A stretch of DNA of 64,000 nt from positions 15,583,905 through 15,647,904 of the forward strand of contig CM028335.1 in the NCBI GenBank assembly GCA_016647705.1, given 5' to 3'. Below, one piece after another: positions 1-64,000 of the stretch; within the stretch, counting starts at the first letter, position 1, and every line of letters starts with the position of its first letter. The stretch is from Eucommia ulmoides. Taxonomy: Eukaryota > Streptophyta > Magnoliopsida > Garryales > Eucommiaceae. Both the position numbers and the translations under genes were made by a program. The notes below the pieces were generated by a model that made no database searches, was not told where the DNA came from, and was given only the letters and a program-made list of their open reading frames with translations.

Positions 1-999
1 TCAACCTTTACAATTTACCTATTTCACAGGTTAAGAATGAACCCTATCTTTTTACCAAGCTAAAGAAAAATTTAACTCTCTCTCACTTATCCTTTTCACA
101 GGGAATAATGAACCTTTACAAATCACTAAAAAATAATTCACTTGCAGGATGAACCAAACTTAATTCTTTATATGGAAAAAAATAACCTAAATTTTTTACC
201 AGGACAAAGATCAAACTCTAATTTTTTTCATAGGAAAAAGATCGAAACCTATCTACCTTGACTAGATACCGTCCCAAACGTGTTTAATCTACTCAAACTA
301 ACAAATACAAAAAAATACAAGTTTCTTCCCACAAGAAACTTCTACCACCCAATACGAATATACTCAATTAATATCCCAAATAATTAATACATGATGTAAA
401 TTGTGTTAGGCAATTTAAATCTGATTAATAAATAATGTGAGTAACACAAATTTAACACGTAACCAGATAAACAAGCAAAAATCGCAAAGATTTTCAGACT
501 TTTAAATTAAAAAAACGATGTTTTCTAACAATTCCAAATCGAGTAATCAAAATAAATATACTTCAAAGAATGTAATAAAACTTGGCAGAATCACACTGGG
601 AAAACACTGAAGATAAAGACTGAATTATAATTAGAACCCAAATCGGTGATGCAAAAAAACTAGCACTTTAGATCAAGAACTTGAATAGAATCTCATGTAA
701 AAATCTCAGCATAAATCTCATTCTTAGAAAAACTCAAACTGATTGTTCTTGATGTGCTCAACTCAGTTCCCGTAGGTCTATATTAATAGACCAATAATTA
801 GCCCTCCAACGGTTAGTTTCTTAAAGATATACTACTTAATGACACTCTTAGACCCCATATATGATTACCTATCATTTCAGGTGTATTCCACTTAAAAATA
901 ACTTTCAATTTTCTCACTTAAGTCCATAAAACTATTTTTAATTTAAAACCATAGAAATATGAAATATTAAATTATTTAAATTAGGAGAATCTCAAAATA

Positions 1000-3261
1000 T
1001 GTCACGCTCTACCCCGGACACTCATCATGCGGGGCCGGCGTGACGACAACACAATAACACACCGAATGCCAAACAAACTAGGAAATGACAAAAGACAGGT
1101 ACCAAATTGTCATATATACAACCACCAATGTTACCAGATACAACTGCTCTCGTTAGGGACGCACCCGTTCCTAGAAATAATATCAACAAAAAAAATAATA
1201 ATAAACCTTTCCATGAACCTCAAACAGGTTCGCCTCAGACAGCTCATCCCAAAGTTACTCCCACGCTATTCCAACACTGGACTCTACCTAATGCCAATAG
1301 GGGACTGACTCCTATGCTGTTGTACCTGCGAGTGTACTGCCTTCTTAGTAAAAATATTTTTATAATAATAGTTTAAGCTACAACATCTAAATGGATCAAG
1401 TATAAATATATAAAAAGCGAAAATAAATCAATATATATATATATATGCTCCACTCAAATCCATTCAGTATAAAATAATAACAATTACTATACATAAGTAC
1501 ATCACTCAATAGAAGTAAAATATCACATCTCAAACACACATCTCAACCCCATACCCACTGGCTAAGCCATAGTGATCGTTTTAACCTCACGATCGGAAGT
1601 TGTAACGGTACCGTAACCATTCGTAGGATATGTCTTCCTAGCGGACCTAACTGCGCAGATCACCGCCTACCGGATGTCTCCGGAGGCTAATAATATAAAT
1701 CACCACATAATATCAATCACCATAATATGAATCACCACCTGCCAGACCACTCTCCGGACATGACATCATAAATTATGACATAGTCAACTCAATAATATCA
1801 TCATCAAATCACAAATAAATATTCATTTGCCGGACCACTCTCCAGACAGACCATAATATAAATCACCATCTCATCAATACCGTCAAAATCAATGACACCG
1901 TCAAATTACCAACATCCACCTCATTTCCAAAACCGATTTAATTCAAAAATCATGTTTTTCCACATTTTATTAAAACCACCAAATTCAACAGATTATTTAT
2001 AAAGTCTTTCTTTTTAAAACCCAAACAATTAAATGGAAATTCATTTTACCAACTCACCCATAACTGGCTTGATCCATATCATTTATAAAAGTATCTAACT
2101 TAAATATAACCATTTTCTATCATATATATATATATATACTGCTTTTCAAAGGCTCCACCGACTAACCGCTACTGAACGTCCGATAATTTTGAACCTATTT
2201 GTGACAGAACTTAAATTAATATTTTATGTAGAAATAACCTAACCCTACCATGAAATCCTAATTACCAAAATTTTTCTATTTCCCGCATTTTCTTTTGGAA
2301 TATTATCATTTAGTTACCATCACTCCGTTACAGTTTAATATATATAAACTTTGTTCCTATAAACGATTTCATTATTTGTTTTCAACATTTCGACAACTAA
2401 GACGCTAGTAATTAAATTAACAAACATGTAATTTTAATGAGAAACGTTACCCGTTCCCAATCAGTTGTCGACCTCAACACGAATTCCTTGATTTTTGCTT
2501 ACTGCTGCCCACCGCCTAGGCGAACGAGCTCCTTTACAGTTTTGAGTTACACACTGACGGCCCACCGCCTAGGCGAGAAACTTTCGCCTAGGTGAACTTT
2601 CTCTCATTCTGCACACTAATCTACCACCGCTTGGGCGAACTTTCTACCACCTAGGCGGATGCTCCTTTTCTCTTCTGCTCTGTTTTGTCAATTCCAGCCG
2701 ACTACTCTCTCTCTCTTCACTAACTCCGGCAGTCACCACCTACAATTGCAACAATCACACACACACAAACACATACAGTAGCTCACACACGCACCATGAA
2801 CAACCGATCGGAACACACACACACACACTCACTCGTTTGATCAACTACACACACACCGACGGCAGCACCAACCCGAACCAGAAAACACACACATACACCT
2901 GCACGACCCAATAAATGAAGAAATACACCCACACACATGCACGCAGCACATACACATACACATACACAACAACACCCATGACGAACGGACGGCGACGACC
3001 CACTGCAGGCTAAACAGAGCACATACATACAACACACACTGCTGGAAAATGGAACAACACACACACACACACGACAACACCACCGACGGACCAAACCAAC
3101 GCCAAATCCTTCTCTCTCTTCATTTTCTGATTCGGTTTCCTGTTAGCCAACCTACGCCGACCCACAGTCTACCGCCGACGATCCTCTCTCTCTTCTACCG
3201 ACCTATGTCATTTCTCTATTCTTCTCTCATCTTCTCGATCCTTCTTCCCTTCTCTACTATA

Positions 3262-3343
<82 letters not shown>

Positions 3344-3396
3344 AATCCACCAGCCGGACAGGTGGCCGGTTCTCCACCCCTCATTCTTGATCATCG

Positions 3397-3434
<38 letters not shown>

Positions 3435-3747
3435 ATATAGTTAATTTGCACTCACCTCCCCTCATGTTTTGGTTAGGATTTTAAGTAAACCCATTTCTAG
3501 TTTTAATGTTTATAAAGTTTACAATTGGACCCCTAAACTTTTCATATCACAAATTAAATTTCGAAATCCGCCCCTACAGTTTTTGTTAGGATAGAAATTA
3601 AACACGTTTTGATTTTTTTTAATGTTTTTATGAAAATTTGAAATTTATCCCCTCAAATTCATAATTACCACCATCAACTTCGTTTTTTCCGAAATAATTT
3701 TAAATAAAACTTTAAATTAGACGTATACCCAAGGTCGGGGTCTTACA
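1000..3747 (-). mobile_element. Solo LTR, Tekay/Del-like Ty3/gypsy
   Basis: Reads on the minus strand from TGTAAGACCCCGACC to ...GGGTAGAGCGTGACA, the same terminal motifs as the LTRs of the gypsy element at 43094-63004. It is flanked by a perfect 5-bp duplication AAATA (995-999 and 3748-3752), which proves insertion into the surrounding family A/B LTR. No internal region remains, so it is a solo LTR left by LTR-LTR recombination. It contains long CA-rich stretches (2750-3070), an AT microsatellite, and the palindrome CGCCTAGGCG twice (2513 and 2566). The long ORF-like frames at 2783-3336 are low-complexity artefacts. Confidence 0.8.
3266..3335. repeat. (TG)n(TA)n compound microsatellite
   Basis: A short TG run passes directly into about 28 TA units inside the minus-strand solo LTR. 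A CT/TA run follows at 3400-3433. Simple-sequence expansion within the LTR. Confidence 0.95.
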
Positions 3748-3984
3748 AAATATATGGATCATATCAATAGAGATAACATAATAGGTTATTAATAGTTCAA
3801 TTAAGTTCAAATCTCTCAAATCCCTTTCTTGGAATCATAAAAAATGGATAGTTTTTTACCAAGAGACCAAATCACCCGAAATCTCAACTTACTTAGTCAG
3901 TTGGCCAAATCCTGCAGGTCAGTTAACCGACCTGACCTGCTCCCAATATAGCCATTGACACACAACCATTCGGTTGACCGATCA

Positions 3985-6900
3985 TGTAAGACCCGGATAA
4001 TTGCATATGCAAAATCATGAGTTGTATTTTAGAACGTTTAGAAATAATGTGATAGAATGTGTCAAATCATATTTATTTATTTTTTTTAAAAAATGGACTA
4101 ATTAGTGATTTTCAAAATATTAATTTCAGATTTGGGTCAAATTATAATATTAAGAGAAATTAAATCTTGAAATGGGGATTCAAATAAAAATCTAAAGAAA
4201 ATTGGGGGGAGGTGACTGTAAATTGAGGAAATGATTTATATATATATATATATATACACACACCTATATATATTGAAACGGCAGTGGGATCCAAGCAAAA
4301 CCCAAAACAGAGTAGGCAATCGACGTGGCCTCTTGTGGAGTAAAGATGATCCACCAAATTCATGCATATAAATGCATCCATGCAAAGTGGTGATATAAAA
4401 TCTAAAAGAAGAACCAGAAAAATAAGAAGAGATAGGATCTACCGGTGGTGAGTGTTCCTCCGATGATCGTGGCGTGAGTCTGGTCTGACGGTGGTGGCGG
4501 TGATCATGAGTTTGTGTGTGCGTTTTGCTCTGTGGTTCGGTGGTGTGAGTTTGTTGGTGTTTGGCGGGCGCCGTCGTGGGTATGTGGGTACGTGATCGGT
4601 ATGTGTTTCGCCGACGGTGTGTTACCGTCTGACGGTGGGGGTCGTTGGTGGAGTGGGGAGTCACCGGTGGGTTTGTGGGTATGTCTGTGTTCGTCGTATG
4701 TGTGCTTACTGTGTGTGTATGTGTGCCGTCGTTCTGATTGGTTCGATGGTGGTTGGTCGTGTGGCGTCGCCGGCGTGGGTTTGTCATGTATGTGTGTGTT
4801 TCGTGTATGTTGCTGATCGCCGTTGTTTGTCCTGTGGCGTGGGGGTGTCTCCAGCGAACGTGGTGTATGTGTATGTGTGTGATCGCCGTTGCCGTCCGGT
4901 ATGTGTATGTGCGTTCGGGTGTTCAACGCCGGAAGTGAGTATGTAAGTGTTTGGTTTTGGGTATGTGTAGGGGTTGTTCATCAGGGTGTGTTGTGTGTGC
5001 ATGGTGATGGTGGGGTGTCGCCGGAGTGGAGTGTAGAAAGAGAGATAGAAAAGTGGGTATGTGTGATTTGTGTCTGTGTTCAGGCGTGAGGTGGCTGTGT
5101 GTGTGTGCATGGAGCTGTCCCTATTTCGATGCTGCTGTGTGGGTGAGAGATTGCTGGTCGTTGATCGGCGTATGCATGTCGGCGAGAACCCAACCAGCAA
5201 AACAGAAAACAGAAAAGCAAACAGATAAAGAAAAAGGAAGAAGAAGTGGGAAAAGAAAGAAAGAAAAAGAAAAGAAAAAGAAAAAGAAGAAACTACATAA
5301 CTAACCCCAACAAATTCAAAATTTGTCTCGCGACCTGTGAACGATTCGGAATGGGTAACGTTTTTCATTAAGTTTATTTTAGTTTTGTTGAATTAAATTC
5401 TAGCATAAAAATATTTAACCGGAATAATAAATTTGGGACGGTTCGTAATACAAATTTTATGCAGTAATTTTTATAGAAAATGAAAAATTAACTGAATAAT
5501 AATTTTACACAATAAAATGTGGAGACGGGGAAATTGTGAAACTTAGGGCCTGTATTGCCTGATTAGGTTATTTTTTTTGCATAAAATATTAATTTAGGCC
5601 TTGTTACTATTAGGTTCGCAAGCACCAGAGTCTCGGTAGAGAGTAGTCAGTGAAAGTTTTGCGGAGCGGATAGCCAAGTGAGTGTACTGTCTTCTTGTTA
5701 AACTATTTTTATATCTATATATGATAGAAAATTGTTGTATTTACATTAGATACTTTTAAAATTTTGTGGATCGAACAGGTTTTGGGTGAGTTGGTGAAAT
5801 GAATTTTCGTGAGATTATAATGGTTTTCGAAAGGAAGGTGAAAATGGTTTTTTGTTGGATTTGGTGGTTTTAAAAGAGAGTGAAAAATATCTGTTTTTCT
5901 AAACATGTCTGGTTTTCTAAAAATAAAGAGTGAAAAAGTGGTTTTGGTAAAATCAAACGTTTCTTTTTAAAAGAAAGTGAGAAATATGATTTTCGGATAA
6001 AAAGTCGATTTTGGAAAAGAGAGGTGAATGTGTGATCTGACGATATTGATTAGACGATATCATTACGCTGTGATTTGATGATGATGTTATTAATTTGACG
6101 ATGTTGTTGATTAGACGATGCTCTTGACTCGTAATTTGATAATGTTACTGATTTGACGATGCTATAGTATTTATCTGCTTCGGCAGAGTGATGGTATTGA
6201 TTTGATGATGCCATAGTATTTATCCACTTCGGCGGAGTGATATTTATTTATTTCGGCAGAGTGATGTTAGACGTTTATACTGCATAGTGATTATTCACTT
6301 CGGCGGAGTGATGGGTGTTCGTAGAAAGGCATATCCTACGGATGGTACGGTACCGTTGCAAACTCTCGATCGTGAGGTTAAAACGATCACTAGAGCTGGC
6401 CAGTGTGTGTGTTTGAGTTGTGTGCTTAAAAAGTGTATTTGAGATGTGTGCTTGAGACAGAGTGTTTTACGTATATTGGCTAATTTGATATTTATTATCA
6501 TGGTGATTAGTATGATTTTTATATTAGTTGGATTTGAATGGAACTTAATTATGTCGCTTTATTTTTCCCTGTTTTTATATTGGGGATTTTACGAACTATG
6601 TGGTATTTATAAACTTTTATAAACTTACGCTTGATCCATTTAGATATTGTAGAATGAGTTTTATTATTAAAAATATTTTTACTAAGAAGATAGTACACTC
6701 GCAGGTGAAGTAGTTAGGAGTCGGTCCCCTACTAGCGCCAGGTAGAGTCCAACGATGGAGTTGTGTGGAGGGTTGAAATGAGCTTTTTGAGGCGAACTTG
6801 TGAGGGGTTCATGATATTATATTTTTCTGTTATTACATTTGGGGAACGGGTGTGTTCCCATAATAGAAATATGTATAGCTCCATATAGATGATGATTTAT

Positions 6901-6967
<67 letters not shown>

Positions 6968-7064
6968 TATTGTTGTGTAGTAGATGGTTGGTTGGTTGTT
7001 TTAGGTGATGTCATGATGTCGTCACGCAGCCCGGGATGTCAGAATTTTGGGACGGGTCGTGACA
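3985..7064 (+). mobile_element. Solo LTR, Tekay/Del-like Ty3/gypsy
   Basis: Begins TGTAAGACCCGGATAA and ends GGGTCGTGACA, with a perfect 5-bp duplication GATCA at 3980-3984 and 7065-7069. At 3080 bp it is within the large LTR size known for this lineage. It lies only 237 bp from the opposite-strand solo LTR at 1000-3747, inside the same host LTR. It holds TG-rich stretches (4500-5120), a purine-rich tract (5200-5300), and imperfect repeats of 'cttcggcggagtgat' at 6175-6312 that recur, inverted, at 44290-44420. No pol sequence is present. Confidence 0.82.
6903..6964. repeat. (TA)n microsatellite
   Basis: About 31 uninterrupted TA units inside the plus-strand solo LTR. Confidence 0.97.
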
Positions 7065-7739
7065 GATCACATCCAATTGGCTGACTGATTGGATCAATGT
7101 GATCCATTTTCCCATTAATTCATCTACTGACTCAAACGGTTGACCGACCCTCTTCATTTAGTTGACCGATTGGATCAGTGTGCTCACTTCCTTTGCCAAT
7201 TCAACTACTGTTTCAAACGGTTGATCGGCCAATTTTATTCGGTTGACCGACTAGACCAGTAACACCTTATTTTAACTCTAAAACACGCTGTTTGATTCAG
7301 TTGACCGATTGTTTTTCTCGGTTGACCGAATTGACCCGAAAACTTAAGTTTTTATACTTTAAAACATGTTTTCCAATTAGATCAATTATCAAATTCATTT
7401 CACATAAGGAGCACAAACAATATCTCATTTTAGAATCTTAAACTTATTACTTTTTATCATGATACACATATAATTAACTCATTTTAAGTGTTGTGTGTGA
7501 TCATAATTCAAGTTGCATTAAGAGTATATAAGTAGAAAGTTGTTTTCACCTATTTTTCTTCAAGATTTTCAAAATTCTTCACATCTTCATTACTTCCATC
7601 TTGCACCCTTTATGTTTTCTTCATATGGTCTTCTTCTTAATCACACGCATGGAACTATAAATCTAAAACACTCAATAAAACAATTAGTTCCTAAAAAAAC
7701 ATCAATACTTAATTGTTTATCAAAACTTTGGATTCAACA

Positions 7740-8654
7740 TAGGAGATCTCTGGTCGGAGAGTAGTGGTCGGATGCTAGCATAAACGTCTTGGTGAAGAAC
7801 CCCTCAACTTTGACCACTGGGCAAAGATCGTTGCTCTAAGTTCTACAAGATCATGGGAGGTTTGGTGCTAATATAACCGAGCATAGGTAGTTCGGGAGCT
7901 CAGAGCTTGACTGAACTCTCACAGGCACTCTTGTTGATGATGACTGATCACAGGTAGCTCGGGGGTTCGAACTTGACTAATTTGGATGACTTAGTGTTGA
8001 CAAACTTGGCCAAATCATTAGGGTCTTCATGTTGAGAGGCTCCGAGCACAAAGATCTCGGAGCTCAAAGCTCCTTCAACAATCAACATCCGAGAAGATGG
8101 GCTATAGCTTGGATAAGATCATGAGGTCGAAACTTGGCCAAGTGATGGGGTTGGAGCTCGACCAGGTCTTGAAAGTTCACATGAGGATACCACCCTAAGC
8201 TCGGAGCTCGACCAAGTCATAGGCCATCCTGAGCTTGGAGCCCAGAGATTTTTCAGGTTATGAAAAGCCCTATGAAGATGCCAACCGAAGTCGAAACTCG
8301 GCTAGGCCATGGGCTACCCTAAGCTCGGAGTTCGACCAAACATAAGCTTGCAGGGAGAGTGGACAATTGCCAAGGCATGCCCAGATGAGTTCGATACTAC
8401 GAGGTCGGAGCTCTACAAGAAAGTCAATGGGGCCACTTGGCCCTTCTCTGTCCGTTGATGAGAGCTCTGTACAACCCCCATAAATGGGTTCACGATGTCA
8501 TTCCTAGGTGAGGTGGATTTTAGAGAGGATCAACCTGCCTCGCTGATTGCAGCTCGGTGATTGGTAATTTTTTCTCACATCAAAAGTGTATTTAGAAAGA
8601 CTTCGACCATATTTCAATTTCCTGACTATATGAAGTGAAATTATCAAATAAAGA
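7740..8654. other. Decayed repetitive sequence, no gene seen
   Basis: Composed of irregular repetitions of phrases such as 'gctcggagctcgacca' and 'gggctaccctaagctcgg', mainly between 7860 and 8360. No open frame of note and no recognisable retrotransposon protein on either strand. It could be internal sequence of a decayed element downstream of the family A LTR, or an independent repeat. Confidence 0.5.
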
Positions 8655-8660
8655 CTGTTT

Positions 8661-8767
8661 GGGACAAAGGACTAATCGAACTGTCTCCGAAATAATATTT
8701 CAACTTTTTTGTAAATACAAAAAAATTGAAATATTATTTCGGAGACAGTTTAATTAGTATTTTGTCC
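8661..8767. repeat. About 50-bp-arm inverted repeat formed on 25S rDNA sequence
   Basis: 8662-8711 and 8717-8767 are near-perfect reverse complements with a loop of about 5 bases. The outer part of each arm matches the 25S rRNA segment reading 'GACTAATCGAACYGTCT'. The left arm keeps the rRNA-like 'cgaa' while the right arm is changed by transitions, so the arms have aged differently. The inner part is AT-rich and not rRNA. Confidence 0.8.
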
Positions 8768-9000
8768 TCATACTCAAGTCAGATGAACGATTTGCACTTC
8801 AATATTGTTATGGGCCTCCACTAGAGTTTCTTCTAGTTTCGTCTCACTTAGTCATAGTTCACAATCTTTCGGGTCCTGACAGGCATCTCGATGTTCAGGG
8901 TTTTGTTGACGCCCCAATCTTCATCGATCCACGCCTAGAGTCGATTGGCAGACTGACTTATCGCCGTTCTACATCCGACTGGGACGTATAGCTGGCCCCC
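8735..9000 (-). pseudogene. Degraded 25S rRNA gene fragment with internal deletion
   Basis: On the minus strand two blocks match plant 25S rRNA recalled from general knowledge. The block 8739-8905 reads as the region around 'GGGACCCGAAAGATGGTGAA' through 'GACGTGCAAATCGTTCGTC' to the 'GACTAATCGAAC' site. The block 8906-9000 matches a more 5' segment around 'GAGCGGATGGGGGCC' and 'GGTCGGATG'. About 250 bases of the normal gene between them appear to be missing. Many differences are C-to-T or G-to-A changes, as expected of long-methylated DNA. This is a dispersed rDNA fossil, not a functional gene. Confidence 0.75.
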
Positions 9001-9789
9001 ATCTGCTTAATTCCCTACAATTTCAAGTACTATTTGACTCTTTTTTCAAAGTCTTTTTCATTTTTCCCTCGATAATTTAAACACCTACTTGTAATTTATA
9101 TTTTTGATATTTGGACAATTTATTTTTGACTTTTTTCTTCATAAGCCCGAATTTAATAAGTCACTACTTATGATACAACTATTTTTTGAGAAATCCGATA
9201 ATTGTGTCAAAAGTACAAAATCACATCAAGCCATAAAATTAAGTTACTGCAATTCTTGTAGGAAGAAATTATGCTGACTTTCACATATTACGGTACATTT
9301 AGATTTTTAAAAAAATTATTATAGTGCGAAAAGTTTTTAGATTGTTGACTAAGAAAAAAAAATTCACTTTTTTAGTTTTAAGATATCGGGTTGTAATCTG
9401 CTCACTCAATTTTTTTCAATTATTAAAAAAAAAAATTATACTTTTATATGATTTTTTTTTTTTAAAAAAAAAATACTACTCGGGGGTCAATTTTAGTGAT
9501 TAATTAAACACTAACACCTAACTTTGGGGGCTCATAGTGTAATTATTTCCATACCAAGAACCCTTCATTTTGAGTCTAATTCATCTTTCTACCTCTTCTC
9601 TCTAGAATTTTGTAGGGATTTCATGGCTCCATGACCATCTCTCTACCAATCACTAAGAAAAACCTATCTACTGTCAACAAATTTCTCACCATTTTCACGA
9701 TAAATCAAATCTACTCTAATACCAACTCAACAGCAGCAGCAGCAGATGGTCGCCGCCGCCGCTCCTCCGTGAACAACCACCTCGGGCGA
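9001..9789. other. AT-rich spacer downstream of the DUF7138 gene
   Basis: Homopolymer-rich sequence including an A-run/T-run foldback near 9424-9475, a (CAG)4 run at 9732-9745 and a GCC-rich run just after it. This is the presumed 3' flank and terminator region of the minus-strand gene ending at 9790. No coding sequence or recognised element is seen. Confidence 0.6.
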
Positions 9790-10482
9790 TTACTCGGTAA
9801 CCGGTGACGGCGGACCAATTGGCCCTGCCTTTGTTCTGAACCAGTAAACCACTGGATCGTTCACGCAGCGGTGAAACAACGCTGGATCACCGGCTTCCTT
9901 CTCTTCCGTACACGCCATGCATGTAACTTGACCCTTCACGTCTCCAGTCGCCGGCGAAGAATCCTCCTCTTCCACAGTCGAAATTCGATTCACGGCTTGA
10001 TCGGAAGTTCTCATTAGGTATTTCTCTCTTTCAAACTCTAATTTCTGTACTCGATCGTTTAATCTCTGCAGCTCCATGGCCGAACAACTGGAAACAGGAC
10101 CTCGTGTGGCGTCCAAATCAGGCTGGGGAAGATTTGAATTTTCCGGCGCCGGAATCATGGCTTGATTGGAAGTTCTCATTAGGTATTTCTCTCTCTCAAA
10201 CTCAAATTTCGGCATCACATAGATATACCAATCTTTCTCACGAACTATGGCAGCGAAATCAACCTTCGCCGTGATCGCTATTTTCCCGTCACCCTCCTCC
10301 GCCCACAACTCCGACTTATCGTGAATAAGATAACTCAAAATCTGATTCGCCGGCATTCCGATCAACCGGCTCAACACGGACTGGTATGCATTGAACTTCA
10401 GCGACGGTCGAATTGGAAGGTTTCCGGCGTGAAACTCCTTCTCTCCGTCGAAGAACACCACCGGAAAAATAACATCCTCCAT
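9790..10482 (-). CDS. DUF7138-type plant protein, intronless and apparently intact
   Basis: A 230-residue protein if translated from the ATG at 10482. The frame stays open 33 codons further to 10581, but a TATA-like box lies between the two ATGs, so the inner start is preferred. The N-terminal part (FPVVFFDGEKEF, then a segment ending GMPANQILSYLI, then AITAKVDFAAIVREKDW) and the C-terminal part (CMAC near residues 188-191, then FHRCVNDPVVYWF and AGPIGPP) match the layout of plant DUF7138 proteins as I remember them. A short charged coiled-coil-like segment lies between. Biochemical function is unknown for the family; the C-x2-C and H-x-C residues could bind metal (inference). Oddity: a 17-residue segment, EFEREKYLMRTS flanked by a few residues, occurs twice (residues about 92-108 and 147-163). 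This is the only convincing intact gene in the window. Family call about 0.8, coding status higher. Confidence 0.82.
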   Translation of the reverse strand: MEDVIFPVVFFDGEKEFHAGNLPIRPSLKFNAYQSVLSRLIGMPANQILSYLIHDKSELWAEEGDGKIAITAKVDFAAIVREKDWYIYVMPKFEFEREKYLMRTSNQAMIPAPENSNLPQPDLDATRGPVSSCSAMELQRLNDRVQKLEFEREKYLMRTSDQAVNRISTVEEEDSSPATGDVKGQVTCMACTEEKEAGDPALFHRCVNDPVVYWFRTKAGPIGPPSPVTE

Positions 10483-10528
10483 CGAAAGGGATTGGAAAAA
10501 GCAGAGAGAGGATTTTGAGGTGAGTCGG

Positions 10529-10537
10529 AAAATATAA
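10529..10537 (-). promoter_or_regulatory. Putative TATA box of the DUF7138 gene
   Basis: Reads TTATATTTT on the minus strand, about 47 bases upstream of the inner ATG (10482) and downstream of the outer in-frame ATG (10581). This position argues that the outer ATG is not transcribed. Sequence evidence only. Confidence 0.4.
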
Positions 10538-10785
10538 GGCGGTGGGATAAGTAACAAGAACAAGAATGCATCAAGAATCATACTTGATAAGTATAATAAA
10601 ATTAAATGTTTTCATAATTATTTTTTTTAAAAAAAGAAGAAGTTAAAATTGAACTAAATGGGTAAGTTAGTCTATTTCATGGAAGATTGAATAAATTTTT
10701 TAATTTTATGTATTTTTAAATAAGAATATTTTATAATAGGCCCCAATACTCAAAACTAATTCATTCTTATACCTATCCACATAGT

Positions 10786-11065
10786 CAAGAAAAATTCAAT
10801 TAGTATATGATAATTATTAGTCATTTAAATTTAAAGAAAAATTCAATTAGTATATGATAATTATTTACAGTGCAGTAATATTTACATTTTTAAAGAAAAA
10901 TTCAATTAGTATATGATAATTATTTACAGTGCAATAATATTTACATTCCCTTCATTATGTTGTTGACATTATTGTTGTACAATAACATTTGCATTCCCTA
11001 TTCATTATGTTGTTATTAATATTGTTGTTGGACAGTAACATTTGCATCCTTCCATTTATTATGTT
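10786..11065. repeat. Two adjoining minisatellites of about 50-57 bp units
   Basis: The first part repeats 'aaattcaattagtatatga' with its surroundings three times (starting near 10790, 10841 and 10899). The second part repeats a unit containing 'acatttgcattcc' and 'attatgttgttg' about three times (10925-11065). They lie about 300 bp upstream of the DUF7138 gene. Confidence 0.8.
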
Positions 11066-13224
11066 ATTGTTGACGTAATGAAAGAATATGTATTTGACTT
11101 ATCTTACATAATAAAGAATATATAAGTGGTGTTTTCTTAATATGAGTTTATAAGTAGTGATCTATTTTAATTTTAATGGTAAAAATAAGATTTTCTCTAT
11201 TTTTTCCTTTAAATAAAAAAAATACTTTGTTTAAAAGGTAAACTAGCTAAATTGTAGTTTTTTAAAAGTGGAGGCGAGTAAAATGATAATTAGGCAAAGT
11301 AGAGAAGGTAAAAGGTAATTAACCCTATTTTTTTTCCTTCCATTTTTTTTTTATATATATCTCATTTAAATTATTTTAATTTTTTATGACTCATTTGCCC
11401 CTATAAGATTGAAGATACTATATATAAATCATATATTTATTTTATTCAAAATTTTTAAAAATAATTATGAAATTTGATTTTTCAAATAGCACTTGATAAT
11501 TTGAACCGTTATAATTTATATTTTTGACATAAAAAAAAGTTTTATATTTCTTTACTTTTGCGATAAAGTTTATATTTTTTAAATTATTTTTATTTGTTTA
11601 GATTTAAGTGTTATCTTTTTTTTTTTTTTAATAGATTTGTTATTATTTTTTAAATGTTATGTATTTTTAAAATTAAATTAAAAATTAGTTTATGAAGTAC
11701 ATGATTAATTATGTATGAAATTAAAATTCCGACTAAAAGAAAGTTAAGAGTGCAAAAGTTTGAAATAGGCACACAAAAAATGTAAAATTCGATTTATTAA
11801 TTAAAATCAATAAAATGCTCTTCAATCAAAAACCCAAAACAAATTACAGTATACATCTCTTATAAAGTTAATACTCTTTTTATCCTCAAAATTGAAAAAG
11901 TGTAGTTTATCTACTAACAATTTCACCGATAGTTAAAAAAGAAATCTTTACAATGGCCATTTTCATTGACATTTCAATAAGTTATAATTTTTTTAATAAT
12001 TGATAATTTTGAATTTTTCATAAAATTGACAAAATCAAGTATTTTCGGTGAGTCAATCTTTCTAAATTTATTTTTTATAAATGTGACAAAATCGATTTTT
12101 TTGGTAAAATACCCTTTCAAAATTTCACAATTTTGAATTTTTATATAACAATGACAAAATAGGATTTTTTTCGCTGGATTGTAATTTTTCAAAATTCACG
12201 ATTTTTAATTTTTCTTAGAAATGACAAAATCATATATATTTGGAAATAGTCTTTTTAAATTTTATGATTCGGGTTTTTTCATAAAATAAAAAAAAAAAAA
12301 AAAAAAATCAAACTTTTTAGGTGAGTTATAACCTTTCAAAAATTGACAATTTTGAGTTATTCATAAAAGTGAAGAAATTGGTGTTTTTTTGAGAGTTATA
12401 ATTTTAGAAAAAATTCAAAATCAATCTTTTGTTTTGTCAATTTATTTTCAATTTTAAAATGGTTCAAAATTGATTTGTTCATATTAAAAAACAAAAATTC
12501 TACTTTTAGAGGCTGAGCTTGATTTTGAGCCTATGGGTAGGGTTAGGACTCCAAAATTTAGGCCCCTTCAGATTATTTGGTTTTTTTTTTTTTTTTTTGT
12601 TGAATTATAATTAATTAATATGAAATTATGAATGTATTTATTTTATTTAGATATGGAGGTGTATAGTTTATTTTAGTGTCGAATGTGGATGAATATTTTT
12701 ATGAAAAATAGTATTGGTAAGTACTAATTATTATTTATGAATGTATTTTATAATTTTAATTTATTATTTTAGTGATTTCTTTTTTTTAATTATAAAAACA
12801 TTATAGGGTGGGTCGACCCTAAGGCTGTGCTTGGGTTTGAAGTTTTTTTGTTTAGGACCGGGCCTGGGCATGATGTCGAGTTTACCATTTTTTGTAATAT
12901 CCTAGGTACGTAGAGCCCAGTCCGATCCAGCCCATGATCACCCCTAATTAGTGCATGAGGTTTTTTTTTTTTGTTATGGTTTGAATATTTTAATTTTTTA
13001 ATTGAAAAGCTATTAAGTAATAACTGGTAAAAAATAATAGTTGAATTCCAAAAATTATTTTTAGGGTGTTGGTGTAATTTTTCATTGTTATTTAATTTTT
13101 AAAATTTATATGAGTAAGTTTGATAAATACCCTATATAGAGATTAGAGAGAGTTTCCCTATAAAAGACGGGGAAAATGATTTTTAAAAACCTTACGGGTT
13201 TACCTATATATCCACTCTCTAGAT
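11066..13224. other. AT-rich intergenic DNA with an embedded minisatellite repeat
   Basis: Apart from the repeat at 11770-12480, this holds long A or T runs and no convincing coding frame. 12800-12960 contains GC-richer phrases ('gggtgggtcgaccctaaggc', 'gggcctgggcatgatg') that could be a decayed hAT-like MITE, but no clear inverted ends or target duplication were found. Confidence 0.5.
11770..12480 (+). repeat. Minisatellite-bearing dispersed repeat, copy 1
   Basis: Opens with 'gctcttcaatcaaaa' and continues with about six diverged units of 60-75 bp. Each unit contains versions of 'ggtgagttataacctttcaa', 'ttttgaatttttcataaaa' and 'gacaaaatc'. The same leader and same unit occur in the same orientation at 37800-38360. 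It is non-coding; the ORF-like frame at 11974-12192 is a by-product of the repeat. Confidence 0.7.
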
Positions 13225-13238
13225 ACTCTCTAAAGGGA

Positions 13239-13429
13239 CCAATAAGATGTGGCTCAAGTGGTAAGGCCTGTTTGAATTAAAGCAATTGAGGGGCCTCTGC
13301 AAGGTCAGAGATTCGAGCCTGCAGAAAAATATTTGTTGGGAGGGACAACCACGCACTCCGAACGAAATTAGTCTTACACCATGTGTGGGTGTTGAGACAC
13401 TCGTAGGTATACAAAAAAAAAAAACAAAA
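13239..13429 (+). mobile_element. tRNA-derived SINE, copy 1
   Basis: A box A-like segment ('gtggctcaagtggtaagg') is followed about 50 bases later by a box B-like segment ('ggtcagagattcgagcc'), the internal RNA polymerase III promoter layout of a tRNA. A tRNA-unrelated body ends 'gtaggtatac' plus an A-run. The flanks 'actctctaaaggga' and 'actcgctaatggga' look like a decayed target duplication. It matches the minus-strand copy at 33184-33372 over its length. Confidence 0.85.
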
Positions 13430-13439
13430 ACTCGCTAAT

Positions 13440-13808
13440 GGGAGATTTCATTTGCTTTCATTTCCTGTTGTGGAGATTTCATTTTCTGATTCACGCCGAT
13501 GATTAGCGACTTTTCTATTTCACAAGAGGTGATTGGTGACCATGGATGTAGAGCAGATGTTTGGGCAAGAGATTCGGCGGGGAAAATAATTGGGTATATT
13601 CGAGCTGATCGAGATGATCATTAGAGTGGCTTATCTCAAGCTTGAGTTCGAGAGTCGGCGATCCAGGTTCGTCAACCTTTTGTTCGACCGACCCACCAGT
13701 CTGTTGGTGGATTTTGACGACGATCAAGAAATGAGAGACTTTGAAATGGGGTTCTAAGAATCTGTCAACATTGGAGCGGAGCGACGTCAGCAAAATCGAT
13801 ATACAGGA
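13440..13808. other. Unrecognised host sequence left of the family B solo LTR
   Basis: GC-richer than its surroundings and with an open minus frame at 13515-13793, but neither that frame nor a short plus-strand reading could be matched to a family. It continues on the far side of the solo LTR at 16241, so the two parts are one interrupted locus, possibly an old gene fragment. Confidence 0.35.
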
Positions 13809-16235
13809 TGTTGGCCCAGTGAGCTACCCTAGAGGGGGTGAATTCGATAGTAATAAAAATTATCAAATAAATAACACTTAAAAATTCAAATAACTATCCT
13901 AAATTAATTATTATCTTTATAGCAGCGGATATGTGTTATCAAACTAGGTGCACACCCAAACAACTGAAAATAAATAAAGTAAAAATTGCAGCACACCAAA
14001 ATTTATATTGGTTCATCAAGTTACTCTTGGCTAATTCAGTCTTCCAAATCCCACGGAGAGTCGCACCCACTAATCACTATGATCTCTTTAATCAGGTAGG
14101 AACCAAACCCTTATAAAATGATTCTTTTCACAGGCTCAAAATCAACCTTTACAATTTTCTTTTCACAGGATAAGGAAGAACCTCTATCTTTTTCCCAGGT
14201 ACAAGATTAACCTAATTCTATTACAGGAAGAATCACAACCTATTTTTTTTTATACCTAAGGCTAAAGAATTAAACCTCACCAAATCACTCAAAGTATCAT
14301 TTTACCCAGTAAGGATTGAATCGTTATAAATTCACTCAAAATTAATTCTAGTCAGGAAGAATTACGCCTATCTTTTTTCACGGGAAAAGAGTAACATAAT
14401 CTTTTTATACATTAGGTAAAGATTAAACTTCAATCTCTTTACCGGAAGAGATTGAAACCCGAAGCTACCTTTGATTACAAATTCCCAATAATATCTAATT
14501 CCCATACAACTCACCACTTACAAAATTGATAAGTTTTTTCCCACTTGGAGCTTCTACCACCCGGATTAATTTGAACTCAATTAATGTCCCGATACTAGTG
14601 ATAGAAAGTGAGAATTTCAAAATTTGATTTTAATGAAAGCAGGTAGCACATAATTTAGCACGTAATCATATTTTCACAGGAAATCGTTTCAAAATATTTT
14701 TCAAGCAATTTAAAGTTCAGAAAAAACTATTTCAAAGATCAAAATTCCAAGTAACAAATAATAATATCAAATATCAATTAAGAGTAAATATTTGGAATAA
14801 TCTCACTAGGATACCACTGAAATGAATGTAAATGAATCGCAGTGAAACTTTAGATCAGTAACAACAACAACAACAAATTTCCCAAGAACAATTCTTAAGA
14901 AAAATCTCAAAATAATCTCAATATGAATTCAGAATAACCACTCTCAGAAAGCTCAAGAACTGAATAACTCTTGAAAATTAATTGATTGGGATCACTCATA
15001 AGTGAAAAACGCAGGTCTACTTAAAAGGATTTAAAACAAACTCTCCAACGGCTAGTTTCCACTTGTCATGAAACTTAATTGCTCTTATAGACCCTTTATA
15101 TCGATATGACTCAATCCTGGTTCAATTCACTCAATTGTAACTTTTAAAATATTCAATTTAATTCCTAAAATATTTCTCAATCTCAATAAGATAATATAGA
15201 AAGAATTAAACCTAGTAATTTGAGAAATAATCAAATTATATGAACCATATCTATAGGGATATCAAAATATCAATCACATATTTCAAATAACATCAAATCC
15301 TTAAGATATCTCTTAGATCTTAACCATAAAACGGCTAGAACGACTACTTTTTGATCAAATCCATGAAATTCTCTAAACTTGAAATCAAACCATCGGTTGA
15401 TCGATCAAAATCATAAGGCAACCGATCGATTCAAGTTATAGCCCAAGCCAAAAAAGTTCTCGCCAGTCGGTCGACCGAAACTCTATGGTCTTCAATCAAT
15501 CGATTCAGGATGCTCCCCAGGCCAATTTTTAGCTATGGTCAGTCGACCGATTATCTTAGGTCTGTCGACCGATCAATTCAGAGAGTTCAGGTATTGACCT
15601 TAGGTTGACCGATCCCTCATGATCTGTCAATCGATCGATTCAGAGAGTTCAGATTTCGGCTTAGGTCGACCGATCTCTCTTTGGTCGGTTGACCGATTGA
15701 TCCAGAGACTGAACCATTCCCAGCCCCTTCTTCGTCGGTTGACCAATCCTCATTGGTTGGTTGACCGATTTTGCTAGAACATTTCTTCCTCAATTAATTT
15801 TAACTCCGATCTTCAATGTTTTTGCCCCTTTAACCGATTTCTTTTCTCGATTAACTTAATCGACACTTTAAATTAATTTTAATTACTAATCTTTCTTAAA
15901 TCAATATTTCTTCTTCAATTTCACATAGGAACAAATATGTTTAACTAATTAAGATCTTAATAAAAACACACATAAACATAAATTCATTTTTGTGTCGTGT
16001 GTGATCCTAATCGGGATACATTAAGAGTTAAAATTAACCTGAGTTGTTTTCTCCTAAATTCTGCAAAGTCTTCAGTCTCTTAATGCTTGTCTCCTTGTCA
16101 GTCTCTTGCATCCTTAACCATCTTCAATCATTTCTTCATAATAAAATCATCAATGGAACGTTTACACTGAAATACTCAATTAGTTCCATAAAAAATATCA
16201 ACATTTAATTGTCCATCAAAATCTTAGGATCAACA
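13809..16235 (+). mobile_element. Solo LTR of family A/B, complete copy
   Basis: 2427 bp, beginning TGTTGGCCCAGTGAGC and ending GGATCAACA. It is flanked by CAGGA (13804-13808) and GAGGA (16236-16240), a 4-of-5 target duplication. It is collinear with the interrupted copy at 1-7739. 15380-15780 contains an irregular array of 'GGTTGACCGATYNATTCAG'-like phrases rich in the WRKY-type core TTGACC. 'gagctaccctagagggggtg' near the start is a phrase I associate with plant repeats but cannot place. No coding capacity. Confidence 0.65.
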
Positions 16236-16240
16236 GAGGA

Positions 16241-16785
16241 GATAACAACAGCGCCAGTCCTGATTTCTAGCAACAACAAAGGCAACAACTCCATCAAGTG
16301 TTTGGATATGTTTGATCCTTTCGACATGGAAGAAACACATGCGAAGAGGCCAGTAGCTGACACAATACTGGGAAGAGAGGCACCCTAGAGCAAGATGCCA
16401 ATGGTTGCTGTGGGTCACTAGATGAGGGCAATATCTACCCAGAATTCTGGCGACACTCTCAAGTCTTCGAAGAGTTTGGCTGTTGTTTAAGATCCATACA
16501 CAACAAAATTCGAGGCATCCAAATGGAAGTTTCAAGCTGGTTACAATCAATTGAAGCAGACGAAAAGGAAGATAAAGATGATCGACGTGAAGGATCTTCT
16601 TCCTACCAATTTCAAAGACAGAGATTCTTGCAAAAGAAGGTTCTATGGTAGATAGATTTTATTTATGAACAACATGTATTAAATAGTAGTAATTATAAAA
16701 ATACAAAGAAGGGTGAAAGGGAGAGAGAACTACATGCAACTTGATCCCGGATAGTTTTATAAATGATAAATAGTATTTTTTTTTT
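16241..16785. other. Unrecognised host sequence right of the family B solo LTR
   Basis: Continuation of the locus at 13440-13808. Plus-strand reading gives a gene-like stretch interrupted by stops (around 16380, 16410 and 16490), followed by a lysine-rich tail. A minus frame is open at 16230-16550 but starts in the LTR boundary and looks like a shadow. Possibly a decayed gene fragment; family not recognised. Confidence 0.35.
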
Positions 16786-16963
16786 GTGTTTTACGCAAAT
16801 TGTAGTATATCCTATTATAGTGTTTCCGCAGGCACATAATACCCTAATACTGACATATCGTGAGCAATTACAACAGTTTGTATACTCACAAAATATAAAC
16901 ACAAGGGGATTATGTGTTTACGGAAATACCACAATGGGGTAAAATGCGATTCGTGTAAAACAC
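16786..16963. mobile_element. Foldback (MITE-like) element
   Basis: The left arm starts 'gtgttttacgcaaattg' and the right arm ends 'cgattcgtgtaaaacac'; the arms are imperfect reverse complements over about 75 bases with a loop of about 45. The shared inner pieces 'tttccg..gcacataat' and 'attatgtgtttacgga' confirm the pairing. Target duplications are not clear. Confidence 0.55.
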
Positions 16964-17486
16964 AGGAGAATAAAATATCATTAATTCTTTTAACTATCTG
17001 GGCACGTAGGAAGCCTGATCGGTGTAGTTGCATTAATATTTAAATCTTCCTACTATAAAAAGATCACATTTGGTTGTACATTATATATGTCGTGTGTGTA
17101 TCTTTGTAAAAAAAATAATAATAGTCCTCTCTCTCTTTAAGTTTCATTTGAATTTTTGTGTTCTTAATGCATGTGGGAATTCGTGAATATTGGTAGTGGA
17201 TTTTATTTTTTTGCTACAAACCGCAAGTGTACGGGGTAAGGTTAAATCGTCGTTAAGTACTGCGATTATCGTAATCTAACTTCATTTAGGCATCCAAATT
17301 TTTGGGTTTATAAAACTAAAATAATTAAAATAAATATAAATACAAAAATAAAATAAAATATTAATTTTCTATGGACAAATATTATAGAGGCTTGATTTCA
17401 TCTTGTAATTCTCATGTTATTCTATTAAGCAATTATTGGCTAATTCCATTTATTCAATAATTAAGGTCCATGTGCTCCCTTACTAA

Positions 17487-18156
17487 GGGTATGTTTGATA
17501 AAAAAATTAAGTGCTTAAAATTGATTATATTAAATACTTAATTAATTAAGTTTGTTTGATAAATGTAATTAGTATCACTTAATTAATTAAGTTAACTTAA
17601 AAATTAAGTCAAAATGTGAATAAAAAATTAAGTCAAGGTCCTTTCACTTATTTCATTTTACTTAATGCACTCTATTATTTTTCACTTAAAAAAAAATTAT
17701 GTTTTGACCATTTTGCCTTTAATCTCCTATGAGGATTTAATTAAAGTTAAGATTAATGAGAATTGAATTAATTTTGGATTATTTTATGATTTTAATTTTA
17801 TTTTATATTTAAATTATTGTTATAATTTAATTTAAGCAATCAAACTATATAAAAAAATACATAATATTTACATATTTTTGGGTTAATTTCTACTTTTAAT
17901 TTTAATATATTTTTTTTTTTAAAAAAAGGGCACCCTGATTTTATTGTTTTGTTCTCAATTTTTTTTTTCCACATTATCTTGATTCAAATGTAGTTATGTA
18001 AATTAAACAATTTTCAGCATATAAATTTTGTACTTATCAAACAAATAAAAAAAATTCATCACCTAAATTTTCAGCACAATTTTATCAAACAACCTTATTA
18101 AATTTTCAGCACTTAATTTTCAGCACTTAAAATTTCAGTTGTTATTAAACAAGCCC
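17487..18156 (+). mobile_element. Tourist-like (PIF/Harbinger-type) MITE, copy 1
   Basis: Terminal inverted repeats GGGTATGTTTGATAA and (reverse complement) GGGCTTGTTTAATAA, flanked by the 3-bp target TAA (17484-17486 and 18157-18159). 670 bp with no coding sequence. The same ends and TAA target occur at 25681-26376 and 18313-21242. Both the TAA target and the GGGCNTGTTTGATAA-type end fit the PIF/Harbinger superfamily. Confidence 0.8.
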
Positions 18157-19104
18157 TAACTCTTTCGAGTGTCAAGTGAGAGAATATGTAAACACTTCAA
18201 TACTGATATCTCTATTTAGTATTTAGATTAAAATTCGTTATACCTGAACTTATAGATTACGTAAGCTTTAAATATATCCCGATCTCTTAAAACTTACGTT
18301 GTGTTTAACTAAGAGCTTATTTGATAACGACTTAATTTTTAAGTACTGAAAATTTAAGTGCTGAAAATTTAAGAAGGTTGTTTGATAAAATTGTACTGAA
18401 AATTTAAGTGCTGAATTTTTTTTGTTTGCTTGATAAATAAAAATGTAAATGCTAAAAATTATTTAATTTACATAATTGCCCTTGAATCAAGATTACACAA
18501 ACAAACAAAAAAAAAAAAAAAAAAAAAAGAGAGAGAGAGAGAGAGAACAAAACAATAAAATAAAAACACTAATAATATACCAAAAAGTTCGAATATCTAA
18601 ATTATCATAAATCAACAATAACATAGAATTCAACCAAAAAAATAAATAAATTAAATCTGGGAATTAAACAAAATTTGTATCTGGGGTGACTGTCTCTCTT
18701 CCATTACATTTGATAGCTGCCTTATCGTAAGCCCTAAATTTCCAGGGAAAAAAAATATGTGTTGGATGACACCCTGTTGATGTTGAGAATTCAGGGTAAT
18801 AAATTCATCAAGGAGAGAAGGATATTCATTATGATAAGGACCTTGCAGCTTCCAGTTCACTGTCGAACAGCCCCAGATACACATACCTGCAATTCAAGCA
18901 TCATAAAAGCAACCATGAGAAATTGAGCTCAATTTTTTTTACCGGATTAAAATGAAAACTGAATAAAATAGTTCCTCACTTTTTACCCAGTAACTGCCCC
19001 ATGCGAGCTTCCCATCTGCTACATTTATGTAGAGTCACTCCCCGGTACTTTGAGTTCCCCCTCGAGAAACCAATACTCTAGCGGCGAAGGATGTGCACAA
19101 ATAT

Positions 19105-19740
19105 CCCATGTAAGAGGGCTGTAAGGCCCTACATCTCCATGAAGCCATTGTTCTAAGTTCCCATTGCCTACATACTCATAAACAAACATCCTATGAAATT
19201 AAGAAAACATATTATTACCAGAAAAAGACAGATTATCCTAGAATGAAGATTATAAACTGTTAAATCATAGTACCTATGAGCACCTTCAGCACAATAGCCA
19301 AGTAATCTCACCAAATTCTTGTGCCGAACACGCCCAATTGCTTCAACTTCAACCTTAAACTCCATCTCAGCTTGTCCCCTGAAAGAAAATCACAATCAAC
19401 AAGCCATTTTTTGGGTAATTTTTCAAATTCTTGTCTGAAATTGAGAAGCAGAGTTCATCAGATTACCTATCTGGATTGATGATTGATGAACAATCCAGAA
19501 ATTGATGAGCGAAAATGGTTTTTTAAGTATATACAAACATTCATGCATGCATAAAATTATCACAGATTTATGCATGCATATGTATATATAGCTAAGAATT
19601 TCAGGGCTTCACCTGTTATTGAGCAAATTCTTGACAGCAACTTGAGCATTATCCTCCAGCACGCCGCGATAAACAATCCCATACCCACCTTCGCCAATCA
19701 CATTCTCATCAGCGAGCCCATTAGTTTCGAGAGTTCATCG
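19105..19740 (-). pseudogene. Receptor-like protein kinase fragment, three exons with introns
   Basis: Minus-strand exons read in order: about 19740-19613 ([18 protein letters not shown], the glycine-rich ATP-binding loop, then VAVKNLLNN with the catalytic lysine), 19378-19274 (35 residues, including [20 protein letters not shown]) and 19190-about 19107 ([20 protein letters not shown] then SPLTWD). The junctions AG|GTGAAG, TTTCAG|G and ATAG|GTAC are proper splice sites. The sequence is typical of the plant receptor-like kinase group that includes Arabidopsis At1g01540 and At4g02630. The catalytic loop, DFG segment and activation loop are absent, and the N-terminal membrane region is missing, so it cannot be a working kinase. 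Retained introns show capture of genomic DNA rather than a retrocopy. Homology stops abruptly after the third exon. Confidence 0.85.
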
Positions 19741-20286
19741 TTCAGGAACACTGACTTACCGTCGGACATTTCTCTCCAGCTTCTACTTTAGATGATTAAC
19801 TACTAAACAGAGAGACGCATCCGAAAATAAACTTTTTCGAAGGTCAAAGCGAAGAACAGAAACAGAGAGATTGATAAATAGCTCAACGGGTGGGGATTGT
19901 AGATAAACTGGATTCTCTTTCCATGACTATGAGAGAGAGAACAGCTGAAACTGGGGAGCAGCTGTAGTGAATGGGACTTCCAATTTTTATTGAAGACCAA
20001 ATGCATTCAATACATTAACTGTAAGAACATTCAATGTCTTTTTCCTTCATTCATCAAACTATTAACTCCATAATTTCTAATTAACACTAAAAAATGATAG
20101 ATAGACGATTTTCAAGATTAATAGTTCTTTCAACGAGCGTCAACAATAAATCAACCTAATAGGATCTTAAAAAACAAGCCTAAAATCATAACCACACCAA
20201 ATTCTTGAGGAAAAGTTTAGGGATCAAAATGCAAGAATCAAAAATCAAAAGATAACAACCAAAATGACAAAAATGGAAAGCTTACC

Positions 20287-20375
20287 AAAAGGGCATCATC
20301 AATAGGTTCATCATGAGCAGAGATCACAGGCTTCTTCCTCACTTGAATGCCTTCATCACAAACCTACTTCCCAGA
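20287..20375 (-). other. Exon-like block inside the Pack-type element, gene unknown
   Basis: A minus-strand open block reading ...VRKKPVISAHDEPIDDALL ends at a good splice donor (TTG|GTAAGC). It is not part of the kinase family fragment and I do not recognise it; it may come from a second donor gene. 20432-20623 also has an open minus frame that may be chance. Confidence 0.3.
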
Positions 20376-22491
20376 TCAAATAACATAAGACCCTCACCTT
20401 ATTAAAAATTGTAATAATTCTTCTATAGATATCAATCAATGGCAGACAGACAAACCTCATAAGACCTTGGAAGAAACACATTTTGCAGACACATATATCC
20501 CTCTACCTGACCAATTAATGGAGACGACGACAACAAGATCAACAACGAACTCCAAAAACAAGAAAAATTTCTGAATATGAATTGTGTTCGACAGGAAACC
20601 CTACCCCGTGAACAGAAATTCATATCTCACCAAACCAATCTCAAAATTTAGATCTCACCGCCGATTCGGAACACCTATATTCACAAATTTAAATAATTAA
20701 TCACCAATAAAACATTAACAAGCACATATGTGTATTCAAGCACAAGTACAAGAGCGGAAAACAAAAATTTCAGATTTCAAAAATAGAAAAACAGAAATCT
20801 GAAGAACGAAGAACATAAATATCGAGTTGAAGAAACGAAATTGAAGAAGAACATACCTCGCCGCCGCTTCTCTCTTCTCAACTCGTTGAAGCTTCTCTTG
20901 CTGTCGCCTCTCTTCTCAAATCGCCGCCGTCACCTCTCAAGTCTCTTCTCTGCTCTCTCTTCTCTGGAAAAATAGAAAATGAACGATGCGAGAAGAAGCC
21001 CTATCGAATGAAGGGCAAAATGATTTTTTTTTTTTTTTTTAATTTGAAACTACTGAGCGCTTTCTGCCAAAAAAAAGAAAGTAAGGGGGGTGTTTGCTGA
21101 ATTTTTAACTTAATTTTTCACTTATTTTTTCAGCTAACTTAATTAATTAAGTAATTTTAATTACATTTGTTAAACACAATTAATTAATTAAGTGCTTAAT
21201 CTACTCAATTTTAAGTGTTTTTTTTTTTTATCAAACATGCCCTAAGTCCGAACCCGAGATTACCTCTCCCGAGTGTCAAATTCTAAGTTCTCAAATCAAC
21301 CCAAAATATCATGTCGAAGTATAAATTGGAAGCATTAAGAAGGCAAATATAATTAAATAGAAAACCTAGTCGATAAATCTAGAACTTGATCATCTTCTGG
21401 TCTCACAAAATCCTAAATTCCCAACTCGATTAATTAGGTGTTGATCACCTCTCGGACTCGCAACAACCTAAACTATACACTCTCAATTCCGGTTACAAAC
21501 TCAATCTTTCTCGAGTATAAAATTCACAACCTAAAGTCATCTAATTTATTGGCCACATGAATCAAACGCATTAAATATTGGAGATGCATAAATTAGAATT
21601 AAAACTAACAATTAACAAAATGTTCAAAACGTGGTTCAAACGAGGCTACATCTGAGCCCTAGATATAAACGATTAACTCAACAGAGATAAATCCATAAGC
21701 AATCCTTTCAATAAATTCATAAATGTAAATATGTTCAATACAATATTATAAATACAAAATTAAATCAAGATTAGGATGAGAGAAAGGAAGAGAAAATCTT
21801 ATTGTGGGTTTGACCTCCAAATCTTCAACTCCAAGTGCCTCCAATGGTGTTTTCTTCCTCAATTTTACCTCAAATCGCCACACCATGGGGTGTTTCTCGC
21901 CCAAAATCGAGCCTCCAATGTTGGATTCTTCCCCAAATCTATCATCCCCTTTGGTTTGAGGTATAAAGGGGTATAAATAGGGTTCAAAGAGTAGGATTTC
22001 AGGTTGCAGGCTGATGGGATTACAATGCGTATTTTTGTGCTGCAAAGCACTTTGGGCAGAAACTAGCCCAAAGACACTAATGGGAGCGCACTGTAGCGTG
22101 CTTAAATTTGTGTTGCAGCGCGCTTTAGACAACGCCGATACCTAATTTGGATTTTGCCCGTAACTTTATCGTCTAAATTCGGATTGAGGTGATTCAAAAA
22201 TATATGAAAAACTAAGACGTAGATTTACAACTTCCGTGTTTTGAGTTTTTCCAAAATCGGATTGCATCGTGGTTTAAATCGGCCTTGAAGTTGTTGCTCT
22301 TCCACTACTAAAGAACCGTTACAACCCAATTCACCTTTTTTTTACCACATTATCGCCTTTTCTCCCAATTGTTTGTAATTCTTACAAAATACAATAAAAA
22401 CACATTAAACTAACAAGAATGCTTGAAAACTCACAAATATTTAAACTCAAAAGCTCTTGATTTGTTGGTAAATAACTCACTCATCAAATAT

Positions 22492-23331
22492 TTATTTATT
22501 TTTTCCTTTTTTTGGTGAAATATATTAATAATATATTTTTAAAAAATAATATTTAAAATTTTCCTCCAACTTTTTGTCAGTAAATATAGTCTGAAATTAA
22601 TTAAATAATTAATTATTTAATCAATTATTAATCAAAAAATAAACAGAAAGAAGAAACAATTTTGATTTATTTATTACATAAACATTCCAAATAACGTTAC
22701 AAGAAAAGTATTACAATAAAAAATGGTAAAACAAAAAGAAGAAAACTTACTGTAAAATAATAAAACAAATAGAAACAGATTACTTACTGTGTAAATACCA
22801 GAATAGAAGATCGATATAATCGTTTAACGATTTATCCTTAAAGCATATTTCACTCCCGTTAGGCGCTTACGGTTGAATGAGCGTCTACCTTCTATGATAT
22901 AACGACCACACTGCTACTGGAACCAGCACTAGAAACCAGAAGAAGAATGTGTAAAATTCTCTCAAAAGCAAGAACAACATAAATAGGAAAATATAATGCA
23001 ATGTAACTTATGGGATACCTAACGCTAAGAAATGCATGCCTTTTTAGAGGGGGCAAAAATGAACCTGAAGAAGGCTTGTTGTTAAAGCATTCAATGGAAA
23101 ACACTAATTACCTCGGACTTAGACCCAGGCTCGAGCTGGGCCGAGCCGGGCCAGCGGTAGATCGGATGGCAACGACGCGCGCGTGCGTATGTGGCTTTAT
23201 TTATTTTATAGCATTTAGCTTTCTTTATGTCCATATCTTTCAACGCCCTAAAGGGCTAACCTATAAGAGGTATCTTGAGTCTTAATAAATGATTTTTCTT
23301 CTTCTTAGGTTACCTATGTGGGATAACCCAC
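22492..23331. other. Spacer between the Athila-like solo LTR and the LINE
   Basis: AT-rich to about 22850, then a more GC-balanced part with a GC-rich patch at 23130-23195 ('gggccgagccgggcc', 'cgacgcgcgcgtgcg'). No recognisable protein, RNA gene or element. Confidence 0.4.
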
Positions 23332-23386
23332 TTTTTTTTTGGTAAAAAAATGAAAGATACAACAAATAGAAACAAAACAAAACAAA

Positions 23387-26300
23387 CTAGAACAATCCAG
23401 AATCCAGGTATAAATCAAACGCCCTTTTATCCATCTCTTGAGAAATAATATCTTCAATATTCGTAATAGGAGTGTCAAGAATCTTTAGGTTATAATTTTC
23501 CTTAGTACCCCTCTTAGTCAATATATCAACATAACGGTTAGTATCCCGAGGAGCAAAATGAAGGGTGTAGTTATAGAGTTGAAAAAGATATCTACACTCC
23601 TCAATCAAATCTCTGAGTTAGTGATTTTTAGGGCAAGTGTTTTGAATCAGTGTAACGGCCTCCGCCTAATCCGTCTCAACTAGAACTCTAGGATAATCTC
23701 TGTTTCCTGAAATTTTTATACCCGTGGCTATACTTTTTGAGTTCAACTTACAAAGCCATGCAATTGTCAATACTAGCATAATAGCCCAACTTTCAAGCTC
23801 CTAGGTTATCTCTAAGAAGACCACCTATGCCTCCTTTCTCAGGATTACCTTAAGCGCTACTATCCATGTTAAGCTTGAGGCATCCTGTTTTAGGAGGAAA
23901 CCAGAAAATGGTGAGTCTTTTAAAATCATTTGAGAAGTTTAGTTCTAAGATAGATTTTGACAGATCATTTGTGTAATTTATAATTTGCACAAGTGTAGAA
24001 ATTGGAGAATTACAAACTCCTTCAATATCCTCTTTATTTTTATCTTCCCAAATTTCCCAAGTAGTGGTAACAAAATTAAAGTAAGAGGGATTAAGGATAT
24101 TCCCTTCAAGTTTCTGCTTCAACCACGCCCAAAAATCCATAGAGGATTGGTTATACCTGAAATTAGAGCAACTAACTTGATCCCAAATATGGTTAGCTTT
24201 AGGATAAGTGCAAATAGCATGTTCAATAGTCTCCACCGCATTATTACATCTTTGACATCTACTAGAAATATTTCCACCATGAGTTGCACGTAAATAATTG
24301 GTAACAAGTCTTTTGTGAAAGATAAACCAGTAAAAAAAAATTTAAAGTTTTTAGGGATCTTCAATTTCTAAATCCAACTCCATCTATTATTAGAAGCTCT
24401 ATCATCATGTTTCGGTATACCCAGATGGTAAGCCGATCTAATAGAAAATAGCCGTGAATTATCCGACATCCACTGGAGTTTATCAATAAATTCGAAAGAG
24501 GGAGGATACATGGCCTTAATTTTTATTTTAGTATCAGTGTCAATAAGATGGAGGATAGGGTTCAGAAACCAGTTTCCATCGTCATCAACAATGTTAGCAA
24601 CTTTAAGATCAAAAGTATCCTGAATTTCCTGACACCCTAAAGATTTATCCCCACACCATTAGTATGTCCATAAGTTAGTAGAGGTACCATTCCCCTACCT
24701 TCCATTTAATACCTTTTTCTAAAATATTCTTAGCAAAGCAAATACCTCTCCAGATATAAGAACTACCATTTTTTTTTTTATCCAAGATTTAGGATTATTA
24801 TCAGTAGAGTATTTATTATGAATAACCCTAGCCCATAAACTTTGGTCGTTATTCATAATTTTCCAATCAAGTTTGGCCAAAAAAGCTTTGTTGTTAACTC
24901 TAGCTTTCCTAATACCCAAACCCTCTTCCTTCTTATTACGACAAACATTATCGCATTTAACGAGATGATATTTTTTCACATTATCCCTTTATCCCCATAA
25001 GAAATTCTGATTAACTTTATCAATATTATCACAAAATTTCAAGGGAATAGGGATAATTTGCATGGAATAATTATGGATGGTAGCAGTAACAAATTTAATA
25101 AGCGTAGTTCTACCAGCCACAAATAACATATTGATTTTCCACTTAGAGAGTCTACTATGAATTTTTTGGATAACACGATGAACATGAAGGTTATTTAGTC
25201 TCCCATGCACTAACGGGAAACCGAGATACACTCCTAAATCCTCCATGATACCAATATTCAAGTGATTAGTAATGTTTCTCGCTTTCCAACAGGGAATGCA
25301 AAGGGCAACATGTATTTTTGATTTAGCGAAATTAATTTTTTGTCTCATGACATGAGTAAAATTATTCAGAACATTTAAAATGTTATCAATTTGAGAATTA
25401 TTAGCTTTGGCAAACAGGACAAGATCATCAGCAAAAAACAAATGGGATATAATAGGACCACTTTTTCCAGCTATCAATCCTTTCCAGTTACCTCTATTCA
25501 TACTATCAACAATCAAGTGTGAGAGTCTTTTCATACAAAGAGTGAAGAGATAAGGGGATAAATGGCCCCCTTGCCTAAGACCCCTTGAGGGATTAAATTC
25601 CTCCAGGGGTTCTCCATTCCAAAGAATAGAGAGTGTGACATTAGTCACACAAGAAATAATCAAATTAACCCAAATACTAAGGGTATGTTTGATAAAAAAA
25701 AGAAAGAAAAAGTGCTTAAAACTGATTATATTAAGTACCTAATTAATTAAGTTTGTTTGATAAATGTAATTAGTATCACTTAATTAATTAAATTAACTTA
25801 AAAATTAAGTCAAAATGTGAGTGAAAAATTAAGTCAAAGCTCCTCCACTTATTTCATTTTACTTAATACACTCCATTATTTTTCACTTAAAAAAAAAATT
25901 ATGTTTGGCTATTTTACCCTTGATCCCCTATGAGGGTTTAATTAGGGTTCGGTTTAATGAGAATTGAATTAATTTTGGATTATTTTAAGATTTTAATTTT
26001 ATTTATATTTACATTATTATAATTTAATTTAAGTAATCAAACTGCATAAAAAAACACATAATATTATATATTTTTGGGTTAATTTTTACTTTTACTTTTA
26101 CTTTTAATATATATATATTTTTAAATGACACATTGATTTTATTATTTTGGTCTCAATTTTTCTCTCCATATTATCTTGATTCAAAGGTAGCTATGTAAAT
26201 TAAACAATTTTTAGCATACAAATTTTGTACTTATCAAACAAAAAAAATAAAAATAAAAATTCAGCACTTAAATTTTTAGTACAATTTTATTAAACAACCT

Positions 26301-28172
26301 TTTGATATTTTCAGCACTTAAAATTATGTACTTAAAATTTCAGCACTTAATTTTTAAGTGATTATCAAACATGCCCTAAGAAAATTCTAGTTAATTATGT
26401 CATAGACTTTTTCATGATCAGTTTTCAGGATGATACCACTCTCTTTGCTTTTAGACTTTCTAAGAGAATGAATAATCTCTTGAGTGATAATGAAATTATC
26501 CGTACTCATCCTACAAGGCACAAAGCTACTTTGGAACAGGCCCACAAGATTATCCAACATAGGTCTAAGTCTATTAACAAGCAATTTAGTGACCAATTTA
26601 TAAGTGGTATTGCAAAGACTTATATGACGAAATTAACTAATATTTTTTGGAATATCAATTTTCGGGAAGAGGGTAATAAAAGTTTTGTTAGAAGTGGCAG
26701 GCATATCAACATTAACAAAATAGTTTCTAACAAAATTACAGACATCATTACCTACAATATTCCAATTTCTTTTAAAGAAAATAGTTTGATACCCATATGA
26801 ACTTGGAGCCTTTAATCTTTCATATCTTTAATAGTATTCACAATTTCTAAATTCGTAGGAGTACTACAAAGCTCGGAATGGTAAAAACTACAAATTTTTG
26901 GCCACTGATAATTAGGCATATTATTAGTAACAAAGGAAAGGTCATCATAGAAAAGATTTTGAAAATAATCTCTAACATGTAATTTAAGCTCATCTTTGTT
27001 ACTAATCCAAACATTATTTTTCTTAAGCATGGAAATTTTATTTCTACGTCTTCTATTAAGAGTCATGCAATGAAAAAATTTATTATTTTTATTCCCAAGC
27101 TTAAGCCACTGAATTCTATATTTTTGATGCTAGTAAATTTCTTCTCTAATGAGAATATCTCTATACTCTTTTTGAAGGGACGGTTCGAGACAACTAGAAT
27201 TATGAGTAAAAAGAGTATCCTACATTTTTTTTAAATACCTTTGAGTCTATCTAAAAGATTTCTTTTTATTTTAAATATATTTCTAAAAGTTTTGGAATTT
27301 CACTCTTTGAGAACAGAAGTGAAATTCTTAAGTTTCAGATCCAAGTTGGACTCATCATCACTCCAGTTATCTAACATAAGATTTTTGAAATTATTATGCT
27401 TTAACCACATAGCTTCAAAGAAAAAAGGTCTAATCTGAGGAGGAGGAGAGAAACCACAACAGTTAACGAGTAAGGGAGAATGGTCAGAGTACATACGAGG
27501 GAGGGTTTCTACACCCGTGTTCGGATAGATCGCATTCCATTTATCATTAGCAAGCGCTCGATCCAACCTTTTGCCAATTTTTGATACCACTCCTAACCGT
27601 ACCCGTCCAAGTAATTTTTGGACTATTGGAGCCCAAATCTATTATCCCACAGTCATTTCGGTTACAATTAAAGCAGTTAATGCGGGCAATATCAGAAGGC
27701 GAACAGGGGCTCGTCTTCTCACTCTGGGAGGCAATATCATTAAGATCACCAGTTACCAGCCAAGGAGAAGAATTTGAAGGGAGACTTTTTTCATATCATT
27801 CTAGAGCTCTTGTTTTAATCTATGATTAGGCTTCGCATAAATAGCCCACAGAAGCCACTTCTCTTGATTATTATGACTCACGATAGCGTGGATCACTTGA
27901 TGTTTAGCTGAAACAATATTCAAGCTAACTTTATTCGGCATCCACAAAATCCAAATACCTCCTGATCTACCACAAGGGTCTATATGGCTCGAAGCAGTCA
28001 AACCCAAGTTTTTAAAAAAAAATCCCATCGAACACTTATCAACCTTCGTTTCAAGAAGAATAAAGATATCTGCTTTATGCAACATAAAAATGTCTTTAAA
28101 AGTGGCTTTGAAAATAGGGTTGCCTACCCCTCTACAATTCTAAGAGATAATCTTCATGGGTCTAAGACCTGA
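23387..28172 (-). pseudogene. LINE ORF2: endonuclease, reverse transcriptase, RNase H
   Basis: Starts near 28158 with MKIIS(stop)NCRGVGNP, the usual L1 endonuclease opening with its W mutated to stop. Endonuclease continues to about 27300 (for example ADIFILLETKV and YSDHSPLLV). Reverse transcriptase spans about 26800-24720, with LGLFQSSFVP-like, GGHLSPYLF-like and the catalytic HLFFADDLVLF segments visible. A region at 24360-24119 fits the RNA-directed polymerase zinc-finger segment, and 23880-23387 fits RNase H (KLNMDSSA, then RDTNRYVDILTKRG). At least six interruptions by stops or shifts, plus a MITE at 25681-26376. A segment of about a dozen codons is missing next to the MITE target. Not functional. 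Confidence 0.85.
25681..26376 (+). mobile_element. Tourist-like MITE, copy 2, in the LINE reverse transcriptase
   Basis: Ends GGGTATGTTTGATAA and, reverse-complemented, GGGCATGTTTGATAA, with target TAA at 25678-25680 and 26377-26379. About 85-90% similar by eye to the copy at 17487-18156 in the same orientation. Removing it with one TAA restores a continuous LINE frame across the site, which confirms the boundaries. Confidence 0.85.
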
Positions 28173-28443
28173 CAGAGTGGGTAGAAGGTCTATATCTTGA
28201 GCTCATAGAAGAAGTTTGCACATCCGGAGGCTCTACTACCATGACCTGGCTGTCTTCACATACACCTTTCAAAGTGGAGATAGAGGTGACTCCATTCCTG
28301 ACAAGCTAACTGTCATCTTGATTTGCTTCACCACCCAAAACACTACGAGAATATGTAACATCTGTTTAATTTGAACAAGGAGGATGGAGAATGGATTTTT
28401 TCGTGAGAATAGATTTTTGGATCTCCATTATTCGTTGAAGTGT

Positions 28444-29497
28444 TTAGGACAGATGGTGAAGAGCAATCAAGGGTAGAAAGGGTGTGGAGGAGGTGGGAAA
28501 TGTAAAAGCAATAGGGGAAACGTAAAAAAATTTAGATTGTAAAATTTTATCCTCTTTCACCTTTCTAGTGGACTTGTCACTAACCATGGAATCCAACTCA
28601 CTAGAGGGTAAAAGAGAAGTGACCAAGACTGTGTCTTTCATGGGTTTAGAACTCGAAGCAGCAAAAATGGTGGAAACAATAACCAAAGAAGAGGCTGGTT
28701 CTTTACCCGACATAGGGGTAACCTCCTTAGTATCCGAGGAAAAAGTAAAGTCAAGGCCTGAAACTTTAGTGAAAGTCCCTTTTCCTAAGTTAGCTTTAGG
28801 ACTAGAAGCCTTATAATTATTTTTACTTGTTTGAGCATTGGAAACCTGTTTAGATACATTAGAGACAATAGACTTTTGCTTTTGGACAGGGCTATATTTT
28901 TTAATGTTGGTAGCTTGGCTTTTAGTTTTATAATCAAAATGGGTCAGGCCTACGTAGAAGTCCTTAGTTTCACTCCTTTGATTTTTCTTACCTCTATTTG
29001 GCCCAATTTCAACATCACCATACTTTTGAACGAAATTGTTATAAGTTTTTTGAGGACCATAAGATTTATTTTTATCCGACGTAAATTTCCTTGAACGTTT
29101 AACAAGAAGCCAATGACCAAAATCAGCGTCGTCTTGAGCCTTATTGGTAACATTCAACTCTATCACATTTTGGTCCTCGAAATAAGCCTTAGAATCACTA
29201 ACTGTTTTCATCACCACATTAATCTCCTTACCATTGACAGTAGGGGCCTGCAATGTTTTATCATTGTTTGGAATTTTTTGCGTATTAGTTGAATTAACAG
29301 TAGTAGTATCCTGGATATTCACCGGACTTTTAGGATCTTGTGAAGAAACTTCACCAGAATTTTTAAAAGGGCAAAAATCCATTCTATGAGACACTCTGCC
29401 ACAACTATGACATATCACATGTATACTTTCATGCTCTAAATAATACAAATTTCTATCCAATTCAAATTTTGTGGTTAATGGTTGGTCTAAGTCAATT
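28444..29497 (-). pseudogene. LINE ORF1 remnant (zinc-knuckle nucleic-acid-binding protein)
   Basis: An open minus frame of about 350 codons. It begins within the segment QIDLDQPLTTKFEL, shared by plant L1 ORF1 proteins, and is followed by HVICHSCGRVSHRMDFCPF, a C-x2-C-x4-H-x4-C zinc knuckle. The rest is a polar, lysine/serine-rich tail. The N-terminal DUF4283-like domain is missing because the element is cut off at about 29497. The first codons of the open frame (29514-29497) are copia sequence. Unusually it lacks internal stops, unlike ORF2. Confidence 0.75.
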
Positions 29498-31470
29498 TGA
29501 TAGAGAATACCCACTTACACCCCACTGTTTTTTGACATTTTGTTAGGGAAACAATAGTCCACGTCTCATTTTTCAGCAACGCCTCTATTACTTCCTTCAT
29601 AGCTTGGATCCATCTATGGTTGTCTAGAGCCTCTTCAACACTTATGGGAATATGATGTGAGGAGATTTTATTCACGAAGTTCTTGAGGGGTTCGAATAGC
29701 TTCTTTGTAGAAAAATAATTGGCAATTGGATATTTCAAACTTGGGTTCTCCAGTTCAGGAGAATATCTGTTTGGTGGTTTACTTTGATTGTGCTTGAAAG
29801 GTAATTCATAGCCAACAAGAGTATCTACATTATTAAAAATATGAGGTGTAGTAGGGGAGCTTTCCTTAATGATATGATAGGAGATGGGACATTGGACACT
29901 GGAGAGTGGTGAGGTACTGCTACTTCAACATCTAGAGATGTCGGCTCTGGATCTTCAAGAGATGTAGGCTCTAGATTAGGTCCCTCCATGATCGAATGAT
30001 GAACATTCAGTGTCGTATTAGTGTCTTTGAACCAGTCATATGTCAACTAATTCATCTCTTCTTCTCGTTTCTCCCCCTGAAGAGAAGAATTGGATGCGGC
30101 AGGAGAATAGAAAGTGTCGGATTCAAGGAACGTGACATCTATAGTCACATAGGTGTGCTGAGTAGCTGGGTTATAGAATTGGTACTCTTTTTGGTGTACA
30201 ACGTATCACAACAAGAGATAACGGATGACACATGGATCAAGCTTCGTGCGTTGGTTCTTGTGGAGGTGAACAAACACAACACAACCAAGGACACGAGGCG
30301 GAAACATTAGTACTGCGGGTGATGACACAAACGTTGAAAAGGCCTATAGCGGAGTCTTGAACCCAAGAACTTTTGAGGGCATGCGGTTAGTGAGATGGAT
30401 GACCGTGGTAACAACATAAGCCCAGTGGTGGCTAGGAACGTGAGCTCCAAGTAACAAAGCTCAAATAGTTTCGAGGATATGATGATTCTTGTGCTCCGCA
30501 ACACTATTTTCCTACGGAGTTTGGGGCATGATGTCTCACGAATTAGTCCATGATGTTGAAAATAATCACGGAACTCTTGGTTCACATACTTTCCACTATT
30601 ATCGGATCGAAGAGTTTGAATCTTAGTAGAGAACTGAGTCTGAATCATTGTATGAAATAATTGAAACACATGAAAAATCTCATTTTTATGTTTCAACAGA
30701 TAAAGCCAAGTCATTCGAGTATAATCATCAATGAATGTCACAAATCAACGAACACCAGACATAATAGATTTTGGGGAAGGACCCCATACGTCAGAGTGAA
30801 TCAGAGCAAAATGAATAAAGCTCTTAGTCATACTCAACGGATAAGTAACTCGGTGACTTTTAGCTAAAATGCAAGTCGTACATTTAAAATCCAAAATTGA
30901 CAAACCTGAAAATAAATCAAGAAACACATGTCGTAGATAGCCAAATGACGAATGGCCTAACCGACGGTGCCAAAGCAAAATCTGTTTCAGTTTGGGGTCA
31001 TTTGGGGGGTGCATGTGGTGTGCTCCTGAAAGCTTCCATATAATAGATCCCCCCTCTTAGTATCACGCCCAATGATTTTCTTAGTGAGAATATCTTGAAT
31101 AAGACAAAACTCAGGATAAATGAACACAACACAATTAAGGTCTTTAGTAACTTGACTCAGAGATAGTAACTTATGAGAAAGAGATGGAACGAGTAAAGTA
31201 TTAGATAATGGTAGGGTTGGTGAAAATATTACAGTCTCAACCCTTATTACTGAAGAGATACCTCAATTATCATTGACAATGCTAGTTCGCCGTGGAGGAG
31301 AGTACTGAGAAAAATCATTTGCATCAAACGTCATATGGTCTGATACTCCGGAATCAAGTATCCAAGCATTGCATGAAGACTTGTCAATAATGGGGGATCT
31401 ACCATGGTTGGGTTGTGCTCGATCTTGTTGACCCTGATTAGATCGATTTCATACCACTATGGCTCTAGGT
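29497..31470 (-). pseudogene. Copia pol remnant: protease, integrase, start of reverse transcriptase
   Basis: Reading down the minus strand: protease WILDSGVSDHMTF near 31370-31335 with its catalytic D-S-G; gag-pre-integrase ILLWHRRLGHSSFGYLR with CTTCILAKSH (31014-30850); integrase core LIHSDVWGPSP and FIDDYTRMTWLYLLKHK with DNSGKYVNQEF (30840-30550); then PIANYFSTKKL and WIQAMKEVIEALLKNETW leading into the reverse transcriptase (29738-29497). Several stops and frameshifts separate these blocks. The reverse transcriptase ends abruptly at the LINE. Confidence 0.85.
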
Positions 31471-31479
31471 TCAAATACT

Positions 31480-32285
31480 CTATTGGATGAAAAAAAAATT
31501 CACTCATTTTTATTTTAATTATTTTTTTTCTTTTTTTTTTAAATAAAATAAAAAATAAAAGCGAAATGGTAAAAAATTAAAAAAAAGGTAAATAATATTA
31601 GAAAAGGGTAAACAAGTAAAAGTTTGAAATATTAAAAGCAAAACTAAGGCAATTATTGAGGAGAACCTTTCGGTGATTGATGTTGTTTAAAAATACCTTG
31701 GCCTACCAAGGGTGATTAGGAAATCTACTAACCATGTAAAAAAAAAAAAAAAAAAAACTCCCTTAAGAGTTAAAACTCCAGTAGTGATTTCATCAAGTTA
31801 CCCCCAACTCCCTTATGCGAGCAGGCGCAACGAGATCTCAATTACTAGAAGCCCTCGCAGCAACCGATGAATCAGAGGGTCACCGCTGGCTCAGTGCCCG
31901 TTAGGAAACCTAACTCGAACGCTGCTCTGGTGATGCAGAAGAACCCACAGTAGAAGAGGATATCAGGGGAGGATGACGATGACTCGAAGGTAGAGATGCT
32001 TAGTATATGCTCCGGTGACGAATATTTATCCAAGGATAGTGGGTTCAGGTTGAGGAATCAGCTCCAACGACTTGAATCGGTGGATTTGGGCGGCGGCTGA
32101 ACTGAGTCAGTGGTTTTTTGTTAATTAAACTCTTGAGCAAGAGAAATCCAAGCCAACGATTTCGTGTTGGATCTAGGTTTCGAGGTTTTGAGCTTGGATT
32201 TTGGGTTTTTGATTCTTGGGGCTATGAGATTCGAGGACGAAGAAACGAAGAAGGGATCTTTTTTTTTAGATTGGATCGATTCAAC
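31480..32285 (-). other. Copia leader and gag-position remnant
   Basis: No gag protein can be read. A poly(A/T)-rich block (31490-31620) and a long A-run (31738-31757) interrupt it, and the GC-richer part at 31800-32250 shows no recognised domain. The position between primer-binding site and protease is all that assigns it to the copia element. Confidence 0.5.
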
Positions 32286-32300
32286 TTGGCTTTGATGCTA
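32286..32300 (-). other. Copia primer-binding site
   Basis: Reads TAGCATCAAAGCCAA on the minus strand directly after the LTR, close to the TGGTATCAGAGCC complement of initiator tRNA-Met. Confidence 0.7.
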
Positions 32301-32517
32301 TGTCAAAACAAAAAATATTGAAAGATTTCTTTTCATTTCTTTATCATTTCTAATCTGTCTCTAATACAATAATACACTACATATTTATACAATACAAGAA
32401 CAAACAAGGCATGAATCGATATTTAATGAGCTTTTTGGTGCATTTAAGATCAAATCTGAGCATGGCAAGTGAATAGGATCTTTGACATGAGTTGTAATCA
32501 TACAACTCACGCCAACA
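32301..32517 (-). mobile_element. Copia 5' LTR
   Basis: 217 bp, reading TGTTGGCGTGAGTTGTATG to ...TTTTGACA on the minus strand, next to the primer-binding site. The opposite LTR is not present in the window. Confidence 0.7.
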
Positions 32518-33172
32518 TTATTCAGGTTAACAAATTGATTTCTTGACAGTAGAGAGATGAATCGGTTGCAAAATCCAAGAGAGAAGATGAACTAAACTCC
32601 AAATTAAGTGTTCTGGGTATGGAAATAAATTACATTGTCACCCCTCAAAATTATATTTTAATTTCGAATTAATCACTAGAATTTTTATTTAGTTATCCTT
32701 GTATTTGGATTCAATAAATTGATCCTTGACTTTATTTACAAGTGCATCAAGTGCTGAAATTAATTTTTAGTAAATAATTATTATTAATTAAAAGGCATGA
32801 AAAAATATGTTATATTTGAATAAAAATTGATAAAAAAAAATGAGATAAAAATTGATGAAATTATCCATTTATTTTAATTTTAATTTAATTTTTAAAATAT
32901 TTATGATAAAAAAAAAAATAGTCAAAATTAAGATAAATGGGTAATTTCATTTATTTTATCCAAAAAGTAGATGAAAAATTTAGCTTCATTCTTTTTAAAA
33001 CATGGATGTTTTGCTAATTTAAACAAAAATAAACTAGTTTTTTACTTTGTTCAAAAGTAGGAATAGGCAAAGTATAGTTTTTTGAAGTAGAGAGAAAGAA
33101 AATGATAATTAGACAAAAATAGAAAGGTGTAAAAAACAATTTACCCTTCTAATAGTTAGTTGCATGCATATA
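32518..33172. other. AT-rich spacer
   Basis: A-, T- and AT-rich DNA with no recognisable gene or element. Confidence 0.5.
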
Positions 33173-33183
33173 ATTCATATCAT

Positions 33184-33372
33184 TGATTTTTTTTTTTTGT
33201 ATACCCACGAGTGTCCCTCTATTCACACATGGTGAAAGATTACCTTATTCGGGATGCATGGTTGTCCCTCCTAACAAGTGCTTTTCCGCAGACTTGAATC
33301 CTTAATCTTGCGGAGGCCCTTTAACTGCTTTAACTCAAGTGTACCTTACCACTTGAGTTACACCTTGTTAGT
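33184..33372 (-). mobile_element. tRNA-derived SINE, copy 2
   Basis: Minus-strand copy of the SINE at 13239-13429. It has a box A-like 'gtaactcaagtggtaagg', a box B-like 'gattaaggattcaagtc' and an A-run end (T-run at 33187-33199 on the plus strand). It is flanked by a perfect 11-bp duplication ATTCATATCAT at 33173-33183 and 33373-33383, typical of LINE-driven insertion. Confidence 0.92.
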
Positions 33373-33383
33373 ATTCATATCAT

Positions 33384-33929
33384 CAATTGATGAACGCAAC
33401 CTAGAATTACTATATCATATGAGAGTCATTGCACTCATGATTAGACAATAGTTTTGAACTTTTAATAGAATTATAGACTTATTGCACTCATGATTAGACA
33501 ATAGTTTTTTTAATAGAATTATAAACTTATCAAAAAAATTATTGTAACGAGAATTAGAGACTTCAAAATTTTGGGCCCGGTTCTCCTTCAAATACTTCTT
33601 CACTTCTACATATAAATCTAGAAATTAAAAAAAATAAAATTATGACAAAAAACAAGTTGTACTTATTTTGAATTTTTTTAAGTAATAGTTTTATGGATGA
33701 ATTTCTAGCAAATTGGGGTTGAAATTGTTGAAATCAATACTTGAGGAACTAAAGTGAAAATAAAGATGTAGTGGAAGGATAAAAATGTAGTTTTACCATT
33801 TATTTTCTCTATCTACTCTCTAGAATTTTTTAACAGTAAAAAAATGTAATTTTTGATATCCCAAAAATCTCTCTTTCAAAAATTAAAAAAAAAAGAATTT
33901 ATATAATAAATTAACTCACTTATAAAGAC
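33384..33929. other. AT-rich spacer with a local tandem duplication
   Basis: The phrase 'gcactcatgattagacaata' occurs at about 33429-33448 and 33483-33502 with similar flanks ('aatagaattataaactta'). No gene is seen; the ORF-like frame at 33415-33603 runs through this repeat. Confidence 0.5.
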
Positions 33930-34561
33930 AGCCATCGGATCAAGAGACAAACCTCTAGATATTGGTAGCCGTCAGATCGTTTTTAACTTTATATAAAAGA
34001 TGCAAATTAGGGTTAAAGCCGCCTAATCACTCTACTGCCTACACTCAACTGACCTCATTTTCATCAGGCCAAAGTCGCTTCTTTTCCTTATCTCCTCCGC
34101 CACTCGCAACTGCCATTTCCAGTCCACCACGTCGCGAAACAATCGTCGACGGCGTCGCTTTTGCCACACTGTCGCCGATGTCGTCGCATTGCTATCTCCA
34201 TCATTACAGTAGCCTCTTTGCAGCTTTGCGTTTGCACAATCTGAATATCAGCTAATGACCCGTATTCTTCAATCTCAGCTTCTCTCTACTCCGCCATCAC
34301 AAATTGTCCGCCCACCTAACGTGAATCGTCCACCATCTCCTATCAGCCTTGATCTCACCTCTCTCTATTCTTTCCCTCGCCATCAGATTTGTCTCTCTCT
34401 CTTCGCCTCCCATTGTCTCCTTGAAAAACCTTTTTGAAATAAGAACCCTATTGTCCTTGAATTTGATTTCTATTTCTAATTAGGGAAATATTGATTCTTA
34501 ATCAATTTATGATTCCTTTGTGCAAAACGTGTTTGTTAACATTTGTGGACTCAACTGTTTA

Positions 34562-34633
34562 TTGATCAAAGATGTAATGCAAACAAAGTGTTCGATGAAA
34601 TGCTAGTTAGAGATGTAGTTCTTCTTATTCTTT
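34562..34633 (+). pseudogene. Possible PPR-motif remnant
   Basis: A 23-codon plus-strand read contains NANKVFDEMLVRDVV and then a stop. ...A.KVFDEMP.RDVVSWN is a common phrase of plant pentatricopeptide-repeat proteins (organelle RNA-binding). The preceding codons are not clearly PPR. Short, so only suggestive. Confidence 0.35.
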
Positions 34634-35424
34634 AAGCAAATTCTTGAAATAGCAAATCTTGAGAAAATGTTGGGAAGCAATTCTTTTGATCTCCAACTAC
34701 CAAAAGTGCGTAAGGCTTTAGAAATAGCTAAGATGAATAGTCATTTATTTAACCTTATTTATATATATTTAACCTTTTCTTTATATCTCCATACCAAATC
34801 AGAAGATGTCTTCAAAATCTTCGTTGCACTTCACATGCAATAAAAGGAAGATTCACATTGAAGACGATCATGAAAATCTGGTTAGTTTTTAGCTTTGTGG
34901 CATTTTGGCAAGCTTTCAATTTTACCAATTAAGATTTTAGATCAATAAAATTTTGTTTGTTTACGTTTTTTGTTTCCAAATTTCTGTTTCTGTTCCATGA
35001 AAACTTTGTAATTAAAGAAAAATATATAAGAACAATAATTTTTTGTTCCTATGAATTTGTTATAAAACAATGGGAATAGAAACAGTAGCAACTAATGTTC
35101 TGTTAATATCAAACACCAATCATGGAGCTGGAAATCATGACTGAGTTTTCACACGCACGCATGGATGGGTGGGCCGCATATAAGGCTTCTTTTAGGCTGG
35201 GACGTTCCACTTGAGGCCCTTAAGGTAATAGATCTAAATGTTGGTTATCTGATTTATGCGATTTTTCTTCTGTTTCTGTTAATTAGGAATTTGTTGATTC
35301 TAGATCTATGTTAGGTTAGGGATGTATATTTCTAATAATTCATATTGATTCTTATTACAGTTTCTTTTCTAATTTCATATTGCGAATTTGTATATTGCAA
35401 ACTTGGGATATGATTTGCTATTTT

Positions 35425-35600
35425 GTTTCGTCACGGGTTACCTAAACCCCCATAAACAGTGGGATGTGATTCGTTGTTTCATATTGGGAATTTGGGGTTT
35501 TGATTCTTTATTTCCTTCAGACACAGGTTAACCCTAAACCCCCATAAACAGTGGGATGTGATTCACTATTTCATACTGTGAATTTGGGGTCTGATTTCAT
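35425..35600 (+). repeat. Tandem duplication of about 95 bp
   Basis: 'acccccataaacagtgggatgtgattc' with the following 'tttcata..g.gaatttgggg' occurs twice (about 35446 and 35538), with similar preceding 'acaggtta'/'cgggttac' sequences. Confidence 0.8.
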
Positions 35601-36390
35601 ATTGATTGCTCCATCTTCTAACTGATTTCGAACTGTTTGTATTTTGATCTCATATTGATTCTTATAACTGATTGCACCCTAATCAGATCACCAAGTTTAG
35701 ATTACTACATATTATATACCTATTTTAGGGCGTAAAATACCTGAAATGATGGTATTATCAATTGTTATTTTATTTTATTTGTTATTTAGCATTTTGTCTA
35801 TAATATGATGAATTAATTAAGTTGTGTTTTATATTGCCAATTGATAAAATAGTAATACTTATTTCCGTTTCGACTTATTATGTGTTTTGAGCAACACATG
35901 TTTGATGAAATGCATGACTGATGAAACTATGTAATTAGGATGGAGATAAAGAGGATCGTCGGATCAAAAGACAAACCTATCATCTATATTTCTAGACTGT
36001 TGGATGAGGATGAGGATGGGGATTATTTTTTGGAGATCAGGGTTTCAGCCGCACAAACTAATTCTCAATTCGTAGGGTTTCAGTTGCTTCCTCTCAGCCC
36101 AATATTCTCTCCCTATTTGTGTAAATCAATCTCTTTTTTGCAAATAAGCCCATCTCCGTCCCGTGCCAATGCTGTCACAAAACCTTCATCACCGTGCCAT
36201 TGTTGTCACAAGGCCATCGTCATTGTGCCATCCGCTCTCGCAACTCCCTCACTCCTAGGTAATCAAGTTGCATTAATCTTCGCCCTCTCTCTCTCATCTC
36301 TCTTTGTACATTTGTATCAACCATCGTTCTCTCTCTATACATTGCTCGGTTTCAATTTTCCAGATTTGGCAAGATCGAGGTCATAGTTGT

Positions 36391-36465
36391 GCCAGAGCTG
36401 GGTTTGATTTGGTTTACATTAGCCAGAGCTGGGTTTGATTTGGTTTGCATTAGCCAAAGCTGACC
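36391..36465 (+). repeat. Two-copy 34-bp tandem repeat
   Basis: 'ccagagctgggtttgatttg' and 'gtttRcattagcc' are repeated head to tail with one base difference. Confidence 0.85.
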
Positions 36466-36744
36466 AAAATCACTTCCAATTAGCCTCTATCTTTGTCAAA
36501 TCTAACAGCACTACCATGCGCCACTCAGAGGTTGGTCTGATTTGTCAATATATATTTTTTTTATTTAACACACGTGCCTTTAGGTACGAGTTATACGCTA
36601 ATAATTAAAAATAATAATTAATTCAATACTACATTTTTCAATATACTTTTAATTTAGGTAAAATCAACTTTCATAATTATTTAAAAAAACTAAATTAAAA
36701 TAAATTTATGATTTATCTTAAAGATATAGTATTTTAATCTGATA

Positions 36745-37320
36745 GGGGCAAACCAATCACATACGATAACAATAACAACTAAACCTTTGTCCCACTTAAG
36801 TAAAGTCGGCTACATGAATCCGTTTACGCCATAATGAACGATAAAGAGTCATCCCCTTAGTCAAATTCAATGTCATCAAATTAATTCTAATAGTCTTGTC
36901 TCAAGTTTTCTTAGGTCTACCTCTCCCTCTAATGGCCTTCCATACTTGAACTAAATCGCATTTTCTCACTGGTGCTTCTATAGGTCTTCCATGCACATGT
37001 ACAAATCACTGTAAATGATTTTCTCTCACCTTTTCTTTGATGGGTGCTATTTAAATTCTCTCTAATAGTTTCATTCTTATTTTTATTCATTCTTGTCTTC
37101 CTACTCATCCATCGTAGCATTCTCATTTCTTTTACACCAATTTTCTATACATGCATTGTTTTTATTGCATAACATTCTGAACCACACAGAAGCGCCGGTC
37201 TTATTGCAGTTTTGTAGAATTTTCCTTTGAGTTTTAATGGTATCCTACGATTGCATATCACCCCAACTACACTTCTCCACTTCAATTATCATGCTTTGAC
37301 TCTATAAGTAATATCCTCAT
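36745..37320 (-). mobile_element. RTE-type LINE, 3' end fragment
   Basis: On the minus strand a decayed reading shows MRMLRWMSRKTRM, a NETIRENLN-like segment, later RGRGRPK-like sequence and LNLTKGMTL, then RKRIHVADFT. This is the characteristic C-terminal end of plant RTE-clade reverse transcriptases, followed by 'aaagtcggctacatgaatcc' in plus orientation and a short GTTATTGTT-type tail near 36765-36785. Typical plant RTE elements end this way. Only the last fifth of the ORF is present, with frameshifts, so it is a dead 5'-truncated copy. Confidence 0.75.
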
Positions 37321-39351
37321 CAATTTCGTCATTACTCTGAATATTGAACCTAAAATAAAAATTATGAATTTCTTACAATTGGTGAAATTTGTGGTTGAAA
37401 TTGTTGAAATTAATAGTTGGGGGACTAAAGTAAAAATAAAGATAAAGTTAAAAGGATGAAAATGTAGTTTTATGAAAAGATATATCTTCAAATATCTTGT
37501 ATAACAAAATACCGATATTTTTGCCATGAATCCTCTTACCCCTCCCCCTATAAATACCCCTCCTCGCCACCTTCTTCATTCACTTTTTTAAACATCTCTC
37601 TTTACTCTTCTCTCTCTCGGATTTTTCAATTTAAATAATGTTGGAGATGATGTGGTTTTTTTGGTGGTGTTCTTTGATGGAAATTCTTTAAACAAAAAAG
37701 AAATTTGTATGGCTTTTCAATTTGAAAAAGTAAGTTTGATTTCAGAAATTTAGTTTTAATTTAATTCAAAAATTTGAAATACCTATGGATAAAACATACA
37801 AAAAAATGTGTAAAATTTAATGTATTAACTAAAAGCTCTTCAATCAAAACCTTTGGTTACAAAATTCATTAAAATTAAATCAGTCTTTTTCGGTGAGCTC
37901 CAACTTTTAAATATTTCATGATTTTGAGATTTTCATAAATATAGAATAATCAGATATTTTCGGTGAACTATATCCTTTAAAAATTTCACGTTTTGAATTT
38001 TTTTTTAAACTATAACCTTTTAAAATTTTAGGATTTTTAGTGTTTAATAAAATTGGCAAAATCATATATTTTAGGTGAACTATAACCTTATAAAATTTTA
38101 CGATTTTAAGTGTTTTAAAATTTCACGATTTTGAACTTTTTATAAAATTAAGAAAATCTGACTTTTCCGGTGAGGTGTCTTTCAAAATTTTACGATTTTG
38201 AATTTCTCATAAAATTAGCAAAATCATGTGTTTTTAGAGACGTATAACTTTTCAAAATTTCACACTTTTGAGTTTCTCATAAAAGTGATGAAATCAAACT
38301 ATTCAATGAGCTGTAACTTTTAAAAGTTCACAATTTTGAGTTTTTCATAAAATTTGGTCTTAAACGGACATTTGTAATTAAGTGTCGGTGTTCATCAGGG
38401 GTGCTCTTTGTTTGTAGAATATCCATGTTTCAAAGAACAACCTAATGCATATAAGAGAAAAACAAATTGTATTATAACACGTTTAGGACTAGTGCTTCTT
38501 GATTATATAACAACGGAAATTTAGTTGTACAATATTTTTTTTTTAAATCAAGACAATTTAGGTACATTGTTGATATAGGATTAAAATATATATCCTCAAA
38601 TAGCAAGTATTTTCTTCATCCCAAATTTATTGTCACATTCAGCTTCCTACAAAGTTTTATTTAGTATGTGAATATATATACTAGGGCCTTGATAATTCTC
38701 GTGATGCAACTGCGGTGAAATAATGAATTTACCACTATGATTATGTTGAAGGGAAAATTCTTTTGTTTTTCGAATTGAACTTGCTATGTTGAGTTTTGTT
38801 TTGTTTTGGAATCAAGTATTCACCTTTTAGAAGCCCTGTTGTTATGTTTTAATATATCTTTCTCTATCATAAAAAGTAATGAAAAGAAAAAAATGTCATC
38901 GAACTTAAATAGAAAGTAGTGAGATGAAAAAAAACAAAAAAAAAACCATGTCAGCCATTTTAACAAAGCATAGAAAGAAAGAATTCCCTTTAAAATTTTA
39001 CAATATTGATTGTATAAATATCTTATGAATTGTAAATATATGATCAAATAGTATTTAATTTTTAGTGTATCCTATTACTTATTTCATGGACAATATTTAC
39101 TTATTTCTTTGAAACCATATTCATTTGCTTATTTCATAAAAACTTGTCAATGATCATGTGAAAAAAAAAACCATGATGATTGAGGATGATATTTAGTACT
39201 AGATGATAGATTAGTTAATTCTATATTCTAGAAGTTTACCTTTAGAAATTTCACAACAAATTCAGGAAAATAATTTCAAGAATTATGCTTTGAGTGACCT
39301 TAGGTCAAGACATAGTGTACAACTTTAGAAGAAGTCAATGCTCATAGCAAA
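37321..39351. other. AT-rich intergenic DNA around a minisatellite repeat
   Basis: 37540-37640 has a pyrimidine-rich, UTR-like stretch after a TATA-like 'cctataaatacccctcc', followed by a short open frame that ends soon. Apart from the minisatellite at 37800-38360, nothing recognisable is seen up to the copia element. Confidence 0.4.
37800..38360 (+). repeat. Minisatellite-bearing dispersed repeat, copy 2
   Basis: Same leader ('gctcttcaatcaaaa') and same type of 60-75 bp units ('ggtgaactataaccttttaa', 'cgattttgaatttctcataa', 'aaaatca') as at 11770-12480, in the same orientation. About seven diverged units. Confidence 0.7.
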
Positions 39352-39356
39352 TGCTC

Positions 39357-39534
39357 TGTTAAGATAATTTAGAAGTAGGGAATGAACCATGTATTGATAT
39401 ATTGAGAAAGAAATACAAGGTTACGTGTATTAAGAATATACAAAATAAAAACTTTACATGAGTATTTATAAGGGAAGTGGTGTTAGGGTTTTACCCTATG
39501 GGCCAAGTGGGTTAAGCCCATTATTACACTAACA
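39357..39534 (-). mobile_element. Copia 3' LTR
   Basis: 178 bp with TGTTAAG/CTAACA ends, next to a polypurine tract (plus strand TCCCCCCTCAA at 39535-39545, which reads TTGAGGGGGGA on the element strand). Confidence 0.88.
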
Positions 39535-39539
39535 TCCCC

Positions 39540-42500
39540 CCTCAAACTCAAGATGGTAAATAGGAGGTTAATTTGAGTTTGGAAACCAAAGAGTGAAAAC
39601 GTCTAGGTAGATGAGTCTTAGTGAAAATGTCTACTGTTTGATCGACTGAACTGACGGATTGTAAACGAATCGTATTCTGGAGAATGTGATGACAGATGGA
39701 GTGACAATCAGTCTCGATGTGTTTTGTACGCTTGTGGAATACATCATTGTGAGCGATCTGAATAGCACTTATGTTGTCACAGTGTAGGATAGTGGCTGCA
39801 GAAGAAGAGATGCCCTTGTCAGCTAGTAGCCATTGAAGCTAGAAAAACTCTTGAGTTGCATCAGTCATGACACGATATTTAGCTTCAATACTGGAGCGAG
39901 AAACCACAATTTGTTTCTTACTACACCAAAAAATGAGAGAATTTCCAAAAAAAAAAACCCCAGTAACCAGTGGTTAAATGTCTATCGGTGGGGTCTCCAG
40001 CCCAATCGACATCAGAATAAGCTTGTAAGACGGGAGTAGACTGCTGAGAAATGAAACCCATGAAATAAAGTACCATTGACATACTGAAGAATGCGAAGAA
40101 CAACCGAGTAATAAGTAGTCTAAGGAGCGGACAAGATCTGATTGACCTAATGAATGGCATAGGCAATGTCAGGGCGAGTGACAGTAAGATATACAAGACT
40201 TCCAACCAGTTGGCGATATAGAATGGCATCCTGAAGAGGTAAATCATCGAGTGGGGTAAGTCTAACGTTCGACTCATGAGGAGTAGTGATAGTGGTTGAG
40301 TTAGTGATCCCAGCCTTGAAAATGAGATCAGAGACATATTTAGCTTGAGAGAGAAAATATCTATCAGAATCAGATGAGACTCCGAGGCTAAGAAAATAGG
40401 TGAGCACGTCAAGATCTTTTATCTCGAATTGGCCACTAAGAAATTTTTTGAGTTCAGAAATGCTACGTAAATCATCTCTAGTAATCACCATATCATCCAC
40501 ATACAGCAAAAGAAGGATAATACTGTTGGTAGTATGGCAAATAAACAAAGCTGAATCATGAGAACTAGGTGTGAACCCAAAACGATGAATAGTAGTGCTG
40601 AATTTACCAAACCAGGCACGTGGAGCTTGTTTCAAACTATATAGGGCACGACGAAGGTGACAAACTTTATTTCTAGGGACAACCAGGCCGAGATGTGTAT
40701 GCATATAGACTTCCTCAAGAAGATCACCATTGAGAAATGCATTTTTTACATCCATTTGAAAGAGAGTCCATTTTCGAATGGTGGCAACGACAAGAAGTGT
40801 ACGGACAGATGTCAGCCTCGCTACTGGAGCAAATGTCTCTTCATAGTCATTGCCATATTCCTGAGCGAATCATTTAGCAACAAGTCAGGCCTTATATCGT
40901 TCAACAGATCCATCAAAGAGCGTCTTTATTTTAAACACCCATTTACACCCAATAAGAGTTTTTCTAGGGGCAGATCAACAATATCCCAGGTATGAGTTTT
41001 AGCGAAGGCCTGAAATTCTTCATCCATTTCTTTCTGCCAAATGATTAGTATTAGCCTCTTTATAGGATTAAGGCTCATGCAGATGAAGTATAATGGAAAA
41101 ACAATAAAAATCAGTAAAGTAATGTGGACAATGAATTACCCTAGTAGAGCAGAAAGGGTGTTCTGGAGCGTGGGTCTCAGAGGCAGTTGGTACAGAATCA
41201 TCGCCCACAGAAGAAATCTCAGGTATGGTCGCTGGAGCTGGAGAAGTGAGATTAACTGGTGATTCTGGAGTGGGTTCAGCTGGTAGGTCTGGGGTGGACT
41301 TAGCATATGGTGTAGGGCTGGGCGCAACAGGTGGTGTTATAGTGGACTCAACAGTACCTGGAACTGTATCATCTGGAAATAACTCAATGGATGGATCAAT
41401 AAAGAATCTGAAGTTGGTAAGGGTTAACATGTCAAATGACCGTAAGGAAGAAAATATTTGATGTTCCCAAAAATTTACATGTTGCGAGATACGGAGGATT
41501 TTAGAAATGGGATCCCAGTTCCGATACCCTTTATGTTCGATGTCATATCCAAGAAAACAACATAGACAAGCCATTGGTTCTAATTTGTTGTGTTCGTGTG
41601 GTTTGAGAATAACAAAACAGGCACAACCAAAGACTCTGAGTTCAGAGTAATTAGGAGTTTTACCAAAAAGCCGTTCAAATTGAGACTGGTTTTGGATTGT
41701 AGCAGAAGAGACACGGTTTATTGTGTAGACGGCTATAAAGGCAACCTCACCTCAAAAATGCTCAAAACATGATGAACAAATGAGGAGAGCACGAAGTGCA
41801 TCAAGAATATGTCTATGTTTGCGTTTGGCTCGTCCATTTTGTTGGGATGTACTAGAACACGAGCGATGAGGGAGCGTGCTATTTTTGCGAAGCAGGTTAA
41901 GAAAAACACAATCCTTGTATTCCATTGCATTATTTGAGCGAAAAAATTTGATATTTCTAGAAAACTGGGTTCAAACCATAAAAGAAAACTCAGAGTATAT
42001 TTAGAATAGTTCGGATCGATGTTTCATAAGAAATAACCATGTATATCGAGAGTAGTCTTCCACAAAGATAATAAAGTAACGAAGGCCACCTGTTGAGGCA
42101 GGAGGAGAAGGCCCCCAAATATCAGAATGAATTAGATCAAATGGTACAAGGGAAAGAGATTAACTCTCTTTGAAAAGTAGGGCAGGTTGTTTTGCAAGTT
42201 GGCAATAGATACATTTGAAGGACTCATGTTGAACTGAACCTAACTGACCACTAGAGATAAGTGATTTGAGTCGGCTAAATAAAGTGTGGCCTAACCAAGC
42301 ATGCCACATTTGGGATAGTGAGAGATCAGCTGGTGGTTGTGGAGATAAGGATGAGGATACCGGTGGTGGTGGTGAGGTTGCACAGGTTGATGAAGGGACT
42401 TAGGTTTATGGTGGTGATGGAGTTGGAGATAGATAGTGTAAACTGGTAAGTTCAAATAGGCGTCCAACCTTACGACGAGTCCCAAGAGTTTCTCGTGTCC

Positions 42501-42620
42501 GAGGATTCTGCACATGACAACCACTATTAGAAAATATGACTTCAAATCCCAATTCACAATGTTGCCCAACAGACAAGAGATTTAAGGTGAGTTTCAGAAT
42601 CAAATACGTGTCAGGAACAA
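39540..42620 (-). pseudogene. Copia pol remnant: gag-pre-integrase, integrase, reverse transcriptase, RNase H
   Basis: Minus-strand order: LKLTLNLLSVGQ (about 42600), then gag-pre-integrase (42310-42150); integrase core with a FIIFVDDYSRYTW-like segment at 42130-42000; reverse transcriptase MDVKNAFLNGDLLEEVYM, then ALYSLKQAPRAWF and the catalytic LLLLYVDDMVIT (40755-40147); RNase H with AYSDVDWAGDP, then a degraded GYWGFFFWKFS (40060-39900) and a decayed tail ending near 39550. Stops and shifts break it into at least five frames, and the linker between integrase and reverse transcriptase (41574-41068) is polar and proline-rich as usual. Not functional. Confidence 0.88.
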
Positions 42621-43093
42621 AAATATGGGAAGTAGAAACCTGATCGGTATGAGTAACATGTATTTAAGAATCATCAACGATATGAATATTAGGGATATTC
42701 ATGCCGAACCCTCTCTGGCATTGATAATGAGCGAAGAACCCACAGACATCGCTATTGAGACTGGAGAAACTATTATCACGGATGGATTCAAAATGCTGAA
42801 ATTATTCAAGAACTGATCTATACTCGTGAAGAACCGATTGAGAGCCCCTTGAACCGATTAAATCTCTGAGATGAACCGAATCAACAATATAAAGAGAACT
42901 ATACTGTATGATCCAAATTTGATTTAATGGAGATCACAGATAGATCCGAAATCTTGAAATTGTCCAGGAACCAATATTCAATCTTCAAGGACTGCGTGAA
43001 AAACGGGTAAATCGGTGTAGGAACCACACGGATATAACAAAAAGTATATTCTGTGAGCCTCAAACCACAAAACAATAGAGTTTATTAAAAACC
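42621..43093 (-). other. Copia protease/gag-side remnant left of the gypsy insertion
   Basis: Between the recognisable pol and the gypsy 5' LTR. No DSG-type protease or gag zinc knuckle can be read; repeated 'gaaccgatt' phrases occur near 42828-42880. Together with 63005-63658 this is where gag should be. Confidence 0.45.
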
Positions 43094-46000
43094 TATAAGA
43101 CTTGGACTTTAGCATGTACGTCATTATTTTCAATTTAGAGCATTTAGAAAAATTTTGGGGTAAACAATTGAGTTGATTAAAAACCAAATTAAAAGTTTAT
43201 TGGTCAAATTTGCAAAATTGTCAATTAAAATCTAAAAATTTAAAATATGAAGGGTGAAATTATAATTCTAGAAACTCATAAATGTTGAATTGGAATAAAA
43301 TAAAGATTTTAAGAAATTAGGGGGGAGGGAAGAGTATTTAAGGACATGAGTCTTTATATAAACTCATATATATAGACATATATTCGTGCATGTGTGTGCA
43401 GTGAGGGCTGAAGACAGAGAGAGAAGAGAACCGACGAAATGGCGTGAAGAGATCAAACATCCATCCACTAAATTCATGCATATATATAGGATTCATTCAC
43501 GCTAGAAGAATCGGGAAAGCTTAAGAAGAAGAAACTCAGAAATCTAGAGAGAGAAGAAGAGAATCGGAGTGTGTCCTGTTCACCGGCGGTGTGTGAGTAT
43601 CGTCGTTATCCATCAACCGTTGATCAATAGTGTCACACCCCACCCCGGACACCCGTCACCTGTGGGGCCGGAGTGACATCGACACGACATTACCCAGGCG
43701 ACAAACCAACCAGAAAACGACGTTATGCATTCATAATTATACAAATAATCAAAATACACGTCATAAACATCTTTCTAAGTCAGGGACACACCCGTCCCAA
43801 AAATTTCCTTCTAGAACAGCAAAAAGGAAAAAAAAAAAAAAAACAAACGATAAACCTTTCCTAGGTTCGCCTCAGGCGGCACTTCCTAGAAAGTTTAATT
43901 CCTCGCTATACCATTTACGGACTTTACCCTGTGCCAGTAGGGGGCCGGCTCCTAGCCATTTCACCTGCGAGTGTACTGCCTTCTCAATAAAAGCGTTCTT
44001 ATTTAATAACAATAGTACCTTCTAGATAACACAATATTTACGCATGGATTCAGCATAAGTATCATATATGCAGTAAAAATGAAGTAATGTATATATATAT
44101 ATTCTATCTTTATAACCATGCAGTATAAATAGCATACCAATCGCTGAAAATAATAATAAATTACCCCAAAATAAACAAAACATCACACCCCAAACCACAA
44201 CGTACACTGGCTAGCCATGGTGATCGTTTTAACCTCACGATCGGGAGTTTGCAACGGTACCGTACTATCCGTAGGATATGCCTTTCTACGAACACCCATC
44301 ACTCCGCTGAAGCGGATCATTACTGCGCAGTACAAACGTCTAACATTACTCTGCCGAAGCAGATAAACATCACTCCGCTGAAGCGGATAAACATCACTCC
44401 GCCGAAGCGGATCACATCACACAATAATATCGTCAAATCATCACGCAATGGTTTAAAAACATCTAATTTAAGTTCAACCATTTTTCATCATATATGCACA
44501 TATACAAACAATTTGGCGAGAAGACAATACACTCACCTCGTTTCTAGCGTTATAAAAACCTTGCTGTCCAAAGCTTACCGAGGTGTTGGCGTTTGCGAAC
44601 CTAGCAATGATAGGGTCTAAGTTAATATTTCATGTAAAATCACCTAGGCATGTACGGCAGGCCCTAAGTTCCGCATTTTCTATTCCCCATATTTTATCTA
44701 TGAGATTTGTTATTATTCTTTATAATTTTGTTCCATTATTTATTACATAAGAAATCCCATAATACGAATGATCCCAATTTATTACTCTGGTTACAAATAT
44801 TTTAGGCTAGGATTGAATTTTAACAACACTAGAATAAATTTAACGGCAAATGAGATCCTTTCCGAGTTATTCACGGGCCGCGAAAAAGGGTCTTTTATTT
44901 GGAGTGGAATTTTCCCTTTTTGCTGGGGGTCAATTGTGTAATTTTTTATTTTTTATTTTTTTTTTTCTGTTTTCTGTTTCTTCTCCGGCAGCCGTCACTC
45001 TCTCTCTACACCTTCCGACCGCCGGTGGCTTCTCCCTCCTTGCCATCTCACCAGTCAACCCCCGCACCACCCTCGACGTCCAACCGACACCCCCTCCAGC
45101 CATCTCAGCAGCTCCACCACACACCCACAACCACTGTTCACCTACCGTCGGCCCTCTCGACACACACACCCTCTTATGTATGCACTAAGCTTGCATGGCA
45201 CTGCCGACGGCACACCACGGGACCAACGATCCCTACCGGCGGAGACCCGTACACACGGCAGCACACAGCAGCCGCAACCAACTTCCACCACCGCCACCGC
45301 GTCGGTCGTCCTCTCTCTTTCTCTCCATCTCGGTTTTTTCCCCTTCATTTAGGCTGGATTTTTTGACACAATACACATTTCATACACACATATACTCACC
45401 CCCAGTAGCCAAGAAATCCGAGCACACACACGCAAACCCACCTGCGGTCGAAAAATAAAAATCGAACATACCGCCGGAAACTTACCGGCCCAGCTCGTTA
45501 TGCCCATACATGCATATGTTTATCAATTTACTGAGGAAAAACATATAAATACTCACCTTCCCGATGATCGTTGATGGTCGAACGGCGATCCGTAACTCCG
45601 CTCACCGGCAACGCTAACACGTGGACTACCTCTCCGTCGACGGACCACCCCACCGGCCGAACCAAACCCTCTCTCTTCTTGGAATTGTTTATGATGCTCA
45701 CACGGCTATGCTGCCGGAGGAACGTCGGTTAAAAAAAAACCGACGACCTCCTTCCGCTCCGGTTCTCTCTCTCTCTCTCTAAATTTTTTTGAATTTTCTT
45801 CCTCCGATTTTTCATCATTCTTCACGTGTAGGAGGGTTTTAGTGCATGAAATTAGTGGCTAAACGAAATCTAAGCTTGCCACGTCGTCCCTCGATCTCCT
45901 TTCCTTGGCCGGTGGAGCGTCGTCCGGTTGTCGTGTGGGTGTCGGCACAAATGTAAAGAAAAAAAAGTTTAAATTACACTTTCCCCCCCACATCTTCTTT

Positions 46001-48458
46001 AGGACTCCTATTTTGATAAGTTAAAGTTTTAAAAGTTCCAAAATTATGATTTGCCCCCTAACATTTTTATTTTCGATTTCTAATTACCAATTTGAATCTT
46101 ATGTTTAAATTTTTGTGTTTTCCAAATTCCCGATTTGACCCCCAACTTTTGATTTGAGTTTTTATCAATAAAATTTTTACCCTAAAATCCTCTAACGTTT
46201 TATAATGCGACTATTTATGACGTACGTCTTGTAACTTGGGTTTTACAAATAGTGTGTTTCAGTGTGTGCATGTGATCGGACGAGTGTGTATTCTGTGTGC
46301 ACTGTGAGTGTGTGTTGATTTCACTGAAAACCAAACAAGACCGGTGGGCCTGTTTTAACCCTCACCGTCGACGTCGCCGGAGTTCGTGTGTGGGTTCTGT
46401 CCTGATGGGCTGGTGATTGTAGGAATGTATGGGTATGTGCATTCTGTTCGTCGTTGATGGTCGACAATGATCGTGTATGTGTGTCTTCGTTCAAATGTTG
46501 TGGGGGGTGTGTGCATTTTGTTAATCGTCGATGGTCATCAGTGATCGGTGTCGTCACCGTCTGTGTGTATGTTGCTGCTCTGTATGTGTGTTCGGTCGTC
46601 AATGGTATGGCTGTGTGTGTGTCGTCATGAGTGTGGGAGGTGAAACCAGCGTGTGTGTGTGTGTTTTGTCGCCGGCATGTGTGTGTGTGTGTGCTGTTTC
46701 GATAGCGTGTGTGGGTATGTATGTAATTGGGGGTGTTGTGCAACTGTGGGTGTGTGTGTCATTTGGTTGGACGGCGGGGTTGTGGGTGTTGTTCACGTGT
46801 CGCCGCCGGTGAAGGGTGTGAGGGGGTGTGTATGGCCGGACGACAGGAAGCCAAAACAGAAACAAGAAACAGAATGGAAAAAGGAAAAGAAAGAAGAAGG
46901 GAAAAAGAAGAAGAATAAATTACACAAATGACCCCAACAAATTCAAAATCCATCTTGTGACCCATGAACGATTCGGAATGGGTAACGTTTTTTCGTTAAG
47001 TTTATTTTAGTTTTGTTAAATTAAATTCGAGCATAAATTTTTTATAACCGGAATAATAAATTTGGGGACTGTTAAATGAAAAATTAACCAAATAATAATT
47101 TTACATAATAAAATATGGGGACGAAAAAATAACAAAAATTAGGGCCTACATTACACGATTAGGTGATTTTATATAAAATATTAATTTAGACCATGTCACT
47201 ATTAGGTTCGCAGGCACCGGAGTATCGGTAGAGGATAATCTATAAAAGCTGTTCGGAGCGGGTAACCAAGTGAGTGTACTGTCTTCTTGCCAAATCTATT
47301 TTCATATATATGATGGGAAAATGTGTTTATTAAAAAATGGGACGAATTTATAACTTATATGGATCAAGTGGATTTGGGTGTTTTAAAAATGTGAATTTCG
47401 TTGGTTTTTAAAGAAAAGTGGAAATAAATGATTTATTGAAATTAGTGGTTTTTTTTAAAGAAAGTAAAAAACATTATTTTTGAATTAAATCGGTTTTGGA
47501 GATAGAGGTCGATGTTATTGATTTGTAGTTTGACGATGTTGTTATTGATTTGGCGATGCTGTTGATTTTATCTGCTTTGACAGAGTATTGATTATTTATT
47601 GAGTTGTAATTTGATGATGATATTATTGATTTGATGATGTGGTTGAGTGTGGGCAGAGTTGTTGTGAGTGAGGTAGGGATGAGTTGTTGCTGTTGAGGTG
47701 AGATGGAGATTGATGTTGGATATTCAACCACTTGGTATAGTCCAGCGAAGCGGTGTTTCACCCATCTGGCATAGTCCAGCGGAGCGTTGTTTACCCACTT
47801 GGCATAGTCCAGTGGAACGTTGTTATGTCCCGCTAGGAAGACATATCCTACGGGTGGTACGATACCGTTGCAACTCCCGATCATGAGGTTAAAACAATCA
47901 CTATGGCTAGCCAGTGTGTGTTGTGGTGGAGTGGTGGTTTGAGTTGTGTGTTTGAGATGTGGTGTTTTACTTATATTAGGTGATTTATTATTTATTATGG
48001 TGATTGGTATGATTTTATACTAGATGGATTTGGATGGAACTTATCTATATCGCTTTATTTTTACTGCTTATATATTGGAGATTTTACAAACTATGTGGTG
48101 TTTATATACTTACGCTTGATCCATTTAGATGTTGTAGAATGATTTATTATTATAAAATATTTTTACTAAGAAGATAGTACACTTGTAGGTGGAGCAAATT
48201 TATAAGTCGGTCCCCTACTGGCACTAGTTAGAGTTATGCGTGTCATGCGATGGAGTCATATGGGAGTATTTTGAGACGGGCTGTCAGAGGTGAACCTAAG
48301 AGAGGTTTATGAGATTTATTTTGTTGTTCTTATTTTTGGGATGGGTGTGTCCCTATAGCATAAAATTGTCTTTTTATGAGTTGGTTTAACGGTCAGGTGA
48401 TGTCATGTCGATGTCACATCGGCCCCACGGTGACAGGTGTCTGGGGTGGGGTGTGACA
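43094..48458 (+). mobile_element. Gypsy 5' LTR, containing a nested solo LTR
   Basis: Starts TATAAGACTTGGACTTTAGC (mutated from TGTAAGACCCGGAC) and ends GGGGTGGGGTGTGACA before the PBS. Without the nested LTR and its duplication it is about 2.74 kb. 47705-47825 carries about three copies of a 35-bp unit containing 'catagtccagcggagcg', also present in the 3' LTR. Confidence 0.82.
43631..46247 (-). mobile_element. Solo LTR, Tekay/Del-like, nested in the gypsy 5' LTR
   Basis: 2617 bp. The minus strand starts TGTAAAACCCAAGTTACAAG and ends GGGGTGGGGTGTGACA. Perfect duplication AATAG at 43626-43630 and 46248-46252. It contains inverted copies of the 'cttcggcggagtgat' repeat (44290-44420) and CA-rich DNA (45110-45450). 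Open frames here are low-complexity artefacts. Confidence 0.85.
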
Positions 48459-48462
48459 ATTT

Positions 48463-48475
48463 TGGTATCAGGGCC
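48463..48475 (+). other. Gypsy primer-binding site
   Basis: TGGTATCAGGGCC, one base from the TGGTATCAGAGCC complement of initiator tRNA-Met, four bases after the LTR end. Confidence 0.9.
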
Positions 48476-49599
48476 TAGGTTATATGTTCTATAGGCTTGT
48501 CAATTATTGTGTCAGTAGAAGACCATGAGATAGGAGGACGTGCCAGTCGTCTAGTCAGTAGGGGACATGAGATAGGGTATCAATAAGTTAGTTTGGTACG
48601 TGAGTGTTAGTTCTTTCATTACATTAGTTAGTGCATTGGCAGGATGCATGAAGGGTTGTCTTATTGGCAGGCAGTGTTACGACCACGTGGTGATATTGCC
48701 AGTAGCAGATTTGAGTGATGTTGGTGGTGGTAATGGGTGGATCGTGATGGGAAAAATATAAATAATTGAAAATGAGAGATTTTAATTGAGAAACAATTGT
48801 ATGCAAATGACGTAAGGATGAGATAACGATCGATAGCCCTTAGTATGCTGTTATTAACTCCTAGATAGGATAGCAAAACACTGACATTGGAAAGTTGTAT
48901 AGTTGGAACTAAGGATGTCAGAAAACTATGGCGAGAAAAACGTTTTAGGTGGACAAGAAGGTAGAGTAAAATTTTTTGGAACTAGGAAATATAACATACG
49001 AAATAAAAGATGATATGTAGGAAGTAGCCAAGAATTGTGGGTCTAGGATGATAGTAGGTGCACGCAAATATAATCCATTTGTATGAGTAATATGGAGTTG
49101 CCGGTGGAGTCAAATTCTTTATGAATAAAAGTATGTATTGTTGGGAAGGCATAACTAGTACCTCAGTTAGTCTGATAGTGGGTCTAGGAGGTTAGGAAAG
49201 TGTTAAAGAGAGGATATCAAAATACAGTACGCAGGTGCTGGGCATAAGTTAAAACAAGGTTCGGCAATGGATACTGTAGTAGCTAGGGATTTTCCCTATG
49301 TAGTTCCGAGAATTGTGGTTGCTGTTAAATAAGTTTCATAATTTTAAGAAGGCGAACGTTCGGCTCAGTAAGTTGGTTAAATATACTCGTGTTGATAAAA
49401 TGTGGGAAATTAAATTTTGAAATTTTAACCTTGGGACTTTAAAGGTGGTCGCTGTGGTGTAGGAAAACTTGAGTGGATTAATTTAAGTCGACGATTGATT
49501 TCACTTAATTGAATTTAAATAATTTCTGTGGTGTAGAAATATTTGGACTTGGAGTAAGTTTTTGGTTTAGGAAGTCTTTAATAAAAGAACCTTGTGACG
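48476..49599 (+). other. Gypsy leader and gag-position remnant
   Basis: No gag capsid or zinc knuckle can be read; no frame longer than about 70 codons. Assigned by position between PBS and protease. Confidence 0.5.
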
Positions 49600-50762
49600 G
49601 CCCTGAGAAATCGGGTCGTTATCATAAATTAGACTATCAACTCATGATTTACGTAAACCTGATGTGTTTTTTATATAAAGATTCGGTGTTGGGCATTCAT
49701 TGGTTAAAATGGATGGGTGGTTAAATCGATTGCAAAAGACTAGGGCGTTAGATTTTTTTTTTGAGTAGGGTATTCTCAGTTGAAGGTTAGAGACTGTGAC
49801 GTGTTGAAAACGGTGATCCGGTCGAGAGTAGAGAGAAGCATGTAGAACGTCTCCAGAATGTGTTGTTGATGCTGCAAGAAAAACGATTGTGTGCCAAATG
49901 CAATAAATATGAATATTGGTTGGATTGAGTGGAAAATTGGGACGAGTGCTCTTAAGACATAATATTCAAGTGAATCCAAAAAGAGTCGAAGTGGTGGGTT
50001 GATGGAATATGGAGAAGGCTGAGAACGCGTGACTGGAATCTGAAACTTGTGGAGTGGTAGTGATTATGGTTACCTTAACAACTTCACAATATTTCTGGTA
50101 TGACGGGATTTGTGCTTTGAGGCGAAAATCGAGAAAACGTGGTTGCGCATATTTGGGTTGCTTATACTAATGTATGGGTCAAGTTGAGATCCTTGTGAGT
50201 TTCGTTGGTAGTTGGTCAGATGACCACGTTATTCGAACTCGTGATGTGAAATCGACTTTGATCGATGGTGTGGTAGGAGCTCAGAAGTTGGATGTCTGGT
50301 TGGGAAGATTAGAAAGGAAGGAAATGGACAATGGTCACAGGACTGACTATCGTGTCAGAAATAATGACGAAATTGTAATGATTTGAAATAGATTGCATGT
50401 TTCTAATGATGCCCATATAACGGAAGAAACCTTAAAAGTGGTGCATAGTGCAATATATGTAATGTCGCGGTAATATCAACTCTATTAATATTGCGTGAGT
50501 ATTATTAGTAGATTTAAATGGAATTGGAAAAGCGCGACATTTGTTGTTAGGTGTTTTCTTTGGTTAAGTAGTAATATTCAGGAAGGTTATTATAACCTTG
50601 ACCTATTCCAGAAGGGAAAGGGGAGAGTAGTTCGAGGAATATTTTCTTGATGCATATGCCAAGTATATATATATTGACGGGATTGTTTGATTGCATGATG
50701 CACCAGTTCAATACAAATGTCGCACAAAAGTGGAAAAATAAAATAAAAATTTGGATGTTGAC
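49600..50762 (+). pseudogene. Gypsy pol remnant, first part: protease, reverse transcriptase end, integrase zinc region
   Basis: 49660-49740 reads KDSVLGIHWLKWMGG, matching the VILGMDWL segment at the end of a gypsy protease. 49830-49960 reads a KHVERLQNVLLML-like then KRLCAK.NKYEYWLD segment, the C-terminal part of the reverse transcriptase after the catalytic motif. 50174-50470 reads AQKLDVWLGRLE, EMDNGHRTDYRVRNNDEIVM and KVVHSAIY, the start of the integrase with its HHCC region. The reverse transcriptase catalytic core and most of RNase H are deleted. Many stops. The reading continues at 59442. Confidence 0.72.
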
Positions 50763-50766
50763 TTAT

Positions 50767-52351
50767 TGATAGGTGTAAATTACCTATGTATTTCCAATAT
50801 GAATTTGTTAGTTTTTGAGTACATTTATGGTTATTTTTATATGTTTTAATATATTTTTATTCTTTTTGTATTAAAATAGGTGCGTGGGGTGAAAAGGTGT
50901 GAAATCGGAGTGAAAACGATGTGATCGAACCAAAGCCGACGAAGTTACGGTGAATAAATGAGCAAGAAGGCAACATTGTGAAAGAAGCCCACCGCCTAGG
51001 CGTCCAGACCTTCGCCTAGGCTGTAAAGATTCTAAGAACATTTCCAAGTCCACCGCCTACTTCTTCGCCTAGGCGGTCACCAAACCTTCAAAGTCGGTAC
51101 AGGTGCTGTAACTTCAAGACTATTTTGGACTATGATGAAATTTGATTTTGGAAACACTCAAACCATGGAAGTTGTATATCTTTGTCGTATATTTCCATAG
51201 GTTTTTGAATCACCTCAATCGGAGTTTGGATGAAGAAGTTACAGTTAAAACAAAATTCAAACCTGCTGTAACTTCGCCTAGGCGAAAATTCGGTAGAAAG
51301 TTAACTGACCTAACTTTGCCTAGACGAAAACCTCTGCGCAGAATATATATTTTTGAGATATTTTTTGGCCTATTTATACCCTTTTCTCCTTCTCTCTTCC
51401 TTCTTCTTGAGCTCCTAAGGCCTTAGGCCATATTTTAGGGTTAGGATAAGGGATTTTTGAGGGAGAGCTCTCAACCCGAGGTGGAGGATCAATGAGGAAG
51501 CGATCGAATGACGTTTCTAGCGGCAAATCTTTAGATATCGGCTAAGTCGCTCGTTTCTTCTCTTTATTTTCTTCATTTTGGTAGTTGTTAAGCATGTTTA
51601 GCTCGTTTTACATTGTATAAACGGTTAGAGCCATGAGTTAAACATAGATTGTAATAGGGATTAACGTATTATTTATGAAAATGTAGTTTTGGTTGAATTT
51701 GTGTTTCGTTTATGGTTGTTCCTTATAATTTCGATTGTGTTTCCGTGTTTTCTATGATTATATGCTAGTTTATATATATTGAGAATATGGGATTTGGCAC
51801 TCGGGAGAGGTAACCCCGGATTCGGACTAGGGTTAACACAACATGACAATCTAACGACCCGGAAGGGCGTTAGAAAGTGTGCAATCAATAACGTTGGGGA
51901 GAGACTTACGTGACCTAGAGTCGTTAGGACATTGAGGAGGACTTCGACATTGACATGAAGTCACGTATTCTCCCATCTTACACTTGGAAGAGGTGGCGAG
52001 AGAGTTTACAATCCAAGATTGTCGGATACGCCGAACGCTGTTAATCTTAACTAAAACGAAATCAAACGCATTTAAATAAATAAAGTTAATCCTTAGGCAA
52101 TCTACTCTCCTAAACAATCTCAAATTAGTATTTATAGTATAGTTAACTTAATTAGTATTTTATTTTAGTATTAGTATTAAATTAAATTCTATTTTTAGCA
52201 CCTAGATAAAATTAGATTACGACAATCGCGACACTCGATAATAATCTCCACCAATCCCTGTGGATACGATACCCGACCGAAAGGTCCACTATACTAAAAC
52301 TTAATCCGTATGCTTGCGGTAAAAGTGACAGCACTTATTTAGCGGCCACCA
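50767..52351 (+). mobile_element. Left LTR (+) of the composite, Athila/Tat-like
   Basis: About 1.59 kb, TGATAGGTG...GGCCACCA, followed by spacer AGTTTT and PBS. It is related to, but clearly more diverged from, the three other LTR copies in the composite. It contains CGCCTAGGCG at 50993, 51066 and 51275, and the 'cactcgggagaggtaac' phrase of the family. Confidence 0.72.
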
Positions 52352-52357
52352 AGTTTT

Positions 52358-52405
52358 TGGCACCATTTCCGGGGATCGAACCCGGGTTACCTGCGTGACA
52401 GGTGG
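52358..52405 (-). other. Primer-binding site extended into about 45 nt of antisense tRNA-Asp
   Basis: The plus strand reads TGGCACCATTTCCGGGGATC and goes on through GAACCCGGGTTACC to GCGTGACAGG. This matches, with about five differences, the reverse complement of the 3' 45 nt (including CCA) of plant tRNA-Asp(GTC) as I remember it. An ordinary PBS covers about 18 nt. The match stops in the anticodon stem, and the 5' half of the tRNA is absent, so it is not a tRNA gene. Confidence 0.75.
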
Positions 52406-53308
52406 AAAAAGGGTGAAAATGTGCAAAGTCGGTACAGGTGCTGTAACTTCAAGTCTATTATTGACTATGATTAAATACTATTTTGGAACAACTTAAAACA
52501 TGAAAATTTTATATCTCTCTCTTAGCTTTTCATAGTTTTTTGAATCACCTCAATCGGAGCTCAGACGAAGAAGTTACAACCAAAACAAGAAAGTGCTTCA
52601 CGGCCTAGGTGGAAATAACTTCGCCTAGGCGAAGTAGAGGCAGAAAGTTAACTGACTTAACTTCGCCTAGGAGGAAATTCCTTTACCTAGGCGGATATTC
52701 CTTCGCCTAGGTAAAAATTTGGCAGCACCGAGATATTTTCTGAGATATTTTGAGTCCTTGTGCCTATCATTTTTCCCACTTCCCTAAGGATTTTGGATGT
52801 TTTGAGACCCCCTTTCACCATAGATAGGATTAGATAATTTAGGAGTAGATTAGATTAGTTTTAGGAAGTGTTCTTGGCCAAATCTTAAAGAGCTAAAAGA
52901 GGAAGATCATCAATGGCGAAGAGGAAGCTCGGGAGGATCGTTTTTTGGCGAAAGTGGACTACTCCACTTTGAGATTTGATTTTTCTTCCTTGGTTCCATC
53001 TTTATACTTAATGTTTATTATTGATGATGATGATATCCTCTTGATTTAATATTATAATGGCTAAGATCATGTTAGTTTAGTTAGATATTAGTTAGGGTTA
53101 GATATAATTCATGTAAATATCTCTTTGGTTGAATATAAGTTATTTTGATAGTTTGTTATCCAATTCCAATTGTGTTTACCGTTATTTCACATTTTTTATG
53201 CTTATTACGATAAGCTGAGAATTCGGGGTTTGACACTCGGGAGAGGTAACTCCGGATTCGGATTAGGGATAAACACAACACGACGATCCAATAACCCGGG
53301 AGGGAGTT
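52401..53308 (+). mobile_element. LTR fragment (+) following the tRNA-derived segment
   Basis: Starts GGTGGAAAAAGGGTG, about 140 bases into the LTR, and ends at 'cccgggagggagtt', well before the LTR end. It is the reverse complement, about nine bases in ten, of 53768-54662. Contains CGCCTAGGCG at 52622. Confidence 0.82.
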
Positions 53309-53316
53309 CAAAAACT

Positions 53317-54800
53317 TGGTAGCACGTGAAATACACCACTACTTACACTCGCAAGTATACTAGGTCAAAGTTTTAATATAGTGGATCGATTAAGAACGGG
53401 TTTCGTGTCCACAGGGAAAGTGTGAATAATTGAGTACCGCAATTTACGTAGTCTCATATTATCCTGACGATTCAATTTAATATTTAAATTAAACTAATTA
53501 AAACTACTCCTAAGAATTAATTTTAATTACACTAATTAACTAGGGATCGATTTCATTCACTTAGTATCTTTTTGTATTAGTTTAGTTATCAATAACGGTT
53601 ATTATCACATTGAACAATCTCGGTATCTATAACTCACTCGCTCCCTCTTCCGAGTGAAAAGCGAGCGAATACATGACTTCGCGTTAACGCCGAAGTCCCC
53701 CTTTAACACCTTTCCGAACACATAGTCACGTGAGTCTTGACCCAATCTCATGGATTGCACACAATCCAATTCCCTCCCGGGTTATTGGATCGTCGCGTTG
53801 TGTTTATCCCTAGTTCGAATCCAGGGTTACCTCTCCCGAGTATCAAACCCTATATTCTCGGTTTATCGTAATAAGTATAATAAACATGAAATAACGGAAA
53901 ACACAATTGGAATTAGATAACAAACCATCAAAATAACTTATATTCAACCAAAGAGATATTTACATGAATTATATCTAACCCTAACTAATATCTAACTAAA
54001 CTAACATGATCTTAGCCATTACACTATTAAATCAAGAGAAGATCATCATCATCAATAATAAACATTAAGTAAAAAGATTTAAACAAGGAAGAAAAATCAA
54101 ATCTCAAAGTGGAGTTGTCCACTTTCGCCAAAGAACGATCCTCTCGAGCTTCCTCTTCTCCATTGATGATCTTACTCTTTTAGCTCTTCAATATTTGGCC
54201 AAGAACACTTCCTAAAACTAATCTAATCTACTCCTAAATTATCTAATCCTATCTATGGTGAAAGGGGGTCCCAAAACATCCAAAATCCTTAGGGAAGTGG
54301 GAGAAATGATATAAATAGGCACAAGGGTTCAAAATATCTCAGAAAATATCTCTGTGTTGCAGGATTTTCGCCTAGGTGAATGAATTTCCTCCTAGGCTAA
54401 GTTAATTCGGTTAACTTTTTGCCGCTACTTCGCCTAGGCGAAGTTATTTCCACCTAGGCCGTGACACACTTTCTTATTTTGGCTGTAATGTTTTCATCCG
54501 AGCTCCGATTGAGGTGATTCAAAAACCTATAAAATTCTAAGAGAGAGATATACAACTTAAAAGTTTTTAGTTATTCCAAAATCGGATTTAATAATAGTCA
54601 AGATTAGGCTTGAAGTTACAGTACCTGCACCAGCTTTGCACATTTTCACCCTTTTTCCACCGTTTTCGCTCGTTTGCCTCTTGTTTGCGTCCCTACACCT
54701 GAATTATATAAAAACAGATTAAAAATAAATTAAATATAAATAAAACACTCAAAAACTACCAAATCCAGTTTAGAAGTAGATAGGTATTTTACACCTATCA
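53317..54800 (-). mobile_element. 3' LTR (-) of the non-autonomous Athila/Tat-like element
   Basis: 1484 bp. Starts (minus) TGATAGGTGTAAAATACC at 54800 and ends ...GTGCTACCA at 53317. It is followed on its own strand by AGTTTTTG, the spacer that normally follows the 5' LTR, not by a target duplication. About 92% similar by eye to the 5' LTR at 57952-59436. Confidence 0.82.
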
Positions 54801-54815
54801 AATACCCCCAAATTT
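54801..54815 (-). other. Polypurine tract
   Basis: Minus strand AAATTTGGGGGTATT immediately before the 3' LTR, preceded by 'gctcgaggactagtaaaat', a phrase typical of Athila/Tat elements. Confidence 0.85.
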
Positions 54816-57800
54816 GAAATTTTACTAGTCCTCGAGCAAAACACTAACACTAAACTAAACTAACTAATGAACTAACTAACTAAAAATGAAAAACTTAAAC
54901 ACAAAGGAAGTAAATGCATGTAAATATAAAGTTCAATCGAAAGGACCAATTTGTTCCTCCCTCAATATCCCTAAATCTCATCAAGTTCGGAAAATAACCC
55001 ACACCAAGTGGTGTTCTAGAATTTCAACGAACAATATCAATAAAAACCATTCTGGATCCATCTAAAGTGTGTGTGTGTGAGAACTCAAATGTATAACTAT
55101 GCAGATACCGGATTGGATTATTCAATTGTTAAGTTCATAACGTATACCGTTTAATGATTCAGGAAAACCATACGCTTGGTTGGGCTTGACTATCCACTAA
55201 TATAGGTTCGGATATTCACAGAGATCAATAGGGCTTGGTTTGGCTTTGGAGAATGACCAAGGGTATCATAGGAATAGAAAATAGCAAATCGGTTTAATTG
55301 ATTGATACCCGAGGTAAAATCGTTTGTCGCTATCCTCTCTCATAACCCCACACATTTAAAGTACAACTCTGAATGAGAATTAAAAATCCTTGTATTCACT
55401 TGTTGAAAGAAAAGAAAATGAAAACTATATTCACATTTTTTTTACAACACTTTCCTAAATTAATTCAAATTATTATAGTTTTAGGAGCGTGCAAAAGAAG
55501 TTAGAGAAACACACCCCCAAATTTATTTGAATTTATAAAATTTTAGGAATATGCAAAAAGATATGGCAGAAACACACCCCCCAAACTTATTTTAGGAGCG
55601 TGTGAAAAGAAATACTAAAGTGACAAGTGAATATACTAATACCGAGTCAATAAAGATTCATCCGAAACCCGACCACTCACTTGATTTCACTCAATTTAAA
55701 AATTAGGCTTAACGACATTGGGTTAGGAAAAATTTAAATGAAAAGAGTATTTGAACATTTTCAGAATTGATTACGTTATCGGTTTCAACAGGGGAAATAA
55801 AGGATGAAATTTTTTAGGTTAGCTACAACAGTTTAAGCGAAAAAATGACAACCTAAATCACGTCTCCGAAATTAACTTACCTAGGATTTCACCTCAAGTT
55901 TCCCCCAAATCAAGTTCTAGATTTCTCATTTTTGTAATAAACTTCATATTGAATAATCAACGTCTAATTGCTCAGATTATTATAAACTGAGTCCGAATGT
56001 CGTGCGGTTTTAGGATCAAGATAATTTTTACCCAATCGATATGTTAAGCACACAAAACACGCATGAAAGGCATTACCCCCGACCTCAATATGCAATTAGG
56101 GGATAATTCTCATCATCAGGACTTGGCCCAAATGAACTTAACAACTAAACAGGCAAATACAACTTCATACATATACTATTCTAAACTAAATCTAATACTA
56201 ACATACATACTAATCTAAAAACTACACATGCAAAAACAAAAATTAAACTAAACTAAACTAGAAATTAAAAGCTAAACATACATTAAAACATAAAATTAAC
56301 ATACATAAATATCCTTCTATACATCAAAAAAAATTGCATTTTGATAAAAAAAAAAATAATTGTTCATCATTTTCTACAAAAAAAAAAAAATCAAAATGGA
56401 TGAACATCCACTATACTAACATCCATTCCATCCCATCCAGGCCCGAACATGGCAGTGTTTAAGTATAAATCAACGAACCCAATAACATATAACATTTTTT
56501 TTTTTTTTTGAAAAAAATGGGTATAAACACATACCTAGGGAATAAGACGTAGAAGTCTCACCCCCTACCGTTCACTGGGAGGAAATTCATCTCCACCACT
56601 ATTACATCAGAATGGATATTGTAGCGGTTGCAAAAAGTGTGGCGGCAATGCCGAAGCGGTCGCACATGAACCTATGGATTTGATCTGGCACACACACTAA
56701 TCACAACGTTTCAACAAAATATGAACGATGTAGCATGCAATTTTGTTTCAAACAATTTAACAATCCATAGAAACTAAGTTATCACCAAAAATCAAACCAA
56801 AATCCCAAAGTGATGAAGAAAATCGCGAAAATGGGGTTGAAAATTGATTTGTGGTGGAAATCGCAAATTTTGTAATATGGAAGGATGATTAAAAGCTATT
56901 GGAACGGTTTGGTTGAGAGGGTTTCGAAATTTGGAAGGTTGAAAGGCCATTTTATGAAGGGGAAGGGTTCTCTTTTTAAAAACTTTCTGATGCTAATTCA
57001 CCTAGGCGGTGGTTTTTTCGCCTAGGCGAAGTAACACCTTTTTGTTTAAAGACCTTTCTGACATTTGTTCGCCCAGGCGGTGGTTTCTACGCCTAGGCGA
57101 AGTTACGCCAGTGTGAAAAATATTGGGTTCTGACGTTAATCCACCTAGGTAGTGGTTTTTCCACCTAGGTGAATTTACGCCAGTGTAAAAACTCAGCCAA
57201 CTACACTATTTCTGCTTAGGCGGTGGTTCTCCGCCTAGGCGGTGGTTTCTCCGCCTAGGCGAAGTTACACCAGTGTGAATTTTGGCTGGATTTCTTCATG
57301 TTTTCACAACTTTTCTCTACGCCACTTACTTCCACTTCGTTCCTTAAACGGTTTTTTAGCACAAAACACAACCCTAAATATCCAAACTCCTAAATTCACT
57401 TCCGAACACGTTCCGAAGCCATGCCGGTTTCCAAAAAGAATAAATAATTAAATAAATAGTAGCAAAAATCGAGCAACTTGATACCCTGAGTTTCATTTAA
57501 AAAAAAATTGCGCTTGAGTTACCGTCCCCAGCTAGACTTTCGTGTGGCTAAACATTTTTCACCAAAATTCCCTATAGACAAGGTATTTGGGCTCAAATGC
57601 TCTGTTGGATCAAGATCATGGCTTGAAGTCGGCTTCTCATCTCTGTCCTTATCATTTTCAATATAAACTCGATCTCAAGATTGAGAATTAAGAATTCCAA
57701 TCTTCTTCATCGTTTCTCGCACGGTTCTCATCTCTGTCCTTATCATTTTCAATATAAACTCGATCTCAAGATTGAGAATTAAGAATTCCAATCTTCTTCA

Positions 57801-57928
57801 TCGTTTCTCGCACGGCTTAATCACACTAACACAATGAAACAAAAATAAAAATTAAAAATAAAACAAAATAAATGTCATGATTAACATTCGACCACTTAGT
57901 CGCAATATCAACTTAAAATTCACACAAT
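54816..57928 (-). other. Internal region of the non-autonomous element, no gag or pol
   Basis: 3.1 kb without a recognisable protein domain in any frame, so the element depended on proteins of an autonomous relative. The part near the PBS (57000-57261 on the plus strand) carries at least four CGCCTAGGCG palindromes and repeated 'gaagttacrccagtgtgaa' phrases. 55430-55610 repeats 'agaaacacaccccc'. A perfect 91-bp duplication lies at 57634-57815. Confidence 0.75.
57634..57815. repeat. Perfect 91-bp tandem duplication
   Basis: 57634-57724 and 57725-57815 are identical, each starting TTCTCATCTCTGTCC and ending TTTCTCGCACGG. Confidence 0.97.
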
Positions 57929-57945
57929 CCCCAGTAACGACACCA
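57929..57945 (-). other. Primer-binding site of the non-autonomous element
   Basis: Minus strand TGGTGTCGTTACTGGGG(ATTG), a mutated version of TGGCGCCGTTGCCGGGGA, the tRNA-Asp-type PBS found in Athila/Tat elements, after spacer AGTTTT. Confidence 0.82.
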
Positions 57946-57951
57946 AAAACT

Positions 57952-59436
57952 TAGTAACGCGTGAAATACACCGCTACTTACACTCGCAAGTATACGAGGT
58001 CAAAGTTTTAATATAGTGGATCGGTTAAGATCGGGTATCGTGTCCACAGGGAAAGTGTGAATAATTGAGTACCGCAATTTACGTAGTATTATATTATTCT
58101 AACGATTCAATTTAATATTTAAATTAAACTAATTAAAACTGCTCCAAAGGATTAATTCTAATTACACTAATTAACTAGGGATCGATTTCATTCACTTAGT
58201 ATCTTTTTGGATTAGTTTAGTTATCAATAACGATTATTATCCCATCCAACAATCTCGGTATCTATAACTCACTCGCTCCCTCTTTCGAGTGAAAAGCGAG
58301 CGAATACATGAATTCGCATTAACGCCGAAGTCCCCCTCGAATGCCTTTCCGAACACATAGTCATGTGAGTCTTGACCCAATCTCATAGATTGCACACAAT
58401 CCAACTCTTTCCCGGGTTATTGGATCGTCGCGTTGTGTTTATTCCTAGTCCGAATCTGAGATTACTTCTCCCCGAGTGTCAAACCCTGTATTCTCGATTT
58501 ATCGTAATAAGCATAATAAACGTGAAATAACAGAAAACACAATTGGAATTAGATAACAAACCATCAAAATAACTTATATTCAACCAAAGGGATATTTACA
58601 TGAATTATATCTAACCCTAACTAATATCTAACTAAACTAACATGATCTTAGCCATTGCAATATTAAATCAAGAGGCGATCATCATCACTAATAATAAACA
58701 TTAAGTACAAAGATGGAAACAAAGAAGAAAAATCAAATCTCAAAGTGGAGTAGTCCACTTTTGCCAAAGAACGATCCTCCCGAGCTTCCTCTTCTCCATT
58801 GATGATCTTTATCTTTTAGCTCTTCAAGATTTGGCCAAGAACACTTCCTAAAACTAATCTAATCTACTCCTAAATTATCCAGTCCTATCTATGGTGAAAA
58901 GGGGTCTCAAAACATCCAAAATCCTTAGGGAAGTGGGAGAAATAATATAAATAGGCACAAGGGTTCAAAATATCTCAGAAAATATCTTTGTGCTGCCGGA
59001 TTTTCGCCTAGGTGAATGAATTTTCGTCTAGGCGAAGTTAAGTCGGTTAACTTTTTGCCGCTACTTCGCCTAGGCGAAGTTATTTCCGCCTAGGCCATGA
59101 CACGCTTTCTTGTTTTGGCTGTAACTTCTTCGTCCGAGCTCTGATTGAGGTGATTCAAAAACCTATGGAAAACTAAGAGAGATATATACAACTTCCACAT
59201 TTTGAGTTGTTCCAAAATAGGATTACATCGTATTCAAGAATAGGCTTGAAGTTACAACACCTGCATCGGCTTTGCACATTTTCACTATTTTTCCACCGTT
59301 TTCGCTCGTTTGCCTCTTGTTTGCGTCCCTACACCTGAATTATATAAAAGAAAAATAAAAATCCATTAAATATAAATAAAACACTCAAAAACAACCAAAT
59401 TTGATTAAGAAGTAGATAGGTATGTTACACCTATCA
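57952..59436 (-). mobile_element. 5' LTR (-) of the non-autonomous element
   Basis: 1485 bp, the right end of the composite. Minus strand starts TGATAGGTGTAACATACC at 59436. Contains CGCCTAGGCG at 59067. Followed to the right by the target copy CTTAT. Confidence 0.82.
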
Positions 59437-59441
59437 CTTAT

Positions 59442-59990
59442 ACGTTTGATAAAGATTAGTGGCTCTTGGAATTCTAAAATCAAATGTGTTGTCGCCGTAT
59501 TGTGATTTGGATGATACTTGTTATCAAAACAAAGTAAGCCGTCATTGTATGAACAGTCCGCGGAAGAAACTCAAAAATTCAGTAGTGAAGGGTGATAACT
59601 TAAATTGGCGTGAAATAAACATAGAAAGTCGGGTAGTTAATCACAGGTAATAATTTTCTATTGGGAAAGCTGTAGAGGGGAAACTGTACTAGCAGAAATA
59701 GATAGTTATTTGAACGTTTGGGTTGAATTTCCATACTCCTTAAGGTGCCTAAGTGGAAGTTGATACTTTATTTCATTTATGGATTACTGATTTATCAGGA
59801 AGTACGATTCAGGTGTTGGAAGATATGTTGAGGGGTTGTGTCATGGAAGTTGCTAGTAAGGGTGATGGTTGTGCAGCGTTAATGAAATTTGTTTACACTA
59901 ACAGATATTTTATCGTCGATCAGGGTGGCATCATATCAAGCGCTATATGGAAAAGATACAGGATTCCAGTTAAATAGACTGAACTAAAAT
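59442..59990 (+). pseudogene. Gypsy pol remnant, second part: integrase core
   Basis: Reading resumes after the composite with RLIKISGSWNSK, comparable to the DRLTKSAHF segment of gypsy integrases. Later, 59753-59977 reads FHLWITDLSGSTIQVLEDML and LMKFVYTNRYF, the segment between the second and third catalytic acids and just beyond (usually FHPQTDGQSERTIQ.LEDML and FAYNNSY). Stops interrupt the middle. Dead integrase. Confidence 0.72.
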
Positions 59991-60108
59991 AGGAGAACGA
60001 TTTTTTTTTCGAGATTTAGAAATAGTTCGATGTGGCTACATTTGTATTGAAAATTGGAAGTTACAGAGATTTCAAGGAAAAATGATAATTTGAAATATCC
60101 TTGGGTTG

Positions 60109-60139
<31 letters not shown>

Positions 60140-61013
60140 TGATGTAATATTTTATAGTTAATAGCTAGAAATTCTTAGAATGTATCGAATCTTTGTGATT
60201 GGGGCGTACCTATGTCCTTGGATTCGTATATATACGTGGATATATGCTTGAAGCATGTTAGGTAGGTTGAAACGGAATTGAAGCTCGTGACCATGTCAGG
60301 GATTTGATCAAATATGGAGGCATGAAAGGAATTCTTATAGATGACCTAGTTGATGTATTTGAGTTGTAGTTATGTGGGTTGGTGCTATCTAGGTGTTGTG
60401 AATGATATCTATATGATTGTATCACGTTTTGAAACTTATTTATGTGGTGGATTGCAAGATATTGAGGTTAATGAGGGTTGGGTTATCGATGCTTATGAGA
60501 CTGGTGGCGATGTTTGTTGAGTTACATGTTGAATAGAAATAATATTGCGAATAGGGTGACTGAAAAATGTCGGAAGAAACGGATAAGTGCTGATTATGAC
60601 GGAATGAGATAAACCTAATTCACTAAGACTATCATAATAGTTTAAAAATATAGGGTATTATATCGTTATTGATTGTAATTTTATCAGAGTAGCGCAGCGG
60701 AAGCGTTAGAGATATGAAATAGTTTATTACTTGTGTTGGGCGTTACCAACCAAACTGCACCCTGTTCGTTGGACATTAGATATAATATTAGCTACTGCGA
60801 ATGAAATTATTGCAATGAATGTGGAAATGATTTGACGGAAATTGTCGGTTACAAATTAAGGGTGAAGTTAGGTTATGGAACCCTACATAGAAACCAATTA
60901 GTCTAGAATAAAGTGTGACAAATGTAACTATGTGGTGCACGTCTGATGTATTAATGTTTTGATTAAGTTATTAATTTTTATTGGTTGATAAATTTTGGGA
61001 CGAAATTTCTTTT
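59991..61013 (+). other. Gypsy 3' pol end, unreadable
   Basis: Expected to hold the integrase C-terminus and chromodomain; no domain is readable. A (TA)n run lies at 60111-60134. The final 'gggacgaaatttcttttagg' before the polypurine tract is the conserved nucleotide hallmark of the lineage. Confidence 0.5.
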
Positions 61014-61026
61014 AGGAGGAAAGGGT
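61014..61026 (+). other. Gypsy polypurine tract
   Basis: AGGAGGAAAGGGT directly before the 3' LTR start TGTAAGACCCGGAC. Confidence 0.88.
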
Positions 61027-63004
61027 TGTAAGACCCGGACTTTAGCATGTATGTCATTATTTTCAATTTAGAGCATTTAGAAAAATTTCAGGGTAAAAAA
61101 TTGAGTTGATTAAAAACCAAATTAAAAATTTATGGGTTAAATTTGCAAAATTGTCAATTAAAATCTAAAAATTTAAAATATGAAGGGTGAAATTATAATT
61201 CTAGAAACTCATAAATGTTGAATTGAACTAAAATGAAGATTTTAAGAAATTAGGGGGAAGGGAAGAGTATTTAGCACATGGGTCTTTATATAAACTCATA
61301 TATATAGACACATATTCGTGCGTGTGTGTGCAGTGAGGGCCGAAGACAGAGAGAAGAGAACCGGCGATGTGGCATGAAGAGATCAAACATCCATCCACTT
61401 AATTCATGCATATATATAGGATTCATTCACACTAGAAGGATCGGGAAAACTTAAGAAGAAGAAACTCAGAAATCTAGAGAGAAAAGAAGATAATCGGAGT
61501 GTGTACTGTTCATTAAATTTATTTTAGTTTTGTTAAATTAAATTCTAGTATAAAAATTTTGTAACCGAAATAATAAATTTTTGGAATGTTAAATAAAAAA
61601 TTAACCGAATAATAATTTTACATAATAAAATGTGGGGACAGAAAAATAACAAAAATTAGGGCCTGCATTACATGATTAGGTGATTTTATATAAAAAATTA
61701 ATTTAGGTCATGTCACTATTAGATTTGCAGGCACCAAAGTATCGGTAGAAGATAATCTGTAAAAGATGTTCGGAGCGGGTAGCCAGGTGAGTGTACTGTC
61801 TTCTTGCCAAATCTATTTTCATATATATGATGGGAAAATGTGTTTATTAAAAAATGGGACGAATTTATAACTTATATGGATCAAGCGAATTTGGGTGTTT
61901 TGAAAATGTGAATTTCGTTGGTTTTTAAAGAAAAGTGGAAAGAAATGATTTATTGAAATCAGTGGGTTTTTTAAAGAAAGTGAAAGACATGATTTTTGAA
62001 TTAAATCGATTTTGGAGATAGAAGTCGATGTTATTGATTTGTAGTTTGACGATATTGTTATTGATTTGATGATGTTGTTGATTTTATCTGTTTCGACAAA
62101 GCGTTGATTATTTATTGAGTTGTAGTTTAATGATGATATTATTAATTTGATGATGTGGTTGAGTGTGGGCAGAGTTGTTGTGAGAAAGGTAGAGATGAGT
62201 TGTTGCTGTTGAGGTGAGGTAGAGATTGGTGCTGGATATTCACCCGCTTGGCATAGTCCAGCGGAGCGGTGTTTCACCCGTCTGGTATAGTCCAACAGAG
62301 CATTGTTCACCCGCATGGCATAGTCCAGCAGAGCGTTATTATGTCCCGCTAGGAAGGCATATCCTACGGGTAGTACGGTACCGTTGCAACTCCCGATCGT
62401 GAGGTTAAAACGATCACTATAGCTAGCCAGTGTGTGTTGCGGTGGAGTGGTGGTTTGAGATGTGGTGTTTTACTTATATTGGGTGATTTATTATTTATTA
62501 TGGTGATTGGTATGATTTTATACTAGATGGATTTAGATGGAACTTATCTATATCATTTTATTTTCACTGCTTATATACTAGAGATTTTACGAACTATGTG
62601 ATGTTTATATACTTACACTTGATCCATTTAGATGTTGTAGAATGATTTATTATTATAAAATATTTTACTAAGAAGGCAGTATACTTGCAGGTGGAACAAA
62701 TTTATGAGTCGGTCCCATACTGGCACTAGTTAGAGTTATGCGTGTCATGCGATTGAGTCATATGGGAGTATTTTGAGACAGGCTATCAGAGGTGAACCTA
62801 AGAAAGGTTCATGAGATTTATTTTCTTATTCTTATTTTTGGGACAGGTGTGTCCCTATATCAAAAAAATTTGTATATGTTGTACAGATGATTTTATATTG
62901 TTTTATGTATATTGTCTTTTTATGAGTTGGTTTGACGGTCAGGTGATGTCATGTCGACGTCACGTCGGCCCCACGGTGACGGGTGTCCGGGGTGGGATGT
63001 GACA
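61027..63004 (+). mobile_element. Gypsy 3' LTR with an internal deletion
   Basis: 1978 bp, TGTAAGACCCGGACTTTAG to GGGGTGGGATGTGACA. Collinear with the 5' LTR except that about 0.75 kb is missing at 61510-61515, where sequence matching 43570-43575 jumps to sequence matching about 47000. The 35-bp 'catagtccagcggagcg' units recur at 62240-62340. Confidence 0.85.
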
Positions 63005-63658
63005 AAATCGGTCAAAAAAGGCCTGAACTGGTCTGAAAGAAGTTACCTAAAAAAAAAATGGGAAAGTGGCAGAGGCTTGCTGAGTGGTACTGACGTGGCG
63101 GTTAACGGAAGATGTGGCGATCAAACGCACTGACGTGGCACTGACAAGTCACTGATGTGGACCTGCTGTGCGCCACCGTAGCGCTGACGTGGCTTACGTG
63201 ACTGAAGAAAAGAGGTTAAAGATTGCCGGCACGTGGATCTAGACTGTAGGGATTTCAGGCCACGTGTGTGGGCATGTGCGGTGTCGTACGATCTTGATTG
63301 TTGCATTGTTTGAATCGTCTCGTTGATACGGTTCCGATGGTATATCGTGAGGTGAATTTGGAACCCTGGTTGAGGCGGTAGAGCCCAAAATTTGAGACGA
63401 CGAAGAGTGGTGGTACTGCTGGCTGTTGGAGGTGCGTGAGAGCGCGTATGGACTTTGGTGGCGGTGATTTTGGTGGAGTTATGTTCGTCTATGCAAGACG
63501 AAGTTGGTGGTATGATATTTGTTGATACCGGAGAAGGGATAAAGCCTGCAGTAGCGGCGAAAGTCTCAGGAGAATATGGGCGACGACGGCGGCGAAAGCG
63601 TTAGGGTTGTGAAAATTTTATTGAGAACCGATCCAGGAAATACTTGCTCTTGATACTA
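63005..63658 (-). other. Copia leader/gag-side remnant right of the gypsy insertion
   Basis: The PBS next to the LTR reads (minus) GTATCAAGAGCAAG, close to the initiator-Met type. Repeated 'tgacgtgg' and 'actgacgtggca' phrases occur at 63090-63195. No gag protein can be read; the minus frame at 63121-63306 is unrecognised. Confidence 0.55.
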
Positions 63659-63836
63659 TAGTAAGATAATTGAGAAGTGAGGAATGAACCATGTATTGAT
63701 ATATTGAGAAAAAAATATAAGGTTACATGTATTAAGAATATACAGAATAAAAACTATACATGAGTATTTATAGCGGAAGTGGGGTTAGGGTTTTGCCCTA
63801 TGGGCCAAGTGGGCTAAGCCCATTATTTCACTAACA
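63659..63836 (-). mobile_element. Copia 5' LTR
   Basis: 178 bp, same length as and closely matching 39357-39534; ends with CACTAACA before the target copy TGTTC. Confidence 0.88.
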
Positions 63837-64000
63837 TGTTCATGGGAAAAGGTTGAAGCAAATATAACTGCCGGCAAAAGAAGCACTACAAGGAGTCGAC
63901 TTTTAAAATAGGTGAAAAAGTTAAACTTTAATTTCCAAAAAAATAGAGGATAAATATGTAATTTTATATATGTAAATGAATTCACGATTTTACTTATACA
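63837..64000. other. Flank of the copia element
   Basis: Short AT-rich stretch, nothing recognised. It should be continuous with 38361-39356 in an allele lacking the copia element. Confidence 0.5.

Follow-up and report, generated by a model that had tools for sequence, protein, structure and literature searches.

How can a single retroelement insertion carry the start of an LTR at both of its outer ends? The question is raised by a block at positions 50767-59436 of the window, by which we mean the whole 64,000-nucleotide stretch of Eucommia ulmoides DNA analysed here. The 12 bases TGATAGGTGTAA open both outer ends of the block, at 50767 on the plus strand and at 59436 on the minus strand, and both ends are of the U3 type. 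A third copy at 54800 (minus strand) is the start of an inner 3' LTR; no further copies occur in the window when up to one mismatch is allowed. Between the ends lie, in order, a plus-strand LTR (LTR_A), a copy of the 3' half of tRNA-Asp up to its anticodon stem, a 0.9-kb piece of a second LTR (LTR_B; the piece is called F below) and a complete non-coding LTR_B element on the minus strand. The block and its surroundings are laid out as follows.

46992-48459, unstranded: host-flanking repeat, presumably an LTR, left member of a direct pair with 88.4% identity (sequence comparison)
50762-50766, unstranded: target-site duplication CTTAT, left copy (sequence and empty site)
50767-52351, plus strand: LTR_A, full length, TGATAGG...CCACCA (U5 end at CCACCA set by ordinary copies with target duplications)
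52401-53308, plus strand: F, LTR_B positions 140-1033 (alignment)
53317-54800, minus strand: LTR_B, 3' copy, LTR_B3 (alignment)
54801-57945, minus strand: LTR_B internal region (PPT, PBS, ORF scan)
54801-54815, minus strand: PPT of B, adjoining the 3' LTR (by eye)
57927-57945, minus strand: PBS of B, for tRNA-Asp (tRNA complement)
57952-59436, minus strand: LTR_B, 5' copy, LTR_B5, whose U3 start forms the right outer limit of the block (alignment)
59437-59441, unstranded: target-site duplication CTTAT, right copy (sequence and empty site)
61509-63005, unstranded: host-flanking repeat, right member of the same direct pair (sequence comparison)

The CTTAT duplication and continuous paralogous sites confirm that the block is a single insertion. 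We joined its flanks through one CTTAT into an empty-site query of 233 nt and compared this with other copies of the host sequence. The query is continuous in 11 other places at 86-94% identity (1-233 of 233, or lacking one or two terminal bases), where the matched targets are 223-248 long. The two flank halves in the window itself match query positions 1-118 and 113-233, and the rest of the 50 rows are partial or below 80%. In flanks of the same composition, the chance of any 5-mer match is 0.0017. A short duplication of fixed length (5/5), a signature of the integrase type, is present at both termini of the block. The first-pass annotation had described two inverted LTR starts around a perfect CTTAT and had proposed one insertion with two U3 termini, joined before integration; the duplication, the paralogous sites and a retained terminal tail described below bear this out. 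It had also read Gypsy integrase on both sides; a Pfam search gave this no support, finding no integrase domain in the block flanks.

The LTR boundaries first proposed at 53317-54800 and 57952-59436 fit the sequence, and the coding strand of the B internal region has no ORF of 70 aa. LTR_B3 and LTR_B5 are 91.8% identical. F is 91.0% identical to LTR_B3 and 90.2% to LTR_B5, and differs from both by a 20-nt insertion and 6 missing nt; LTR_A shares about 66% identity with each of the three. F, B3 and B5 have equal numbers of private changes (41, 33 and 40 of 888 sites; P = 0.61). We rejected this equality as proof of one cDNA, because a genome search found many B copies equally distant: among the best 40 matches to F in the genome, B3 ranks 14th and B5 33rd. 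The comparison rules out only that F is a later copy of B3. Given these many equally close copies and its own insertion and loss, F need not stem from the same cDNA as B. On the A side, the single LTR may be a later solo LTR instead of strong-stop DNA. From their PBS and LTR features only, both elements are probably Athila-like LTR retrotransposons of the Ty3/gypsy type.

The timing of the joint can be read from the inner U5 end of B, which retains AGTTTTTG past its CA.

53309-53316, minus strand: retained unprocessed U5 tail of B, AGTTTT plus TG, CAAAAACT on the plus strand (sequence; ordinary LTR_A copies lack it at their integrated ends)

This tail comprises the spacer and two PBS bases. 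A genome search with LTR_A listed the best 40 of 7916 candidates. Ordinary single copies sampled there run from TG to CA and have a 5-bp duplication (perfect in 6/9, 4/5 in 3/9). In all nine, the CA directly abuts the target duplication, which indicates that integration removes the spacer and the PBS bases. Since B has kept AGTTTTTG, the joint was evidently made on unintegrated DNA. Spacer and PBS bases are also kept in the joints of L007/L009, L010, L036 and L048.

Inverted retroviral DNA can arise by autointegration, in which one cDNA end attacks another cDNA inside the particle and inverted LTRs result. However, integrase joins at the processed CA, whereas the joint here lies 8 nt past the CA at B and at a tRNA copy at A. 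No joint at a processed CA without spacer was found at the window block. We rejected autointegration on the position of the B joint and consider it highly improbable.

On the A side, the sequence runs past the PBS into a longer copy of the primer.

52352-52357, plus strand: spacer AGTTTT, from the LTR_A end to the PBS (sequence)
52358-52376, plus strand: PBS of A, 19 nt, complementary to the 3' end of tRNA-Asp with its CCA (alignment)
52377-52405, minus strand: tRNA-Asp copy continued through T arm, variable loop and anticodon arm with GTC (Rfam and alignment)

The last five bases (GGTGG, 52401-52405) are ambiguous between the tRNA copy and F. The copy aligns over 48 nt with 6 mismatches to a presumed tRNA-Asp reference sequence, which also served for the PBS comparison. 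The putative identity is independently backed by the Rfam tRNA model and by annotated phage tRNA-Asp genes. The trimmed stretch matches model positions 24-71 with 17.2 bits (E = 0.088), short of the gathering score of 29, and 9 of the 15 matches listed carry a tRNA-Asp annotation, including the top 7. ARAGORN called no tRNA in the window, and a 401-nt stretch gave no tRNA hit in Rfam up to E = 10. Among distinct PBS sites in the examined loci, the match ends at nucleotide 19 in 29/31; the window and L033 continue. L033 has a tRNA joint from tRNA position 31, and another lies at C9:2815584, from about position 42. An LTR end with tRNA sequence past the PBS occurs at 103 places in the genome (a count only), part of which may belong to a family with an inherited longer PBS.

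Neither the tRNA copy nor the retained AGTTTTTG had been noticed in the first-pass annotation. Its proposal of U5-to-U5 joining therefore stands in part: the joint does lie at the unprocessed U5 end of B, but it is not direct, as the tRNA-Asp copy and the 0.9-kb LTR_B piece intervene.

The architecture had also been thought to have no standard counterpart. The described template-switch complexes do differ, as set out below, but the structure is not unique: related LTRs meet in U5:U5 joints at 26 places in the same genome, compared with 1 in the control. Their gap is 1-3 nt in 19/26 (1 nt in 9, 2 nt in 8 and 3 nt in 2), and most have no tRNA piece. In the joints that were aligned, the arms come from different families, with aligned pieces 68-87% alike. 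Both outer U3 ends could be located in five composites (the window, L050, L056, L009 and L061). A search for further two-U3 loci sharing a 5-bp duplication, suggested at the outset, was answered by L050, in which two single LTRs with two U3 ends are bracketed by a perfect GTTAG/GTTAG (5/5). L056 has GATCC/AATCC (4/5), and the duplications of L009 (ATCCC/ATCAT) and L061 (ACAAC/GTAAC) are weak at 3/5; by chance, 3/5 or better is expected in 14% and 4/5 or better in 2.3%. Similar joints recur at some two dozen further sites, which suggests a side route that retrotransposon copying has taken repeatedly. In L055 and L058, the right arm leads on into further LTRs (L063 and L064).

Recurrence also bears on whether two ordinary insertions were rearranged after integration, by inversion, deletion or recombination, with CTTAT matching by chance. 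Nested and recombined LTR elements are abundant in plant genomes; 20 recombinant and 2 template-switching complexes were counted in about 7 Mb (Sabot and Schulman Table 1, PMC1950507). Such a history would nonetheless have to accommodate the low probability of the 5-mer match, paralogous sites continuous across the insertion point, a tail and a tRNA copy that are missing from the sampled integrated U5 ends, and the 26 places. We rejected it on these grounds, and it is scarcely credible. Inverted repeats are difficult to assemble, and the structure is known here from the assembly alone, so misjoined inverted LTR copies were considered too. This artefact was rejected as extremely unlikely, given the flanking duplication, the empty sites, the differing arms, the tRNA bases at the joint and the many loci.

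We consider it likely that two cDNAs of related non-coding LTR retrotransposons had been linked through their U5 (tRNA-primer) ends while still unintegrated, and that the block is the resulting heterodimer. Joining at these ends gives a linear molecule with a U3 end on each side. At the core of this proposal, reverse transcriptase would have passed from the 3' end of one plus strand to that of another, in this case once the tRNA primer had been copied. Plus-strand synthesis on A would have crossed U5 and the PBS, entered the tRNA-Asp primer and stopped at the anticodon stem, leaving the copy seen here. The 3' end so formed is connected across GGTGG to the LTR_B piece, probably by a template switch. 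That piece would then have been connected to the plus-strand 3' end of B, which bears the observed tail, and B copied up to its U3 start, presumably in that order. Integrase would finally have joined both U3 ends to staggered target positions, generating the 5-bp duplication; we infer its use from this duplication and the continuous paralogous sites.

That switching by reverse transcriptase made the joint is likewise something we infer, as no bases are shared at the F-B joint and the same palindromes would come from blunt joining of U5 ends. Host end-joining, in which two finished linear cDNAs are ligated in the nucleus through their blunt U5 ends before the dimer integrates by its two U3 ends, is a less probable explanation. 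It agrees with the lack of microhomology at the F-B joint and with the variation of U5:U5 joints by one or two bases, and an excerpt of PMC5618025 describes HIV 2-LTR junctions that carry unprocessed U5 together with PBS or tRNA-primer sequence. Yet random ligation predicts U5:U3 and U3:U3 joints as well. We found U3:U3 joints at 2 places (gaps of 5 and 10 nt) and U5:U3 joints at 11 (ten of them judged in nature by length), none with a gap of 0-3 nt and one of the latter with 4, in exact-match counts that are not normalised. Moreover, the tRNA copy requires plus-strand synthesis into the primer, and F requires an additional joint.

Returning to cDNA joining during reverse transcription, we see an even chance that the route is general in the tRNA-Asp-primed elements of this plant. 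U5:U5 cDNA dimers would be a regular by-product of reverse transcription, arising from failed primer removal or a failed stop; integrase would use two U3 but not two U5 ends, so that two-family heterodimers would insert as single blocks in large numbers. The block would be evidence from a natural chromosome that the integrase of an LTR element is able to complete integration using two U3 ends. It would also be a fossil record of reverse-transcription steps that normally leave no trace, namely the unprocessed U5 terminus (spacer and two PBS bases) and read-through into the primer tRNA beyond the usual stop. The route would produce large inverted LTR pairs in one step, and these could act as fragile sites or as hairpins that give rise to small RNAs. 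Any plant genome can be searched for the same asymmetry between U5:U5 joints and the other kinds.

The closest comparison is with the complex insertions of LTR retrotransposons attributed to template switching in Triticeae, rice and maize (Sabot and Schulman 2007, PMC1950507). As in the window, one insertion bracketed by a single 5-bp duplication holds two element units, and the explanation given was an error of reverse transcription before integration. There, as described and modelled, the two units lie in one orientation and have an internal LTR in common, and the outer LTRs are highly alike, as expected of one replication cycle, an architecture that by our reading would give one U3 and one U5 outer end. 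In the window, by contrast, the units are inverted and share no LTR, they are joined through a U5 tail left unprocessed and a copied tRNA, each outer end is of the U3 type, and the outer LTRs are not highly alike (LTR_A against LTR_B5, 66%). Among the literature matches listed, judged by title or abstract start, neither an inverted form of such complexes nor a U5:U5 composite appears.

Diaspora and Calypso, of the Athila lineage of Ty3/gypsy, have a tRNA-Asp PBS 5 bp past the LTR end according to an excerpt of PMC1142308. The window elements resemble the lineage so described in their tRNA-Asp PBS (here 6 nt after the CA), in 5-bp duplications and in an LTR of about 1.5 kb, like that of Athila1-1; they differ in that B has no coding region and the internal region of A is absent from the block. 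The retroviral 2-LTR junctions of PMC5618025, as excerpted, likewise show an unprocessed U5 end and primer-derived bases at the LTR joint, but are U5:U3 circles, whereas the window holds a U5:U5 heterodimer in a chromosome. An HIV provirus with a reverse-transcribed tRNA-Gly beside its 3' end (excerpt of PMC12220202) shares the attachment of a copied tRNA to element DNA, although it is not a case of the priming tRNA at a U5:U5 joint. Finally, RSV integrase carries out concerted integration with U3 oligonucleotides in vitro (excerpt of PMC10209032). That assay parallels the joining of U3 ends proposed here, but it is biochemical and uses short DNAs, whereas the window holds a natural chromosomal product.

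Both outer ends of the block at 50767-59436 are LTR (U3) starts in inverted orientation, as the first-pass annotation had proposed. TGATAGGTGTAA is read inward at 50767 (plus) and at 59436 (minus), and a third copy at 54800 (minus) opens the inner 3' LTR of B, the complete minus-strand non-coding element that forms the right arm. The perfect 5-bp duplication described there is also present, with CTTAT on either side of the block; two 5-mers in flanks of this composition would agree by chance with a probability of 0.0017.

Features of the block, left to right
50767-52351, plus: LTR_A, the left-arm LTR, ending in CCACCA
52352-52357: spacer AGTTTT after LTR_A
52358-52376: PBS, 19 nt
to 52400-52405: tRNA-Asp complement continued 24-29 nt past the PBS (T arm, variable loop, anticodon arm)
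52401-53308, plus orientation: F, a piece of LTR_B (its positions 140-1033)
53309-53316: CAAAAACT, the reverse complement of AGTTTTTG
53317-54800, minus: 3' LTR of B
B internal region, minus: PPT adjoining the 3' LTR; tRNA-Asp PBS at 57927-57945
57952-59436, minus: 5' LTR of B

No ORF of 70 aa is present on the coding strand of B's internal region, so B must depend on enzymes made elsewhere. F need not share a source cDNA with B, to judge from its own 20-nt insertion and 6-nt loss and from the many genomic B copies that a genome search found to be as near to F as B. A perfect 91-bp tandem duplication lies in the internal region of B (57634-57815), while the LTRs of B differ by 8%; this duplication is probably younger than the insertion. 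The palindromic motif CGCCTAGGCG and its variants recur in the LTRs and internal region (50990-51330, 54360-54470, 56980-57280 and 59000-59110).

An empty-site search, which the annotation had recommended, recovered continuous flanks with one CTTAT. The left 118 nt (one CTTAT) joined to the right 115 nt gave a 233-nt query that matched 11 other places at 86-94% over its full or almost full length, the best being 94% on C59, 93% on C14, 92% on C71 and 91% on C1 and C4; these are paralogous sites, not an orthologous allele. The two halves in the window itself align with 1-118 and 113-233 of the query, and the rest of the 50 matches listed are partial or below 80%. The host sequence sits between direct repeats (46992-48459 and 61509-63005) that are 88.4% alike and hence more diverged than the LTR pair of B (91.8%), which is what an older host would show. 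After the left repeat, at about 48455-48475, stands TGGTATCAGGGCC, which resembles a tRNA-Met PBS, and for that reason a plus-oriented LTR element is the probable identity of the host. The gypsy integrase reading proposed for both sides of the block was not supported: Pfam showed no integrase domain in the flanks. Other ORFs in the window, all minus, carry a Copia-type RVT_2, an RVT_1 and a DUF7138 domain (40150-40869, 24992-25738 and 9793-10611; Pfam).

The timing of the joint can be read from its unprocessed U5 tail. We sampled LTR_A at 27 loci, some from the same element, taken from 39 other places among the matches listed. A U5 end could be read at 22 of them and was not found at the other five. 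Six ends run into spacer and PBS (5' LTRs), 14 stop at CA against other DNA, and two remain unprocessed, with an inverted LTR attached (L007, the same as L009, and L010). Nine of the 14 CA-ended copies are single LTRs, whose 5-bp duplications are perfect (six) or have one mismatch (three); the other five follow a PPT. The sampled integrated ends stop at CA, and therefore AGTTTT is removed by integration. The inner end of B in the window retains AGTTTT and TG, so the joint there was formed on unintegrated DNA. With the CTTAT duplication, this gives good support to the annotation's proposal that the joint was made before integration, on the U5 side, and that the product integrated by two U3 ends. 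At L010 (C2:13821404-13831403, 2300-2420), a 3' LTR that follows a PPT is truncated near position 1536, where an inverted LTR that retains the unprocessed end AGTTTTTG is attached; a shared AAGTTTT is seen by eye close to the joint, as in snap-back priming.

Joints of this kind recur in the genome. The U5:U5 pattern CCAAGTTTTTN{0,20}AAAAACTTGG occurs at 26 places (control, 1), with a gap of 1 nt in nine, 2 in eight, 3 in two, 6-9 (PBS-like forms) in four and 13-18 in three. A gap of 21-51 nt adds five places (control, 1); among three inspected, C9:2815584 has tRNA-Asp from about position 42, and the other two are not U5:U5 joints. The pattern GCCACCAAGTTTTTGY occurs at 49 places (reversed control, 0), and we fetched 20 loci of the 24 places ending in C. 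Thirteen are ordinary PBSs with base changes and two are U5:U5 palindromes AGTTTTTG/CAAAAACT (L036, the same as L050, and L048). U5 is joined at L033 to the sense tRNA-Asp 3' half from position 31, then an inverted LTR; at L042 to what appears by eye to be an inverted internal start; and at three loci (L030, L037, L049) to other DNA, where unprocessed AGTTTTTG ends abut sequence unlike LTR or PBS. Two tandem U5-PBS motifs, about 63 nt apart, stand in L047 (29 and 93) and L064 (1884 and 1947), and in several other loci a second one begins.

Of the 26 U5:U5 joints, 13 had their flanks retrieved (L009, L050-L061). Two whole elements, each arm following a PPT, meet in L052, L053, L054, L057 and L060; one single LTR meets an arm with a PPT in L055, L056 and L058; and two single LTRs meet in L009, L050 and L061, with L051 and L059 left unassigned. 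An arm with a single LTR may be a solo LTR of later origin. Arms could be aligned in 11 of the 12 loci L050-L061, and in those 11 they belong to different families, the aligned pieces being 68-87% alike. Behind the L055 and L058 joints stand LTRs (L063, L064) bordered by a PPT at U3 and by a PBS at U5, apparently shared-LTR multimers. In five composites the two outer U3 ends could be placed. For other inverted loci with a shared duplication, a search also suggested by the annotation, L050 gave a perfect duplication; agreement elsewhere was 4/5 (L056) or 3/5 (L009, L061).

Duplications at the five composites
window: CTTAT/CTTAT, perfect
L050: GTTAG/GTTAG, perfect
L056: GATCC/AATCC, one mismatch (chance of 4/5 or better, 2.3%)
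L009: ATCCC/ATCAT, weak (3/5 or better expected by chance in 14%)
L061: ACAAC/GTAAC, weak (as L009)

As raw counts of exact matches, like those for U5:U5 and not scaled to the number of matching ends, the U3:U3 pattern TTACACCTATCAN{0,20}TGATAGGTGTAA occurs at two places (gaps of 5 and 10 nt) and the U5:U3 pattern CCAAGTTTTTN{0,20}TGATAGGTGTAA at 11. U3 ends face apart at C7:16942881-16942914 and C10:19121346-19121374, separated by 10 and 5 bp; the 5-bp pair looks as if one element had inserted at another's duplication. The U5:U3 places span 26-39 nt (28-30 in nine of the 11), where a direct joint would span 22-25, and the single place inspected (29 nt) is a changed PPT.

The tRNA-Asp copy in the window aligns over 48 nt to a plant tRNA-Asp sequence with six mismatches, one in the ambiguous GGTGG. 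Positions 24-71 (3' half) of the Rfam tRNA model match 52361-52404 (minus) at 17.2 bits (E 0.088 for 53 bases), under the gathering score of 29. In a phage collection, 42 records match the 47-nt tRNA query; an annotated tRNA-Asp lies under the match in nine of the best 15 of 42, including the top seven, whose matches span nt 2-35 at 88-91%. The tRNA match ends at nt 19 in 29 of 31 distinct PBS sites in the fetched loci and continues in the window and in L033, which had been selected by its joint. Because 29 sites leave the tRNA at nt 19, the stretch beyond the PBS most likely does not belong to the element but was copied from the primer molecule. By pattern alone, 103 places in the genome (reversed control, 0) have an LTR/spacer end that leads into a PBS and then 11 nt or more of further tRNA-Asp complement (0-3 mismatches; six exact), which would reflect either common read-through of the primer or a family whose PBS is longer. 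The first listed is C2:29299806-29299839; another, C9:40153675 (minus), stands 37 nt from the U5 end at C9:40153622 (plus), one of the 49 GCCACCAAGTTTTTGY places.

Blunt end-joining could possibly have made the U5 joint. We prefer the reading that reverse transcriptase made it, by passing from the 3' end of one plus strand to that of another, because of the joints' specificity for the primer-carrying end and because a primer copy lies in three joints seen (window, L033 and C9:2815584). RSV integrase has been assayed in vitro for concerted integration with U3 oligonucleotides (PMC10209032), so integration by two U3 ends is biochemically plausible. Among the matches listed in the open-access literature searched, we found no account of the block's architecture; the nearest case there is that of Sabot and Schulman 2007 (PMC1950507).
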